DNA of 64,000 bases. Origin: Ricordea florida (taxonomy: Eukaryota; Cnidaria; Anthozoa; Corallimorpharia; Ricordeidae). Below are positions 1 to 64,000 of this stretch, piece by piece (the stretch's first letter is position 1; every line of letters starts with the position of its first letter). Made by a program: the position numbers and the translations under genes. Under the pieces are notes generated by a model. The model was not told the origin of the DNA. It did no database searches and saw only the letters and a list, made by a program, of their open reading frames with translations. Where the stretch lies: NCBI GenBank assembly GCA_949710005.1, contig OX453278.1, positions 6,808,597 to 6,872,596 on the forward strand, in the 5' to 3' direction.

Positions 1-35
1 CTCGGTATTACTGTATTTCATATCCAGGTAGTGGT

Positions 36-110
36 CAGGACGGGAATCGAACCCGGGACCTTGACCAGATTACAAGTCCGGCGCCCTAACCACTCGGCCA
101 CGCTGCCTCC
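36..110 (-). repeat. tRNA-like sequence / tRNA-derived SINE head
   Basis: On the minus strand the sequence has an A-box-like GTGGCCGAGTGGTTAGG and a B-box-like GGTTCGATTCCC, with an anticodon-like loop CTTGTAA (TGT). The 5' and 3' ends do not pair into a proper acceptor stem, so a functional tRNA gene is unlikely and a SINE head or tRNA pseudogene fits better. Confidence 0.55.
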
Positions 111-448
111 CTCAAAACATCCCAAAACTCCCACCTCTGTTCAAAACATGGCGGACACGTCGTTGTTGCAAACGCATGTTGTTTACGACGCGCCACGGAT
201 GCAGGACACTGCCGACAAGCTCAAAGACTGGAGCAAACAGTTTCCAGATATGGCACTAAGGAAATACTGAATCTGGACAAGCTGTAAATATGTGCTACAC
301 GTTTCAAGTCTTGCCGGTTTCTAACAGTATTCGCTATCAGCTTACGTAGTGCGCTCTGCTCCTGTGTGAGTACACGTTCTTTTCACTATATGAAGACTCA
401 GTGGTGCCAAAGGGGACACACTATGCTAGACTTACACGATGTACCCAC

Positions 449-3400
449 CTCTTTTTCTGCCTTTTGTTTTTCTTGCAAAGCTTTGAGTTTGTGTTTGATC
501 TTTTTCAACTCTTCATTCTCGCTTTTCAGTTTTTCCTTCAGGTCGTGAATAGCAGCCACTCTGGACTTGTTCTCTTCGTCACTGCTCTTACCTGCAAATA
601 CAGAGCCAGGATTTTCAATACGAATTGTAGCAGCAGGAGATATTGTGTAAAGTAACAGGAGAATATTCTGAAAGCGCTCCATGTCTAAATTTAAAACTAG
701 CTCAGGCCATCTTAATGTGGCCGGAGAATTCTTCGTAGTAGTCGGAGAATTCTTCGTAGTAGCCGGAGAATTCTTCGTAGTAGCCGGAGAATTCTCCGAT
801 CTCCGATGCCTAATGAACACCCTGCAGACCAAAATAAAACTTTTCGTTGTCGTTTCATTTCTACGATCTGAATTTTAATTCTCCTCAGTTATTGGTATAC
901 ACTTCCTTGACGTTAGCTTGGAGAATTTAAAGTAACATCGATTTCTTATTCTTAAGCTGGTTAGAGCATTGCACCGGTATCGCAAGGTCATGACTTCGCA
1001 TACAGTTCAAGAAAAAGCTGAATTTTTTCGGGTCTTATCTTCCCAACCCCTAACGTTGCGTACATAACTGATACAAGAAGTTGAGATAATCAAACAAGTT
1101 GATAAAGTAAGTTATACCACCGTAAGGTAAAGAGAGGAAGTGCTGACGTTTCGAACGTTTGCCCTTCGTCAGAGCCGCGAATGACGAAGGGCAAACGTTC
1201 GAAATGTCAGCATCCCCCTCTTTTATCTTACGGTGGTGCAAATTACTTTATCAACTTGTTTGATTATCCCAATTTCTTGTGCTTCAATTCCCCACCAACG
1301 CAGCAACAGTTTCTTTAGAAACTACCCCCACAATACATAACAGAGAGTTTGTACATTGCTCACTACTCGGATACAGAGAGTAACACGAGACAAAGACTGA
1401 AACTGTACGGTTTCCAAAGAATGGTTACACTGTATGGTTTCATCCACAGATGAAAAAGTTAGAACCACACTGTATAGAAAAACAAACAGTACCACAGTAC
1501 AGTACTGTTCAGTAGCTTTCCCAAGAATGGTTACACTGCATGGTTTGATCCACAAATGAAAAAGTTAGAACCACACTGTATAATAAAACAAACAGTACTA
1601 CAGTACAGTACTGTTCAGTAGCTTTACAAAGAATGGTCACACTGCATGGTTTGATCCACAGATGAAAAAGTTAGAGCCACACTGTATCGTAAAACAAACA
1701 GTACAGAAGTACAGTACTGTTCAGTAACTTCCTGCCAAATATTGTATCGCAGCATGGTTTAGTGTAGATTTTAATAAAACATTGGAGCCAGACAGTGCGA
1801 AATTACATTCCACTTCCGCACGGTAAATATCCAATAACATCGTGGTTGAGGATCAACAAACGTTCTAAGAAATTCCATAATTGGGCGGAAACCAATACAG
1901 GAAAATAGCTGCCCTTTCAGAATAATAACCTCCGAGGCGGGCTCTCACGAATTCCTGAGAGTTCTGCTTTGTCGACGCCTACGGTAGGGCGTGTACTTTC
2001 CAGCTTAAAATAGATTTATGGCGCTATTTTTAAGCAGTACACACTATATCCAATGCCCAAATTGTAGTACAATCGCAACAACCACTGCTGTTGAATTATA
2101 TGACAATTTATTCCACAACCAAACACGCGTCATTAAGACAATTCACATCATCGAAGACAAGGACGATTTTTGGATAGTGAGTTTTCCGGGCATGACTTAC
2201 CAACTTTCATTTTATTATTCATCTATTCATTTACTCCACATTAACAAGTTAAATACAGTAAATCTAAAGTTCAAGGAAAAGTGGAGCAGGGCATGATATA
2301 GTTAGACTAATTATATGCCCTTTTTTAAGATAAAAAAGGAAAGAGGGGAGGGGTGACTCACATCTACAGGTAGGAATCACGAATATACCAATAAAAGTGA
2401 TGCGATTAAAATTGAACATTATAAGAGCAACAGATCCCCAACTGAAGGTGATCAGAGAACCACACAAAACAAAGGAACATTTTGGTGTCGTCGGAAGGGG
2501 AGAGTTCGGTTCAATGCAAGTATCTGGGTAACTGTGCACCTACCCCTCCCCTAACCCAACAAGTTATAATAAGTTTAAAAAGTTAGCGTTAATGTTGGGT
2601 TAGGGGAGGGGTAGGTGCACGGTTGCCTGGATACCTACATCGATCCGAGATTTCTACGCAACGACCACAGGATAACTAACCCACTGGTCTGCAGGCTCAG
2701 TCTCCAGACACTGGATCAAAACAACTCACGAGCGATTACAATTGTCAATCGCGACGAAGTGAGAATTAAGGAGGGCCTGCGTATCACAGCAAGGAGCAAT
2801 GATATTTGACCTGAAATTATTTTTATAACTCGCACTTGTACGGGCACATGACATTTCCCACCAACACTTGTACTTTAACTTGTACATTAATACGACTTAG
2901 CATAAATAAAGACTCACTTGTCTATTGCACAAGGCAGAACAACAAACCCCGGAAATCTCCACTAAGCGTTAACTCAGGGAATCTCATGAAGAAAAGAGAA
3001 ATTGTTTTCTCTTGTCCACAAAGTTGGGAAAATACCCCGGGGGGGGGGGGTACTCCCTATAATGGCCTTTACGGGGAGGCTACGCCCGAAAGGGGTACCT
3101 TTTTCACGCTTCAGGTTTCTGAAAGGGGAGGGATTTCACGAATCGAAGTATATGAAAGAGTAGGGAAAATCTATCACTTAGGTATTTAAAAGGGCCTGTC
3201 ATTAAAATAACACATACCTTACGACTATACTGGTTTAATTTATTGAACGCAGCATGAAAATGACAAGAAGACTTCCTGTTTTAGCAAGTTATTCACAAGA
3301 CGGGCCAGTCAGAGCAGTTAAAAATCAAACTCGTCGGGTTCGCATTACAGTCTATACGAGTGCTTTGTGGACTTCAGTCAACGCGTCACGCTGTCGTCTT

Positions 3401-6400
3401 TATTATTTACTACATCTTTTCGACACCTTGAGTAGGTTTGTGAAAGGGGTACCATTTTCCAGTGGAATGAATACGAAAGTGGTACCATTTGTCAATGGAA
3501 TGTATAAGAATATCAATCTACCAAAAATGGTATGTAAAAAGGTAAGGGGTCGGACTTCGCAGCGGAGCCTCGCCATAATAAATTTTTTTAGTATCCCCCC
3601 CCCCCCCCGGGGGAAAATACCGAGAGAGGGCGTGGCTAGGAGGAAACGCCGACAGCGAGGAGATTCAACACTGCTGAACAGATGTATATTGAAACTGATG
3701 GAGCGAGACATCTCTTTCGTTAACATAGGAGTCAATAGCGTTTAAAGTGAAACGGGTTTCCAGCAGAGAAAAAATAGAATTGCCTGGGTTCACCCTCGGT
3801 GTAAAAACCTGTTGCATTCACGAGTGACGTACAACAAAGAAAACAAAAGAAACAAAACAATAGAGACTAGGAAAATAATAGTGGAAAAAGACAAAGAAAA
3901 AATTCGCAGGTTTTTACACCGTGGTAAACCCATCGCCTGTAAATAATTTGGAAACACAAGAATAACTAATTGGAACAGAACAGTTGAAGTGGAAAGGCTT
4001 AATTACAAAGGTTACGACTTGGAATAAATAAATAAATTTCCATTGAAGACGTAACTAAGACGTTTCGTTGATATGTTCCGGAACCGAAAAGATCAAATGT
4101 GCCTTTGTTACACCACACTAACAACGACCAGTCGCAATCGAATGGGCTGAGATGAGAACTAGAGAGAGCCAGAAGAAGAACGTTCACTCTTTCTCTGCTC
4201 GCCTTCTCCCCAATTTTCCCTCGACGCGTCAAATTTTTCTCTCGCTTGCTTAGGCCCGGTTCAAAGTCGAACTTTACTTGTGTCTTATCTAATGCAAATG
4301 AGGTGAAACAATAGATTTTTCTCATTTGCATTAGATTCGGCACATTTGAAGTTCGACGTTTGAACCGGGCCTTAGCTAGAACGTGTTCGCCCCATGTGGC
4401 TAAAGCATTTTCTTGATAACTTCGTCTTCGGACGTTTTCGGACATCTTCGGGAATCTTCGGAAATGTTCGTGTCGTCTTCGAAAAATCCCGGCAGTCCCA
4501 GGATAAAAATCTCACGCCTTTAACTCAGAAAAAGTTGGCAGGTATAGAACACTAATGGCCCATTCACACTAACTAAACATGTTTAGTTAAACCAGGTTTT
4601 AAAACGTGAAAATTGGTAACTGAACACTGAAAATCGGGCGTTTACACAGGATTCAAACAAGCTTTGACAGGTTCTCTCTATTTGTGCTAAATTTGTAGTC
4701 GACAACATCAGTAAGCAGATTTTACATAGCCTGAGTACAGCCGCCAAACTCGTTCCCAGGGCTTTTTCCTAGAAAAAAAGGGAAAAGCCCTGGGAACGAG
4801 GTTGTACAGCCACCCCCTCCCCTCCCTTCAAAAAAAATCGGGAAGACGCTCATTTCCCGATTTTTTTTTTTGGAGGAGAGAGGCGGCTGTACACAGGCTA
4901 CTTTTTTAATGGAAACAATTTTAAACCGTGTTTAACCAAACAGTATTTAAACATGTAATGACATTGATTGATCATCGCACTTATGTACACAACTTTTAAG
5001 CAGCGGTGAAATTAAGGCCTGAAAAAAATCCAGGCCTGAACGGGATTCGAACCCATGACCTCTGCTTTACCGGTGCAGTGCTCTACCAACTGAGTTATCA
5101 AGCCAATTGGGAGCTGGTCATGTTGTGAGTTCGTAATATACCAGTAGATGGAAAAGGATGCAAGTGAACATATATGAAAGACCATATATTTGAACTGCGG
5201 AGTAACAGGTAATGATATTGATTGATCATCGCAGTTATGTACACAACTTAAGCAGCTGCGAAATTAAAGCTTGAAAAAAATCCATGAAATTAAAGCCTGA
5301 AACATGTTTAAGCTTTGGTGTAAGCGGGGTTTAAGACTAACCATAAGAGTACCTGTCTTATAAGCTGTGTTTCGAACATGGGCGTCATAGACTTCGGCAA
5401 TGAATACATTATTTGGCTTCTAACGCAACGTGTGGCGAGAAATCTTGCGTGACGAGCCAAACAGCGGCTGCGGAGGAGACGTCGGAGCGATTTGACGCAC
5501 GAAATTTATTCTTGAACAAGGATAAAAAAATCTCGTTTTCCGTTATCATGTTAACCAAAGTCCTAGTATTATTTCCTGGGTGTGACTCTATGGTAATAAT
5601 TTATGTGCCCTGGTTCTTATGGTACAAAAATTCATGGCGCAAAACAGACTGACTCACCAGACTCAGCCAGTTTAGAGTAATCAGTAATCTTTGACTGAAG
5701 ATCATCTTTGAGTTCGTCCACAAGTTTCCGTTTTTCTTTGAACTCCGCAGTTAGCTGTTAAAACAATGATCAAGAGAAACGATTACCCAGTAATATTTCA
5801 GCGATTTGTACAAAACAAGATGAAAACAGGAGGGGTGACCGCAGCTGTAAAGCTACTGAACAGTACTGAACTGTGGTACTGTTTGTTTGACTATACAGTG
5901 TGGTTCTAACTTTTTCATCTGTGGATCAAACCATGCAGTGTGACCATTCTTTGTACAGCTACTGAACAGTACTGTACTGTGGTACAGTTTGTTTTACTAT
6001 ACAGTGCGGTTCTAACCTTTTGTTTCTTTGGAAATCTACTGCACAATAGAGTCATGTACACCTTTTCTTGTTCTGTATGTGCAGATATTTTCCCAAATTT
6101 ATTTTCGTATTTACCTGGTCCTTTTCCTTCTGCAGGCTCATCAGTTTTTCTTGTACTTCTTTGTTGTCTTTCTTCATGCTGTCCATCACCCAGTCCAAAA
6201 TTCCCTACAAAGAGAATCAAGAAACGTAGTAACATGAAAGTAGTAATAGTAATACGTAGTAGCCTGATAATAAAGCGCAAAAGATACTCAGACTTTAGCT
6301 CGCAGTGCAGGCGTTATTTTGGAGAAAGCGCCAGATAAACCAGGTTTTCGATGCCGCCATCTTGGATTGTAATTGGATGCTTGACCGGTAGAGACTTGGT

Positions 6401-9400
6401 GCTGAGGCGGGTGTTGCACCACTACGCCTACTCCCTCGACAAATATTCCCTCGCCCCAATCCTCCACAGTTACCAAATCCAAGATGGCGGTCTAATACGA
6501 AAATCTTGGAAAATGTGCACAGGAGCGTCCAAAATACGTCTGCATTGCAGGCTTCTCAGAGTTCAGTATCAGGTAGGTAGGTAGGTAGATAAGCAGTCTT
6601 TGGACATGGTCCATGACTCGAAGCACAGGATGCGAGCATTTCTTATAGTGAATAACTGGCCTCATCTTTGAACGACAGACACGGCCACAGATCCCACGGA
6701 CGTAGTCTTATGGTACTGGGCCGAGTTGTTCGAAGCAGGGTTAAGGTAATCCAGGATTAGTGCGAAATTTAAATGCAGATATGAGAGCTTAAAAAGCACA
6801 TTCAGTATGATTCTTTTTGAATACAATTTGATGATTCTATGCTCTGAATAAAATAGAGAAATTTATCAGAGAAAACGCTTTTTAAAAAGAGGAAAAGAAA
6901 CCCATGTTAAAATTTAACCCTGGTTAGCGCTAATCGGGCTTCGAACAACCGGCCCTTGATGCTGATGTAGATGACTTTGCAGCAGACTTTAAATTCTCTT
7001 CGTTCTTTCTGCATCAGCCTCGGCATTCAGCTTCACTTCCCCAGATCGAAGTACCAGATTGCACTTGGTCTTCCATGTGCTTCGATCTGCAGCAATAGGT
7101 TCCCAGTTGTCAGGTGCAAGGCCAATTGCAATCATGTTTCCCTTGCAGACGACCCTGAAGCGTAGTCAGGTATTATGACAGGTCTTGACCAAAATTACAG
7201 CTCCTTATGCAAAAGGTCCTTAGGGATTCGACCTTCTCAATCTACGTTGTCTGAGGAGGGTGTACATCGAAGGAATACCTGCCCTTTCAAGTACGACACT
7301 ATTGGGGACCTTATCCGTAAACGAAATGGACAGGATACGGCGAAGGCATCTCATGTGGAAGGCGTGCTCGAGCCCCGCCACTCTGAAAGTGCGAGCTTCA
7401 CGATCTCATTTGCCGCGTGAGCATTACGAGCCCGTATGGTGGGCAAGTTCCACAAATCAATATGGCGTGTACGAGTTCTAGAAGTTCACTTGGTGCGCGC
7501 GCCTCAAGAATTTGTCTGGCGCGTGAGCCCCACCACAATTTTGTGATATGGACCAGCTTAACCAGTTTGCAAGGTGAACGAACTTCACAATTTCACGAGC
7601 CGCACAAGCAACAGAACCCGTATGGCACGCGAGCTTTATACGTCCACATGGTGCGTGTACCACGCAATTTAGTCTCGCACGCGAGGTTTACAAGCCTGTA
7701 CGGTAAGCAGACGTCACAAAGGAACATCAGCGCGAGCAGCAGTGAATGCTACAGCTGTTTAGCGTTTGCGCCCCGGTGGTAATTTCACGAGTGAGTTGTA
7801 CAACTAAAAATCAGCACTCTTCAACGTGGCCGACTCCAGTTAGAGGTATTCGAAAAGAGAAAGCTCGCTACGCTCAACCTTTGTGACACTACACAAGTCG
7901 TGTATTCAAACAGAGCGAAACACCTTTTTACAAATAATCTCTTAACAAAGAATTGAAAACATCAAAACACACTGAACAGGACACAACAGAAAATACAGTA
8001 GCATTAGGTTACCTTGTTAGCCAACGTGATTCGTCGCTCTTCGTCATAATGTTCAGATAATCTCTCTCGCTCTTCCCATGTTTGCCTCTTGGCTTTCTGC
8101 AGGTCTTTGATAAGCTCCTAGACGGTACGAAAGCCCGCGAAAGGTTAAGGTAACGTTGATATAGCATAAAATGGTAGGTGTACTGACTACGATTTTCAAG
8201 CTGTTCATCAAACTTTGTTTTTGTATTTCTTTTTTTTTCTTCTTTTTTTTTCTAGAAAAAAAGAAAAGTTAATTTTAAAAAGAACTGGGATGTTACATCG
8301 AAAGACAAGTACGAGTTACTATTACTAATTAACATCGGGTTTGTAACCCATCAACCTACGGGTTAAAAATCGGGTTTATCGTATGTCACGTACGTCCTCG
8401 CGTGCGCTTTTAGAAAAATATTAGAAAAATCTCAGCACGAAGGCCGTAGGCCATGGAGCGAGCAGCACCACAAAAAGCCGTACGGCCCCGCGAGACACAG
8501 CCGCTGTAAAATGGGAAAAATAGAAGAATGGCGGCAGTTATATGATAAAATGCTTATTGACTGAGTGGGAGGGCCGTACGCGGGAAAATATTTGCCTCTC
8601 CGAAATAACACACAGACCTCGCTGCGCACGGTCGGTACGTTATGACCTCGAGCCAAATATCTTCCAGTACGGCCCTCCCTCTCAGTCAATAAGTACATAT
8701 TAAGGACGTAGATAAACCGCTAGCACTTACCTCCATGTGAAGCACATCATCCTTACTCGCTGCTCTTCTCATCCCTGTACTCGCCAATTTCTCCCGCAAA
8801 CGCGCAATTTCATCGCGAAGGTCTTGAATAATCTTGGTATTCTCAATCTGAAATCATTAAAGAACGCCAGTCAACAGCATTTTGATTTGCACCAAGTTAG
8901 AAATTAGGAGATCTTTTTTTCGTTAAAACGTCTGATGCAAACCTCATTTCTCTTGGTGGCGTTCTCTATGTTCTTAGTTCTGTTTCCGCACTGCATGGAC
9001 GCTAACGTCTCCTCATAGTCAGAATCTAACAGGAAAAAAATCAATACATAACTGCTTCACTTGTCTTTCTTGAAAAAACACACACACACACACACAAACA
9101 CGTCACAATATCTACGTGCCATCGAACCATAAAATGTAGTCTATATAAAAGAGTGGGTTTCCATGTAAAGTTACCGGTCGGGTTGTTCGTAAGCCGATTA
9201 ACGTAAATCCAGTGTTAATTATAAATGCCACATACAAGATTTAGTGCAAAGATATCGTAAGAAATATTTACCAATCATTAATCAATGGTTGAACCTTACT
9301 GACCTGCTGGCGATAATGTTGATATCATGGTGGTATACGCACTGCCTCCAAGAGAGTCCTACACAGTGCAAACAAGTTTGATGAATGCATGTAGAGATCA

Positions 9401-12400
9401 GTGAGGTACAATATCACAAACATCTATAAACTAAGGCAAGAGAGTTGTATATCATGCGGTGATTTTCTAGGTAATACATAGATAAGGAACATGACGACAA
9501 ATCTAACATCTGTTGAGCATTTCCTTTTTAACAAAAGTTGAAGAGCGTAGAATGCCATATTACAAGTTGAAATGCTGCATGTGATTGAAAACATAGCCTG
9601 CGTGACCAGCGTTCAAAGGGAAAGGGGAGAGGAAGGGGTGGTGAAGGAGGAATAGTGCGTGGGCGGGAGACACGAGGGCGGAGGACATGAAGGGCCTCGC
9701 TTCGCGCTCGCGTGCGTGGGTTGCGACAACGGCAAGTTAGCCAATCAGAATGCGAGATTAGTAGCAATTGTGGTAAAAAAATTTCCCTTTTCTGTATTAG
9801 CCAATCGCTTGCATTTCGTTTTCGCTTTTTTCCTTCTTGCATTTCGTTCATTCCTGCGGTATATAGTACCTGTAATATTCTGGTAAGTTTTGATTCTCTG
9901 TAAGGAATGTGACCTTCCTTTCTCTTGGGGTCTGCCAATACACTCACAACTCTATTCAGAGCATTAATGCTGTAAAAATAAACATAATTCTTAATGTTAA
10001 CAAAGCAAATACGTGTCGTCATGTTTCCAAACAAAACCTATATGAGCCAAAAGTTGCTACCGACTCTGGAAAACAAGCATTATGACACAGCTTTCGGAAA
10101 GCGCGCGCTATGATTGGCTAATACGCGCGATCCATTTGCCCATGGGTTGCATGCTGACGTCAGATTGTGAAGTTGGGAAGTCTTATGTTATAAAAGAAAT
10201 GGTAAACGCAGCTGCTGTGCAACCATCGAGTTATGGATGCACTTGGGAGTTTGTTAAGCACTCAAGAAGCTAGAGATACTCTCGGCTGCGCCTCAAGCAT
10301 CTCTTACGCTTCTTTTGTGCTTAACAGCTTCCCTCGTCCGTCCATAATTCGATGGTTGCACAGCTGCACGTTTACCATTTCTTCAACAGCGTATTCTACA
10401 GTACTACTCCTTTTTAGGACAGTATCCCCAGCAATTTAAGAGACCTTAGCATCTTTAAATTGTCCAAAAATTTAAAACTTCAGTTGCTGTCTCAGCAGAC
10501 CAAAGCAAGAACTGATAAATAGTCTTCCATTGCTTCAGATTACAACACTCATTATAAAGGGGCTCTGACATTGAGATTTTGTAGCCTTTGGGAACCCCTG
10601 TTCCAAAATTCCGAAAACTTAATATTGCTTGTCATCAAACTTGATCTGTCTCACCCAAATAAAGATATCAAGATATTGATTAAATTTTTTAAGGGAGGGC
10701 AAGCCATAATAGTGTTGAGTGATCCTTTAAACACAGTCACAAAACTCGAAAAATTTAGCCTAAAATTTAGTTTACAAAATTTGGATACCACCATGTCCTC
10801 TCTATCAGTAGAATGACCACCAAATAAAGCTCACAGAAGAAAGGGGTAAAGAAGGGTATCACAATGGTAACAGCTTACCCCTTGTTAACAAAAGCATCCT
10901 CAGTTGAAACATTTATGTCTGCACCCTCAGATCTCTCTGATCCTAAACCACATCCAAAGAAAATCAGTTTCCCCACCAAAATGACTAACGCTGTCCACAT
11001 ATAAAACCAAAAATTTTGTTGCATCTTACAGTTGTAGTAATCTCTTAAATACAAATTCTAATGACTTTATATTGGTTCTTATTGAGGGTTGTCATATACT
11101 CCGACAAATTTATGCATTGCATTGTATTGTATTATGGCCATAACAATAGTTCAACAATGCATTCTAGGACGACACAATACAACACAATGCAGATTAATAT
11201 AATGCTGTGCATAAATTTGTCAGAGTATTGGACAAGTATGTTTTTATTAAAACAGAAACTGGTTATGAGCACCTGAGTAATCAACAACAGTTAAAATTTA
11301 CTGAAAAAAATACCAGCATCTGATGGCTTGAAGACTGGCTTTTAATAACTCATAAGTCTAGAGATGGTTTTTTCACAAATGCAACAAGGCAACCATGTTG
11401 GCAGTGGTTGGCAGTGGATGGAACAAGACATTTTCCAAATAATTTGCGTACAAATAAGGTACTCCACAAAGAGGAGAAAATTATTGTCCTTGTCTAGCAA
11501 CTGAGCTGCCATGACATCACATTGATATTCACCATGTGGGAACCCAGAGCTCATCTGCTAGCTGTGCCATGCTGATGAGGCCTAACAAGGCTGAAACAGC
11601 TGTCCACGGCTGCTGGCTTTTGTGCTCTATTTTTCTATCTTTCTACTTTTTTTCTACCACTGTCACCTTCGAGCTCATACTTGTGGCTTTAACATACCCT
11701 TACTACACTTTGACACTTCTTACAGTTACCTGCTAGGTCTATGAATGTGATTTTGGAGCGTACACCAGTTACATTAGCTCCACCATTACTCTTTTGTTCA
11801 ACATGAACAGTGAACACACAATCCGACCTGAATGTTGGATGTGAGAAAGGAAGCCAGTCAACAAACAAATTCACAAACAAGATTAACACAGATAGGGTTT
11901 TGATACCATCACCTGAATAACTTGACTGTGATTATATAACTTCCACTCAGGTTGTGGAAACAACAGTCAACATTATCAACAACAGTTCTTTTCAGAACTA
12001 CTTACAATCATGCAATCAAACTGAACAAACAACTACTGAGACTCCTGGGTGTTCAGGATTATTTTCTTCTCCTCATTTTTGTAAAAAAGTTTTTCATTTA
12101 ATTGACAAACTGGAAATTTAATTCACCGGAAGTTATGCTGTACCTGGATTGATTGACACATTGACGGCGGGAGTTTCAAATAAAAGTCCACGGATCTAAA
12201 GGGATGCTTACCCCATTGAAAAAATTTTTTTTGTGGTTGTTTTATCGTAGTTCTTTTGGGTCTTTTGTCAATTGGGAGTTGGGACTTTTTTTGGAATTTT
12301 AATTGAGGAAATTTAGGAAACTTAAGGAGAAACACTGAGTTCAAACCATTTACAGATTTACTGAAGAGTTTGTTTGTAAAGGAACTTGCATTTTGCACAG

Positions 12401-15400
12401 ACAGAAAATTGTCAATTGTAAATAACTGTAATGATCTGAGTTATCCCCTAGCGAGGGCCTGTATTTACCAGTAACATAAATTAATCTCCATTTAAAGCTT
12501 AAGCCACTGAAATCCAGCACCCTAACTCTGAGGAAAAGATCAAACTCATTCAAACACCAGCATCTACAATTGGCAAAGCTAATGTCAGTTACTGTAATCA
12601 ACTGGTGAAATACTTCACATGCCACCATAGATTGTTGTTTTAGTCACAGAAGAAACACTCAAGCCCTTTCGTGAAACACTTAGCCTAGAGATAAACATTG
12701 AAAGAAACATGCATGTATAGTAGAAGGCATGCCTATACTGGATGTCTTAGAGACGAAAGCGAAACCAAATGACGTCAAGCAAAGATGGGGAAAACCAACA
12801 CAAAATATCCACCCCACAATAAAAGGTCACAAAACTGTAGTTCCTGCAACATCTACAATCACCTTATGCCTATATTTATTTTGGCATACTTTGAGTTTGT
12901 GGGGCTCTTGTCCATTGATGCCATCTTTCTTACTCTGCTTCCTTGCTCAAACAGCCGAGAAATATCTTCGCCACTCTGCACAACAAGTTCTGCAAGTCCA
13001 TCTACAAAGCTGGAAGTGGAAAGGGCAAGAATCAATAGACAAAGGTTAACCAGCTGCAATAGTTAGGACATCACTACCCAACGTAACAATATAGCAACAT
13101 TATATGTAACTGAGAACTCAGTGATGACTGACTAAAATGTTTGACAGCTCTGGATCAAATCATATTTAAAAATTGTGCAGTAGCTAGGTCAATTACCAAG
13201 ACAAAAGTTCTCTCATGGGCCAACCAAAGCCACTTGGCATTGGAATATTTTCACTTGGAAATTAAGGTCTGGAAGTAGAAAAACTGAACCAATCAACAAC
13301 AGACTTCAATCAGAAATAGATCCTAAAGTGTATAATATTCTGCAGGGTTTTTATCAACTCAACAGAACAGTTCTGGCTTGATTTGCAGCTGACCAAGAAC
13401 AATTAACACACAAGGAGATAACACACAAGGAGATAACACCACATGAACCCAGGATTAGGACATTACTCTTTTCACTTCTAAGAGTGATCAAAATATAACT
13501 TCGCAATATTTTTTGCATTGTTAAGCAAACAGCGGCGAAGAAATGAGCAATAATGGTTATCAACATCAGACCTTGGATTTGGTCTAAAATTAAGTTCTTT
13601 AAACTAATTATTAAGACAGACATGTTATAAGGTCTTGGAGTCATGCCTGAGACCTTGGGAGTAAAATGTCTCAAAGGTATGCAATACGTGGCTACATTGT
13701 ATGGTACCAGAATACACCCATACACCCTCTCCCCCACTCCACTCAGGAGGGGGAGCAAAAATTCCAAGGGGTGGTGGGAGGGTTACATTAAACCCCTGGA
13801 ATGGAAATTATGAGGTGATGGGGGTCTAGGAGTAATAGCCCCTGTGAGAGGCATGGATATTTACCACAACCACAAATATTTCAAACTTTGATCAATGCAC
13901 AGAGTGGTTATACTAGTGAATGCTTACATTCCTAGCTGTGGATGTTGTCGAACACTGAGATTCTGTCCAGTTGGATTAAGCAGGTCATAGATCATTTCCT
14001 GGTATATCTAATAGACAAACCAAAAAACATAAACTTAACACATTCAACAAAATTGTCAATTGCCAGAAACCCATAAGATTTGACACTTGCAACTCGTGTT
14101 CACAGCTTGTCCAAATTCAATATTTCCTATTAAGTACCATACTTGAAACTGCTTTCTCCAGTCTTTGAACTTTTGGAAACTGCCCTGTTTGCATGGCATG
14201 TAAAGTATATGCAATTTGCAACAATGACACGTCCATCATGTTTTGTGCAGAAGCAGGTATTTTCCAGTAAGTACATCATGCTTCTGAAGCCAATTTTATT
14301 GGTTAAATAGGTTTCCCTTGATTTTCCAAAGATGGTACTTTATAGAATGAATGTGGACAGGCTTTAGTTAAGGACATTCAAAGGCACTTGCATATTTCAG
14401 GTTTCTGCATTTTTATTTTGCCAAAATTTACCAATGGAATTTACATGTATACTGTATCAACAAATCTTTCACTCACAGCATGTACACTGTAGCTAAATTT
14501 TTACAAGGGATGTAAATAATTTGCCCAAAACATTTTCTGAATCACTTTAGGACATAATAAAGACATCTGGTATCTTCAAATTACAAATCACCACAGCATG
14601 CTTTATTGATATTGCATTGGGTTTAGAAACCTTAAATGTTTTACATATGTAAGTCCAGGTTAAGAATCTTAAAATATAACGCCATGTTAGAAACTTGTCA
14701 ATTTAGCAAATCACTGATTTATCCCTGACAGCTCTCAAAGTAAACTTTGAAAAGGGAACACTTGATTGTGAAAGATGTCTTATGCCATGTATCAACTTGG
14801 AATGTTTCATTTTAAGTTGTTGTGTTAGGGTTGACAATGAGTGACTTACTGTGCTCAGTACTTCACCATCACTAACAAACTACATTGACTGAACGATATG
14901 TACTTTTGGCACTGTCACAGGTTAACTCAGAAAAAGCAAATCTAAGTTCTCCTAATAGGTGTCGGACCTACAACCTTCCACCCACTAGTCTAAATGCTCT
15001 GCTACTGAGCTATAAGAGGGTTGTGGGAGCAAAACATCCTGTAGACTGCTAGGATTTGAATGTCAAAGTGAAAGGGTGGTTAAATAATGAAGATAAAACA
15101 TCCTGCATATATGGCTAGGATTTGAATGTCGAAGTGAAAGGGTTGTGAAGTAATGAACATAAAACATCCTGCACACTGCTAGGACTTAAATGTCAAAGTG
15201 AAAGGGTTGTTAAATAATGAAGATAAAACATACAAATATTATCCTGTATACTGCTAGGACTTAAATGTCAAAGTGAAAGGGTTGTTAAATAATGAAGATA
15301 AAACATACAAATATTATCCTGCATACTGCTAGGATTTGAATGTTAAAGTGATTTCAAGGATTGTGAAATAACAAAGATAGGATATTTTGAGCCTGGAAAA

Positions 15401-17880
15401 TTGATTCTGTTCTTACCTCATAAAAAGAAACTGTTACAAAGAACTGCTTTCCAGGTGGAGCCTCATCTATGTGCTTAAACAGACCCTGATTCAGCTACAT
15501 GGAAAAGAGATTTCATATAAGATTTTAATTTGAAAGCACAAGTAACTACAAAATCAGTGAGTGAAATTCCACACATTTGCTGAAAAAGCCCTTACTAGTG
15601 GGATAAGTCCAGGTTCCTCTTCACTTCCTACCATTGTATAGGTCTTGCCTGTACCAGTCTGTGACAAAAACGATACAATTTTCCATAAATACAGTAAATA
15701 TAGAGCTAGTGACTAATATAAGGCTTACAGTAATATGGATACTGCATTGCGTTCAAGGCTATGGAATAACCTACCTCTCAACATTTGAAAATCCTCATCA
15801 GTAGCTATTTTTAGGAAGAATTTGAAAATTTGTCTTTTTAAAGAAGGCTATGATTTTTAACTATTATTTCTAGTACACATATTCGTTTTTTTTTAGCTCT
15901 GTAAATTTATATTTAATATTTGTTATTTTTAAGTTTTCTTCTTTACCTAGGCGCAATTGTAAAGTAATATGAAAGATTACCTGATATATCGCTATACAAA
16001 TTAATATTACAGTACTACCACTATTATTATTATTATTATTATTATTATCATTACTATTATAAAGCCATGTACAATTTCTGCACCTGTCCATATGCAAACA
16101 GTGTTGCATTGTAACCATCCAAAGCTTGTTTTAACAATGGCGCAGCCAGATCATGATAAATCTGTTCCTGTGAGTGAAAGCAAAAAGAAGGCATCAAATG
16201 TCATAATTTGAATACAAAGTATGTAATATCACCTTAATTATAATACATAAACAACAAACACTTTATTCTATCTGGAAACTGCATTTCCAGCAATTGAGCT
16301 TTTTTCCCAATGACTAAAGAGAGTTTCAAAGCAGATGAAGAGAGAAAACAGCAGTGAGTGAAAGGGTGTTTGAGAAATGGTACAAAGCTTGTGTTCACGC
16401 AGCTCAGCAGATCCAACCTTTCCTCTAATTTCACTTTTTAAAACTAAAGTAAACAAGTGATTGAGGATGCAACAGACCTGGTCAAGAACAAACATTATAA
16501 TTGCTCATTCACACAAGAATGTTTATTGTAATAATATTTATTACTGAAGAATTGATGCTCCCAGTATAAACTTGATCTTTTAACCATCCAAGCCCTAATA
16601 TCAATATTCATTTTCTGCTAACTGCTCTTATATATTTGTTATCATACTAGTGAGTAGAATTTGTTTAAACATCAAAACAACTCTTATTTGGTGATCATTT
16701 TCATTATTCTCATAACCTGAATGGTTGATGAAGAGTGAATATTGTAATGAGAAATTGGATGCTGGTCACTACTGGGACTAACAAAGGGTTAAAAATTACA
16801 ATGAAACCACAAAAGCTATTATTTACTGCGTATATGAAAACTCTTCTTTCTTCCATAATGCGGTGGAAGTATCCTTAATTATCCCATCTCTTATGAGAGA
16901 ATGCATCATGTAACTAAACTCTCTTCCCTTGCACCATTTTCCCACCCATTTGCAGCCTCCCTACAGTATATCCTTTCAAATTTCAAACAATCCATATGAT
17001 TTCTCAAATTTCAAGGCCTTTAATATTCCAATTTAATGTTAATACTCAGGTGATTATACAACATCACATGCTCTGATTGGTTTGTTATCTCGGATTAACA
17101 GCTGATACTCACCATGATGAACAAAATGGCTGCCAGGGGTTCGCACGCTTTCGATGAAATAAAATTTTTTCATGTTCTACAATGCTTTTTCTTTTCTTTT
17201 TTTTAAATAATCACCTGTGCATTAATTTCATACTAAAACAATCATTTGCCAAAGACGAAGTGATTATCAGTGAATATTCACCTCAACTTAGTCTCGAAGA
17301 TTACTCACCGATAATCACTTCGCCTTCGGCAAATAATTGTTAAACATTGTGTACTTACTGTTTTGGTGTCCCAAAAGTAGCTGTGATCAAAGCTGAATGT
17401 ATGTTCCTGTGAATCCATAAGTCAAACCACATTACTGAATATAATTCCCATGTGCAATACTTCAATTACAAGTACTGAGGCATTCATTTACACATCTACA
17501 GATTGAGCAAAATGCTTCCAAAGGATACAAAAATTAAACCACACAATTGAACATTATGCCAATGTGTTGCAAATACCCACTTAGTAATAAGCCGTAAAAT
17601 TCTGAATATCAGCTTGTTAAGGCTTATACTTTTCAAAAGGCTTTTTTGAGGGACTTATTTTAGGAGAGGCTTATATTCAGAGGAGCCCATACATGGACAT
17701 CCTTACTTTCAGAACTTTATGGTATAACTTTCATAGTTGGTGTAAAAAAGATGAGACTTGCCATAGATGATTTTTTGTGTTTAATTACCTTTGTGGTTGT
17801 TCCAGGGTGAGGGTTGTGAACCACTGTCTTCTCTCCGCTCATTTTGACAACCCTGGTAGCTGCCCTTGCCTTCTCTGCAT
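449..17880 (-). CDS. Kinesin-family motor protein, coding exons 2-18 (gene continues off the left edge)
   Basis: An N-terminal microtubule motor followed by coiled coil. Exons read on the minus strand with GT-AG junctions and matching phases: 17789-17880, 17359-17406, 16084-16167, 15596-15658, 15417-15494, 13928-14007, 12890-13009, 11730-11827, 10879-10942, 9870-9969, 9304-9358, 8943-9025, 8731-8847, 8013-8117, 6115-6204, 5658-5754, 449-591. The motor shows the P-loop GQTGTGKT split across exons 4/5, switch II DLAGSE across exons 9/10, and [13 protein letters not shown] in exon 11. Switch I, normally NxxSSRSH, reads TNSKSD here and is degenerate. From about exon 14 onward the protein is charged, heptad-like coiled coil. 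The subfamily is unassigned; a kinesin-3/KIF28-like or K39-like type is possible. Exon 1 lies about 34 kb away at 51833-51890 because the nested Polintons fill intron 1. Confidence 0.9.
600..832 (+). repeat. MITE-like interspersed repeat, copy 1, with internal 20-bp tandem repeat
   Basis: The same roughly 170-bp sequence occurs at 18036-18222 (opposite strand) and 55163-55325. Full copies run from an imperfect CAGGGTTTTCAATA end to TGAACACCCTG, that is, short inverted ends. This copy has an internal expansion of about four units of CGGAGAATTCTTCGTAGTAG at about 721-800. It lies just inside the intron next to kinesin exon 18. Confidence 0.7.
951..1045 (+). repeat. Degenerate tRNA-derived SINE fragment
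   Basis: AAGCTGGTTAGAGCATTGCACCGG resembles the A-box half of the SINE at 5028-5103. It is followed by a decayed B-box and the same GAATTTTTTC-type tail seen in that copy. Confidence 0.55.
1083..1270. mobile_element. Fold-back MITE
   Basis: A long inverted repeat: GATAATCAAACAAGTTGATA at the left end is mirrored by TATCAACTTGTTTGATTATC at the right. The interior pairs again around GACGAAGGGCAAACGTTCGA. There is no coding capacity; it is a non-autonomous hairpin element. Confidence 0.75.
1418..1735. repeat. Tandem repeat, about 104-bp unit, three copies
   Basis: Units begin AGAATGGTTACACTGTATGG near 1418, 1523 and 1629, and each ends with ACAGTACAGTACTGTTCAGT. Inverted copies of the same unit occur at 5847-6020, so the family is dispersed within this gene. 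Confidence 0.75.
2533..2622. mobile_element. Small fold-back element
   Basis: GTGCACCTACCCCTCCCCTA near 2535 is mirrored by TAGGGGAGGGGTAGGTGCAC ending near 2621, with an A/T-rich loop. It is a hairpin MITE. Confidence 0.65.
3033..3620. mobile_element. Non-autonomous element with homopolymer-G/C ends
   Basis: The left end is ACCCC followed by about 11 G and TACTCC. The right end is GTATC followed by a long C run and GGGGG, in inverted orientation. The interior includes TTTACGGGGAGGCTACGCCC and has no convincing long coding frame. Confidence 0.55.
4251..4375. mobile_element. Fold-back MITE
   Basis: TTAGGCCCGGTTCAAAGTCG at the left is mirrored by a CGTTTGAACCGGGCCTTA end at the right. The interior ATCTAATGCAAATGAG also has an inverted partner, CTCATTTGCATTAGAT. 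Confidence 0.75.
4728..4902. mobile_element. Fold-back MITE with an internal second hairpin
   Basis: The outer ends TAGCCTGAGTACAGCCGCC and GGCGGCTGTACACAGGCTA are inverted copies. Inside, CGTTCCCAGGGCTTTTTCCT pairs with a mirrored AAAAGCCCTGGGAACG, and a third small palindrome is built on AAATCGGGAA. Confidence 0.75.
5028..5103 (-). repeat. tRNA-Thr(GGT)-like, tRNA-derived SINE
   Basis: The minus strand starts GGCTTGATAACTCAGTTGGT, has a clear B-box GGTTCGAATCC and ends TCAGGCC, which pairs with the first seven bases allowing one wobble. The anticodon-like loop is CCGGTAA. A T-rich tail follows, and unique sequence beside it (GATTGATCATCGCA...) recurs at about 5219-5290, so this is read as a SINE rather than a tRNA gene. 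Confidence 0.6.
5847..6020. repeat. Inverted copies of the 104-bp repeat
   Basis: About 1.6 units beginning AGCTACTGAACAGTACTG, the reverse complement of the unit at 1418-1735. Confidence 0.7.
6205..8012. other. Kinesin intron
   Basis: No exon was recognised. It contains a short GGTA/GGTAG microsatellite near 6571-6592. Around 7400-7720 there is a degenerate minisatellite-like region in which CGCG[CT]GAG- and CACAATTT-like words recur irregularly. Confidence 0.45.
8548..8702. mobile_element. Fold-back MITE
   Basis: The left end CTTATTGACTGAGTGGGAGG (followed by GCCGTAC) is mirrored at the right by GTACGGCCCTCCCTCTCAGT (then CAATAAG). It is intronic in the kinesin gene. Confidence 0.7.
10196..10396. 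mobile_element. Fold-back MITE
   Basis: AAATGGTAAACGCAGCTGCT at the left is mirrored at the right by CAGCTGCACGTTTACCATTT. The inner arms carry CAACCATCGAGTTATGGA and TCCATAATTCGATGGTTG. It lies in the intron between kinesin exons 10 and 11. Confidence 0.75.
11096..11231. mobile_element. Fold-back MITE
   Basis: ATACTCCGACAAATTTATGC is mirrored by GCATAAATTTGTCAGAGTAT. The inner arms are rich in TGTATTG words. Confidence 0.7.
14085..14410. repeat. Interspersed repeat related to 59510-59705
   Basis: This tract shares CACAGCTTGTCCAAATTCAA, CTTTGAACTTT, GAATGTGGACAGGCT and related blocks with the tract at 59510-59705. A third fragment (CTGGACAAGCTGTAAATATG) is at about 273-320. It is a degenerate dispersed element. 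Confidence 0.5.
14955..15017 (-). repeat. tRNA-derived SINE head
   Basis: The minus strand begins CCTCTTATAGCTCAGTAGCA (A box) and continues to GGAAGGTTGTAGGTCCGACA (decayed B box). It is intronic and not a functional tRNA. Confidence 0.5.
15036..15385. repeat. Minisatellite, 65-76 bp unit, five copies
   Basis: Units begin ATCCTG(T/C)A, continue CTGCTAGGA(T/C)TT(G/A)AATGTC and AAGTGAAAGGGTTGT, and end AATGAAGATAAAACAT. The third and fourth units carry an extra ACAAATATT. The last unit is diverged. Confidence 0.8.
16017..16050. repeat. (ATT)n microsatellite
   Basis: About eleven trinucleotide units beside kinesin exon 4. Confidence 0.9.
17235..17345. mobile_element. Fold-back MITE
   Basis: AACAATCATTTGCCAAAGAC at the left is mirrored by CTTCGGCAAATAATTGTT at the right. 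The inner arms contain GAAGTGATTATC and GATAATCACTTC. It sits directly beside kinesin exon 3. Confidence 0.75.
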
Positions 17881-18035
17881 CTATTGATACAAGCAAGCAT
17901 CAAAAACTTAGTACATAGAAACTAGGAGTATGTTACATTGTAAATCCCTCTAGGGTATGTCCTAATTTCTCCCATCTGAATTTCAACCATGTTTGGTAGC
18001 TGCCATGTCACTGTCTAACAACAGGTGATATCAGG

Positions 18036-18222
18036 GTGTTCATTAGGCATCGGACATCGCTGGATAATTCTCCGGCTATTATGAAGAATTCTCCGGTGAA
18101 ATTTAAATGGCCTGAGCTAGTTTTAAATTCAGACATGGAGTGCTTTCAGAATATTCTCCTGTTACTTTACACAATTAATTCTCCTGCTACTACAATTCTT
18201 ATTGAAAACCCTGTGATATAGC
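18036..18222 (-). repeat. MITE-like interspersed repeat, copy 2
   Basis: Reverse-oriented copy of the repeat at 600-832 and 55163-55325, with the short ends CAGGGTGTTCATTA and CAGGGTTTTCAATA. It lies about 500 bp from the Polinton insertion. Confidence 0.75.
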
Positions 18223-18735
18223 CCTGGAACAGTGACTATAAAAAAATCAAACCAAGACAAATGACAGAAGCTATGAATATACAAAATTGTGATATTAACG
18301 ATTTTAACTCCCAAGATTTGAGTTGCAATTCTCCTTTAGTAATAATTTATTATTGCCTATGTGCCTTACATTTTTTATAGAATCAGATGTTAAGTTGATC
18401 TATCATCTTTGAGTTGACCCTGTTTTCAATTCTCACCATTATTTTACTACATGATATAGTGTTATTATAGGAGAATTTCAATGTTTATCACCTGTAACTC
18501 ACTGGCAATGATAGATTGAAATTCTGACCATGATGCCAGTCCTATGAGCTTGCAAAATGCAAAGGATTAAAAGTCAAGCTGCAAAATTGAAAATCTAAAA
18601 GGTCTTCACTGTCGGAAATTCCTTCGGTTAGTATTGTATTCTCATTTTCATGTCACCACTTTAGAGCTGTCTCTGTACCAATGAAATTTATGCAAACTGG
18701 GCCTTTTATAGCCCAATTGATGGTAAATGGATGGA

Positions 18736-18740
18736 GAGGG
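18736..18740. repeat. Target site duplication of the outer Polinton, left copy (GAGGG)
   Basis: GAGGG immediately precedes the left TIR and recurs at 51332-51336 immediately after the right TIR. Confidence 0.85.
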
Positions 18741-19173
18741 ACTACTATATAAGCGTGTTTATAAGTACGTTTTTAGGTTATTTTTAAAATTTGACTGAAA
18801 ATCTCTGTACTTTTTTAGCTTACGGGTTATTTTTTTAAAAGTACGTTTTTAGGTTGACTGACCTTTTAGCTTAAAATTTAAAAGTACGTTTTTAGGTTGA
18901 ATGAAAAAAATCTCTGATCTTTTAGCTTAAATTTAAAAGTACGTTTTTAGGTTGACTGAAAATCTCTGTCTAAGAGTAATTGGAAAAGTACATGAAAGTT
19001 TTGAATGAATTTTACCAACAATTTTCACAAACCATGTCGGAAAGCGGAGGGGAAAAATTGATGAGATAAAAAAAAATCTACATGAAAACTGATACTAAGC
19101 CTATGTGAAAAAAAATTGAAAAGAATATGGTTTAAAAGAAAAAACAGTGAAATACAATATTAAGATGGAACAA
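18741..19173 (+). repeat. Outer element TIR, left
   Basis: Matches 50898-51331 in inverted orientation and differs, by eye, only in the length of one poly-A run (9 versus 10). It contains four subterminal copies of AAGTACGTTTTTAGGTT (near 18762, 18837, 18881, 18936), which could bind integrase, polymerase or terminal protein. The TIR runs into the first codons of the terminal genes on both sides. Confidence 0.93.
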
Positions 19174-19599
19174 CAATTACGAAGATTGAATATACCACAA
19201 CTAAAATTTATTGCAAGACAGTTGGAAATTAAAGGACGCCATAAAATGTTCAAAGCCAATTTAATTAATGAGTTGGAAAAATTTATAGATGTGGATATTG
19301 ATAAGTTAATTAAAAAAGCTATTTTATTGTATAATTATTATTGTGTACATGGAATTAAAAAATATTCTTGTAAAGAATGTGAGGGAGCACAAATATGTAT
19401 TCATGAAAAAATAAAGTATCAATGTAAAGAATGCGGTGGATCACAAATATGCGTTCATAGGAAAAGAAAATCTTACTGCATATTATGTGATGGTTCACAA
19501 ATATGTTTTCACAACAAACAAAAAAGTTTTTGTAAAGAATGCGGCGGATCACAAATATGTATACATAATAAACAAAAGTATCATTGCAAAGAATGTTGA
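19165..19599 (+). CDS. SAP-like / CKECGGSQIC zinc-repeat protein (outer)
   Basis: A 144 aa protein using the ATG at 19165; an in-frame GTG at 19147 would add six residues. The N-terminal 40 residues are SAP-like and helical (MEQQLRRLNIPQLKFI...LINELEKF). About four 18-residue repeats of the pattern CKECGGSQIC-x-H-x(2)-K follow, suggesting zinc binding. Similar repeat proteins are known from giant viruses and some protists. The frame stops within a repeat (…HCKEC then TGA), so the protein may be shortened relative to its inner counterpart. Its first codons lie in the TIR, and its expression probably depends on that TIR as promoter. Function unknown; nucleic-acid binding is an inference. Confidence 0.75.
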   Translation: MEQQLRRLNIPQLKFIARQLEIKGRHKMFKANLINELEKFIDVDIDKLIKKAILLYNYYCVHGIKKYSCKECEGAQICIHEKIKYQCKECGGSQICVHRKRKSYCILCDGSQICFHNKQKSFCKECGGSQICIHNKQKYHCKEC

Positions 19600-19605
19600 A
19601 CATTA

Positions 19606-19637
19606 TGTTATATAACTAAAATAATAGTTACATAACA
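19606..19637. terminator. 32-bp hairpin between convergent genes, copy 1
   Basis: TGTTATATAACT and AGTTACATAACA form 12-bp arms with one mismatch. It lies between the stop of the zinc-repeat gene (+) and the stop of the penton-like gene (-). The same hairpin recurs at 24852, 29203 and 34312, always at a convergent junction, so a bidirectional 3'-end signal is likely. Confidence 0.7.
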
Positions 19638-19667
19638 AAAGGCCTGAAGGACCAGCTACGCCGAAAT

Positions 19668-20300
19668 TTATCTAAATCTTAAACTAAAAGTTATGGGAGA
19701 GCCCTTAAGATCAAGTTTTTTCCATTCATTATCTAAGATAGTTAAATCGAAGTGGTTTATGAGGCTCTCATATTTTTGAATTGGAATTGTCGGATAATCT
19801 TGTGAAGGAATGTTTGCTAGTAAATTAGATGGGGTGAGTTTCACAAGTTCTCCATATTTAGTGTTATTCATATATGATGACTTATTAGCCACTATACTAC
19901 ACATAAGTCTCAACGGCTCCTTAATATTTATATTTATGGGGTATAATTTACCAGGATTTATAACTTCAGGCACTCCTAAACCAACCGCAAATCCTCTCGT
20001 AAGTTTTATTTTGAAGTTCTTATTGGAATAAAGATAGTCAACAGTGTCTGTCTCAATGATTGTTATCTTTTCCCTATCAGTATCATTAAGAAAGATCGAT
20101 TGAATATCACGCAATGAATATGTACCAGGTTGTATTATTATTGGGAGCGGATTATTGCCAGTTATTTTTTCTTGATCCTTGAAATTAATCAATCTTTTGG
20201 TTTGTATATTACAATCCAGGAGCTGTATCTCCCGAAGATTTTTCAGCGGTGGATCTAAATAAATTCTAGTTTCTGAATCATACATTGTAATACTGAACAT
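19668..20300 (-). CDS. Penton-like minor capsid protein (outer)
   Basis: A 210 aa beta-rich protein with no membrane segment. The N-terminus MFSITMYDSETRIYLDPPLK leads into a strand-rich region. The end, with FDLTILDNEWKKLDL and PITFSLRFR, matches the closing strands usual in single-jelly-roll minor capsid proteins of Polintons. The inner element has a close homologue at 29240-29875. An ATCTTTAGA motif lies 25 bp upstream of the ATG. The assignment rests on position, size and strand pattern; a structure prediction would be needed to confirm it. Confidence 0.6.
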   Translation of the reverse strand: MFSITMYDSETRIYLDPPLKNLREIQLLDCNIQTKRLINFKDQEKITGNNPLPIIIQPGTYSLRDIQSIFLNDTDREKITIIETDTVDYLYSNKNFKIKLTRGFAVGLGVPEVINPGKLYPININIKEPLRLMCSIVANKSSYMNNTKYGELVKLTPSNLLANIPSQDYPTIPIQKYESLINHFDLTILDNEWKKLDLKGSPITFSLRFR

Positions 20301-20303
20301 TTT

Positions 20304-20350
20304 TGTTTTGATTACATCATATTCATCTTTAGATTTATATAATCAAAACA
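20304..20350. promoter_or_regulatory. Intergenic hairpin with promoter motif in its loop
   Basis: TGTTTTGATTA (20304-20314) and TAATCAAAACA (20340-20350) are perfect inverted arms between the penton-like gene and the 517-aa gene. The loop holds ATCTTTAGA at 20325-20333. In the inner element this junction has been expanded by the Rpb7-like gene. Confidence 0.55.
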
Positions 20351-21904
20351 TTAACGAAATAGGAACCAAGATAATAATCCCCCAGCAAACATTAAAACAA
20401 TAAGAGTATTTTGATGAGACGATGTTTCTATATTACTAACTTCATCTGTTTTGTTTGATTCATCGTTATTGTTTAATTTGGGATTCTTTGGTTGGGAATT
20501 AGTATTTAATAAAACCTTTGAAGACCCTAAGTTATGACTTATTCCAACCGGTTTTGTTTCAGTGTTTAGGGAATTATTCACCCCAAATTTCATATCATTA
20601 GTTGCTTTCATAAGTTTGTTATTATACCCAACTACACTTTCTGTATTTATTATCAGATTACTCGGCATTAACCAAACACCAGGGGCGACGGCTAAATCAA
20701 GCCTTAATTTCGATTCTTGTACCGCTAATTGATAATTTTGTATAGATTTTGAAGTATCATTTTCTATAACAGAACTTTCAAATAAAGATATGAATTGATT
20801 TTGGGTTTCTATTTCTCCGCCGCCCATTTCATTACTCCAAATTGGATTTCTTGTATTAACTTGAGAGCCTAATATACAATAAACAAAAGCTTCAACTGAT
20901 TTATTTAATCTACCAAGACCCGCGCTGGTTAAGCCATACCCAGCTGTTGGAATAAACCACCCATATCTGTAATCACCAAAGACATCATTACGAATAAAGG
21001 AAATTAATTTAACGTGATTATAGTCTGCACCCTTTTTAAAAAATTTTTGTAATCCTTGAGCAACAGTTTTTTCTCTCTCAGTTAGGTCATCTGGAAATTT
21101 ATTATCGCCGCCAGGGTATTGATTTTTTTGGGGGGAACTTTCATTATATTTATAAAATATATCTCCCAATCCATTGTTTGTTCCAATTTTAAACCTAAAA
21201 TCTTCTGTATTACTAATCTTAAATTCTTTGCACAATTTATTATATGCAACTTTATTATATGGATTATTATTTATTGAAAAAGGTTGTTCATCTGGTAAAG
21301 GAACTTTTAATTCATACAATATTCTTCTTATTGTAAAATATATATGGAACTTTATAAATCCATTCACTACTTTCGGGTAATTTAAACTTTCAAATGGGCT
21401 AATTCCACAACCAGAAGTTGCACACCAAACAGAAAAGTTAAGTTGCTGAGGCCAGTAATTGAAATCTGGTGCATTCAACCATTTTTTACTTTGTTTTCCT
21501 GATTTGAAAGTTACAATTTGATTTGTAAATATGTTTCGCATTGGTGATGTGAATTTATTTTTGTCTGAAACATATATATCCAACAAAGTTAACATTTTTG
21601 TAACATCAGTTGTGAAATCATCAAAACCAACTGCGGGTATTGGGTATGTTTTGTTTGTAGATGATAAACTTTCTGGAAACGAGGCAACTTTAGGTTTCTT
21701 TTCTACCCCCAAATCTTTCCATAATAATGTTTTCAAGTTAGTAGGAAGATCATCAGTCCATGTTTTTCCAGTAGGATCATCATCAGACATAATTGTTAAC
21801 CCATTAACTTTCCATTTAATATATCCGCCATATAAATCGTGTACAAATTTGAATTTAGTAAGATTTGCTTTTGGGTAGCGGTTTCTGAAATCACCAAATA
21901 ACAT
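20351..21904 (-). CDS. Conserved 517 aa C-terminally anchored protein (outer), probable virion component
   Basis: A large protein of unknown function, co-linear with the inner-element gene at 30425-32023. The most conserved blocks include WCAT(S/A)GCGI, YFTIRRI(L/I)YELKVPLPD, EAFVYCILG(S/A)QVNTR and LAVAPGVWLMPSNLIINTES. A Ser/Asn/Thr-rich linker precedes a C-terminal hydrophobic stretch (about residues 497-516) ending in SWFLFR, a likely tail anchor. Its place in the capsid gene block suggests a structural role such as a vertex, spike or membrane-associated protein. No enzyme motif was recognised. Confidence 0.75.
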   Translation of the reverse strand: MLFGDFRNRYPKANLTKFKFVHDLYGGYIKWKVNGLTIMSDDDPTGKTWTDDLPTNLKTLLWKDLGVEKKPKVASFPESLSSTNKTYPIPAVGFDDFTTDVTKMLTLLDIYVSDKNKFTSPMRNIFTNQIVTFKSGKQSKKWLNAPDFNYWPQQLNFSVWCATSGCGISPFESLNYPKVVNGFIKFHIYFTIRRILYELKVPLPDEQPFSINNNPYNKVAYNKLCKEFKISNTEDFRFKIGTNNGLGDIFYKYNESSPQKNQYPGGDNKFPDDLTEREKTVAQGLQKFFKKGADYNHVKLISFIRNDVFGDYRYGWFIPTAGYGLTSAGLGRLNKSVEAFVYCILGSQVNTRNPIWSNEMGGGEIETQNQFISLFESSVIENDTSKSIQNYQLAVQESKLRLDLAVAPGVWLMPSNLIINTESVVGYNNKLMKATNDMKFGVNNSLNTETKPVGISHNLGSSKVLLNTNSQPKNPKLNNNDESNKTDEVSNIETSSHQNTLIVLMFAGGLLSWFLFR

Positions 21905-21958
21905 CTTATTCTTTGTGTTTCAAATAATTTGATCTTTAGACCTTTTAAGAATAAGATG
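21902..21958. promoter_or_regulatory. Inverted repeat around the start of the 517-aa gene
   Basis: CATCTTATTCTT (21902-21913, covering the start codon) and AAGAATAAGATG (21947-21958) are perfect 12-bp inverted arms. The loop holds GATCTTTAGA at 21931-21940. The same arrangement is conserved at 32021-32077 in the inner element. Confidence 0.6.
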
Positions 21959-22020
21959 TAAAATTCAATTAATACCCGCAAAACAATTACAACCAACATC
22001 TGTTTTCTCATATACCAGTT

Positions 22021-22638
22021 TTAATGTCCTTTCTCTCCGGTAAGTTCTTTTAATAGATCTTCGCGAACTTTCTTCCTTATAATTGAGATGTCGAAGTTTT
22101 TTTCTGCGTCTTTTCTAAATTTTTGGCGTATTTCTTGTTTTAGTTTTTGAAACTTTTCCAACTCCGCCAAAATTATGGAAAATTCTTGGTCGGATATAAC
22201 ATTATCTTTCAAAGCTTTTGAAACTAAATCGTTAATGGTGTTTAATTTTGATTTGGCAATTGCAGCGGTTTGTTCGTGTTTACTAACTTTACCAGAAAGT
22301 CTTTTTGATGCATAACCGAATCCAACCGATAATCCGCCAAAAACCCCTCCAACAACACCCAAAGGCACACCAACAATAGCGCCAAAACCAGTAAGAGAAG
22401 TTCCGAGACCGCTTGCAGATAGAATAACTGAAATCACCCCACCACAAACACTTATTTTTGTAAATATTCCTCTAGCCCTATTATATTTTTTCCTTACTTC
22501 TTCGTAATGTTTAATTTCTTTCTCAAGATTTTGTAATACCTCGCTTGATTTTTGTAGTCTGAAATTAACCGGATCAACATTATTAAGGTTCCTCCCTTCG
22601 GTCGGTAATTGAGGATAAATTTTATTGTAGTCATCCAT
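22021..22638 (-). CDS. Membrane protein with coiled coil, 205 aa (outer)
   Basis: A helical coiled-coil-like N-terminal part (about 25-55) precedes a long Gly-rich hydrophobic region (about 60-115) that could form two or three membrane helices. A charged helical C-terminus ends in LLKELTGEKGH. It is homologous to 32126-32731 in the inner element. A structural role in a membrane-containing particle is inferred from position and topology. ATCTTTAAA lies at 22664-22672 upstream. Confidence 0.7.
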   Translation of the reverse strand: MDDYNKIYPQLPTEGRNLNNVDPVNFRLQKSSEVLQNLEKEIKHYEEVRKKYNRARGIFTKISVCGGVISVILSASGLGTSLTGFGAIVGVPLGVVGGVFGGLSVGFGYASKRLSGKVSKHEQTAAIAKSKLNTINDLVSKALKDNVISDQEFSIILAELEKFQKLKQEIRQKFRKDAEKNFDISIIRKKVREDLLKELTGEKGH

Positions 22639-22676
22639 ATTGTATTTTACTGATCACCGTGATATCTTTAAATTTG

Positions 22677-23912
22677 TTACTTTCTCTTCTTTTTTATACT
22701 TTCCACAAAATATAGAACCACAGCCATTATCAAAAGCCAAGCATTTTCACCTAAAAATCCAATAACCTGACCTGCGGTTTTGAATAGAAAGCTAACTATT
22801 GCTCCAACCATTCCTGGCAATATTTCACCCAGTTTTTTACCTATAGTTTTCAAACCATTACTAACACCCTTTCCCAAAGCAGATAAACCCTTTGAAAGAT
22901 TAGAAACTATAACCCCAATGATGGCACCTACCGCACTTAGAACAGAAAAAACTGTAAAACCATACTTTTTGAATATATACTTTAATCTCTCCCGTAACGG
23001 TAAATTTTTAATTATTTCATCTTTTCGACCCTCAATATCTGATAATTGTTCTTCACTTGAAATTGTTTTATTACTAAGTCGTTCATTTAATTTATCAACC
23101 TCAGATTTTAATCGTTCATTGCTTTGTTCTAACTTTGATAAATTGGATTTACCCTTCTTAAGTTTGTCTATTTCTTCTTTGTATAATTTTACCTCTTCCA
23201 AAAGTTTTTCTGCTTGTATTTTTAATTCTATATTCTGTTTAACGGTTTGATCGAAAAGGCTTTTATTTTGGGCTTTTTGTACCTGCTGTCTCTCAATGAA
23301 TTCCCTAAGTTCTTTTTCTCTTTCCACATATCGTTCAATCTCCAGCGGATATACTTCTGCTGTTGCTTTCAATCCTTGCAATGCATTATCTAATTCATTA
23401 TTTACTTCAATAGATTTCCTCAATTCTAACTGGGTATTATTATATTTTTCCAACATTGTTTCATAATCAGCGCCCAGTTCTTTTCTAAATGTTTTTGGTA
23501 AATTTTCTGTATTACGAATCCCATTTTCATCAACTAATGTATGCCACACATTATTACCTGCGGTACTTAATTTTCCTTCTATGCTACCATTTTCTCCAAA
23601 CCGCACATTAAATGCGCCGTCATTGGGATCGTAATTTGGGTAATAACGTTTGAGTTCTTGCCTAGCTTCTCTCATTTTATCATATTCTTCATCTCTCCCC
23701 CCAGGGGCCCCATCCTCATATTTATCCCATTTAGCCCGACTTTTTTCTTCTGAATTCTGCTTTTTATAATCATCATAACCAGGATAATCTTGTTCAAGGG
23801 TTGTAGATGTGTTTGTGGTTTGATAAAATGGGTTATCATCCCAATCCAAATCATCATCATCATCATCATCAGATCTTTTTGGAAAATCTTCTAATGGTAT
23901 TTCTTCTTCCAT
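22677..23912 (-). CDS. Acidic coiled-coil membrane protein, 411 aa (outer)
   Basis: The N-terminus is acidic with an Asp run (residues about 16-22). A long coiled coil spans roughly 150-300. The C-terminal about 90 residues hold three hydrophobic segments (near VFSVLSAVGAIIGVIV, MVGAIVSFLFKTAG and AWLLIMAVVLYFVE) and end in a basic KKKRK tail. It is homologous to 32770-33948 in the inner element. It may link an internal membrane to the capsid or core; this is inference only. Confidence 0.7.
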   Translation of the reverse strand: MEEEIPLEDFPKRSDDDDDDDLDWDDNPFYQTTNTSTTLEQDYPGYDDYKKQNSEEKSRAKWDKYEDGAPGGRDEEYDKMREARQELKRYYPNYDPNDGAFNVRFGENGSIEGKLSTAGNNVWHTLVDENGIRNTENLPKTFRKELGADYETMLEKYNNTQLELRKSIEVNNELDNALQGLKATAEVYPLEIERYVEREKELREFIERQQVQKAQNKSLFDQTVKQNIELKIQAEKLLEEVKLYKEEIDKLKKGKSNLSKLEQSNERLKSEVDKLNERLSNKTISSEEQLSDIEGRKDEIIKNLPLRERLKYIFKKYGFTVFSVLSAVGAIIGVIVSNLSKGLSALGKGVSNGLKTIGKKLGEILPGMVGAIVSFLFKTAGQVIGFLGENAWLLIMAVVLYFVESIKKKRK

Positions 23913-23935
23913 GATTTTTTACTAATCAGAAAGAA

Positions 23936-23944
23936 ATCTTTAGA
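23936..23944 (-). promoter_or_regulatory. Core-gene motif ATCTTTAGA upstream of the 411-aa gene
   Basis: About 25 bp upstream of the ATG at 23912. Matching sites lie at 20325, 21932, 22664, 32052, 32756 and 33973, each about 20-35 bp before a minus-strand core gene. Confidence 0.55.
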
Positions 23945-24007
23945 TCCCCTAGAGTTGAAAGTAAAAAATGATTTAAAAGAAAAAATATAAAAGTAAAAAA
24001 AAATAAA

Positions 24008-24829
24008 ATGATGAACGAAAATACTCAATTAATTGATATTAATAATTATAATCCCCAAAAAAGTATGATCTTTTCTAAACCAATTTTAGGTGAAGTTCCA
24101 GATAAAAAGCCAAAAGTAGAATTTAGGAGAATTAAAATTTCTACAAAAAATGAAGATGGAACTAAAGGAGAATTAGTTATTCCAACTGGCCGTTTGTATT
24201 CATTTGGAGTTTCTGAAAGTTTTTCAACTTATTCTTTTCCTTTATGTCTATGGAGTGGAAATAGACCCACTAATGAAGAGAAAAAATGGATAGAAAAATT
24301 TGATCAAATAGTAGATTGTTGCATTGATCATATTATTGAAAATAAAGAAGAAATTGATAGATTTGAGTTGAAAAGATCTGATCTCACCAAAACAAAGGGG
24401 GGTTTTAATCCTCTATATTGGAAAATGGAAAAAATTGAAGATGGTAAAAACAAACCTTATATCCAAAAAGTTCCTGATAGAGGACCAACATTATATCCTA
24501 AATTAATTTCATACAAAAAAGGAGAATTTCTTACAAAATTTTATGATATTAGAAGTGAGGATTGCAATGAAACAATAAACCCCAAAGATTTAATCAATAA
24601 AGGTTGCCACGCAGAGTGTTCAATCAAAATTGAATCAATATTTATTGGTGCTCGTATTTCATTGCAAGTAAAACTTTATGATGCTCTTGTTGAAACGAAA
24701 AAAGAAATTAAAAGATTAGCCCCACGAAAAAAATATAATCAAGAAGTAATTATTTCTGACGGTGAATCTGCTTCTTCCCATATTGGTTATGATGAATATG
24801 AAGATTCTGATCATGGGAGTCTCATGTAA
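24008..24829 (+). CDS. 273 aa cargo protein (outer), possibly SSB-like
   Basis: A soluble protein on the strand opposite to the core block, in the slot between the 411-aa and 130-aa genes. The stretch FGVSESFSTYSFPLCLW, the nearby PTNEEKKWIEKFDQIVDCC and the later HAECSIKIESIFIG recall uncharacterised virus proteins of the DUF5871 / putative ssDNA-binding type, but I cannot verify this. The C-terminus is acidic (DGESASSHIGYDEYEDSD), as in many SSBs. The inner element has an unrelated 87-aa gene in the same slot, so this is exchangeable cargo. Confidence 0.55.
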   Translation: MMNENTQLIDINNYNPQKSMIFSKPILGEVPDKKPKVEFRRIKISTKNEDGTKGELVIPTGRLYSFGVSESFSTYSFPLCLWSGNRPTNEEKKWIEKFDQIVDCCIDHIIENKEEIDRFELKRSDLTKTKGGFNPLYWKMEKIEDGKNKPYIQKVPDRGPTLYPKLISYKKGEFLTKFYDIRSEDCNETINPKDLINKGCHAECSIKIESIFIGARISLQVKLYDALVETKKEIKRLAPRKKYNQEVIISDGESASSHIGYDEYEDSDHGSLM

Positions 24830-24851
24830 ACCAAAATAATAAATATACTTG

Positions 24852-24883
24852 TGTTATATAACCAAATTACTGGTTACATAACA
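24852..24883. terminator. 32-bp convergent-gene hairpin, copy 2
   Basis: Arms TGTTATATAACCA and TGGTTACATAACA, between the 273-aa gene (+) and the 130-aa gene (-). Confidence 0.7.
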
Positions 24884-24893
24884 ACATAATAAT

Positions 24894-25286
24894 TTATAAT
24901 ATTTTACTTACAGCGTAACCTAAACCCAACATTCCGGCTCCAACATATACCATTTCCCCAGTCTTTTGGTCATCGCTTGGTTTGTAATAATCAGAGAATT
25001 TTGGTTCTTCCATTTCCCCGTACAATTCAAAAGCCTGATTTGTAGCTGAAATATTTTTTGATGCTTGATATTTTTCATCTTTTTTCTTCATTTTCCAATC
25101 AAGCATTTTTTGTCTTTTTTCCTGATATTCTGCGTAATCTCTTTGATATTTTTCCATTGCTTTATCGTGTCGTATTTTTTCTGTATCCACTTTATTCCCT
25201 GTAAGATATTTTGCAAGAATATTTCCGCCGGTAAATGCCGTTGCATTCAATATAGCCCCACCAATCATCATCGCTATTGTTGCCAT
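24894..25286 (-). CDS. Small membrane protein, 130 aa (outer)
   Basis: An N-terminal hydrophobic Gly/Ala stretch (about 1-25), a highly charged central helix (about 38-75) and a C-terminal hydrophobic segment VYVGAGMLGLGYAVSKIL. It is closely matched by 34350-34742 in the inner element. It is only 4 bp from the next gene upstream. Probably a virion membrane protein; function unknown. Confidence 0.7.
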   Translation of the reverse strand: MATIAMMIGGAILNATAFTGGNILAKYLTGNKVDTEKIRHDKAMEKYQRDYAEYQEKRQKMLDWKMKKKDEKYQASKNISATNQAFELYGEMEEPKFSDYYKPSDDQKTGEMVYVGAGMLGLGYAVSKIL

Positions 25287-25290
25287 AATT

Positions 25291-25509
25291 TTATTTTGGT
25301 AAAATCTTTTGATCCTCTAAATATGTTTTTAGATACATACTTCCGGATAATACAGCAACCCATTTTGCATAATTTGTAATACTTGAGGATGGGTCGCTCA
25401 AAAATGATTCTTTCATTACCTTTTTAGCCACATAACCAACCCCAGCCCCTAATCCGATAAGTACCGCTGAATCAGTTACAGTTTTCACAAGTTTATTTTC
25501 GCTTGACAT
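25291..25509 (-). CDS. Small two-helix membrane protein, 72 aa (outer)
   Basis: Two hydrophobic stretches (around AVLIGLGAGVGYVAKK and YAKWVAVLSGSMYLKTY). It is almost identical to 34747-34965 in the inner element, which shows strong constraint despite its size. Function unknown. Confidence 0.7.
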   Translation of the reverse strand: MSSENKLVKTVTDSAVLIGLGAGVGYVAKKVMKESFLSDPSSSITNYAKWVAVLSGSMYLKTYLEDQKILPK

Positions 25510-25510
25510 G

Positions 25511-25563
25511 ATTTTTTACTACATCAGTAAGAAACTTTTAAATAACTTTATGTAGTAAAAAAT
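25511..25563. promoter_or_regulatory. Perfect 14-bp inverted repeat between tandem genes
   Basis: ATTTTTTACTACAT (25511-25524) and ATGTAGTAAAAAAT (25550-25563). It lies after the 144-aa gene and directly before the ATG of the 72-aa gene, with an AAACTTTTAAATAAC loop. It may both end the upstream transcript and frame the promoter. Confidence 0.55.
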
Positions 25564-25572
25564 AATTTATAA

Positions 25573-26007
25573 TTATTCCATTCCTAAAGATTTTGAGGTT
25601 AAATGCAATGGAATTTTTGAAGGTTGGGGTATTTGTGGAACTTGTGATAAATCAGGTATCCTATTAGAATATTCAACCCTAGCTTTTTCCTTATATCTCA
25701 TAAAAAGATCAAATGCTGTAAACCCCAATCCAACAACAGATAAAACAGTAGTAAAAGATAACTCTGGAAGCCATGATTTATATCTATTATTTGTCTTTTC
25801 TTGATTATACCCCATTTCTACATTTTCGTTTTGCGTCTCTCGTTCCATCTCCCTAGCTAATGCTTCTTTTGCTTTTTTATTATATTCAGCTAATTTTTTA
25901 CCAGCTGCGACTTTTTTAGGATCTTTCTCCCTCTTTTTAGTATCTTTATTTTCAGGTGTGGGATCAGCCGTAATTTGTTCAACTTCTACTTTAGATTGTT
26001 CAGACAT
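25573..26007 (-). CDS. Lys-rich single-pass membrane protein, 144 aa (outer)
   Basis: The N-terminal half is charged with a conserved block DPKKVAAGKKLAEYNKKAKE. A hydrophobic segment LSFTTVLSVVGLGFTAFDLF lies at about 86-105. A Pro-rich tail ends in LTSKSLGME. The inner homologue is 35011-35433. The basic block could contact DNA or capsid; function unknown. Confidence 0.7.
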   Translation of the reverse strand: MSEQSKVEVEQITADPTPENKDTKKREKDPKKVAAGKKLAEYNKKAKEALAREMERETQNENVEMGYNQEKTNNRYKSWLPELSFTTVLSVVGLGFTAFDLFMRYKEKARVEYSNRIPDLSQVPQIPQPSKIPLHLTSKSLGME

Positions 26008-26044
26008 TGTTATTTAGATGCTACAAATAAGTTTTTAGATCTGT

Positions 26045-26605
26045 TTAATATACAGTATCAATACCCTCAGTAGATTGCTTAGTTTCCTGATCAGTTGTGT
26101 TAGAATTTACTGGTTCTTCTCTTGAAAATTGTTGATTTTTGTTGAATTTAACGTGTTTAGCTACTTGAAATAGTCCGCTAGCAAGTGCTGCCAATCTTCC
26201 TGCTTTCAATGCTAATAACCCAACAATGTTTGTTAATTCACGATTTACCAAATCATCATTCTTCAAATCATTGCAAAGAGATTCTATATCATCAACCGGA
26301 ACTAAATATGAAATAAGTTTAGAAACTAATTGAAGGGATGAATCTACTAATCCCCCATTAATTTTCTTACCCATTACTGCTTGATAACGATTAAAATACT
26401 TTTCAACATCTTTTTCAGATAATTTCTTTATATCACCCAGACTCATTTCAACCCCCAAATATTCTTTTGTTGTTCCTAAGGCTGCGAGAATGGCAAGTGA
26501 TTCTTGTTTTATTTCAAGATCCTCACTTTGATTGGTATCATTTTTTAACTCAGCTTTTTCTGTTCCTCCCTGTGGTTGGTCAATGTAATCTTCAATATTA
26601 GACAT
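26045..26605 (-). CDS. Conserved helical protein, 186 aa (outer)
   Basis: An acidic N-terminus, then helical segments with the conserved motif YFNRYQ(A/S)VMGKKINGGLVD and a moderately hydrophobic LTNIVG(L/F)LALK(A/S)GRLAALASG helix. It lies 6 bp from the ATPase gene. The inner counterpart is 35471-36052. Unknown function; tight linkage to the packaging ATPase suggests an assembly or packaging partner (inference). Confidence 0.65.
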   Translation of the reverse strand: MSNIEDYIDQPQGGTEKAELKNDTNQSEDLEIKQESLAILAALGTTKEYLGVEMSLGDIKKLSEKDVEKYFNRYQAVMGKKINGGLVDSSLQLVSKLISYLVPVDDIESLCNDLKNDDLVNRELTNIVGLLALKAGRLAALASGLFQVAKHVKFNKNQQFSREEPVNSNTTDQETKQSTEGIDTVY

Positions 26606-26611
26606 CTTTTG

Positions 26612-27253
26612 TTAAATCACTTCTGGAATCTCTAAATAGCAATTAAATGGGTATCGCAAACTCAAACATAACCTAGAATATTTTTCAGTTTTAAGGAGTT
26701 TTATAAACTTTTTACCTATTTCATAATCCAAATCACCACCATAATCTTCAAAAAACATTTTCATACCTTTCTGCGATGGATTATGGAAAGTAACAACACA
26801 GGCTACATTTTCCCTGAATGGTTTTGCTATTGATGTTAATTGCTGGGTTAAAACCCACATTGATAAACCATGATGCCTTCCGGAGAATGCTAAATCAATA
26901 AACTTGTTTGATCGTTTTTTCAGATCATTCGAAACAGCACAATCATCTAAAATTATTAATGTATTTGTTCCAGAAAACAAAGTTTGGCAATCATTTAACA
27001 ATTCATTGATCTCATCAATGTTACTTGCATCAGGTGACAATCTATAGAAATGTTTATCTCCTAGAGCAAAGTTATGATAGGTTTTATTTTTAGCATAAGT
27101 TGGGCATATTAAAACAATATATTCAAAAACTTTTCGAAATGGACCGCGGAGCTGTTCAATTAGGTACTTTGTTTTTCCACAATTTGTGGGTCCTGTTATA
27201 ATACAATGGAATGGTATTTTATCTCGTAAATCTTCCATAATTTTTTGTATCAT
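26612..27253 (-). CDS. A32/FtsK-type genome-packaging ATPase (outer)
   Basis: A 213 aa P-loop ATPase with Walker A GPTNCGKT (21-28), Walker B LIILDDCA (99-106) and a sensor-like VLTQQ. This is the FtsK-HerA packaging ATPase fold typical of Polintons and related double-jelly-roll viruses, and it would drive DNA into the procapsid. It lies directly downstream of the major capsid gene. An in-frame second Met (M6) could also be the start. Intact. Confidence 0.92.
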   Translation of the reverse strand: MIQKIMEDLRDKIPFHCIITGPTNCGKTKYLIEQLRGPFRKVFEYIVLICPTYAKNKTYHNFALGDKHFYRLSPDASNIDEINELLNDCQTLFSGTNTLIILDDCAVSNDLKKRSNKFIDLAFSGRHHGLSMWVLTQQLTSIAKPFRENVACVVTFHNPSQKGMKMFFEDYGGDLDYEIGKKFIKLLKTEKYSRLCLSLRYPFNCYLEIPEVI

Positions 27254-27277
27254 AACATTATGTTTTTAGATTCTCGA

Positions 27278-27488
27278 TCAGTACTTAATTGATCTCAAAC
27301 TTGAATTCATAATCTCCATCATTGCATCTGCTACAACAAACATATGACAAGTTACGGTTCCAGATCCGCTTTGTTTCCTTTTAATTTCTATTTTTACACC
27401 ATCATGCGTATTATTTAGAGCAAGTCCGCCGCCATGAATACCATTATCTGGATGAGTTCTAGTATCAACCCAAAGAGCAAACTTATCC
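27278..27488 (-). pseudogene. Major capsid protein, C-terminal fragment (outer, cut off by the inner element)
   Basis: Encodes the last about 70 residues of the double-jelly-roll capsid protein, ending SLRSIKY and a stop. It is separated from its N-terminal part (44152-45182) by the whole inner element. The fragment is in the frame the N-terminal part would need, and the summed length is one codon shorter than the intact inner capsid gene. Without a start of its own it should not be expressed as capsid. Confidence 0.92.
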
Positions 27489-27493
27489 GCGTA
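27489..27493. repeat. Target site duplication of the inner Polinton, left copy (GCGTA)
   Basis: GCGTA is directly followed by the inner TIR and is repeated at 44152-44156. The intact homologous site in the inner capsid gene contains a single GCGTA followed by AAATTC. Confidence 0.88.
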
Positions 27494-27987
27494 AGAGAGG
27501 GAGAAAACTGTGGTTTTGGGACACAGGAATTTTGAGAAGGATTTTTTAGCTTATAAGCTAAATTGGGTTTTCAAATTTGATCAGGAATTTAATCAAGGAT
27601 TTATTGGGTTAACCAAGCCTCGGTCAAGCTCAGTCAAACCTTTGCAAAGACTAAGCCAAGCTCAGTAAAGCCTGCGACAGTTTTGGGACACAGGAATTTT
27701 GTCAAGGATTTCTTAGCTTGCAACCCACTGCGTCAAGTTTCTGCAAAGTTTCGGCCAAGATAGGGGCCGACAGGCGGAGCGAGCGAAGCGAGCGGAGGGC
27801 GACGACCAGCCAGCGGCAAAGTCTATGCAAAGTTCCGACGAAGCCAATACCAAAACTTCGTCAAGTCTAAGTCAAGCCTGTGATGAGATCTAGGACACGG
27901 GCAATATTTCTCGGACAGGGGAAAAAATTTGAAATGTGGTTTAAAGGTTTGATGATATTTACAAAAGTAATTATGGATCAGCTAAGA
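27494..27987 (+). repeat. Inner element TIR, left
   Basis: Matches 43658-44151 in inverted orientation over 494 bp with no difference noticed by eye. It contains two direct copies of a TTTTGGGACACAGGAATTTT block (near 27514 and 27680) and a GC-rich tract around GCGAGCGAAGCGAGCGG. It ends inside codon 5 of the terminal genes at both sides. Confidence 0.93.
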
Positions 27988-28542
27988 GATTTATATCTTT
28001 ATGAACTAAAAATAATAGCGAAAGATCTAGAAATCAAAGGAAGAGGAAAAATGAGCAAGCAAGAATTAATCGGTGAAATTACAAATTTTAAAGATGAGGA
28101 AATTGCCGAATTAATTGAAAAAGTTATCCCTATTAGCAGAGTTATTTGTGATCATGGGAAAATAAAAAAATTTTGTATCAAATGTTATGGGTATAATTGT
28201 GCTCACAATAAATATAAATATCGTTGCAAGGAATGTGGAGGATCACAAATATGCGAACACAATAAACAAAAACAATGTTGCAAGGAATGTGGAGGATCAC
28301 AAATATGCGAACATGATAAATATAAGCGACAGTGCAGAGAATGTGGAGGATCACAAATATGCGAACATGATAAATATAAGCATCAGTGCATAGAATGCAG
28401 AGGTTCGCGAATATGTGAGCATAATAAACAAAAACAACAATGTAAGGAATGTGGTGGATCGCAAATTTGTGAACACGGCAAGAAAAAAGCTTCTTGCGGG
28501 GATTGTGGAAAAATAAAATCAAATTTAAAAGAAAAAATATAA
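27973..28542 (+). CDS. SAP-like / CKECGGSQIC zinc-repeat protein (inner)
   Basis: 189 aa from the ATG at 27973; an open in-frame extension begins at 27883 within the TIR. The SAP-like N-terminus (MDQLRDLYLYELKIIAKDLE) resembles the outer counterpart. About six 18-residue CKECGGSQICEH-type repeats follow, one per 54 bp at DNA level. The last unit ends ASCGDCGKIK. Conserved Cys and His spacing suggests zinc binding. The first four residues are shared with the polymerase at the other end because both genes start inside the TIR. Function unknown. Confidence 0.78.
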   Translation: MDQLRDLYLYELKIIAKDLEIKGRGKMSKQELIGEITNFKDEEIAELIEKVIPISRVICDHGKIKKFCIKCYGYNCAHNKYKYRCKECGGSQICEHNKQKQCCKECGGSQICEHDKYKRQCRECGGSQICEHDKYKHQCIECRGSRICEHNKQKQQCKECGGSQICEHGKKKASCGDCGKIKSNLKEKI

Positions 28543-28554
28543 ATAAAAGAAAAG

Positions 28555-29199
28555 ATGGAATACCAAAGTTTCAAAACAGAATTAGTGTTTTTTTATGAAT
28601 TTATTAATAATAAAAGGCTTAATTTTTGTGATTTCATAAATGAAATAAAAGAAGATATAATGAAAAAAATATCAAAAAATAGAAAATTTATTGATTATCA
28701 CAACAAGCCATATATTCCTGAAAAAGAAAAAAATATTTCTTTTACAATTAAATTAATTCAAGATAAAAATCTTGTTTATCCAAATGATATTTTTTTAAAA
28801 ACAGACAGGAATTTTGATATAGATGGTTTAAGCGAAGTAGATTTTGTAAAAGCAGCGTTAAATTGCGCAGATGATGAACTTTTATCTTTTGTAACAGGCT
28901 ATAATAAGTCAAATAATTTTTATTTTGATGCTTTCTATAAAAATGATTCAGAATATCATGTAAAGTATTCATATAATCCAGTTAAAATTTATAAGTTTGA
29001 TGAAAAATTTCATGTTAAAAAAATAGAAATGGGAATATTTTTAAATTACTTTAAGATAATTCATAAAGAGAAATTTTTTAGAAGATTGCATGATGAAATA
29101 ATGGAAGTGGCTTGGCACCCAACTAGATATTTAGATTGGTGTGTTGATTTTGAGGAGTTAAAGTTTTTGAAAGAAGAGGTATGGGGTGAAGAAGATTAA
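28555..29199 (+). CDS. 214 aa cargo protein with C-terminal WHPxR motif (inner)
   Basis: No homologue in the outer element. The C-terminus has EVAWHPTRYLDWCVDFEE, a motif I associate with hypothetical proteins of giant viruses; this is a recollection that needs a search. The rest is Lys/Asn/Phe-rich with no recognised domain. It follows the zinc-repeat gene by 12 bp on the same strand, so the two may be co-transcribed. It ends at the hairpin at 29203. Confidence 0.65.
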   Translation: MEYQSFKTELVFFYEFINNKRLNFCDFINEIKEDIMKKISKNRKFIDYHNKPYIPEKEKNISFTIKLIQDKNLVYPNDIFLKTDRNFDIDGLSEVDFVKAALNCADDELLSFVTGYNKSNNFYFDAFYKNDSEYHVKYSYNPVKIYKFDEKFHVKKIEMGIFLNYFKIIHKEKFFRRLHDEIMEVAWHPTRYLDWCVDFEELKFLKEEVWGEED

Positions 29200-29202
29200 T
29201 TA

Positions 29203-29234
29203 TGTTATATAACCCAAGTATTGGTTACATAACA
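29203..29234. terminator. 32-bp convergent-gene hairpin, copy 3
   Basis: Arms TGTTATATAACC and GGTTACATAACA, between the 214-aa gene (+) and the penton-like gene (-). Confidence 0.7.
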
Positions 29235-29239
29235 AAAAT

Positions 29240-29875
29240 TTATCTAAATCTTAAACTAAAAGTTATTGGCAATCCTCTTAAATCAAGTTTTTCCCAATTA
29301 TTGTCTAAGATAGTTAAATCAAAGTGGTTTATGAGACTCTCATATTTTTGAACTGGAATTGTTGGATAATCCTTTGAGGGTATGTTTGCTAGTAAATTAG
29401 ATGGCGTGAGTTTCACAAGTTCACCATATTTAGTGTTATTCATATATGACGACTTATTATCCACTAAACTACACATAAGCATCAAAGGCTCCCTAATCTG
29501 CAAATTTAAGGGGTATAATTTACCAGGATTTATAACTTCAGGCACTCCTAAACCAACCGCTAATCCTCTCGTAATTATAACTTTGTAGTTCTTATTTGAA
29601 TAAAGATAGTCAACAGTATCACTCTCAATTATTGTTATTTTTTCCTGAGCAGTATCATTAAGAAAGATTGATTGAATATTACAAAGAGAATATGTGCCGG
29701 GCTGAATTTTTATGATGACTTGATTCTTATCATTGAATAATGTCTGTTGGTCCTTGAAATTAATCAACTTTTTGAGCTTTAAATTGCAATCCAGGAGCTG
29801 TATCTCCCGAAGATTTTTCAGCGGCGGATCTAAATAAACCCTTGTTTTTGAATCATACATTGTAATACTTAACAT
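29240..29875 (-). CDS. Penton-like minor capsid protein (inner)
   Basis: 211 aa, clearly homologous along its length to 19668-20300, with conserved blocks DPPLKNLREIQLLDCN, LAVGLGVPEVINPGKLYP and KYESLINHFDLTILD. A beta-rich single-jelly-roll minor capsid role is inferred from size, position and strand pattern. Divergent from the Rpb7-like gene, whose ATG lies 41 bp away. Confidence 0.6.
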   Translation of the reverse strand: MLSITMYDSKTRVYLDPPLKNLREIQLLDCNLKLKKLINFKDQQTLFNDKNQVIIKIQPGTYSLCNIQSIFLNDTAQEKITIIESDTVDYLYSNKNYKVIITRGLAVGLGVPEVINPGKLYPLNLQIREPLMLMCSLVDNKSSYMNNTKYGELVKLTPSNLLANIPSKDYPTIPVQKYESLINHFDLTILDNNWEKLDLRGLPITFSLRFR

Positions 29876-29877
29876 TT

Positions 29878-29888
29878 TGTTTTGATTA
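29878..29888. repeat. Direct repeat TGTTTTGATTA, left of the Rpb7-like gene
   Basis: The same 11-mer recurs at 30385-30395. In the outer element the site exists once (20304-20314) with no gene inserted. Confidence 0.55.
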
Positions 29889-29915
29889 AATTATATTAGT
29901 TTTTAGATTAATAAA

Positions 29916-30377
29916 ATGGAAACTACTATAATTAAAAGGAGAATTTATCTTGAACCAAAATATTTGGATAGTAATATTATGCTTCATCTTTTGAGAAAAA
30001 TTAATAAGAAAATGAGCGGAGAAATTGATAAAGATTATGGATATTTTATTTCCGCGAATCGGATAGTAAAGATTTTGGATAATTCAGATACTTTTTTCTT
30101 TCTAGAGATTGAGGTGAAAACATATAAACCTAAAATTGGGCAAAAAGTTAAAGGATTTGTATGTATGATTTATAAGGATGGATTTCTTGTAAATGTTTTT
30201 GAAAGAATGATGGTTCTAGTTCCAAGTATTTTTATAAAAGATTATGTTTTTGATGAAAATAAGAATACTTTTGAAAATGATAATATCAGAATTGGAATGG
30301 GAGATAAAATTAAAGTAAAAATAAAACAATGTAGATTTCACGAAGAAAAATTTGAGTGCATTGGCTTTTTAGCTTAA
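29916..30377 (+). CDS. RNA polymerase Rpb7-like protein (N-terminal RNP-like plus S1/OB domain), cargo of inner element
   Basis: 153 aa. The first half has the Rpb7 pattern, RRIYLEPKYLDSNI then KDYGYFISANRIVKI. The second half has the S1/OB core, YKPKIGQKVKGFVCMIYKDG through VLVPSIFI, and then the Rpb7-type FDENKN, GDKIKVKIK and CIGFL. Length and domain order match archaeal/eukaryotic/NCLDV Rpb7, which forms the RNA-polymerase stalk with Rpb4 and binds nascent RNA. No other polymerase subunit is in the window. The encoded protein might join or compete within host Pol II, or aid late transcription; this is inference. Absent from the outer element, and flanked by an 11-bp direct repeat. Confidence 0.85.
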   Translation: METTIIKRRIYLEPKYLDSNIMLHLLRKINKKMSGEIDKDYGYFISANRIVKILDNSDTFFFLEIEVKTYKPKIGQKVKGFVCMIYKDGFLVNVFERMMVLVPSIFIKDYVFDENKNTFENDNIRIGMGDKIKVKIKQCRFHEEKFECIGFLA

Positions 30378-30383
30378 AATATT

Positions 30384-30425
30384 ATGTTTTGATTAATCTT
30401 TCAATTATTCAAGTAATCAAAACAT
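30384..30425. terminator. Perfect 12-bp inverted repeat between Rpb7-like and 532-aa genes
   Basis: ATGTTTTGATTA (30384-30395) and TAATCAAAACAT (30414-30425), at a convergent junction. It is the counterpart of 20304-20350 in the outer element and the likely 3'-end signal for both genes here. Confidence 0.6.
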
Positions 30426-32023
30426 TAACGAAATAAAAACCAGGATAATAATGCTCCTCCAATTGCAAAAATAAAAAGATTAGTTTGGTGAGAAGATGTT
30501 TCCACATTACTTATTTGAACTTCATCCTTATTTTGTGTTTTTTCAATACTTGGTTGTGGTTTGGTATTTAATAAAACCTTTGAAGTTCCCAAACTGTGTT
30601 TTATTCCGACTGTTTTTGTTTCGTTGTTTACTGAATTATTTACTCCAAATTTCATATCATCTGTTACTCTTTTCAAAGCATTATTATACCCAACGATACT
30701 TTCGGTATTTATTATTAAATTGCTTGGCATTAACCAAACTCCAGGAGCAACAGCCAAGTCAAGCCGAGATTTTGATTCTTGTACCGCCAATTGGTATTTT
30801 TGAATAGACTTTGCAACATCATTTTCAATCACAGTACTTTCAAATAATTTTCCAAAATTTTGTTGCGTTTCGATTCCTCCTCCACCTTTATTAACAATTG
30901 AAGTTCTAGTATTTACTTGCGCTCCTAAAATACAATAAACAAAAGCTTCAATTGATCTATTTATTCTTCCTAAACCAGCCATTGTTAATCCTTTGCAATA
31001 CTCTGGTATAAACCAAGCATATTGAAAATCAGCAAAGCTATCATTTCGCAGCATAGATATTAAATTTCCGTCAATTTTTTTACCCCCATCATCTGAAAAT
31101 CTATTTCCATAGCTAGGCCAAATGTTGGCTTCTGTATCGTAATTTCTTATTTTTCTGACATTTTGTGATCCTCCACCTTTTCCTTGATATTCTTGTGATC
31201 CGGGTACTTTATCTTTATCAACATATCCTTTTCCGTAATCAATGAAAACATCTCCCACTCCATGATTTGCACCTCCCTTAAATCTAAAATCAGCTAAAGG
31301 TTTATTCAATCCCTTGAAATCTTGATCATTACTTAATCCAAATTCAGCGCATAATCTATTATAAGCATTTTTGTTGTAAATATTATTTTTTGCGGAAAAA
31401 GTATCTTTATCTGGAAGAGGAACTTTTAGCTCATATATTATTCTTCTTATCGTAAAGTAAATGTGAAATATAAAAAAACTTTTTACTACTTTTGGGTAAT
31501 TCAAAATATCACCTAAACCTATTCCGCAGCCGGCTGTTGCGCACCAAACAGCCATGTTTAATTGCTGCGGCCATTGACTAATATTTGGTTTATTCAACCA
31601 AGCTCTAGCTTCTTTTCCGCTTTTAAGTTCTACGGTTTGATTTTTGAATATATTCTTCATTGGGGCTGTGAAACTATCTTTTTCTGAAACATAAATATTC
31701 AAAAATATCAGCATTTTTGTTACATCGTTTGCGAATTGATCGAAACTAACTCCTGGTATTGGATAAGTTTTTGTTGTTAATGTTAAACTTTTTGGAAACG
31801 AACTTTTTTTAACGGTTGCGTTTAATCCCAAATCTTCCCATAATGATAGTTTCAACTTATTTGAAAGATTCTCGGTCCATGTTTCTCCAGAAGGATCATC
31901 GTCGGACATAATAGTTGTGTTATTAACTTTCCATTTAATATAACCGCCGAATGGATCAGCCACAAATGAAAATTTATTGAGATCGGCTTTTGGGTAACGA
32001 GTTGTGAAATCACTAAATAACAT
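30425..32023 (-). CDS. Conserved C-terminally anchored virion-type protein, 532 aa (inner)
   Basis: Start chosen at 32023 (MLFSDFTTRYPKADL) because it aligns with the outer start MLFGDFRNRYPKANL; the frame stays open upstream to 32122. It shares the blocks WCATAGCGI, YFTIRRIIYELKVPLPD and APGVWLMPSNLIINTES with 20351-21904. The middle region (about residues 215-320) is more variable, and this version is longer there. A C-terminal hydrophobic anchor ends LLSWFLFR. Function unknown, probably structural. Confidence 0.75.
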   Translation of the reverse strand: MLFSDFTTRYPKADLNKFSFVADPFGGYIKWKVNNTTIMSDDDPSGETWTENLSNKLKLSLWEDLGLNATVKKSSFPKSLTLTTKTYPIPGVSFDQFANDVTKMLIFLNIYVSEKDSFTAPMKNIFKNQTVELKSGKEARAWLNKPNISQWPQQLNMAVWCATAGCGIGLGDILNYPKVVKSFFIFHIYFTIRRIIYELKVPLPDKDTFSAKNNIYNKNAYNRLCAEFGLSNDQDFKGLNKPLADFRFKGGANHGVGDVFIDYGKGYVDKDKVPGSQEYQGKGGGSQNVRKIRNYDTEANIWPSYGNRFSDDGGKKIDGNLISMLRNDSFADFQYAWFIPEYCKGLTMAGLGRINRSIEAFVYCILGAQVNTRTSIVNKGGGGIETQQNFGKLFESTVIENDVAKSIQKYQLAVQESKSRLDLAVAPGVWLMPSNLIINTESIVGYNNALKRVTDDMKFGVNNSVNNETKTVGIKHSLGTSKVLLNTKPQPSIEKTQNKDEVQISNVETSSHQTNLFIFAIGGALLSWFLFR

Positions 32024-32077
32024 CTTATTCTTTTGTGTTTCAAAAAGTGTGATCTTTAAATCTTTAAGAATAAGATG
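32021..32077. promoter_or_regulatory. Inverted repeat around the start of the 532-aa gene
   Basis: CATCTTATTCTT (32021-32032) and AAGAATAAGATG (32066-32077), with ATCTTTAAA at 32052-32060 in the loop. Same layout as 21902-21958. Confidence 0.6.
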
Positions 32078-32125
32078 TTCCTGCAAAACAATTACAGCCA
32101 ACTTCGGTTTTCTCATATACAAGTT

Positions 32126-32731
32126 TTAATGACCTTTCTCTCCTACGAGTTCTTTTAAAAGATCTTCTCGAACTTTCTTCCTTATTATACTCATGTCGAA
32201 ATTTTTTTGGTCTTCTTTTCTGAACTTTTGCCGAACTTCTTGTTTCAATTTCTGAAACTTTTCCAATTCAGCTAAAATTATGGAAAATTCTTGATCTGAT
32301 ATTACATTATCTTTCATAGCCTTAGAGACCAAATCTGTAATGGTGTTTAATTTAGATTTTGCAATAGCGACGGTTTGCTCGTGTTTACTAACTTTGCTGG
32401 AAAGATTTTTAGATACAATTCCAAATCCGATTGAGAAAACTCCAAAAAATCCACCAACTACACCCAAAGGAACACCAACAATAGCGCCGAAACCTGTGAG
32501 AGAAGTTCCTAACCCGCTTGCTGATAGAAGAACAGAAATAAATCCTCCAGAAACACTAATTTTTGCGCATATTCCTCTTGCTCTATTATATTTTTTCCTC
32601 ACTTCTTCGTAATGTTTAATTTCCTTCTCGAGATTTTGCAAAACTTCACTCGATTTCTGCAATCTGAAATTAATTGTACTTTCTTCATTTTTTGGTTGTA
32701 ATTGAGGATAAATTCCATTGTATTCACCCAT
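32126..32731 (-). CDS. Membrane protein with coiled coil, 201 aa (inner)
   Basis: Homologue of 22021-22638: shared FRLQKSSEVLQNLEKEIKHY helix, Gly-rich hydrophobic centre and the LLKEL(T/V)GEKGH end. ATCTTTAGA lies at 32756-32764 upstream. Confidence 0.7.
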   Translation of the reverse strand: MGEYNGIYPQLQPKNEESTINFRLQKSSEVLQNLEKEIKHYEEVRKKYNRARGICAKISVSGGFISVLLSASGLGTSLTGFGAIVGVPLGVVGGFFGVFSIGFGIVSKNLSSKVSKHEQTVAIAKSKLNTITDLVSKAMKDNVISDQEFSIILAELEKFQKLKQEVRQKFRKEDQKNFDMSIIRKKVREDLLKELVGEKGH

Positions 32732-32769
32732 ATTGTTTTACTGGTCATAAAGGATATCTTTAGATTAGG

Positions 32770-33948
32770 TTACTTACTTTTCTTTTTCATACTTTCCACA
32801 AAATATAAAACTACTGCCATGATCAAAAGCCAAGCATTCTTTCCTAAAAACCCTATCGCCTCACCAGCTGTTTTAAAAAGAAAGCTAACTATAGCTCCCA
32901 CCATTCCAGGTAATATTTGCCCTAATTTTTTCCCTAAAGTTTTTAATCCATTACCAACCTTTCCTCCCAACGCGGATAAACCTTTGGAAAGACTAGAAAC
33001 GATAACACCAATTACTGCACCAACAGCGCTTAAAACCGCAAAAACAGTAAATCCATACTTTTTGAATATATACTTTAATTTCTCCCTAAGTGGCAAATTT
33101 TTGAAGATTTCTTCTCTTCTGCTTTCAATATCTGATAATTGTTCTGCGTTTGAAATTTCTTTATTTCTAATTCGTTCATTTAATTTATCAACCTCGGATT
33201 TTAATCGTTCATTGCTTTGTTTTAATTTTGATTCATTTGATTTATCCTTCTTATATTTGTCTATTTCTTCTTTGTATAATTTTACCTCTTCCAAAATTTT
33301 CTCCGCTTGTATTTTTAATTCTATATTCTGTTTAACGGTTTGATCGAAAAGACTTTTAGTCTCTGCTTTTTTTTCCTGTTGCCTCCCAATGAATTCTCTA
33401 AGTTCTTTTTCTCTTTCTTCGTATTTACTAATTTCCAGAGGATATACTTCTACTGCCGCTTTCAATCCTTGCAAAGCATTATCTAATTCCTTAAGTTTTT
33501 CACCGGACTGTTCTAATTCTGAGGTGGCATTATTGTATTTTTCCAACATGCTTTCATAATCAGCACCCAGTTCTTTTCTCATTGCTTTTGGCAAATCTTC
33601 AACTCTAAGATTTTTATCTTTATCAATTATGATATGCTTGACGGAATTTCCCCTATTACTTAATCTCCCAGTTATACTCCCATCTTCTTCAAATTCAACA
33701 TTAAATGTTGCATCCCTCGGATTGAATTCTGGAAAATAACGTTTGAGTTCTTGGCCCGCTTCTCGCCTCCTATCATATTCCTCATCTCTAAAATTATCCG
33801 CCTCCTCCGCAGGCCGATCCAATTCAGCCGGCTCGGGTTGGTAATAATCCCAATCAGGATATTCCGGCTGGTTTGTGGATGTAATCGTATCCGTTTCTTC
33901 ATCATCATTATTTCTTGCAAAATCTTCCATTTGCATATCTTCTTCCAT
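32770..33948 (-). CDS. Acidic coiled-coil membrane protein, 392 aa (inner)
   Basis: Start set at 33948 (MEEDMQMEDF) to match the outer MEEEIPLEDF; an in-frame ATG five codons upstream at 33963 is also possible. Central coiled coil, then three C-terminal hydrophobic segments (VFAVLSAVGAVIGVIV, MVGAIVSFLFKTAGEAIGFL, AWLLIMAVVLYFVE) and a basic end. Homologue of 22677-23912. ATCTTTAGA at 33973-33981. Confidence 0.7.
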   Translation of the reverse strand: MEEDMQMEDFARNNDDEETDTITSTNQPEYPDWDYYQPEPAELDRPAEEADNFRDEEYDRRREAGQELKRYFPEFNPRDATFNVEFEEDGSITGRLSNRGNSVKHIIIDKDKNLRVEDLPKAMRKELGADYESMLEKYNNATSELEQSGEKLKELDNALQGLKAAVEVYPLEISKYEEREKELREFIGRQQEKKAETKSLFDQTVKQNIELKIQAEKILEEVKLYKEEIDKYKKDKSNESKLKQSNERLKSEVDKLNERIRNKEISNAEQLSDIESRREEIFKNLPLREKLKYIFKKYGFTVFAVLSAVGAVIGVIVSSLSKGLSALGGKVGNGLKTLGKKLGQILPGMVGAIVSFLFKTAGEAIGFLGKNAWLLIMAVVLYFVESMKKKSK

Positions 33949-34038
33949 GATTTTTTTACTCATCAGCGATAAATCTTTAGACTTCTTAGGGTTGAAAAAA
34001 TTGATATTTAAAAAGAAAACATGTAAATAAAATCAAAT

Positions 34039-34302
34039 ATGAGTAACGAAGAACAAGAATACAAAACTATCAGAATTAGTACTAATGATTTAATTAATTA
34101 CGCCGGGAAATTAGGAATAAATATTTCTCCTAGCGATGCTAATAGATGTTTAGGTGCAACGAAGAAAGTAGTGAATAACAGTATAGACCCATTAAAACTC
34201 AAAAGAGAACTTAGGGATAAATTATGCAAAATACATGGAATAGAAAATGATAATAGCATCGATGATAACGAAATGCTTAAGAAACTATACTCGAAAAAAT
34301 AA
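34039..34302 (+). CDS. 87 aa cargo protein (inner), unknown
   Basis: Small, charged and helical (KTIRISTNDLINYAGKLGIN...), with no recognised domain. It occupies the slot that holds the 273-aa gene in the outer element and is followed by the same hairpin. Its conserved setting between promoter-like sequence and terminator hairpin supports a real gene. Confidence 0.55.
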   Translation: MSNEEQEYKTIRISTNDLINYAGKLGINISPSDANRCLGATKKVVNNSIDPLKLKRELRDKLCKIHGIENDNSIDDNEMLKKLYSKK

Positions 34303-34311
34303 ATATACTTA

Positions 34312-34343
34312 TGTTATATAACCCAATTACTGGTTACATAACA
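34312..34343. terminator. 32-bp convergent-gene hairpin, copy 4
   Basis: Arms TGTTATATAACC and GGTTACATAACA, between the 87-aa gene (+) and the 130-aa gene (-). Confidence 0.7.
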
Positions 34344-34349
34344 ATATTT

Positions 34350-34742
34350 TTATAATAATTTACTTACCGCATACCCTAAACCCAACATCCCGGCTCCGAC
34401 ATATACCATTTCTCCAGTCTTTTGTTCTTCGCTTGGTTTGTAATAATCAGAGAATTTTGGTTCATTCATTTGCCCGTACAATTCAAAAGCCTGATTTGTC
34501 GCCGAAATATTTTTTGATGCTTGGTATTTTTCATCTTTTTTCTTATTTTCCCAATCAAGCATTTTTTGTCTGTTTTCCTGATATTCTTGATAATCTTTTT
34601 CGTATTTTTCCATTGCCTTATCATGTCGTATTCTTTCTGTATCCACTCTATGGCCTAGAATTTTTTGGGCAATAATATTTCCGCCAGTAAATGCCGTTGC
34701 ATTCAATATAGCCCCACCAATCATCATTCCTATTGCTGCCAT
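34350..34742 (-). CDS. Small membrane protein, 130 aa (inner)
   Basis: Homologue of 24894-25286, with the same N-terminal Gly/Ala hydrophobic stretch, charged helix and C-terminal VYVGAGMLGLGYAVSKLL segment. Same length as the outer copy. 4 bp from its neighbour. Confidence 0.7.
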   Translation of the reverse strand: MAAIGMMIGGAILNATAFTGGNIIAQKILGHRVDTERIRHDKAMEKYEKDYQEYQENRQKMLDWENKKKDEKYQASKNISATNQAFELYGQMNEPKFSDYYKPSEEQKTGEMVYVGAGMLGLGYAVSKLL

Positions 34743-34746
34743 AATT

Positions 34747-34965
34747 TTATTTAGGTAAAATCTTTTGATCCTCTAAATATGTTTTAAGATACATGCTTCC
34801 GGATAATACCGCGACCCATTTTGCGTAATTCGTAATACTCGAGGACGGATCACTCAAAAATGATTCTTTCATCATCTTTTTAGCTACATACCCAACTCCA
34901 GCCCCCAATCCGATAAGTACCGCTGAATCAGTTACAGTTTTCACAAGTTTGTTTTCGGTTGACAT
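34747..34965 (-). CDS. Small two-helix membrane protein, 72 aa (inner)
   Basis: Differs from the outer copy (25291-25509) at only two residues by eye (SSEN/STEN and KKVMK/KKMMK). Two hydrophobic helices; unknown role, likely a particle membrane protein. Confidence 0.7.
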   Translation of the reverse strand: MSTENKLVKTVTDSAVLIGLGAGVGYVAKKMMKESFLSDPSSSITNYAKWVAVLSGSMYLKTYLEDQKILPK

Positions 34966-35010
34966 AATTTTTTACTGTACCATTGAGAAACTTTTAAATG
35001 ACTTTTGAGA

Positions 35011-35433
35011 TTATTCCATTCCTAAAGATTTTGGAGTTAAATGCAATGGAATTTTTGCGGGCTGGGGTATTTGTGGAACTTGTGATAAGTCGGGTATCCT
35101 ATTTTTATATTCTGTATATCCATCTCTAGCTTTTTCCCGATATCTCATAAAAAGATCAAATGCTGTAAACCCCAATCCAATAACGGATAAAACAGTAGTA
35201 AAAGATAACTCGGGCAACCAGGATTTCGCAACTCGCCCCGCAGGGACTGGATCATCTTCCTCTTCGCGTTTCATCTCCCTGGCTAATGCTTCTTTTGCTT
35301 TTTTATTATATTCTGCTAATTTCTTACCAGCCGCAACCTTTTTAGGATCCTTATCCTTCTTTCTATTAGCAATATTCTCAGGTATTGGATCAGAAGTAAT
35401 TCTCTCAACGTTTTGCTCATTTTGTTCAGACAT
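35011..35433 (-). CDS. Lys-rich single-pass membrane protein, 140 aa (inner)
   Basis: Homologue of 25573-26007 with the conserved DPKKVAAGKKLAEYNKKAKE block, one hydrophobic segment (LSFTTVLSVIGLGFTAFDLF) and a Pro-rich end terminating in LTPKSLGME. Confidence 0.7.
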   Translation of the reverse strand: MSEQNEQNVERITSDPIPENIANRKKDKDPKKVAAGKKLAEYNKKAKEALAREMKREEEDDPVPAGRVAKSWLPELSFTTVLSVIGLGFTAFDLFMRYREKARDGYTEYKNRIPDLSQVPQIPQPAKIPLHLTPKSLGME

Positions 35434-35470
35434 TGTTATTTAGATGCTACAGATAAGTTTTTAGATCTGT

Positions 35471-36052
35471 TTAATACACAGTATCAACTCCGTCAGTAGA
35501 TTGCTTAGTATTATGCTCCAGCTCTGCTGGGGAGGCGCTAGCGCGCCGATCAGTTGTGCTATCATTTACTGGTTCTTGTTTATTTTTGTTGAATTTTATG
35601 TGTTTTGCTACCTGGAATATCCCGCTAGCAAGTGCTGCCAGTCTTCCTGATTTCAACGCCAAGAACCCGACAATGTTTGTTAGTTCGCGATTAACCAAAT
35701 CATCATTCTTCAGATCATTGCAAAGAGCTTCTATATCATCCACTGGAACTAAATAAGAAATAACTTTGGAAACCAATTGAAGGGATGAATCTACCAATCC
35801 ACCGTTAATTTTCTTTCCCATTACAGACTGATATCGATTAAAATATTTTTCTACATCACGTTCTGATAATTTTTTTACATCACCCAGACTCATATCAACC
35901 CCTAAATATTCTTTTGTTGTTCCAAGCACTGCGAGAATGGCTAGCGATTCTTGTTTGATTTCAAGATCCTCACTTTGATTAGTATCATTTTTTACCCCAG
36001 TTTTTTCTGTTCCTCCCTGAGGTTGATCAATGTAATCTTCTGGCTTTGTCAT
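35471..36052 (-). CDS. Conserved helical protein, 193 aa (inner)
   Basis: Start set at the ATG at 36052 (MTKPEDYIDQPQGG), which matches the outer start; the frame is open further upstream into the ATPase gene. Homologue of 26045-26605. Five base pairs separate it from the ATPase stop. Unknown function. Confidence 0.65.
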   Translation of the reverse strand: MTKPEDYIDQPQGGTEKTGVKNDTNQSEDLEIKQESLAILAVLGTTKEYLGVDMSLGDVKKLSERDVEKYFNRYQSVMGKKINGGLVDSSLQLVSKVISYLVPVDDIEALCNDLKNDDLVNRELTNIVGFLALKSGRLAALASGIFQVAKHIKFNKNKQEPVNDSTTDRRASASPAELEHNTKQSTDGVDTVY

Positions 36053-36057
36053 CTTTG

Positions 36058-36699
36058 TTAAATCACTTCGGGTATCTCTAAATAGCAATTAAATGGATAT
36101 CGCAAAGATAAACATAACCTAGAATATTTTTCAGTTTTCAGGAGTTTTGCAAACTTTTTACCCAATTCATAATCCAAATCGCCGCCGTAATCTTCGAAAA
36201 ACATTTTCATACCTTTCTGCGACGGATTATGAAAAGTAACAACACATGCCACATTTTCTCGGAATGGTTTTGCTATGGATGTTAATTGCTGGGTTAGAAC
36301 CCAAACTGATAATCCGTGATGTCTTCCGGAGAACGCTAAATCTATAAATTTATTGGATCTTTTCTTCAGATCGGAGGATACAGCGCAATCATCAAGAATT
36401 ATTAGCGTATTGGTTCCGGAGAATAAAGTTTGACAATCAGTTAGTAACTCATTAATATCCTCAACGTTACTTGCATCTGGAGATAATACATAAAAATGTT
36501 TATCCCCAAAGGCAAAATTATGATAAGTTTTATTTTTAGAATAAGTCGGGCAAATTAAAACAATATATTCAAAAACTTTCCGGAATGGGCCTCGGAGCTG
36601 TTCAATTAAATACTTTGTTTTTCCACAATTTGTGGGCCCTGTTATAATACAATGAAATGGTATTTTATCTCTCAAATCTTCCATGATTTTTTGTATCAT
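36058..36699 (-). CDS. A32/FtsK-type genome-packaging ATPase (inner)
   Basis: 213 aa with Walker A GPTNCGKT, Walker B LIILDDCA and VLTQQ, nearly the same protein as 26612-27253. It lies 4 bp after the major capsid gene. Predicted motor for DNA packaging. Confidence 0.93.
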   Translation of the reverse strand: MIQKIMEDLRDKIPFHCIITGPTNCGKTKYLIEQLRGPFRKVFEYIVLICPTYSKNKTYHNFAFGDKHFYVLSPDASNVEDINELLTDCQTLFSGTNTLIILDDCAVSSDLKKRSNKFIDLAFSGRHHGLSVWVLTQQLTSIAKPFRENVACVVTFHNPSQKGMKMFFEDYGGDLDYELGKKFAKLLKTEKYSRLCLSLRYPFNCYLEIPEVI

Positions 36700-36703
36700 A
36701 ACA

Positions 36704-37948
36704 TCAGTACTTTATAGATCTCAAACTGGAATTCATAATCTCCAGCATTGCGTCGGCAACGACAAACATATGGCAAGTTATGGTTCCAGATCCGCTTTGT
36801 TTCCTTTTAATTTCTATTTTTACACCATCATGGGTATTATTTAGAGCCAATCCTCCGCCGTGAATGCTATTATCCGGATGGGTTCTAGTATCAACCCAAA
36901 GAGCAAACTTATCCGCGTAAAATTCTTTTTCTTTCAAAGAAATCTGCAAACCATCATCCCTGTGAAATCTCTTTTTCACGGATTCCCAAAGATCGGAAGG
37001 AATCATTCCTCTAGAGTATATTCTATTTGGAACTCCATCCACATCTATTTCTACGGAAGATATACCCGGGTTATAAAAATTTTCAGAATCCCTTGCTCCT
37101 TCAGCCTGAGCTGTGAAAAACAAAAACAATATTCCAGTCATTGATCTTCTTGGGAGATTAATGTGCTGATTAATAACACCATCTCCGCCAACGGAAAAGG
37201 TAAAAGTTTTGTGAAGAGTAATATTCTCATAAAAGAAACCCTTACCAACTTGATATGCGGCTTGAGCCTCACGCGCCAAATATTCGCTAGAAATTGAGGA
37301 ATATTCTAACTCTAGATTTTTGATTGAATATGATGGTGGTTTAGTTTTATCGGAATAAATAAGAATATTATTAATTGGAGCAAGAGTAATCTCAAATATC
37401 AGATGGTTTTCTAGGGCTTTGGGGTAAAAAACACCATGATCATTTAGGATGGGGTGGTTAATTGGTATTCTATACTTTGTCCCGTGAATTCTCGCCAAAA
37501 CGATTTCTTTCTGATCTATTCCTGTTTTTGCGTCGCCAGATTTTGTTCTATGTTTTCTAATATCAAGAGAAGAAATTCCTTGTTTTAATCTATCTTCTCT
37601 TTCTTCATTGGTTAAAAATAAATCTCGATATGTTTGAAATAAATCATATCTTTGGGTATCTTGCAATGTTTCTCCTCCAAAAAGAACTTTCATTCTGGTA
37701 ACAAGATTACGACCAACGTTATTGACAAGGGTGTTATTGGCGTGCCCCTCCACATCCAAATCGAAGAGAAGAGATACACTTCCGGGGACAATAACCAAAT
37801 TCTCTGCTAATTTTGGAATATTTATATACAATGTTTCTCCTGGGCTGGCTGAAGATGGGTTGAGGGTAATTCTATTCAATGTAGATTCTGCTTTCAAACC
37901 AAAGGGTTCTTTGGGAATTCTGTTTGGATTAATTTTCTCAGACGTCAT
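36704..37948 (-). CDS. Double-jelly-roll major capsid protein (inner), intact
   Basis: 414 aa hexon-type major capsid protein. It opens MTSEKINPNRIPKEPFGL and is beta-rich throughout, with conserved VLFGGETLQDTQRYDLFQTY, NHPILNDHGVFYPKALENH and LPRRSMTGILFLF blocks. It differs from the outer N-terminal part at five of the first 119 residues. Position beside the packaging ATPase and its length fit Polinton capsid proteins, which build an icosahedral shell. The 15-bp AATTTATAAGATACT motif is just upstream. Confidence 0.88.
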   Translation of the reverse strand: MTSEKINPNRIPKEPFGLKAESTLNRITLNPSSASPGETLYINIPKLAENLVIVPGSVSLLFDLDVEGHANNTLVNNVGRNLVTRMKVLFGGETLQDTQRYDLFQTYRDLFLTNEEREDRLKQGISSLDIRKHRTKSGDAKTGIDQKEIVLARIHGTKYRIPINHPILNDHGVFYPKALENHLIFEITLAPINNILIYSDKTKPPSYSIKNLELEYSSISSEYLAREAQAAYQVGKGFFYENITLHKTFTFSVGGDGVINQHINLPRRSMTGILFLFFTAQAEGARDSENFYNPGISSVEIDVDGVPNRIYSRGMIPSDLWESVKKRFHRDDGLQISLKEKEFYADKFALWVDTRTHPDNSIHGGGLALNNTHDGVKIEIKRKQSGSGTITCHMFVVADAMLEIMNSSLRSIKY

Positions 37949-37952
37949 TGTA

Positions 37953-37967
37953 AATTTATAAGATACT
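37953..37967 (-). promoter_or_regulatory. 15-bp motif upstream of capsid gene (inner)
   Basis: AATTTATAAGATACT on the plus strand, that is AGTATCTTATAAATT toward the gene, 5 bp before the ATG. Exact copies at 38171-38185, 45186-45200 and 45404-45418. It contains a TATA-like core. Confidence 0.6.
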
Positions 37968-37978
37968 TTGGTTACCCT

Positions 37979-38167
37979 TTAAACCGGCTTCGCCTTCTCT
38001 AACTTATCAATATGTTTTAATAGACCCTCTCTCGTCTCGGGAATTAAAGTCATAATATTAAAAATTTTATCCCCATCTTCCATATATAGAATTTTTTTCC
38101 TGATAATTTTTTTCATGAGATTAATTTGGTATTCACTAAATTTTATTTCTTCTTCCGCCTCCACCAT
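37979..38167 (-). CDS. Conserved 62 aa protein (inner)
   Basis: Basic, helical and almost the same as 45212-45400 (shared KFSEYQINLMKKIIRKKILY). Divergent from the integrase with a 31-bp promoter gap. Too short to classify; conservation and placement support a real gene. Confidence 0.65.
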   Translation of the reverse strand: MVEAEEEIKFSEYQINLMKKIIRKKILYMEDGDKIFNIMTLIPETREGLLKHIDKLEKAKPV

Positions 38168-38170
38168 TTT

Positions 38171-38185
38171 AATTTATAAGATACT
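38171..38185. promoter_or_regulatory. 15-bp motif in the divergent 62-aa / integrase promoter (inner)
   Basis: AATTTATAAGATACT, exact copy, between the two start codons. Confidence 0.6.
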
Positions 38186-38198
38186 TGTTTATTTTTAA

Positions 38199-39191
38199 AT
38201 GAATAACGAAAAGATACTCTCTAAAATATATTATTCAGCTGAAGGATATTGGAAAGGATATTCTGCAATTCCAAAATTGGCTGAGAAAGCGAAAGTAAGT
38301 GAAAATGAGGCAAAACAATGGCTGCAGAAACAGGCAATTTGGCAAATCTATCTGCCTGCTCCTAAATATATACCAAGGTCGCACTGGACTGTGGATAAAC
38401 CCAATCAGATTCACCAAGCCGATTTATTATTTTTACCGCACGATAGAGTTGGAAGAAAAACTTATAAATATGCGTTAGTTTTAGTTGATATCGCCTCGAG
38501 ATATAAAGATGCTGAGCCATTAACCTCAAAAGAAAGTCGAGAGATATCAGAAGCTTTTAAGAAAATATATTCTAGAAGATTGAAATACCCAAAAACATTA
38601 ATGGTTGATCCTGGAAAAGAATTTATGGGAGAAGTTAGTAAACTCATGAATTACCATAATGTGAAAATACAAAGAAGCGAAGCCGGTAATCATAGAGCTC
38701 AAGCATTTGTAGAAAGCGCAAACAGAATATTAGGAGAAAAATTATTTAGTCATCAATATGCACAGGAAATGGTTAGTGATGATCGATCGCGTGTATGGGT
38801 GAAAAGATTACCAGATATTCTGAAAACTTTGAATAACACACTTATTAGAATAACCGGTAAAAAGCCCGATGAGGCTATAAAACTGAAAGAGACGAATATT
38901 GAACCCAAAAATTATCAGCGGGCGGTTGGGCTTGATGAGGTTAGATTGCCGCCTATTGTTAAAGTTAGATATTTATTATTGCCGGGCGAACTCGAAGGCG
39001 GAGAAAGAAGACGAGCTACTGATCCTATTTGGAGTATCAAAGTTTATAGTATCTCTAGAAGCGTTATTTCGACCAATCAACCGGTTTTATATTATTTAAT
39101 TGATGGGCCGCGGCGAGGATTTGTGAGGGAAGAATTACAAGTTATTCCTTATGATACTAAGTTACCACCCAATTCTGTTTTAGCCCGATAA
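38199..39191 (+). CDS. Retrovirus-type integrase (inner)
   Basis: 330 aa RNase-H-fold integrase. An N-terminal region (SKIYYSAEGYWKGYSAIPKL) typical of Polinton integrases precedes the catalytic core. The putative acidic triad is D75 (HQADLL), D137 (MVDPGKEF) and E172 (FVESAN), close to DD35E spacing. The C-terminus has SH3-like strand content. It would insert element ends and create the 5-bp duplications. It converges with the polymerase gene, and the two 3' ends overlap by 43 bp. Confidence 0.93.
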   Translation: MNNEKILSKIYYSAEGYWKGYSAIPKLAEKAKVSENEAKQWLQKQAIWQIYLPAPKYIPRSHWTVDKPNQIHQADLLFLPHDRVGRKTYKYALVLVDIASRYKDAEPLTSKESREISEAFKKIYSRRLKYPKTLMVDPGKEFMGEVSKLMNYHNVKIQRSEAGNHRAQAFVESANRILGEKLFSHQYAQEMVSDDRSRVWVKRLPDILKTLNNTLIRITGKKPDEAIKLKETNIEPKNYQRAVGLDEVRLPPIVKVRYLLLPGELEGGERRRATDPIWSIKVYSISRSVISTNQPVLYYLIDGPRRGFVREELQVIPYDTKLPPNSVLAR

Positions 39192-42100
39192 TGACCATAA
39201 GGAAGAGTATGTATTCCGTCTTTTTGAATGATTCTCTTATCATCATAAGCGGATAGCGCTTTTTTGTTAACTGTTTTTGTGTAAATATCGTGTAGTTTTG
39301 AACTGATTAAATTTTGCGATCTCATTTGCGGTTCTTTGGTATTCAAGCAATTTTTGAAATCATCAAAACTTATTGTTTTCTTAATAACTAATTTCTTTGT
39401 TCCTTTATTCTTCTTTATCTCTTTGCCGTTGTCCATTAATAAAGCATATTGTTTTGCGCCTAATCCAACAAATTCTGTAGGTATACTTCCACCAAACTCA
39501 TCCTTAAACTTTCCAATTACTTTTTTGTTTGCATCATCCCAAATACCAGATTTGTGATCTTTTGGATAGTTACTAGTGTCGAACTTTTCCCGAACATCTT
39601 GGCTTATATCTTTGAAGAAATCTTCCGTTTCTATATTATATACAAGACTGTCGGTATCAGTCAAAAGTAATTCCGCTTTTTCACCGTATTTCTCTTTGAT
39701 ATAATTATAATGGAAATCATACATTATTTGTTTGCTTATATCCAAAATGGAAAACCCCACATAAACCGGTTTATTAAATCTTATTTCTGTTTTCTTCATA
39801 TTTATTGCGGCAAGATCCTCAGAAAAGATAGTAAAATGATTAAAGTTCGGTTTTCTTATTAATTTTTTGGCTGATTCTATATTATTAACCAATCTAACAT
39901 CTATCCTTTTTCTCATATTCTCCATTGTTTTGCCAAATACCGAGTTATTCATTAGTTTGAAGAAATCCTTTTCAAAGTCATTCTTCGCGTGTTTTCTCAA
40001 TTCAGTATTCCGATCGATGTAAACCTGTAACCACTTTGACTCTTGAAATTTAATTCCCTTATGAATCTTTGTTATTTTTAATCCTTGTTTTTCATAAAAT
40101 TTTAAGGTTTCGTGATGAACTACATATCTTTTCTTATCAAATAGGTTTGGTATTAATTTATTGACTTTATTAACGGTAAGTTTTTCTGGGGCTAAAGGCA
40201 GATCTTTGTGACTATCATGAAGATTTTTTGGGTATTCCAAATCAACCTCAAGTATGCAGGGTATATCTCTCCAATTTTCGAGCTCTTCATTTGGAATCCA
40301 TTTAAATCCCCGTTTTGGTAATTTCCTGCTCATTGCGGCTCCATATAAGTTATTCGCGTCAAGATAAATAATATAACTTATAAGCTTATCTATTTCAAAA
40401 TCTGTCATATAGGGGTTATTAGCTTTAGCATATCTTTTTGATACTTGAGATGTTCCGCCTCTAATCCCTTTCTCAATAAAAAGCAGCATATTTACATCTG
40501 TGAACAATTCCAAACTAACTTTAGTTAATTTTAACATCGCATCCCATGATAATCCCGGTGATGTGTAATAGTGAGCAGGATCTAAACTATAATTATTAAT
40601 ACACACATCTCTAAAGTTCTCAAATACGTCAGCCAGCTGCAGTACATCTGTTTTTAGGTATAAATCATGATAATCTCTCATTGTTTTCATGCCAAATGTT
40701 CCCCACACCTTTTGGGCGTGTTCATAATCTTCATCCGAAATATCTTGATTATTAAGAATTGATTTAAATGCTTCCTTTGGCGGAATTTCTGTTTCATTGA
40801 GTTTATCAATTCGGTCAAAATAATCATAAGGGAAAACCCCCTTTCTCAACAATAGTTTTAACTTTTCTCCCGCGAAATGTTTTTTAGTTATCATCATATT
40901 TTTATCTATTGGAGAAAAACACATACTTCCCAATAACTTGCAATTCTTGCATTGTTCGCAATTACCAACACCATTAAAAGTAATAATCTTCCCATCTTTT
41001 ACGTATCTTTTCAAGCATTTTCCGGGTTTGCATGACTCACATTTTTCACATTTTGTAAGATTGTCAACCAATGTGCTAAGGGAGAATTGCATAAATTTAT
41101 AAGAATCAATGAATCTTATTGTTCTAGTAATGGGCTTTTCGTCGTCGTCTTCATCCCCGCAATCACAATCATGATCGCAATCATGATCGTAGTTAATTAA
41201 AATTTTCTTTGAGAAACTAATATACTTTTCATCTGTGTTGGCTAAACAGCTCATTCCGCCCTTTGTTTTGCCAAGATTCTTAATGAATAGATGAGAATCG
41301 TACCCTGACAGATTATGAATTACTACTGGAATGAATTTGGGAATAACATATTTTAAGTTACAAATTTTATGCGCTGCTCCTCTATATTTTCCGGTAAGAT
41401 GGCAATGATCTATTACTTTTTTAAAATCTTCTTCTTCACTTTCAGAAAATTTGCGCTCACATATATGACATTGAGTTGCGTTTTCATAATCTTTTTTATC
41501 CATTTCAGACATATTCTTTTTATCATAAACTTTAAAAGTTTCCTTTTTTTCTTCTATTAGCCCAAAAATTTTCCTAACGTCTCTTTCTAAATATTCTGTA
41601 AATATCTGCGCCACATCCTCATCGTCAGATTTTGCAGTATAATTCACGCAGATTTTAAAATCCTTTGGCAATATGCTTTCATCGAAGCATTTGATATAAT
41701 AGCAGAACCCTGAGGCTTTATGCATTTGGTAATTTTTAGTAAAGCTTTTAATTTCGTTTGGAGAACATGTATGTATTGGTATTAGCCGGCCCTCAAAATC
41801 TACATAAATAACAAAGGGGTGTCGCATTTTATTTTTAAAATTTTTAAAGTAAATAAATTTTGGACTGCCGTCTTCGTTCCTAGGCATTTTGATTTTAACT
41901 TCACCGTGTGAATCGCAATATTCTTTGTGTTCTTGCAAAATCCTTTCATCATAAAATGAGTTGAAACATCTAAGGCAGAAATGTTTTTTATGTTTATTAT
42001 CGCCGACTTCAGAGGATAAAAGTCTGCTAACATTATTTACCAAAATGTAGTGGTTTTTCTCGCCATTATTTATTAAAAGTAATGTTATAAATTTACAATC

Positions 42101-43672
42101 GCATAACTTGCATTCGTAATTATTGCAATCGCATTTCTTGCATCCGCATTCACCGCATTCGTGTTTTATGCAATCTTTTTTCCCACATTTCTGTTTTTTC
42201 TTACACTCTTTTTTCATGCAGCCGCAATTCTTACATTTTTCTTCTTTCTTGCAATAACATTTATCGCTTAATCTTGCAGCATATATTTTATCATCTTCTT
42301 CGCTATATTTTAGTACATTGACTGGATACGGGTTTTGTTTTTCAAACTTGGTAAAATCTTTTAATTTCATTGCGCCCTCTATGCCAGAAAAGTTTAATTT
42401 TTTGCAATTTTCCAGCAAATCATTATTTACCCTCTCTCTATGGTGTTTTCTCGGAAAAACCGCCTCTGTTAATGAAAGTTGTCCGCAATCTTCACACTTA
42501 TTTTGTATGTTAATAGTGGCTTTCTTTGCTGCTAATCTTTCTGGTGTTGGTATATATGAACTTCCAGAAGTAACTGTATAAGGTGCGATCCCAACGTCAA
42601 TTCTCGCAACAGAATCAAATACGAATTTATAATCATTATCTAGAAATATTTCAACCTCATCGAGCATATTTTTAATTATATCATCATATTCTTTTGATAA
42701 ATCTCTTGCTTCTGTAATTATCTTTGGTTTAGCATGAAAGTATTTTTCAGCCTCTTCTGTAATTTGGTTATTTTCCGAAGGAGATTTTACAAACTTGGAT
42801 GTTAGTATAACCTTAACCTTTTTTGGTTTCTTATCCTTATTAATAATATCTATAACCCTTGGTTTTATTTTTTTCATGAATTCTTCAATAGTATATCCTT
42901 TTTTCCCATCTATAGTATGTTGCTTCAAATACCCATTTTTGAATTTTCTTACATTTTCTTTGATAATTAATTCTTCTTCTTTCAGCCTTTTTGTTTTTGG
43001 CCTTGCTCCCTCCTTCTTATAATCTCTTTTTGGTCTTGTTTGATTTGGCTGATTTTTGGGTTCATTCGCTTTTTTGTATCTATCTATAAAATTTTTAGCT
43101 AGTTCCTCTGTTTTATTTTTTACATTTTCTGGAATATATTGTTTTACAAAATCCCAAAACTTGTTTAGCGCATTTCCCAAAAAGGGAGTATTTTTAGCTG
43201 ATTCATTTTTTATTACTTGTTTTTGAGGTTTTGTTGGAATTGGAGGTGGTGGTCTCGTTGGTTTTGGTGGAGAAGGTCTTTTCGGTTTTATTCTTGGTTG
43301 ATTTGGTGGTGGCGTTCCGGGAGGCGTTGATGGTATAAATATATCCGGCGAACCTGGTGGTGTGCCTGGAATTTGAATTGGTTGAGGAATATTTAGAGGT
43401 GGTAAATTTGGTCTGTTTCTTGGCCTTATTTGCAGTATTGGAAGAGGGGGTTGCGGTTGATTCGCTCTTCTCCTCGGCATATTATCTATTGCTTCAAAAA
43501 TTTCTCTTCTATTAGCAAGGATTTGTTGAACATTATTAATTACTTCTGGTATAATGCTCAATGCTGTCGCTTTATCCTCTTTAGTAGTCATTTCTGATCT
43601 ACCTGGAATTTTATAAAATGTGAGCAATTTGGTTAATTGCTTAAAATTCAATTCTCTTCTTAGCTGATCCAT
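39149..43672 (-). CDS. Protein-primed family B DNA polymerase (inner)
   Basis: 1507 aa from the ATG at 43672 (MDQLRREL); the frame is open upstream to 43765 inside the TIR. Order: SAP-like N-terminus, Pro-rich linker (about 65-150), basic region, a Cys-rich block (about 472-526), a C2H2-like finger (about 566-586), Exo I VDFEG (about 625), an endonuclease-VII-like CHIC...DHCHLTGKYRG insert (about 735-770), Exo II HNLSGYDSHL, Exo III YLKTDVLQLADVF, motif A LDANNLYGAAM (about 1104), motif B KLMNNSVFGKT and motif C LTDTDSLVY (about 1337). It replicates the linear genome from protein-primed ends. The Cys-rich block and a DHDCDHDCDC tract are unusual. Confidence 0.93.
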   Translation of the reverse strand: MDQLRRELNFKQLTKLLTFYKIPGRSEMTTKEDKATALSIIPEVINNVQQILANRREIFEAIDNMPRRRANQPQPPLPILQIRPRNRPNLPPLNIPQPIQIPGTPPGSPDIFIPSTPPGTPPPNQPRIKPKRPSPPKPTRPPPPIPTKPQKQVIKNESAKNTPFLGNALNKFWDFVKQYIPENVKNKTEELAKNFIDRYKKANEPKNQPNQTRPKRDYKKEGARPKTKRLKEEELIIKENVRKFKNGYLKQHTIDGKKGYTIEEFMKKIKPRVIDIINKDKKPKKVKVILTSKFVKSPSENNQITEEAEKYFHAKPKIITEARDLSKEYDDIIKNMLDEVEIFLDNDYKFVFDSVARIDVGIAPYTVTSGSSYIPTPERLAAKKATINIQNKCEDCGQLSLTEAVFPRKHHRERVNNDLLENCKKLNFSGIEGAMKLKDFTKFEKQNPYPVNVLKYSEEDDKIYAARLSDKCYCKKEEKCKNCGCMKKECKKKQKCGKKDCIKHECGECGCKKCDCNNYECKLCDCKFITLLLINNGEKNHYILVNNVSRLLSSEVGDNKHKKHFCLRCFNSFYDERILQEHKEYCDSHGEVKIKMPRNEDGSPKFIYFKNFKNKMRHPFVIYVDFEGRLIPIHTCSPNEIKSFTKNYQMHKASGFCYYIKCFDESILPKDFKICVNYTAKSDDEDVAQIFTEYLERDVRKIFGLIEEKKETFKVYDKKNMSEMDKKDYENATQCHICERKFSESEEEDFKKVIDHCHLTGKYRGAAHKICNLKYVIPKFIPVVIHNLSGYDSHLFIKNLGKTKGGMSCLANTDEKYISFSKKILINYDHDCDHDCDCGDEDDDEKPITRTIRFIDSYKFMQFSLSTLVDNLTKCEKCESCKPGKCLKRYVKDGKIITFNGVGNCEQCKNCKLLGSMCFSPIDKNMMITKKHFAGEKLKLLLRKGVFPYDYFDRIDKLNETEIPPKEAFKSILNNQDISDEDYEHAQKVWGTFGMKTMRDYHDLYLKTDVLQLADVFENFRDVCINNYSLDPAHYYTSPGLSWDAMLKLTKVSLELFTDVNMLLFIEKGIRGGTSQVSKRYAKANNPYMTDFEIDKLISYIIYLDANNLYGAAMSRKLPKRGFKWIPNEELENWRDIPCILEVDLEYPKNLHDSHKDLPLAPEKLTVNKVNKLIPNLFDKKRYVVHHETLKFYEKQGLKITKIHKGIKFQESKWLQVYIDRNTELRKHAKNDFEKDFFKLMNNSVFGKTMENMRKRIDVRLVNNIESAKKLIRKPNFNHFTIFSEDLAAINMKKTEIRFNKPVYVGFSILDISKQIMYDFHYNYIKEKYGEKAELLLTDTDSLVYNIETEDFFKDISQDVREKFDTSNYPKDHKSGIWDDANKKVIGKFKDEFGGSIPTEFVGLGAKQYALLMDNGKEIKKNKGTKKLVIKKTISFDDFKNCLNTKEPQMRSQNLISSKLHDIYTKTVNKKALSAYDDKRIIQKDGIHTLPYGHYRAKTELGGNLVS

Positions 43673-44151
43673 AATTACTTTTGTAAATATCATCAAACCT
43701 TTAAACCACATTTCAAATTTTTTCCCCTGTCCGAGAAATATTGCCCGTGTCCTAGATCTCATCACAGGCTTGACTTAGACTTGACGAAGTTTTGGTATTG
43801 GCTTCGTCGGAACTTTGCATAGACTTTGCCGCTGGCTGGTCGTCGCCCTCCGCTCGCTTCGCTCGCTCCGCCTGTCGGCCCCTATCTTGGCCGAAACTTT
43901 GCAGAAACTTGACGCAGTGGGTTGCAAGCTAAGAAATCCTTGACAAAATTCCTGTGTCCCAAAACTGTCGCAGGCTTTACTGAGCTTGGCTTAGTCTTTG
44001 CAAAGGTTTGACTGAGCTTGACCGAGGCTTGGTTAACCCAATAAATCCTTGATTAAATTCCTGATCAAATTTGAAAACCCAATTTAGCTTATAAGCTAAA
44101 AAATCCTTCTCAAAATTCCTGTGTCCCAAAACCACAGTTTTCTCCCTCTCT
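43658..44151 (-). repeat. Inner element TIR, right
   Basis: Inverted partner of 27494-27987. It ends ...CTCCCTCTCT and is followed by GCGTA. Confidence 0.93.
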
Positions 44152-44156
44152 GCGTA
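44152..44156. repeat. Target site duplication of the inner Polinton, right copy (GCGTA)
   Basis: Partner of 27489-27493. The outer capsid gene resumes immediately beyond it. Confidence 0.88.
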
Positions 44157-45182
44157 AAATTCCTTTTCTTTCAATGAAATTTGAAAACCATCATCTCTAT
44201 GAAAGCGTTTTTTCACAGATTCCCAAAGATCGGATGGAATCATCCCCCTAGAGTATATTCTATTTGGTACGCCATCAACATCAATTTCAACGGAAGATAT
44301 ACCAGGATTATAAAAATTTTCTGAATCCCTTGCTCCTGCAGCTTGAGGCAATAAAAACAAAAACAATATTCCTGTCATTGATCTTCTCGGTAAATTAATA
44401 TGTTGATTAATAACACCATCACCACCAATTGAAAATGTAAAAGTTTTGTGTAAGGTAATATTTTCATAAAAGAATCCTTTACCAACTTGATATGTTGATT
44501 GCGCCTCACGAGCTAAGTATTCACTAGAAATTGAAGAATATTCTAACTCTAAGTTTTTGATTGAATATGATGGTGCTTTAGTTGTATCAGAATAAATAAG
44601 AATATTAGTGATTGGGGCAAGTGTAAGCTCAAATATAAGATGATTTTCCAACGCTTTCGGATAAAAAACGCCATGATCGTTTAGAATAGGATGATTTATT
44701 GGTATTCTATACTTTGAACCATGAACATTAGCGAGAGCAACTTCTTTTACGTCTTGTGTTTTTGCGTCTCCAGCTTTTGTTCTAAGTTTTCTAATATTTA
44801 ACGAAGAAATACCTTGTTTTAATCTATCTTCGCGCTCTTCTTCAGTAAAGAATAAATCATGATATGTTTGAAATAAATCATATCTTTGAGTATCTTGCAA
44901 TGTTTCTCCCCCAAAAAGAACTTTCAGTCTGGTTACAAGATTACGACCCACATTATTAACAAGTGTATTATTTGCATGACCCTCAACATCTAAATCAAAT
45001 AGAAGAGATACACTTCCGGGCACAATCACCAAATTCTCAGAAAGTTTTGGAATATTTATATATAATGTTTCTCCTGGACTGGCTGAGGATGGATTGAGAG
45101 TAATTCGATTCAATGTTGATTCTGCTTTCAAACCAAAAGGTTCTTTTGGAATTCTGTTTGGATTAATTTTTTCAGACGTCAT
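44152..45182 (-). pseudogene. Major capsid protein, N-terminal fragment (outer), interrupted by the inner element
   Basis: Encodes the first about 343 residues of the double-jelly-roll capsid protein in good condition. After SLKEKEFYA it runs into the inner TIR, and an unrelated tail of about 57 residues reads to a stop at 43977. The missing C-terminal strands are at 27278-27488. The sequence before the break shows no stop or frameshift, so the insertion itself is the inactivating event. Confidence 0.92.
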
Positions 45183-45185
45183 TGT

Positions 45186-45200
45186 AATTTATAAGATACT
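45186..45200 (-). promoter_or_regulatory. 15-bp motif upstream of capsid gene (outer)
   Basis: AATTTATAAGATACT, exact copy of the inner-element site, 3 bp before the ATG. Confidence 0.6.
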
Positions 45201-45211
45201 TTAGTTAACCT

Positions 45212-45400
45212 TTAAACCTGTGTTGTTCTATTTTCTAACTTACCAATATGTTTTAATAAACCCTCTCTCGCTTCGGGAATTAAAATCATAATATTAAAAA
45301 TTTTATCACCATCTTCCATATATAGAATTTTTTTTCTAATAATTTTTTTCATAAGATTAATTTGGTATTCGCTAAATTTTGTTTTTTCTTCCTCCACCAT
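45212..45400 (-). CDS. Conserved 62 aa protein (outer)
   Basis: Homologue of 37979-38167; the C-terminal few residues differ (ENRTTQV versus EKAKPV). Basic and helical, of unknown role, divergent from the integrase. Confidence 0.65.
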   Translation of the reverse strand: MVEEEKTKFSEYQINLMKKIIRKKILYMEDGDKIFNIMILIPEAREGLLKHIGKLENRTTQV

Positions 45401-45403
45401 TTT

Positions 45404-45418
45404 AATTTATAAGATACT
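45404..45418. promoter_or_regulatory. 15-bp motif in the divergent 62-aa / integrase promoter (outer)
   Basis: AATTTATAAGATACT between the two start codons. Confidence 0.6.
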
Positions 45419-45433
45419 TTAGTTAATCTTAAA

Positions 45434-46423
45434 ATGAATATCAAAAATATACTTTCAAAAATATATTATTCGGCTGAAGGGTATTGGAAAGGATATTCCG
45501 CAATTCCTAAATTAACTGAGAAAGCGAAAGTAGGTGAAAATGAAGCAAAACAATGGTTGGAGAAACAAGCAATTTGGCAAATCTATCTTCCAGCACCAAA
45601 GTATATACCTAGACCCCACTGGGTTGTGGATAAACCAAATCAGATTCATCAGGCGGATTTATTATTTTTACCGCATGATAGAGTTGGAAGAAAAACATAT
45701 AAATATGCGTTAGTTGTGGTTGATATCGCCTCGAGATATAAAGATGCGGAGCCATTAACTTCAAAAGAAAGTCGAGAGATATCAGAATCTTTTACAAAAA
45801 TATATTCTAGAAGGTTAAAATATCCAAAAACATTAATGGTTGATCCTGGGAAAGAATTTATGGGAGAAGTTAGTAAACTCATGAATTACCATAATGTGAG
45901 AATACAAAGAAGTGAAGCTGGTAATCATAGAGCCCAAGCATTTGTGGAAAACGCAAACAAAATATTGGGGGAAAGATTATTTAGTCATCAATATGCGCAA
46001 GAAATGATTAGTGATGATCGATCAAGAGTATGGGTAAAAAGATTACCAGCTATTCTAAAAACTTTGAATAATACAAAAAAGAGAATAACCGGTAAAGAGC
46101 CTGATGAGGCTATAAAAATGAAAGAGGTTGATATTAAACCTAAAAATTACAAACGGGTTGTGGGGCTTGATGAGGTTAGACTACCAATTGAAGTTAGGGT
46201 TAGATATTTATTATCTCCCGGTGAACTTGAGGGTGGTGAAAGAAGAAGAGCCACAGATCCTATTTGGAGTATAAAAGTTTATTATATTTCTGGAAGTAGA
46301 ATTTCTCCTAATCAACCTGTTTTATACTTTTTACAAGATGGTCCAAGACGAGGATTTGTTCGTGAGGAATTACAGGTTATTCCATATGATACAGAGTTAC
46401 CCCCTAATTCTGTTTTAAAATGA
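45434..46423 (+). CDS. Retrovirus-type integrase (outer)
   Basis: 329 aa, close relative of the inner integrase with the same putative triad D75, D137 and E172 (FVENAN here). Intact. It ends 1 bp before the polymerase stop on the other strand. The two integrases are similar although the element ends they should recognise are not. Confidence 0.93.
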   Translation: MNIKNILSKIYYSAEGYWKGYSAIPKLTEKAKVGENEAKQWLEKQAIWQIYLPAPKYIPRPHWVVDKPNQIHQADLLFLPHDRVGRKTYKYALVVVDIASRYKDAEPLTSKESREISESFTKIYSRRLKYPKTLMVDPGKEFMGEVSKLMNYHNVRIQRSEAGNHRAQAFVENANKILGERLFSHQYAQEMISDDRSRVWVKRLPAILKTLNNTKKRITGKEPDEAIKMKEVDIKPKNYKRVVGLDEVRLPIEVRVRYLLSPGELEGGERRRATDPIWSIKVYYISGSRISPNQPVLYFLQDGPRRGFVREELQVIPYDTELPPNSVLK

Positions 46424-46424
46424 T

Positions 46425-49400
46425 CTAATATAATGGTTTTGTATGAATTCCATCCTCATAAACCCATCTTTTATCATAATATGCATTCAATCCCTTTTTA
46501 TTTTGTGAATATGTCACAATTTGATTATCATTAACTCTAAATCCTGTATTTTGTGCCATATCATTTGCCCCTTTTAAAGCCGCCCAGTAACCATTCCAAT
46601 TTAGTTCGTTTTGGTGATGAATTATGCCTTTAGCACTAAACTTTGCTTTTCCTTTCTCATCCTCCGCGTAATAACATTTTGAAGAAATTGCAATCATTCG
46701 TATACCATCAAACTCTTTTTTGAACAAGCCCGGGGTCTTGTCATGATATTTAGATGTTGAAAGGAATTTTTCTTTTCCCCCATTAAAGTATTCTTTTCTC
46801 ATTTCAGGTTTTACAATATCATCCAAATTTTCAGCTGAAATTCCCGCGTAAACAGAATCTGTATCCATTTGTATCAACTCAAAATCCTTTCTATCTACAT
46901 ATTTATCTAGAAAATCGTAATAGAATTCCAACATTCTTAATTTTGCTAGCTGATACACCGCGATGCCGCATTGATAGGGTCTATCTATTTTTATTAATCT
47001 TTTTCGTTTTATTATTTCATATGTGCCATTTATTTCGTTAAGATCTTCAAAGAAAGCAGATCTTAAGGCCTTTTCAACCTCTTCCTCATCCTGAGTATAC
47101 CTTGTAATATTATGTTTTTCTTTATCTTCTATCATTTTACCATAAAAAGAATTTCCCCTAAGTTTATTCGTGTCGGCTAATTCTTTACAACCTTTGTACT
47201 TTGGCTTTAATTTTTCAATCAATACTTTGATATCTTTATTTTCTTCAATAACTTTAAATATATCAGGAAATTGGTTTAATTCATTGGTAATTTTCACTAC
47301 ATCATCAATTTTGTTTTTTTCAAAAGCTTTACTTAGTTGTTCCAATAAAACTTCAATATCTCCAGCTCTTCTTGCATCTGCCACCTCTTTTGCAAAAAAT
47401 TCAAAGGGCCTCCCCGATTCATACTTTGTAATATTATGAATGGCTGTAATCTCCAAACCATGATTAAGATACCATTTTATCAAAGGTGTATATAAATATA
47501 TCTTTTTTGCCTTGGTAACACCAAGCAATTTTTTATTGTCTTTTAGATGTTTTCTACCTGTCGCTCTTTGATATTCTTTCATGTGATCTGGTACTAAATA
47601 TTCAGGAACTTCATCTACAATAAATATAGGTGAAAACTCTTCAAACTTTTCTTTTAGGTGGTCAGGTGGATGGATATCAACTTGACAAAACCCGAAAAGA
47701 TTACCATCAAGAATCTCTTTGCAAATCTTCTTAATAAATTTAGGATCTGTTGGATTTTCAACCTCAATATATTCTTCTTTTCCGCATGGCATTTCTTGTC
47801 CAGAACAATATACATATAAACCATTTGCGTCAAACCCCTTAATTCGCACACATTTTTTCGGGTTTTTATATTTATGAGGGCGAATTGTTGTTTTTTCTGC
47901 CTCCGCATATCTCATAAATACAATACTAGGGCCTCCAACCATACCCTTTTTCAATTGTTTATAAATCTTGTTTTTATCGCATGTTTTACAATCTTTTATT
48001 ATCTTTTGGCATTTTTTGCAAAACTCTTTATTACAACATCTATGAATACAGTATTGTCCTGGGGCGTATAATTCAGGATCACCTTTTTTCTTCATTTTTT
48101 GGAATTTATTTAGAACATACCTCATTGATACACCTGGGATGGAAACAGCATCTTTTAATATATCAATTTCGTCTGGATAATATAAACGCCTTGTTTTTTC
48201 AAGAGCTTCTAGAAAGGGAATAACATCGTTTAAATTATACTCTTTCAACCAGTCTAACATTGTAACACAACCCCTCTTTTCGAATTCGAGCAAATATTCT
48301 TCATATTCTTCTTCTGAAATGTTTTTCTTTTTCAAACTAGAGTAAAAATCTTCATGTTTCACAGGTCCAACTAAAGAAAGCTTACCATAACCGTCCAATT
48401 TTTCATAAGGAAGTTTAAGTTTTTTGGCTTGACAATTGTTTGCTTTACACCAATCATCAAAAGAAACTCCAGGCGCAAGGTAAGACATTATATCCAAGAA
48501 TTTGAAATGAGGTGTTGATAAAAACATATACCTATTCTGTTTCTTTGCAATAAAAATATCCTTAGTTCTATCGGTCATGTGTTTTATAAAATGCCTTTTA
48601 ATCAAATTGATATCATATTTTCCACTATTAAACCCCAAAACAGGTACTTGATTACACCATTCTTCATATTTTTGAAAAACATGTTTTTGTAAAGAATCTT
48701 GATCAGGTAGCGGGTATTCTTCTCTAACCTTTTCTACTATGATTTTTCTTATTTCCTCCAATTTTTCAACGAATTCTTTTATAAGCTCATCAGGATTTTG
48801 GTTGTAAAGAAAAACGGGTTTTTTTGTTAAATTATCGATTATTGCAACACTAACTGGAATGTGGGTATGGGTGAAAATTAAATCATCGGTAATCTTTTTA
48901 TCTTCTTTTTGTAATATTCCCTCAAAATCGTAATCAATAAAATAGGGGTATGGATTAAATTTCTTTTTGAACCATATATTGGGTAATTCAGGATTTTCGC
49001 ACTCCCAAACCGAAACTACATTATAACCCAAGCTTTTTATCATCTTTTCTCTTTCAATAGTTTCATTATATTTAATTTTGTCGGTTGTTGAACACGGACA
49101 CCCATGCCATTTACATCCATAAAACTCAAAAACGGTATTTGTCTCAGGCTCGTATCCATCAAACAAAATCTCATTCCCCTCTTCATCCCTATAACACCTT
49201 TCACCACCATGACCACAAAGCCCATGATGAATATGTTTACCTATATTTTTAGATTGGTTTTCTATCCACCTACACGCTTTATAACTAAAATTGATTTTAC
49301 CCCCATAAAAAACATTGTCAGATTCATTCCTAATGTATTTTATCTTTTCTCCTGTGCATAATATTTTTGTCTTTCCTCCTGTACATGTTTCATTGGTAAA

Positions 49401-50906
49401 ATGCCTTTTTAAATCTTCGTGTCTGGTGAATTTTTGTTTACATCCTTGGCATACCCAATTTTGAGCAAGAAGATCTAGATTTTTAATGAAAAAACCATGA
49501 TTATTATAAAGACCTAAATTTAAAGTTTGTAAATCGTCTTTGAAATTGTTTTTTCCAAACACCAGTTTCCAAACTTTAAAATTTGATATATCTTTCTGCT
49601 CATAAACCCGGATATTTATAGAAAAAACCTTTGAAATTTTCTCAAAATCAACCAATTTTGTTGATCTAACATCTTCTCTTTTTAATTTTTTGTTGTCATA
49701 AAAAGTTCTAGCTAGATCTAATGATTTTTTCTCTATTCGTTTTTCAGGATTTTGTTTACCATCAATAATTTTCATGAGAATAGCTAAACACCTCCATACA
49801 CAGAGATTATCATCTTTATCATCTACAGAGTAAATACATCTTTTCTTTCGTAATTCATCAGGTAATCTTCCGCACCCAACTAAAGGTTGTCTGGTATTAA
49901 TAACTTTTATTTGTACTTCTCTAAACTCAACTCCGCCCTCATTAACACCTGGTTTATTAATTTTCTTTTCTGGAGGTAAATATGCTCTCATCCAAGCATC
50001 TCCTTCTAAACTCAATCTCTCACCCTCGCACCTCTCTATATATTTTTTTATTTCTGAAAGGGAGTTAAAAGTTCCTCCACTTCTAAAAGTATGTACGTGA
50101 TAAGCTATTTCTCCGTTTCCTCTTTGAATCAAAGCAGTAAAACTGAAAACAATTCTTGCCCCCATTTCTATTTGGGGTTCCAACTCATTATAAATTGTTT
50201 CTGTCAAATCATTATTTAGATTCCTCCTAATTCTAATAATATTTTCATTTATCCCCCGATTATTTTGAATTGGGGGATCATCTTCATTTGGGTTTATTGA
50301 AAATATTTTGAGGGTTGTTGTTCTTTTCTTTTTAGTTTTTTCCTTCAATTCATCTCTTACACTATCAGATATATTTACCTTTCTTTTTGTTTTAATTTTA
50401 GTATTACTATTATTAAATTTTATGATGTTTTCATTTGCCAATTCTTCAAGCCTTTTGGAAAACTTGTCTTTATCCATTACCCTAAAAATATTCTTTGGCT
50501 TGAGAATTGGAACATTAATTTTAGGTACCGGCTCATCAAGAATTGGTTTTTGTGGTTTTATAAAAGTTGGTGCTAGTTTCCTTTTTCTTGACAGAGGAGA
50601 GCCGGATGGTTCTAGCTTCCTTTTTCTTGACTCGGAAGAACCTGGTGGTGTAACAGGTGAAGTTCTTGGAGGAGGAGAACCGGGTGGTGTAATAGGTGGA
50701 GTTCTTGGAGGAGGAGAACCGGGTGGTGTCCCCACCATTGGAGGCTCTTCATTACTTCTCCGCCTGTAATTTTCCAAATCCTCTTGTGTTTTTATTCCCA
50801 TCTCACGTAATGCCACTATTTTCGCAGCTTTTCGTATACGAGTTCTCACCCGTATACCTAATTCCCTCAAAATTTCTTTTAATTCAACGTCTTTTAATTG
50901 TTCCAT
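46425..50906 (-). CDS. Protein-primed family B DNA polymerase (outer), different lineage from the inner one
   Basis: 1493 aa from the ATG at 50906 (MEQLKDVELKEI); an in-frame GTG at 50924 would add six residues. Order: SAP-like start, a Pro-rich repeat (GTPPGSPPPRTPP-like, about 55-95), an OTU-like stretch NLCVWRCLAIL (about 367), a zinc-finger-like CQGCKQKFTRHEDLKRH, a nuclease-like DGYEPETNTVFEFYGCKWHG (about 583), Exo I IDYDFEG (about 660), Exo II GFNSGKYDINL, Exo III YNLNDVIPF, a Cys-rich knot (about 953-980), motif A FDANGLYVY (about 1025), motif B KLRGNSFYGK and motif C MDTDSVYAG (about 1347). Intact. It shares only the core motifs with the inner polymerase. Confidence 0.93.
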   Translation of the reverse strand: MEQLKDVELKEILRELGIRVRTRIRKAAKIVALREMGIKTQEDLENYRRRSNEEPPMVGTPPGSPPPRTPPITPPGSPPPRTSPVTPPGSSESRKRKLEPSGSPLSRKRKLAPTFIKPQKPILDEPVPKINVPILKPKNIFRVMDKDKFSKRLEELANENIIKFNNSNTKIKTKRKVNISDSVRDELKEKTKKKRTTTLKIFSINPNEDDPPIQNNRGINENIIRIRRNLNNDLTETIYNELEPQIEMGARIVFSFTALIQRGNGEIAYHVHTFRSGGTFNSLSEIKKYIERCEGERLSLEGDAWMRAYLPPEKKINKPGVNEGGVEFREVQIKVINTRQPLVGCGRLPDELRKKRCIYSVDDKDDNLCVWRCLAILMKIIDGKQNPEKRIEKKSLDLARTFYDNKKLKREDVRSTKLVDFEKISKVFSINIRVYEQKDISNFKVWKLVFGKNNFKDDLQTLNLGLYNNHGFFIKNLDLLAQNWVCQGCKQKFTRHEDLKRHFTNETCTGGKTKILCTGEKIKYIRNESDNVFYGGKINFSYKACRWIENQSKNIGKHIHHGLCGHGGERCYRDEEGNEILFDGYEPETNTVFEFYGCKWHGCPCSTTDKIKYNETIEREKMIKSLGYNVVSVWECENPELPNIWFKKKFNPYPYFIDYDFEGILQKEDKKITDDLIFTHTHIPVSVAIIDNLTKKPVFLYNQNPDELIKEFVEKLEEIRKIIVEKVREEYPLPDQDSLQKHVFQKYEEWCNQVPVLGFNSGKYDINLIKRHFIKHMTDRTKDIFIAKKQNRYMFLSTPHFKFLDIMSYLAPGVSFDDWCKANNCQAKKLKLPYEKLDGYGKLSLVGPVKHEDFYSSLKKKNISEEEYEEYLLEFEKRGCVTMLDWLKEYNLNDVIPFLEALEKTRRLYYPDEIDILKDAVSIPGVSMRYVLNKFQKMKKKGDPELYAPGQYCIHRCCNKEFCKKCQKIIKDCKTCDKNKIYKQLKKGMVGGPSIVFMRYAEAEKTTIRPHKYKNPKKCVRIKGFDANGLYVYCSGQEMPCGKEEYIEVENPTDPKFIKKICKEILDGNLFGFCQVDIHPPDHLKEKFEEFSPIFIVDEVPEYLVPDHMKEYQRATGRKHLKDNKKLLGVTKAKKIYLYTPLIKWYLNHGLEITAIHNITKYESGRPFEFFAKEVADARRAGDIEVLLEQLSKAFEKNKIDDVVKITNELNQFPDIFKVIEENKDIKVLIEKLKPKYKGCKELADTNKLRGNSFYGKMIEDKEKHNITRYTQDEEEVEKALRSAFFEDLNEINGTYEIIKRKRLIKIDRPYQCGIAVYQLAKLRMLEFYYDFLDKYVDRKDFELIQMDTDSVYAGISAENLDDIVKPEMRKEYFNGGKEKFLSTSKYHDKTPGLFKKEFDGIRMIAISSKCYYAEDEKGKAKFSAKGIIHHQNELNWNGYWAALKGANDMAQNTGFRVNDNQIVTYSQNKKGLNAYYDKRWVYEDGIHTKPLY

Positions 50907-51331
50907 CTTAATATTGTATTTCACTGTTTTTTCTTTTAAACCATATTCTTTTCAATTTTTTTTCACATAGGCTTAGTATCAGTTTTCATGTAGATTTTTT
51001 TTTTATCTCATCAATTTTTCCCCTCCGCTTTCCGACATGGTTTGTGAAAATTGTTGGTAAAATTCATTCAAAACTTTCATGTACTTTTCCAATTACTCTT
51101 AGACAGAGATTTTCAGTCAACCTAAAAACGTACTTTTAAATTTAAGCTAAAAGATCAGAGATTTTTTTCATTCAACCTAAAAACGTACTTTTAAATTTTA
51201 AGCTAAAAGGTCAGTCAACCTAAAAACGTACTTTTAAAAAAATAACCCGTAAGCTAAAAAAGTACAGAGATTTTCAGTCAAATTTTAAAAATAACCTAAA
51301 AACGTACTTATAAACACGCTTATATAGTAGT
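50898..51331 (-). repeat. Outer element TIR, right
   Basis: Inverted partner of 18741-19173. It ends ...TTATATAGTAGT and is followed by GAGGG. Confidence 0.93.
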
Positions 51332-51336
51332 GAGGG
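51332..51336. repeat. Target site duplication of the outer Polinton, right copy (GAGGG)
   Basis: Partner of 18736-18740. Confidence 0.85.
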
Positions 51337-51832
51337 AGGAGGGGAAGGGAGTATCTTTCACATAAAAAGGGTTACAACAAACATTATTGTTTTCCAGTTT
51401 ACGTACACTACAGAGCTCCCTGTTGCAGAGAAATCAATAGAGGAGAGCTCATTTAAAAAATATCTTCATTATCAGCCAATAGGTTGCCATAAACTACAGC
51501 TGTATGCTAGTAATTCTATGATCTAATGATGTACTGCGTAAGATTGGAGAATATCTTAAGCAAACTTTCTGGGAAAAAGATCTCTCACTAAGAAGTAAAA
51601 TAGATAATGAAAAAACTCGAAGATACATGTCATTGTATGGAGCCAACATCTTCAAGCCTCGAAACCTCCTGAAGTGAATTTAAGCAGCCCCTTTTTCACA
51701 AATGAAGAACCATTTCACAGTTTCCCATATTGGTTAACTCAACATGCCTCAAGTTAAGACGCAAACATTGCTAATTTTGAAATAAACCCTTTACGGAGAA
51801 CAGCTACACAATAACGTACTCTGTAGCCTTAC
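51337..51832. other. Remaining 5' part of kinesin intron 1
   Basis: About 500 bp of host intron between the outer element and the exon 1 donor. No other feature seen. Confidence 0.7.
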
Positions 51833-51890
51833 CGTTAAATGGCCGGCACCGAGCTGCCACTCTCACGTTTGCTCCCCCAGAAATCTCCAT
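51833..51890 (-). CDS. Kinesin gene, first coding exon
   Basis: ATG at 51890 opens MEISGGANVRVAARCRPFN, a typical kinesin motor start with a VRVxxRxRPF-type beta strand. It ends one base into a codon at a consensus donor (gtaagg). Exon 2 begins at 17880 with two bases that complete an Asp codon and continues [15 protein letters not shown], exactly what a kinesin requires next. The phase match shows that both exons belong to one gene and that everything from 17881 to 51832 is intron 1. The gene is divergently arranged with the FRMD4-like gene. Confidence 0.88.
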
Positions 51891-52719
51891 GAAACAAACA
51901 AAACAACCAAAATCAATCACTAAGGCAAGGTTACTGGAAAGAGAGGAATTCTACACTAACCATTTTCTTATTTTTCCGGTGACCGAGGAATTTATCACGA
52001 ACACAAATCAGCGGCCATAATAATCTGGTTCGCGAAGACTGACGTCACGGCCATAACATAGCAACAATATAAACAGCCTGGGAACCAGGTGTTAAAGAAG
52101 TACGGGAGGGGAGGGTAAGAATATAACTTTGCAAAGCCAGCACAGGTCACTTTTTACAGAGTTTTGTTTTAAGTTCCTTCATAATTTGTTTCATTGTTTA
52201 GGCGTTTTTGTATTGTCTAGTCTTCAATGCTTTCAACCCGGAAACACCTAGCTGGTATTTGTTAAATATGGTATTTTGCACCGATAGTTGCATGGAACGA
52301 GGCCCATTAAATGAGTTAGTAGTGAAGGCGAATAAAATGCAGAAAAAATTTGTCGGTATTTTTTTTCGTAGGAGAATGAATGTGTATTTCCTTTTCCTCT
52401 AACGCGGCGCTTGAAAGGACTTTCTCGCCCTGTGATTGGCTTATTGTGATAACTCAGTCATGCGCAGAGACACCTCGAAGAACGCGTAAATCGAACTTCC
52501 AGAACGAGATTTCATGTTCGCGACTCGGCAGTATTTCTCTATAATCATAACACCTGTAACTTTGAACGTAGTACCCTTTATAATCCGAGGCGTAGGGTGA
52601 TGAATTTCAGTAGCTTCAATTTGCCAAGGCTATGCATATCCATTTGAGGGAAGGTCGTAATCGTAGATTTGAGTGCAAGCTGAAAGCGGGAATCGAGCCG
52701 GTGAGAACTCGCAGATAGA
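51891..52719. promoter_or_regulatory. Shared promoter/5'-UTR region of the divergent kinesin and FRMD4-like genes
   Basis: About 830 bp between the two start codons. It contains a perfect CRE-type TGACGTCA at 52040-52047 and an inverted CCAAT box (ATTGG) near 52435, and has more CpG than the flanking introns. Transcription starts cannot be placed from sequence alone. Confidence 0.5.
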
Positions 52720-55700
52720 ATGACTGATGCTCGCCGGCCCAGAAGATGTCAGGTCATCCTTCTCGATGAGCGACGACTAGATCTCTTGGTTCAGGTATTT
52801 AAACGGATGTTTTGTTTTTAGTTGGAAGCGTGGAGTGTAATAAAGTGAAAAAGCAAGTATCGATCGTGTGAACATATCGTTCCGTTTTGCAGCCCCGTCT
52901 GATGGCCAGTGACTTGCTAGACATGGTTTCTTCACATGTGAGTTTACGGGAAAAGGAGTATTTTGGTATTTCGTACACGGATGAAGGGTAAGTCGATTTT
53001 CTTTGCTTATTAGATGATTTTTGATGGCTTAAGTGGAACTTGTTTAATGCGTAAGGATCGATTAATCCACTGCAAAACGATGTAAACATTCATCAGTCAT
53101 TGACCGTCGCTACAGCACATTCAGCATGGCTTGTGTTTCTGTTTACATGGTTTCTCACTTGTCAGAGACCTTGACTTGCAGACCAAGACTACGATTAAAT
53201 AGTCCTATTCAGTAAACAGGATTTTAACATGATTTGCTGTATGATTTAAACTTTGTCTCTATCGTAACAGTAGTTTGTGTGCATTTACAACTAGCTGCGT
53301 CCCAGCACGGGATATCGCTTGTTTCCTTTACCGTTTACGTATTTTTAAGCAAAGAAATATGAATACTCGGGCAGTCTAACCCCATATTCAAATTTGGCCA
53401 TTTTTTACGCAAAGTGCCCTTACTGCTACTCTGCTGGAATCCTTACAAATCTTATGAAACTAGATACAGACCGCCGAAGGAAACAAAAATTTGACAGGAT
53501 TCACCAAGACCTTGCGAAGTGCCGTTGATCACATTGAAGACACTGGTATTTCGAAATGAATGAAATGATACACTTCCTTTGTTTTCTATTTTTAGTTTGA
53601 AGTATTGCTTTTCGCTCGACAGACACGTAATGATTGATTTCCAAGCTTTTCCATTTACTCGTCATGGAATATTTTTGAAAGATAAGAAAAATTTCCTTGC
53701 GTACACACAAGTATGCAGCAATGTTAAGAATTTCCTGATGTGTCGAAAGCAAATTTCTTAACTTCGATTCCGGGACGAAGAAATTTCGTGGCGAAAAATA
53801 TCTTAGAATGACATCATGATGATATATTTTCCATCTAACCCACGCCGAAACGCGTAATTATGTTCGCTTGCACGTAAATTGTTTAAATGCCTACTGCTGT
53901 ATTTCCAAGTGGTCTAATTTTATTTTAAAGAGATATAGCGACAGAGCGTGCAGCGAAAACATGAAAACCTATCCACTGAGAACGCAAAACCCATCGTAAT
54001 TGGTTCTGCCTCTATCGTTAGAGTTTTGGATTACAGTGGGCTATCGCAAAATGTTTCATTATTTCAGGCGCGTTCGAAGATTTCAGGCGCGTTCGAAGAA
54101 GTGCTGAAATTAAACCGGGATACAAAATAATACATGCCTTTTAATATTTTATTAAAGGGACAATATCCAATAACAGGCTTTGATTCAAGGAATATTTTCC
54201 TTTGTTGAAAATATTCCCAAGTGATGAAGAGCAGACTAAAAATAATTCCTATAAATAGAGATTTATAGATCTATGTGAACAATATTTTTTTAAATTTATA
54301 ATGATCCATCAATTTTGTCATTAGCCTCAAAATTAGGTCATCATAATTACATATTCATCATGGTTGATAGCATGGCTAGAACTTTAAATTTAAGATTTGG
54401 GTATTTGCCAGTTATTTTTATTTTTCTTACCCATTAAGGCACCAAAAATAAAAGCTAGCCAGTTAAAATACATTCCATATAGCAGATCCTCAGGACCAAG
54501 TTTTATAAACCTTTTTGATTTGAAAGTTTATGAAAATGAAAATAAATTGTTTGTAGCTGCAGTCAGAGTTGTTTGAAACTAAAGTTAATCCTTTTTGTTA
54601 CTGGCAGTAGCAAGGTGTGAAGTATACTAAAACTTTAATTCTAAGAATCCCATTTTATTCTATACTAATAATAACAGTTTGGTTTGATCACTCTTTAATA
54701 CATGTAATTATTATCTAAGAGTGACAAGACCAAAGTGGCATTGAATATGTGATGTTTTTTATGTTTCACAAACATATTCACTCAACAAAATCAATTGTCT
54801 CACCCTAAAAATAGTCTTTAAATTTTCTGTGCACCTTAAATGGTATGTAGATCTGTTGCCATAGTGTGAACAATAAACTGTGTGGTGCCAATACTGACAG
54901 TTTTTATCAGACAACCAAGAACTCTCTGGGAATTTTGTTTTACCCCTTGTAAATTCCACTAGTGAGTTTTTAACTCATTGTAAGTCATTGGTTTTTTTAG
55001 TTCACAACAATTCTTTACATTATTAGAATTTTATAAAAGGTTTTGGTCTATGTACAACCTTCTACTTTACTTGTACTCTTACACATACTCTACAGATCAC
55101 ACTATAATGAGTTTTTTCACATGTATTTACTACATGTACAGAGTGCTACCACTAATAAAACCTTGAATCAGGGTTTTCAATAAGAATTGTAGCAGCAGGA
55201 GAATTTTTAAAGTAACAGGAGAACATTCTGAAAGTGTTCCATGTCTGAATTTAAAACTAGCTCTGGCCATCTAAATTTGACCGGTCGGAGAATTCTCTGA
55301 TTTCTGATGCCTAACGAGCACCCTGTTGAATGTATGATATCCCCTAACTAAGCAACCAAAATACAAGTAGTCTAACCTATTTATGAGACATTGTTTGTAC
55401 TATTATGCAGTATTAATATTTTAAACTGTTTTGTTAATTGTGTTAGGTTTTATTTAAATCTTCAGGACTCACCAAAACTGGCTGCGGTTGGACAGGAGAG
55501 TTTTAGACCATGACTTTCCCAGATATCATGACCCTGTTATTCTGGTGTTTTGTGTTAGGTAAGCTACAGTAAAGCAAGCATTATCTGTTTGTTTGATATA
55601 GATTATTATATCATTGAGATAGAAGTTGTCTTAATTCCCTTCACCAGTATTTTGACCACCTGAAAATAATGCACTTTTTAATGGTTAGCCTTGTAGCAGG

Positions 55701-58700
55701 CCCATGTTAAGTGGCACTGTGGAGTCTTGTGCTCCTAAGTTTACAAGTTAAATGATCAAAAACATCTGTGAAACGTGGCATATGATTCATGGTAGGCCAC
55801 CATATAGTCTTCCAGGGTGTGCATGGGTATACAATGGTTTGCAGGGAAGTATAACAATGTGTTCATTGGTTAGCATTATATGGCTGGGAGACTATATGGT
55901 GGCCTACCATGAATTATATGCCTGAAATCTGACAGGTACTACATCCTGACTAATATAATCAAGCTTACTTCCTGTGAGGTTGACCACACGATTATTAATA
56001 GCTATGTAAACAGGGGTGCACGCTGATGCCATCCTGTTTAAACCACTCCCATGTGAGGAGTTGGTCTGACTAAATTAAGTGCTGACTGTTCGATTTGCAA
56101 GGGTTTTTAAGTTATTAAATGAAAGGCATCTAGTACTTTATTCAATGATTACTTGTATCTGATAAAATCCTACCTCTGTACAAGTATCCTGTGATATTAT
56201 TTTATTGAAGAACAAACCAAAAGCTTAAGTCATAAAAGAAATCAAAGTGCAACAGAGGAATTGTGGAGTAGTTTTTTTATATCCAAACTGAGGTTAACCT
56301 TTTTCCTTTTTTTTTTCATACAGGTTTTTTGTCCCCAATATTTTAATTCTAAAGGAATCAAGCACAGTAGAACTTTTCTTTCTCCAAGCAAAAATTCTTA
56401 TCTTTAAGGTAATTATAAGTAGTTCCTTGTCACAGGCTTTGAAATATAATAATAAAATCACTTTTTTCCCTTTCTTTACTCTTTAGTAACAAAAAATTTG
56501 ACAATCAGGCACTTGTGTCTGGTATCTTAGTAAGAAACAATAATAATTATGGTCATTTCCAGATGACAAATATACAGCTACAGTTAAAACACTACATTTG
56601 TATTTCCTTTGTACTTTTGTAAGTGTGAAAACAACTATTCAAAAGACGTCTTGTTACAAATATTAGCAGTGAGATACATTTTCTTATCACTTGAAAGTAA
56701 AGATGACTTCAAAATATCACATGCTATTGCATGGTTTATACCGATATTTATTGACCTCATTTACATATAGTTTGTTCACTTTTTATTTTAGGGAACAATT
56801 CAGTGTGACAGTGATACTGTGTTTGAATTAGCTGCATTAGCTCTTCATGCTGCCTGTGGAGACTTCACCAGGTATTAAGCTGTAGAAACTGCAGTGGCTA
56901 TTTTAGTAGTTGTTCAATACCCTAAATTGTTATATACATGTAGATGGAATTTTTTCCACTACAGCGTGCCCATTCATTGGCTAGTTGATGGTCACATGAC
57001 ATCTAACAAGGTAACTGTTTACCATCAAATACCATGAGTGGGGAAAATTGCAAAAGCTATGATGTTAAACGAAAAACAGTTCACTGTTACCTGTGAAATG
57101 TTGAAGGCTTTTGCACGTGATCAGAGTGCTTTTGTTTTGCTAATATATACCAGGTCACTTAAAGACTGGTCCCTTGGTGAGCAGTTAATTTTGTTTCCCA
57201 CAAATCACTATATTTCCTTTGTTCATCTTGGGAAACATTGAGATTTTCAGGAAATAAAATTCACTGTTCCCCTCAGGACCAGTCATTAAGTGTTAAATGG
57301 TCTATATTTCTACCTCATTGCTAAATTAAGTACCTATCTTGAAATCAAAGAAATTTGCCCAGTCCATTAAATTTGTTACTGACCAAGGCATTCTTTTGAT
57401 GAATATTCTCGTTTATTTATGCAGTGAGGAGACAGCTAGAAGTGAACTAAGAAAGTTGCCTCTACTCCCAACAAGAACCCTTAAAGAACGACCATCAATA
57501 TCTTACTGGTATGTTTCCTGTCGATCCTTAGTAGTAATTGAGCAGTTCGCACCTTCTTGAGGTAGTCTTCCATACAGATAAAGGGCCAAACTTGTTATTC
57601 TTCAGAAAAAACTGAAGAGTTTAATCTTGTGTGGTTCTTCGTTTATACAACTATAGTTTCTCCTACATTTCAGCAAGGAATTTCATTTGTCTTTGAGTTG
57701 ATAATTTCATAAATTGTCATGGTCTGTTTGTTTGAAATTGGATTTTGTATGGAGGTTTTGTTTATTGATCACTTTTAAGACTGCAAGAGTTAATTCCTGC
57801 TGTACATCCATGAATCTCATATCCATAAGTAATATTTGTTTTGGCAAGCTATACCCAAAGTATTTATCATTTTTACCCATCATTTTCTCATGTCATTATA
57901 GAGTTTGATTTGAAAAATTGAAAGTTTTTCTGAGCATTCATAAGAGTTGTTTATAGACCAATGGAGCAGTGAATGATGGTGATGAACTTTATTTAAGTGT
58001 CAACTACATGTATATCTAACGCTGATGTGCTAATTATTGGGGACACTGTAAAGCACAAATGAAATCAAATCATATTCAGTTAAATTAAATCAATAATTGG
58101 TTTTTGTGGAGATGGGAAAACAGGAGTACCCAGAGAAAAACCTCTCGGAGTAGAGTGGAGAACCAACAAACTCAGCCCACATATGACGCCGGGGCCGGGA
58201 ATCGAACCCGGGCCACATTGGTGGAAGGCGAGCACTCTCAATACTGCACCAACCCTGCTCCCCTGAAAAAAAAATTGGTAGAAGCAAATATATGCAGTTG
58301 GCACCAAGGATGGGAAAACACGTGCAAGCTGGTCATGTTTGATTTTAGTTCAACAATTGCCTGATCAATAAAATGGTAAAAGATACTTTGGCCCATCATT
58401 TATCAAAAAATTGAAGGTGATGACAATGACAAATAACAAAATTACCAGTATTTCCATTGGGGAATTGAAAACCACTCTGCAATTTAGACTGTACACCAAC
58501 AATAAGTACTCTTTTCAGATCTCAGAGCCTAATTTTCCAGTTATCATGCCATGTTTTTTTTTTGTTTTTCACTAAGGTTATTACATATGGTATATATATA
58601 CATTTTCCAGAAAGAAAGGATTATAATTTTGTAAGTTACTTTATTTACAGTGAAAATCAAGTGTTTTCTTATTACAAGAGGTCTATTGGACAGACAAGAG

Positions 58701-61700
58701 GTGAAGCCGTTATAAGGTAATGAAAAAGTGTCTTATTGACATAATAATATTTTTGTATAATTAAAAACAATGTTTGCATGCCCTTTAACAGGTAAGAGAA
58801 TTGAACAAAACAATTAACTCAAAGATAATGAATTGGCCTAATTCAAATTATTATTATACCAAGTATTAATAGCATTTTTTCTCACAGGTATCTGTGTATA
58901 TTTCAAAGTCTTCCTACCTATGGTGTCCATTATTATGAAGTGAAGGTAAGAATTAATACACTTAGAATCCATCAAAGTTTTTTAACATAAGCACACTGAA
59001 GTCTGTTTTGTGCAGTGAGCATCACTCAAATCAACCCATTTTTGTAAACTTAAACCTCTAGTTTGGAGCTTGACCCATTCACTTTCAAGATCAAAGTACT
59101 GTTTCTTCCTAGGGTGTGCCATACACTTGCTTACATGGTAGTGTGAAGAATGTTACATTTTGGTGTTGGTTTGATTCACTGTCCTTCAGTTATAATTCTT
59201 TGTGAGCAAATCTTATCTTCTGTTTGGATCAATTTCTATAAAAATTACAAGGAGATGTTGTATATGTTGTAGTTCAATATTTTCCTTGATTTAAATTTTT
59301 ATTTCCTTTGTTTTGTTTTGTTTTTGTTTTTGTTTTTTTGGTATGGTAATGTATGATTATGAGTTTGAAACAAAAGGAAAATAAAATTTAAACCATGGAT
59401 AAAATTTAACCACAACACATATTTATCACTCAAGAAAGAGTTTGAAAAATTCCATTAAGGTTTTACACTGTGTTTTTGATTATGCTAGTAGTTAACTTGT
59501 TACAGAAATCCATAGGACTTTAAACCTGTAACTCACATTCACAGCTTTTCCAAATTCAATATCTCCCAAGTACTGTGTTTGGAGTCTGCTTGCCCCAGTC
59601 TTTGAGTTTGTTGGCACAAATATGTTAGTTGGTAGATTGAATGTGGACAAGCTGTGGTTGACGACAATCAAAGGCATGAAAGATACATGTTTCAAGTCTT
59701 ACAGTATGGGTTATTCTGCTTGTAACATTCTGTGTTTTTCAGGATAAGAGTAATATACCCTGGTGGCTGGGTCTAAGTCCAAAAGGAATTGGTGTCTATG
59801 ATCATGGTGATAAAATTAAACCAAGAAAGGTAACAAATACTAATCTTTTTCAGTTTTAAGCTAGCAGCTTATTTAGAAAGGAGTTTTAACTTTTACTTGT
59901 AGCTAGTTTTTACCTCATCAAAATGCAAATGATGATACTGCTGTTGCATGCATAAAAGAACTTGTACAAGGAACTCTGGTCTGGCTTGACTGTATGTATT
60001 AGATTGCTTGTCTTGCAAATTTGTAGAAATGCAGCTAGCATACTCTCAAAAATCCTGCAGTCTGCTGGGACAACATACCTGCAGACTTTTGAGTGACAAC
60101 AAAAGTGTGCACTTTGAGTCATACAATGTACTTAGAAAACGTTGTAAGTGCTGAAAGGTACAAAATAGAAGATTGTTTATTATTGAATAATATATTTGTA
60201 GAGACTACAAAACCGACCACCATAGTTATCTAGCTTCATACGATTTCACACCCTTATGCAAAGTCTCCAGTTAGAATTAATGCTATCTTTTCCATCCTCC
60301 TGACTGGGTGCAATGTTCTTCCTTCTGTAACAGCTATTTTTGTGGAGTCAAATAGAAAATATTTACTTCAGGGACAGGAAGTTTTCCATTGAGATAAGAG
60401 ATTCTTTCAGGTAATTTTTGGATTCAATATGTTGACTTGTTCATGTTATTCAACAAAGTGCACTTAACCTATTTTGCTCATAACCATTTGCACAACTTAT
60501 TAAATTTCCTATAACAGTGTTAAGTGAAGCAAGCACAATACTTTTCACTCTTGGAGGGACACACTTTGACTCGCTGCAGTAAAATGTTCGTTAGTTTTGA
60601 ACATCTTTAATTAAATATTAAACTTTGAAACAGTCTGTTAACATTTTGTAACAGCTTTGTTTAACTCTTAATCACTTTCCAGATATGAATTTAAGGACAG
60701 TAGCAGTAGGTAGGTCTACTCAGTTAACATCTCCTATGCCTCTTTAATCAACTGTTGTAGAACTATGCTTATTACGTACAGTTCTTTAACTATTGGTAAT
60801 AATAATAATAATTACTAATAATTTTTAAATGGAACCAAAATATAATTGAAGACCATTGTGCTCTCTCTCTCTGTGAGAACTTGTCTGTTTTAAAAGACTG
60901 TACCAGGAATGTACATGTAGGAAGTAATGTCAAATACATGTTCTGTGTTGCAAGGTGAAGGGTAGAATTATTCTCAAAGCTTCCTTGTATGAACACACAA
61001 GATCGGTTTCAGGGTTTGACAACCAATTAAAGTGAAATCTCATATCCCACTAAAAACCTTGTTTCAAACGTTTCTTTCTTAAAATTATTGAGACAGTGGG
61101 TAATAGTAAGTGTGTGTTTTAAGAAGAGTAATTTTGGTGGGAAGAATCGTACCTCATTACCTGTAATTGTCAGTTTTCTTGGAGATTGCTTTAGTGGTAA
61201 AAGTAGTTTTTTGAAGTATTTCCCTGTGGTTCTTTCATATCTGGGCACGTCTGGCTGGGGATATATTCATTTATGGAGGGGTCAAATTGTACAAAAACAA
61301 AAATGGTTCTTGTTAATTCCAAGTAATCGTGAAGAGAGCATTGCTCATTTTACAGGCTGAACATGCTAAGTCGGAAGCCAGGAGGTGGAAACATGCTGGT
61401 ACATGCATGGTTTTCTAGTACTGCAGCACTGACCAAAACAATGTGGTCAATGGCTATTAGCCAGCATCAGTTTTATCTGGACAAAAAACAAGTAGAGGTG
61501 AGAAAGAGAAAAAAAAAACAGGGAAAAGGGGGACAGTCAATCGTTTTTCAATTCATCCAACAAAACTTAGAATCCATAAGACTTGTCTAGTATTCCAGGA
61601 ATGCTTGCTTGGTCTATTTTCAGACCAAATTACAGGTGCTAAAAATTGTGAAAAATCTGCAAGGGTCAAATCTTCAGTGACTTTAAAGTTGCAGTGCAAA

Positions 61701-63502
61701 TATTTCATATTTACTTAATTCACTCAATGTTTCAGTTTTTTACTGTACACAAATATAACTGCATTAAAAACGTAAACTCCTCAGCAATTGGTTTGAGATA
61801 TTTTTGTTTAAGCTGGGTAGAATTTGCATTAGCTATTTAGTCAAGGAATTAAATATTAAGTTGCAATTCTTTACCTTCAACAGAGTGAAAACCATTTCCT
61901 TTATTTTCGCTGTTTGTTTGTTTGTTTCGTTATGTTATATTTTTTTCTTTTTATTTGGAGGGTGCATAGTGGGTGGAGACGGTGGTTGTGGATGTCAGGG
62001 GAGAAAGGAAAATGATTGCACCTTGATAACTAAATCAGTTTTATTTATTGACTAACCTTTTTAGGCCAAGATAACGTTAAGAAGAACCTTGCGTGACATG
62101 GCGCGTGAATTGTCGCAGTCAACTGGATCGCTCCCGTCTTCAGCAACTTCTGACAGCATAAGTTCAAAAAGCGATCAGTCGTACAGTGTCTCAAGTCTCA
62201 GCATGAATGGAGGTACTTTCTCATTTTTAAGTCCACCGTCATATGCCATATTTTTGTTTGTTGTTGTTGTTGTTATGTATTTTTGTTATTTCGGTTGACA
62301 ATACTTTTTCTATTACTATAATGCTAATGGAAAAGTTGCAATGGTAGAGAATGGCTTCATGAAAGTACCTATTTTCTTCCTAGGTGAAAACATGTCATCA
62401 CTGCCAAAGGCAGCTGAACGCGAGATGTTAACCGCCTTATCCGCGAGAAAAGAGGCTCTTTTGGAGAAACTGAAGGAGAAAATGGATGAACTGAAGAGAT
62501 TGTGTCTACAAGAAGCGGTGTGTCATCGCAGATAGGCTTTAGAATGTCCACCCTTTCGAATCTCACAAACCACTTTTTTAGGCGCAACTTTCATTTTACT
62601 GTCAAAAGTAATGCATAAATGGCCTATAGACATTGTTATGTTGATATAAATAATTTTAAGACTATTGCTCTTGCAGCCATTAAATTTTTTGTATAATGTA
62701 TATCCAGACATCCTAACTTGTCTCGACGAGATTGTACTTAATCTATTTTATCTTATCTTTTACTAATTTATAATTTTTATTGTATATATATATATTGTAA
62801 TTATTTATTACGTGCTTTTATTATGTTATTTTAAACTCCTAGTATAGTTCCACTGTTTAAGGAGTATGCTTATTAATTATTAAAAGATAGAGTTGGATCA
62901 ATCTTGCAACTCGTCATTTGTTTGTTTGTTTGTTTTGACAAAGTATTGAGGTGGTTGTATAAACCGTTTCACTTGTCTCACAAGGTAGTGTCTTGGATGT
63001 GGATCGCAACGTTTCGACTGCTAACTGCTGGTCTTCTTCAGGCGATAGAGTCGACCGGTTAGTGTGCCCCGTGATGTAGATTCGATGCTATACGCTCTGA
63101 TAGGTGCATTTCGGTTCTGCCATTGTTATATCACGTTGCGCAGTAACCAGTTGACCCCATCTCCTAAAGAAGACCAGCAGTTAGCGGTCGAAACGTCGCG
63201 ATCCACATCCAAGCAATTCGTATACGTGTGGAGTCCCTTTAAAATTCGTATGTCAAGTTGCATTTGTGTAGTCAAACTCACTGACCCCCTCCTCCCTTCC
63301 CAAGCCGTGTTCCCTTACGTGTAAGTAAATTTTTGTAGGAGAAATTCGATTTTCATGATCACTGATTAATTTTTAGGAGTTCACTGGCGAGTACCCGCCC
63401 GAGACTCCTTACACCCCAGGAAGTCCACTTCCACCGATCAGAAGGCGCGTTGGAACAGCTTTCCAGTTCTCCGAGCTTATCATCGATGGGGAAAAAGACG
63501 AG
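52720..63502 (+). CDS. FRMD4-like FERM/CUPID scaffold protein, coding exons 1-15 (continues off the right edge)
   Basis: Exons: 52720-52794, 52893-52987, 55466-55558, 56324-56408, 56792-56871, 57425-57508, 58651-58716, 58888-58945, 59743-59829, 60334-60410, 60683-60709, 61356-61497, 62065-62212, 62384-62517, 63377-63502, all with AG/GT borders and matching phases. The start MTDARRPRRCQVILLDERRL enters the FERM F1 lobe. Further FERM signatures are HQNWLRLDRRVLDHDF, YGVHYYEVKDKSNIPWWLGL and WSMAISQHQFYLDKKQ. After a Ser-rich linker, exons 14-15 match the start of the CUPID/DUF3338 coiled coil (KRLCLQEA...PPIRRRVGTAF). In vertebrates FRMD4 proteins connect cytohesin/Arf6 and Par3 at epithelial junctions. 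The 27-bp exon 11 is a microexon. Confidence 0.88.
52988..55465. other. FRMD4-like intron 2
   Basis: About 2.5 kb and AT-rich. It contains the MITE copy at 55163-55325; no exon or other element was recognised. Confidence 0.5.
55163..55325 (+). repeat. MITE-like interspersed repeat, copy 3
   Basis: CAGGGTTTTCAATAAGAATT to GCACCCTG, colinear with the copies at 600-832 and 18036-18222. Confidence 0.75.
55780..55920. mobile_element. Fold-back MITE
   Basis: CATGGTAGGCCACCATATAG is mirrored by CTATATGGTGGCCTACCATG, with near-palindromic outer ends CATATGATT and AATTATATG. Confidence 0.75.
57146..57305. mobile_element. Fold-back MITE
   Basis: ATATACCAGGTCACTTAAAG (then ACTGGTCC) at the left has an inverted, slightly diverged partner GGACCAGTCATTAAGTGTTA (then AATGGTCTATAT) at the right. 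It lies in the intron before FRMD4-like exon 6. Confidence 0.6.
58098..58265 (-). repeat. tRNA-derived SINE
   Basis: The minus strand begins GGGGAGCAGGGTTGGTGCAG (A box) and has a B box GGGTTCGATTCCCGG. A conserved body follows, GGCGTCATATGTGGGCTGAG then CCGAGAGGTTTTTCTCTGGG. The body beyond the tRNA part shows it is a SINE and not a tRNA gene. Confidence 0.75.
59510..59705. repeat. Interspersed repeat related to 14085-14410
   Basis: Shares CAGCTTTTCCAAATTCAATA, CAGTCTTTGAGTTT and GAATGTGGACAAGCTGTGGT-like blocks with the left-side copy. Confidence 0.5.
61498..62064. other. FRMD4-like intron 12
   Basis: AT- and T-rich; no element or exon recognised. Confidence 0.5.
62990..63215. mobile_element. 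Fold-back MITE
   Basis: GGATGTGGATCGCAACGTTT (then CGACTGCTAACTGCTGGTCT) is mirrored by GAAGACCAGCAGTTAGCGGT (then CGAAACGTCGCGATCCACATCC). Confidence 0.75.
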
Positions 63503-63647
63503 GTAACAAAAACCTTTTCTGGACTTATGTGTTCTGTTCATTATGTTGTGTGAAGTTCTGTTTTGCTGTTCATCTTCCTGTGAAACCTCGCTAAAGCGCG
63601 CAGACGCCGCCATTTTAATAACGATCTTCAACCAAGTGCGGTCTTAC

Positions 63648-64000
63648 TGACAATTAGTATCACCCAACTAGTGGACTAATGCAAATACCGCAATCTGATT
63701 GGCTACGCTACTAGAGGACTATTAGTAATAGTCCTCGAGTTGCGAAATTCGTGGCGCTTTCTTTTGTTTTATTCCCAAATAAATCTTTCTTTCAACTTTC
63801 TTTTATTATTGCTTTTTCTGTCCGACTAGTTGGGTGATACTAGAACAATTAGACCCTTCGCCCTCAAGGGCTACAGGTCAGTAGCCCATGAGATGCAGTA
63901 ATAAAGTTAGCAAATACCAGTTGAAGAAATATTTATTTGGAAATAAAACGAAAGAAAGCGTCACGAATTTCGCTACTCGAGGACTATTACTGATAGTCCT
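63648..64000. mobile_element. Overlapping fold-back repeats, cut by the window end
   Basis: AGTATCACCCAACTAGT (about 63656) is mirrored by ACTAGTTGGGTGATACT (about 63825). Separately, AGGACTATTAGTAATAGTCC with a downstream TTTATTCCCAAATAAAT has an inverted partner at about 63925-64000, suggesting one hairpin element inside or beside another. Confidence 0.6.

Follow-up and report, generated by a model that had tools for sequence, protein, structure and literature searches.

The window analysed here, a stretch of 64,000 nt from the corallimorpharian Ricordea florida, contains two Polinton-type elements, one nested within the other, and an Rpb7-like gene carried by the inner one (Table 1). The inverted repeats of the inner element (27494-27987 and 43658-44151) span 494 nt and are 100% identical. 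Its insertion site is the capsid gene of the outer element, which it splits, and the same 5 bp, GCGTA, stand on both sides (GCGTAA if the repeat is cut elsewhere); the target-site duplication of Polintons/Mavericks is 6 bp. The outer repeats (18741-19173 and 50898-51331) match without a difference as two overlapping segments that are offset by one base, and the flanks have GAGGG in common. The Capsid_N matches of both elements fell below the cut-off (E 0.0092 for the inner element and 0.0004 for the outer piece). The product of the largest reading frame in Table 1 had no match in the profile libraries scanned; from motifs recognized by eye, we take it to be a protein-primed DNA polymerase B.

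Table 1. Features of the nested elements, with positions in the window
Feature	Position	Strand	Basis
Outer Polinton-type element, containing the inner one	18741..51331	.	inverted repeats
DUF2738 gene, a different cargo gene (outer element)	24008..24829	+	E 9.5e-57
Inner Polinton-type element, ~17 kb, holding rpb7	27494..44151	.	identical inverted repeats
ORF-211, conserved element gene, divergent neighbour of rpb7	29240..29875	-	ORF list; conserved in other loci
Divergent intergenic region rpb7/ORF-211, 40 nt	29876..29915	.	TCTAAAAA on the minus strand for ORF-211
Rpb7-like stalk subunit gene (rpb7), 153 aa	29916..30377	+	domain matches and fold
Hairpin TGTTTTGATTA...TAATCAAAACA at the convergent rpb7/ORF-534 junction	30385..30424	.	
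ORF-534, conserved element gene, convergent neighbour of rpb7	30425..32029	-	ORF list; conserved in other loci
Pox_A32-type packaging ATPase (inner element)	36058..36699	-	Pox_A32 E 4.9e-13
Putative double-jelly-roll major capsid protein	36704..37948	-	weak Capsid_N match
RVE-type integrase (inner element)	38199..39191	+	rve E 3.5e-9
Putative protein-primed DNA polymerase B	39149..43765	-	sequence motifs

The two elements differ in their cargo. The rpb7 gene is placed between ORF-211, 40 nt away, and ORF-534 (which starts at an upstream TTG in the ORF list, 30425-32122), and the outer element lacks it at the matching junction of 50 nt (20301-20350). Conversely, the inner element has no ORF of at least 100 aa at the place matching the outer element's DUF2738 gene. 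According to passages of a Hydra genome paper (PMC7642931), two Hydra species show an expansion of DUF2738 (21 and 12), and Maverick ranks among the largest DNA transposon classes; the DUF2738 of Hydra and that of the outer element may represent one kind of element gene. Both elements also have a gene for a Rho_N-like domain followed by Cys-rich repeats in 54-nt units (19165-19599 and 27943-28542), which in the inner element begins within the inverted repeat.

Analysis of the rpb7 product revealed a complete N-terminal SHS2/RNP tip domain followed by a C-terminal S1/OB domain (Pfam S1, E 2.9e-6, over the cut-off), the latter being the stronger single Pfam match, an arrangement characteristic of the Rpb7/Rpo7 superfamily. 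Scores against the curated models TIGR00448 and NF006333 (archaeal rpoE equivalog) were below their cut-offs, at 26.1 versus 124.2 and 28.4 versus 143 bits. The whole fold aligned with Pol II and archaeal chains at 16-22% identity; vaccinia chains were also matched, and the best viral fold matches were the Rpb7 homologues of large nucleocytoplasmic DNA viruses. The first-pass annotation had read the gene, from its letters, as an Rpb7 with both halves in order carried by a Polinton. The tip and S1 domains and the whole fold bear out the first part, and the inverted repeats, integrase and ATPase around the gene bear out the second. The presence of a full-length Rpb7-type gene in a Polinton-type element is confirmed. 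Among the proteins of the element that were scanned, no RNA polymerase core subunit turned up. Pfam Rpb4 matched only two stretches, on contig C1, which we took as host exons, a search in which a diverged Rpb4 partner could be missed.

The gene recurs throughout the host assembly (537.8 Mb, 48 contigs), with at least 200 loci spread over all 16 large contigs. With the element protein as query, the best 150 of 208 candidates were scored and all matched, at 59-100% identity, 149 of them without a stop. With human Rpb7, scoring the best 150 of 208 candidates gave 144 matches, of which six fell on host exons and 138 on copies in elements; 50 of these copies were new loci, one of which holds a stop. 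Both lists were ordered best match first, and broken copies may be under-counted in them. Sixty copies were read, 48 from the element-protein list (40 picked to span the identities) and 12 via the human query, two of these 12 also being in the first list. Fifty-eight are intact, with 150-155 aa; the broken ones stop after 6 codons (L039) and after 133 (L041). ORF-211 lies divergently upstream in 59/60 copies and ORF-534 convergently downstream in 59/60, the exceptions, within the stretches examined, being L064 and L047. The number of loci and the near constancy of the neighbours indicate a stable gene of one Polinton lineage rather than a single capture, and so answer the earlier question of recurrence in other Polintons: in one lineage of this genome, a full-length and mostly intact Rpb7-type gene occupies a fixed position.

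That lineage has a wider setting. A search with ORF-211 gave 4,695 first-look candidates, and 31 of the best 150, those scored, had an rpb7 locus within 1.5 kb, so that the elements with rpb7 are one section of a far more numerous population. By this candidate number, thousands of Polinton-type elements are possible, which at ~17 kb each would take a large share of the 538 Mb. Among L001-L048, the identities of rpb7, ORF-211 and ORF-534 to the window copies vary independently (L045: 59% for rpb7 and 90% for ORF-211), which suggests recombination between elements.

To turn to origin, the host's own RPB7 was found on contig C13 (5773740-5776459) as six exon matches 70-89% identical to human Rpb7, its first 36 residues being 94% identical, whereas the element copies are 18-31% identical to human Rpb7 in all 58 compared. 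A host retrocopy is excluded by this difference, which answers the proposal of the first-pass annotation to test for an intron-containing host parent. Protein searches returned relatives of 151-154 aa and a larger set, mostly of 157-165 aa, on contigs of up to 163 kb; many members of this larger set carry the JGI name Rpb7 (among 120 of 148 relatives listed), and the label NCLDV-like used below reflects contig size and these names. Two proteins, P0005 and P0009, are interspersed in the tree with the copies of this genome, so that their source is probably this species or a near one; P0017, P0021, P0073, P0078, P0082, P0083, P0084 and P0090 fall outside those copies.

In a careful tree of 72 rows (16 copies, 54 of 130 proteins and two cellular sequences), the short type grouped with P0108, P0110, P0113, P0115, P0116 and P0128 at 99/98, inside other NCLDV-like rows; these six proteins are on contigs of up to 147 kb. 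A quick tree of 128 rows gave this grouping at 98. Two AU tests were run on one alternative split, with the short type and the cellular sequences on one side and every NCLDV-like row on the other; their p values were 0.206 and 0.046. The trees support giant-virus-like Rpb7s as the nearest relatives of the element protein, the AU tests leaving the rooted branching order undecided. With respect to the placement in a tree asked for at the outset, a kinship with large-DNA-virus-type and not host Rpb7 is supported. Given these p values, a transfer of rpb7 from a giant virus is favoured only.

The copies are held under purifying selection. Among the 58 intact copies, whose pairwise protein identity ranges from 50 to 100% (median 67%), dN was below dS in 28/28 disjoint pairs, with a median ratio of 0.28 and a pooled pN/pS of 0.36; copies only 50% identical to each other are still intact. 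Nei-Gojobori dN/dS medians by dS class were 0.24-0.33 for rpb7 (46 copies) versus 0.22-0.28 for ORF-211 (48 copies, one incomplete), with 14/1035 and 180/1128 pairs, respectively, lying outside the classes. The most conserved ten residues of 46 copies are residues 11-20, in the tip domain, and mean column entropy is modestly lower over residues 1-70 than over the S1 part (0.63 versus 0.78), as expected were a polymerase contact kept.

Upstream regions and gene ends of the elements have their own signals. A T[CT]TAAA[AG] box lies within 60 nt upstream of 18 of the 25 genes considered (27 listed minus two with unsure starts), at -31 to -36 in 15 of the 18, and in 5.3% of random 60-mers from the elements (18,239 used); the count is not blind, the motif having first been spotted in the same upstream regions, and the two elements are paralogous, not independent. 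The intergenic stretch between rpb7 and ORF-211 measures 37-53 nt and is well conserved in the 47 loci compared. The box is present upstream of ORF-211 in 48/48 loci and upstream of rpb7 in 0/48, which puts rpb7 in another promoter class.

Stem-loops with z <= -2.5 were detected below 9/26 gene ends tested. Seven of the nine are among the 12 ends at convergent junctions and the other two where the sibling element has its cargo gene; none occurred at the four integrase and polymerase ends tested. At the place of rpb7 the outer element retains the hairpin, and at the place of DUF2738 the inner element retains one, which hints either that the two cargo genes used to be there and were lost, or that hairpins are markers of entry sites. 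Of the 46 intact loci, 33 have a perfect 11-12-nt stem after rpb7, compared with 10% of shuffles; the left arm may run into the stop codon in some of the remaining 13. For ORF-211 the figures are 8/47 loci (17%) and 10.5% of shuffles with a perfect stem of at least 8 downstream, no clear excess by that measure. A further hairpin, GTTATRTAACC...GGTTAYATAAC, recurs at the ends of several genes in both elements (19599-19668, 24829-24894, 29199-29240, 34290-34350), and its sequence is unlike that of the hairpin after rpb7. Since the outer element has the same boxes and hairpins without rpb7, neither needs the gene in cis.

In cellular Rpb7, the tip anchors the subunit to the polymerase core and the S1 domain meets RNA. 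We hypothesize, with a probability of about 0.5, that the element protein is a lone stalk subunit which, by docking on an RNA polymerase (probably the host's Pol II), favours transcription of the element. The tip domain would dock on the core and the S1 domain would meet the emerging RNA. The core would be a foreign one, most likely that of host Pol II in the nucleus, because the scan of the element revealed no core subunit; Pol II ranks first given that the elements reside in an animal nucleus, with boxes placed where a TATA-type element could sit. The element protein would replace or supplement host Rpb4/Rpb7 on the polymerases transcribing the element, and might help initiation at the TYTAAAR boxes or termination at the hairpins of several gene ends. 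Rpo18 is the Rpb7 homologue of poxviruses, in agreement with the vaccinia chains matched by the element protein. In a poxvirus initiation complex, as described in passages of PMC12917281, the surface bound by the capping enzyme involves Rpo147 and Rpo18. A stricter version, which we regard as rather unlikely, is stalk exchange: the Polinton lineage would make a Pol II stalk of its own and thereby create an element-specific form of Pol II that would prefer TYTAAAR promoters and end transcripts at the element hairpins. If true, a single subunit would take over transcription with no viral polymerase involved.

The polymerase could instead be that of a co-infecting large DNA virus, the element using or blocking the transcription machine of its helper as a virophage would. 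We hold this to be possible, if doubtful. The nearest relatives include the Rpb7-type proteins on contigs of up to 147 kb, passages of PMC11464507 describe a giant virus encoding RPB1-2, 5-7 and 9-11, and the host genome contains seven matches to VLTF3, a late transcription factor of large DNA viruses, six over the cut-off and three of the seven with stops. However, no NCLDV capsid match over the cut-off was found in the host genome (one stood at E 0.08), and the four VLTF3 loci L066-L069, of ~3.2 kb each, were without a match to the proteins of these elements; L068 has further long ORFs. No large virus of this host came up in the analysis.

A protein that no longer touches a polymerase, for instance an mRNA stability or packaging factor, appears unlikely: S1 gives the stronger single match in Pfam, yet the tip domain is complete and at least as conserved. 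Lone Rpb7 homologues do bind RNA, which counts for such a role. That the subunit is a decoy, poisoning the host's or a rival virus's polymerase and serving no element gene, is very improbable. With no core subunit found in the element, it could act only on a foreign enzyme, but a strong host poison would be costly, if expressed, at 200 or more loci. Finally, a functionless passenger, whether a recent host retrocopy or a capture, is scarcely credible: rpb7 is missing at the outer element's junction, but the intactness of distant copies speaks against it, and the host gene and the dN/dS values refute it in the main.

Polintons are thought to rely on host transcription. Literature searches combining Polinton or Maverick with RNA polymerase subunit or Rpb7 gave no earlier report, most subscription papers and preprint servers being outside the search; one combining Maverick with Pol II, stalk and giant virus found nothing, and RPB7 with virophage matched only a Mimiviridae gene survey. 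In three Polinton-type papers, neither term counts nor passages point to an RNA polymerase subunit. Passages of PMC11253617 treat such subunits as a mark of the nucleocytoplasmic viruses whose reproduction takes place in the cytoplasm. An Rpb7 present in many copies and under selection in ~17-kb elements breaks this line between Polintons and cytoplasm-reproducing viruses, and offers a case in which the action of a single polymerase subunit on its own can be tested. It also connects Polintons and giant viruses through a gene, and the direction of that link matters for how both groups are related. The finding suggests that these virus-like elements of the host genome adjust the polymerase of the cell, or of another virus, to read their own genes.

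Among known systems, Polintons/Mavericks (adintoviruses) share the inverted repeats, RVE integrase and A32-type ATPase of the inner element, which differs in its polymerase subunit gene, none having been reported in the literature searched. Virophages and polinton-like viruses are likewise small DNA viruses, some of which parasitize giant viruses according to passages of PMC11071308. Pol II Rpb7 and archaeal Rpo7 (RpoE) have the same domains, order and whole fold as the element protein but about 171 residues instead of 153, and no Rpb4 was found in the element. The nearest sequence relatives, several JGI-named Rpb7, are of the kind found in large nucleocytoplasmic DNA viruses (iridoviruses, mimivirus relatives, poxviruses with their 18-kDa subunit, and asfarviruses); in a giant virus, as passages of PMC11464507 describe, the Rpb7 gene is accompanied by core subunits, whereas here it is a lone gene in an element of ~17 kb.
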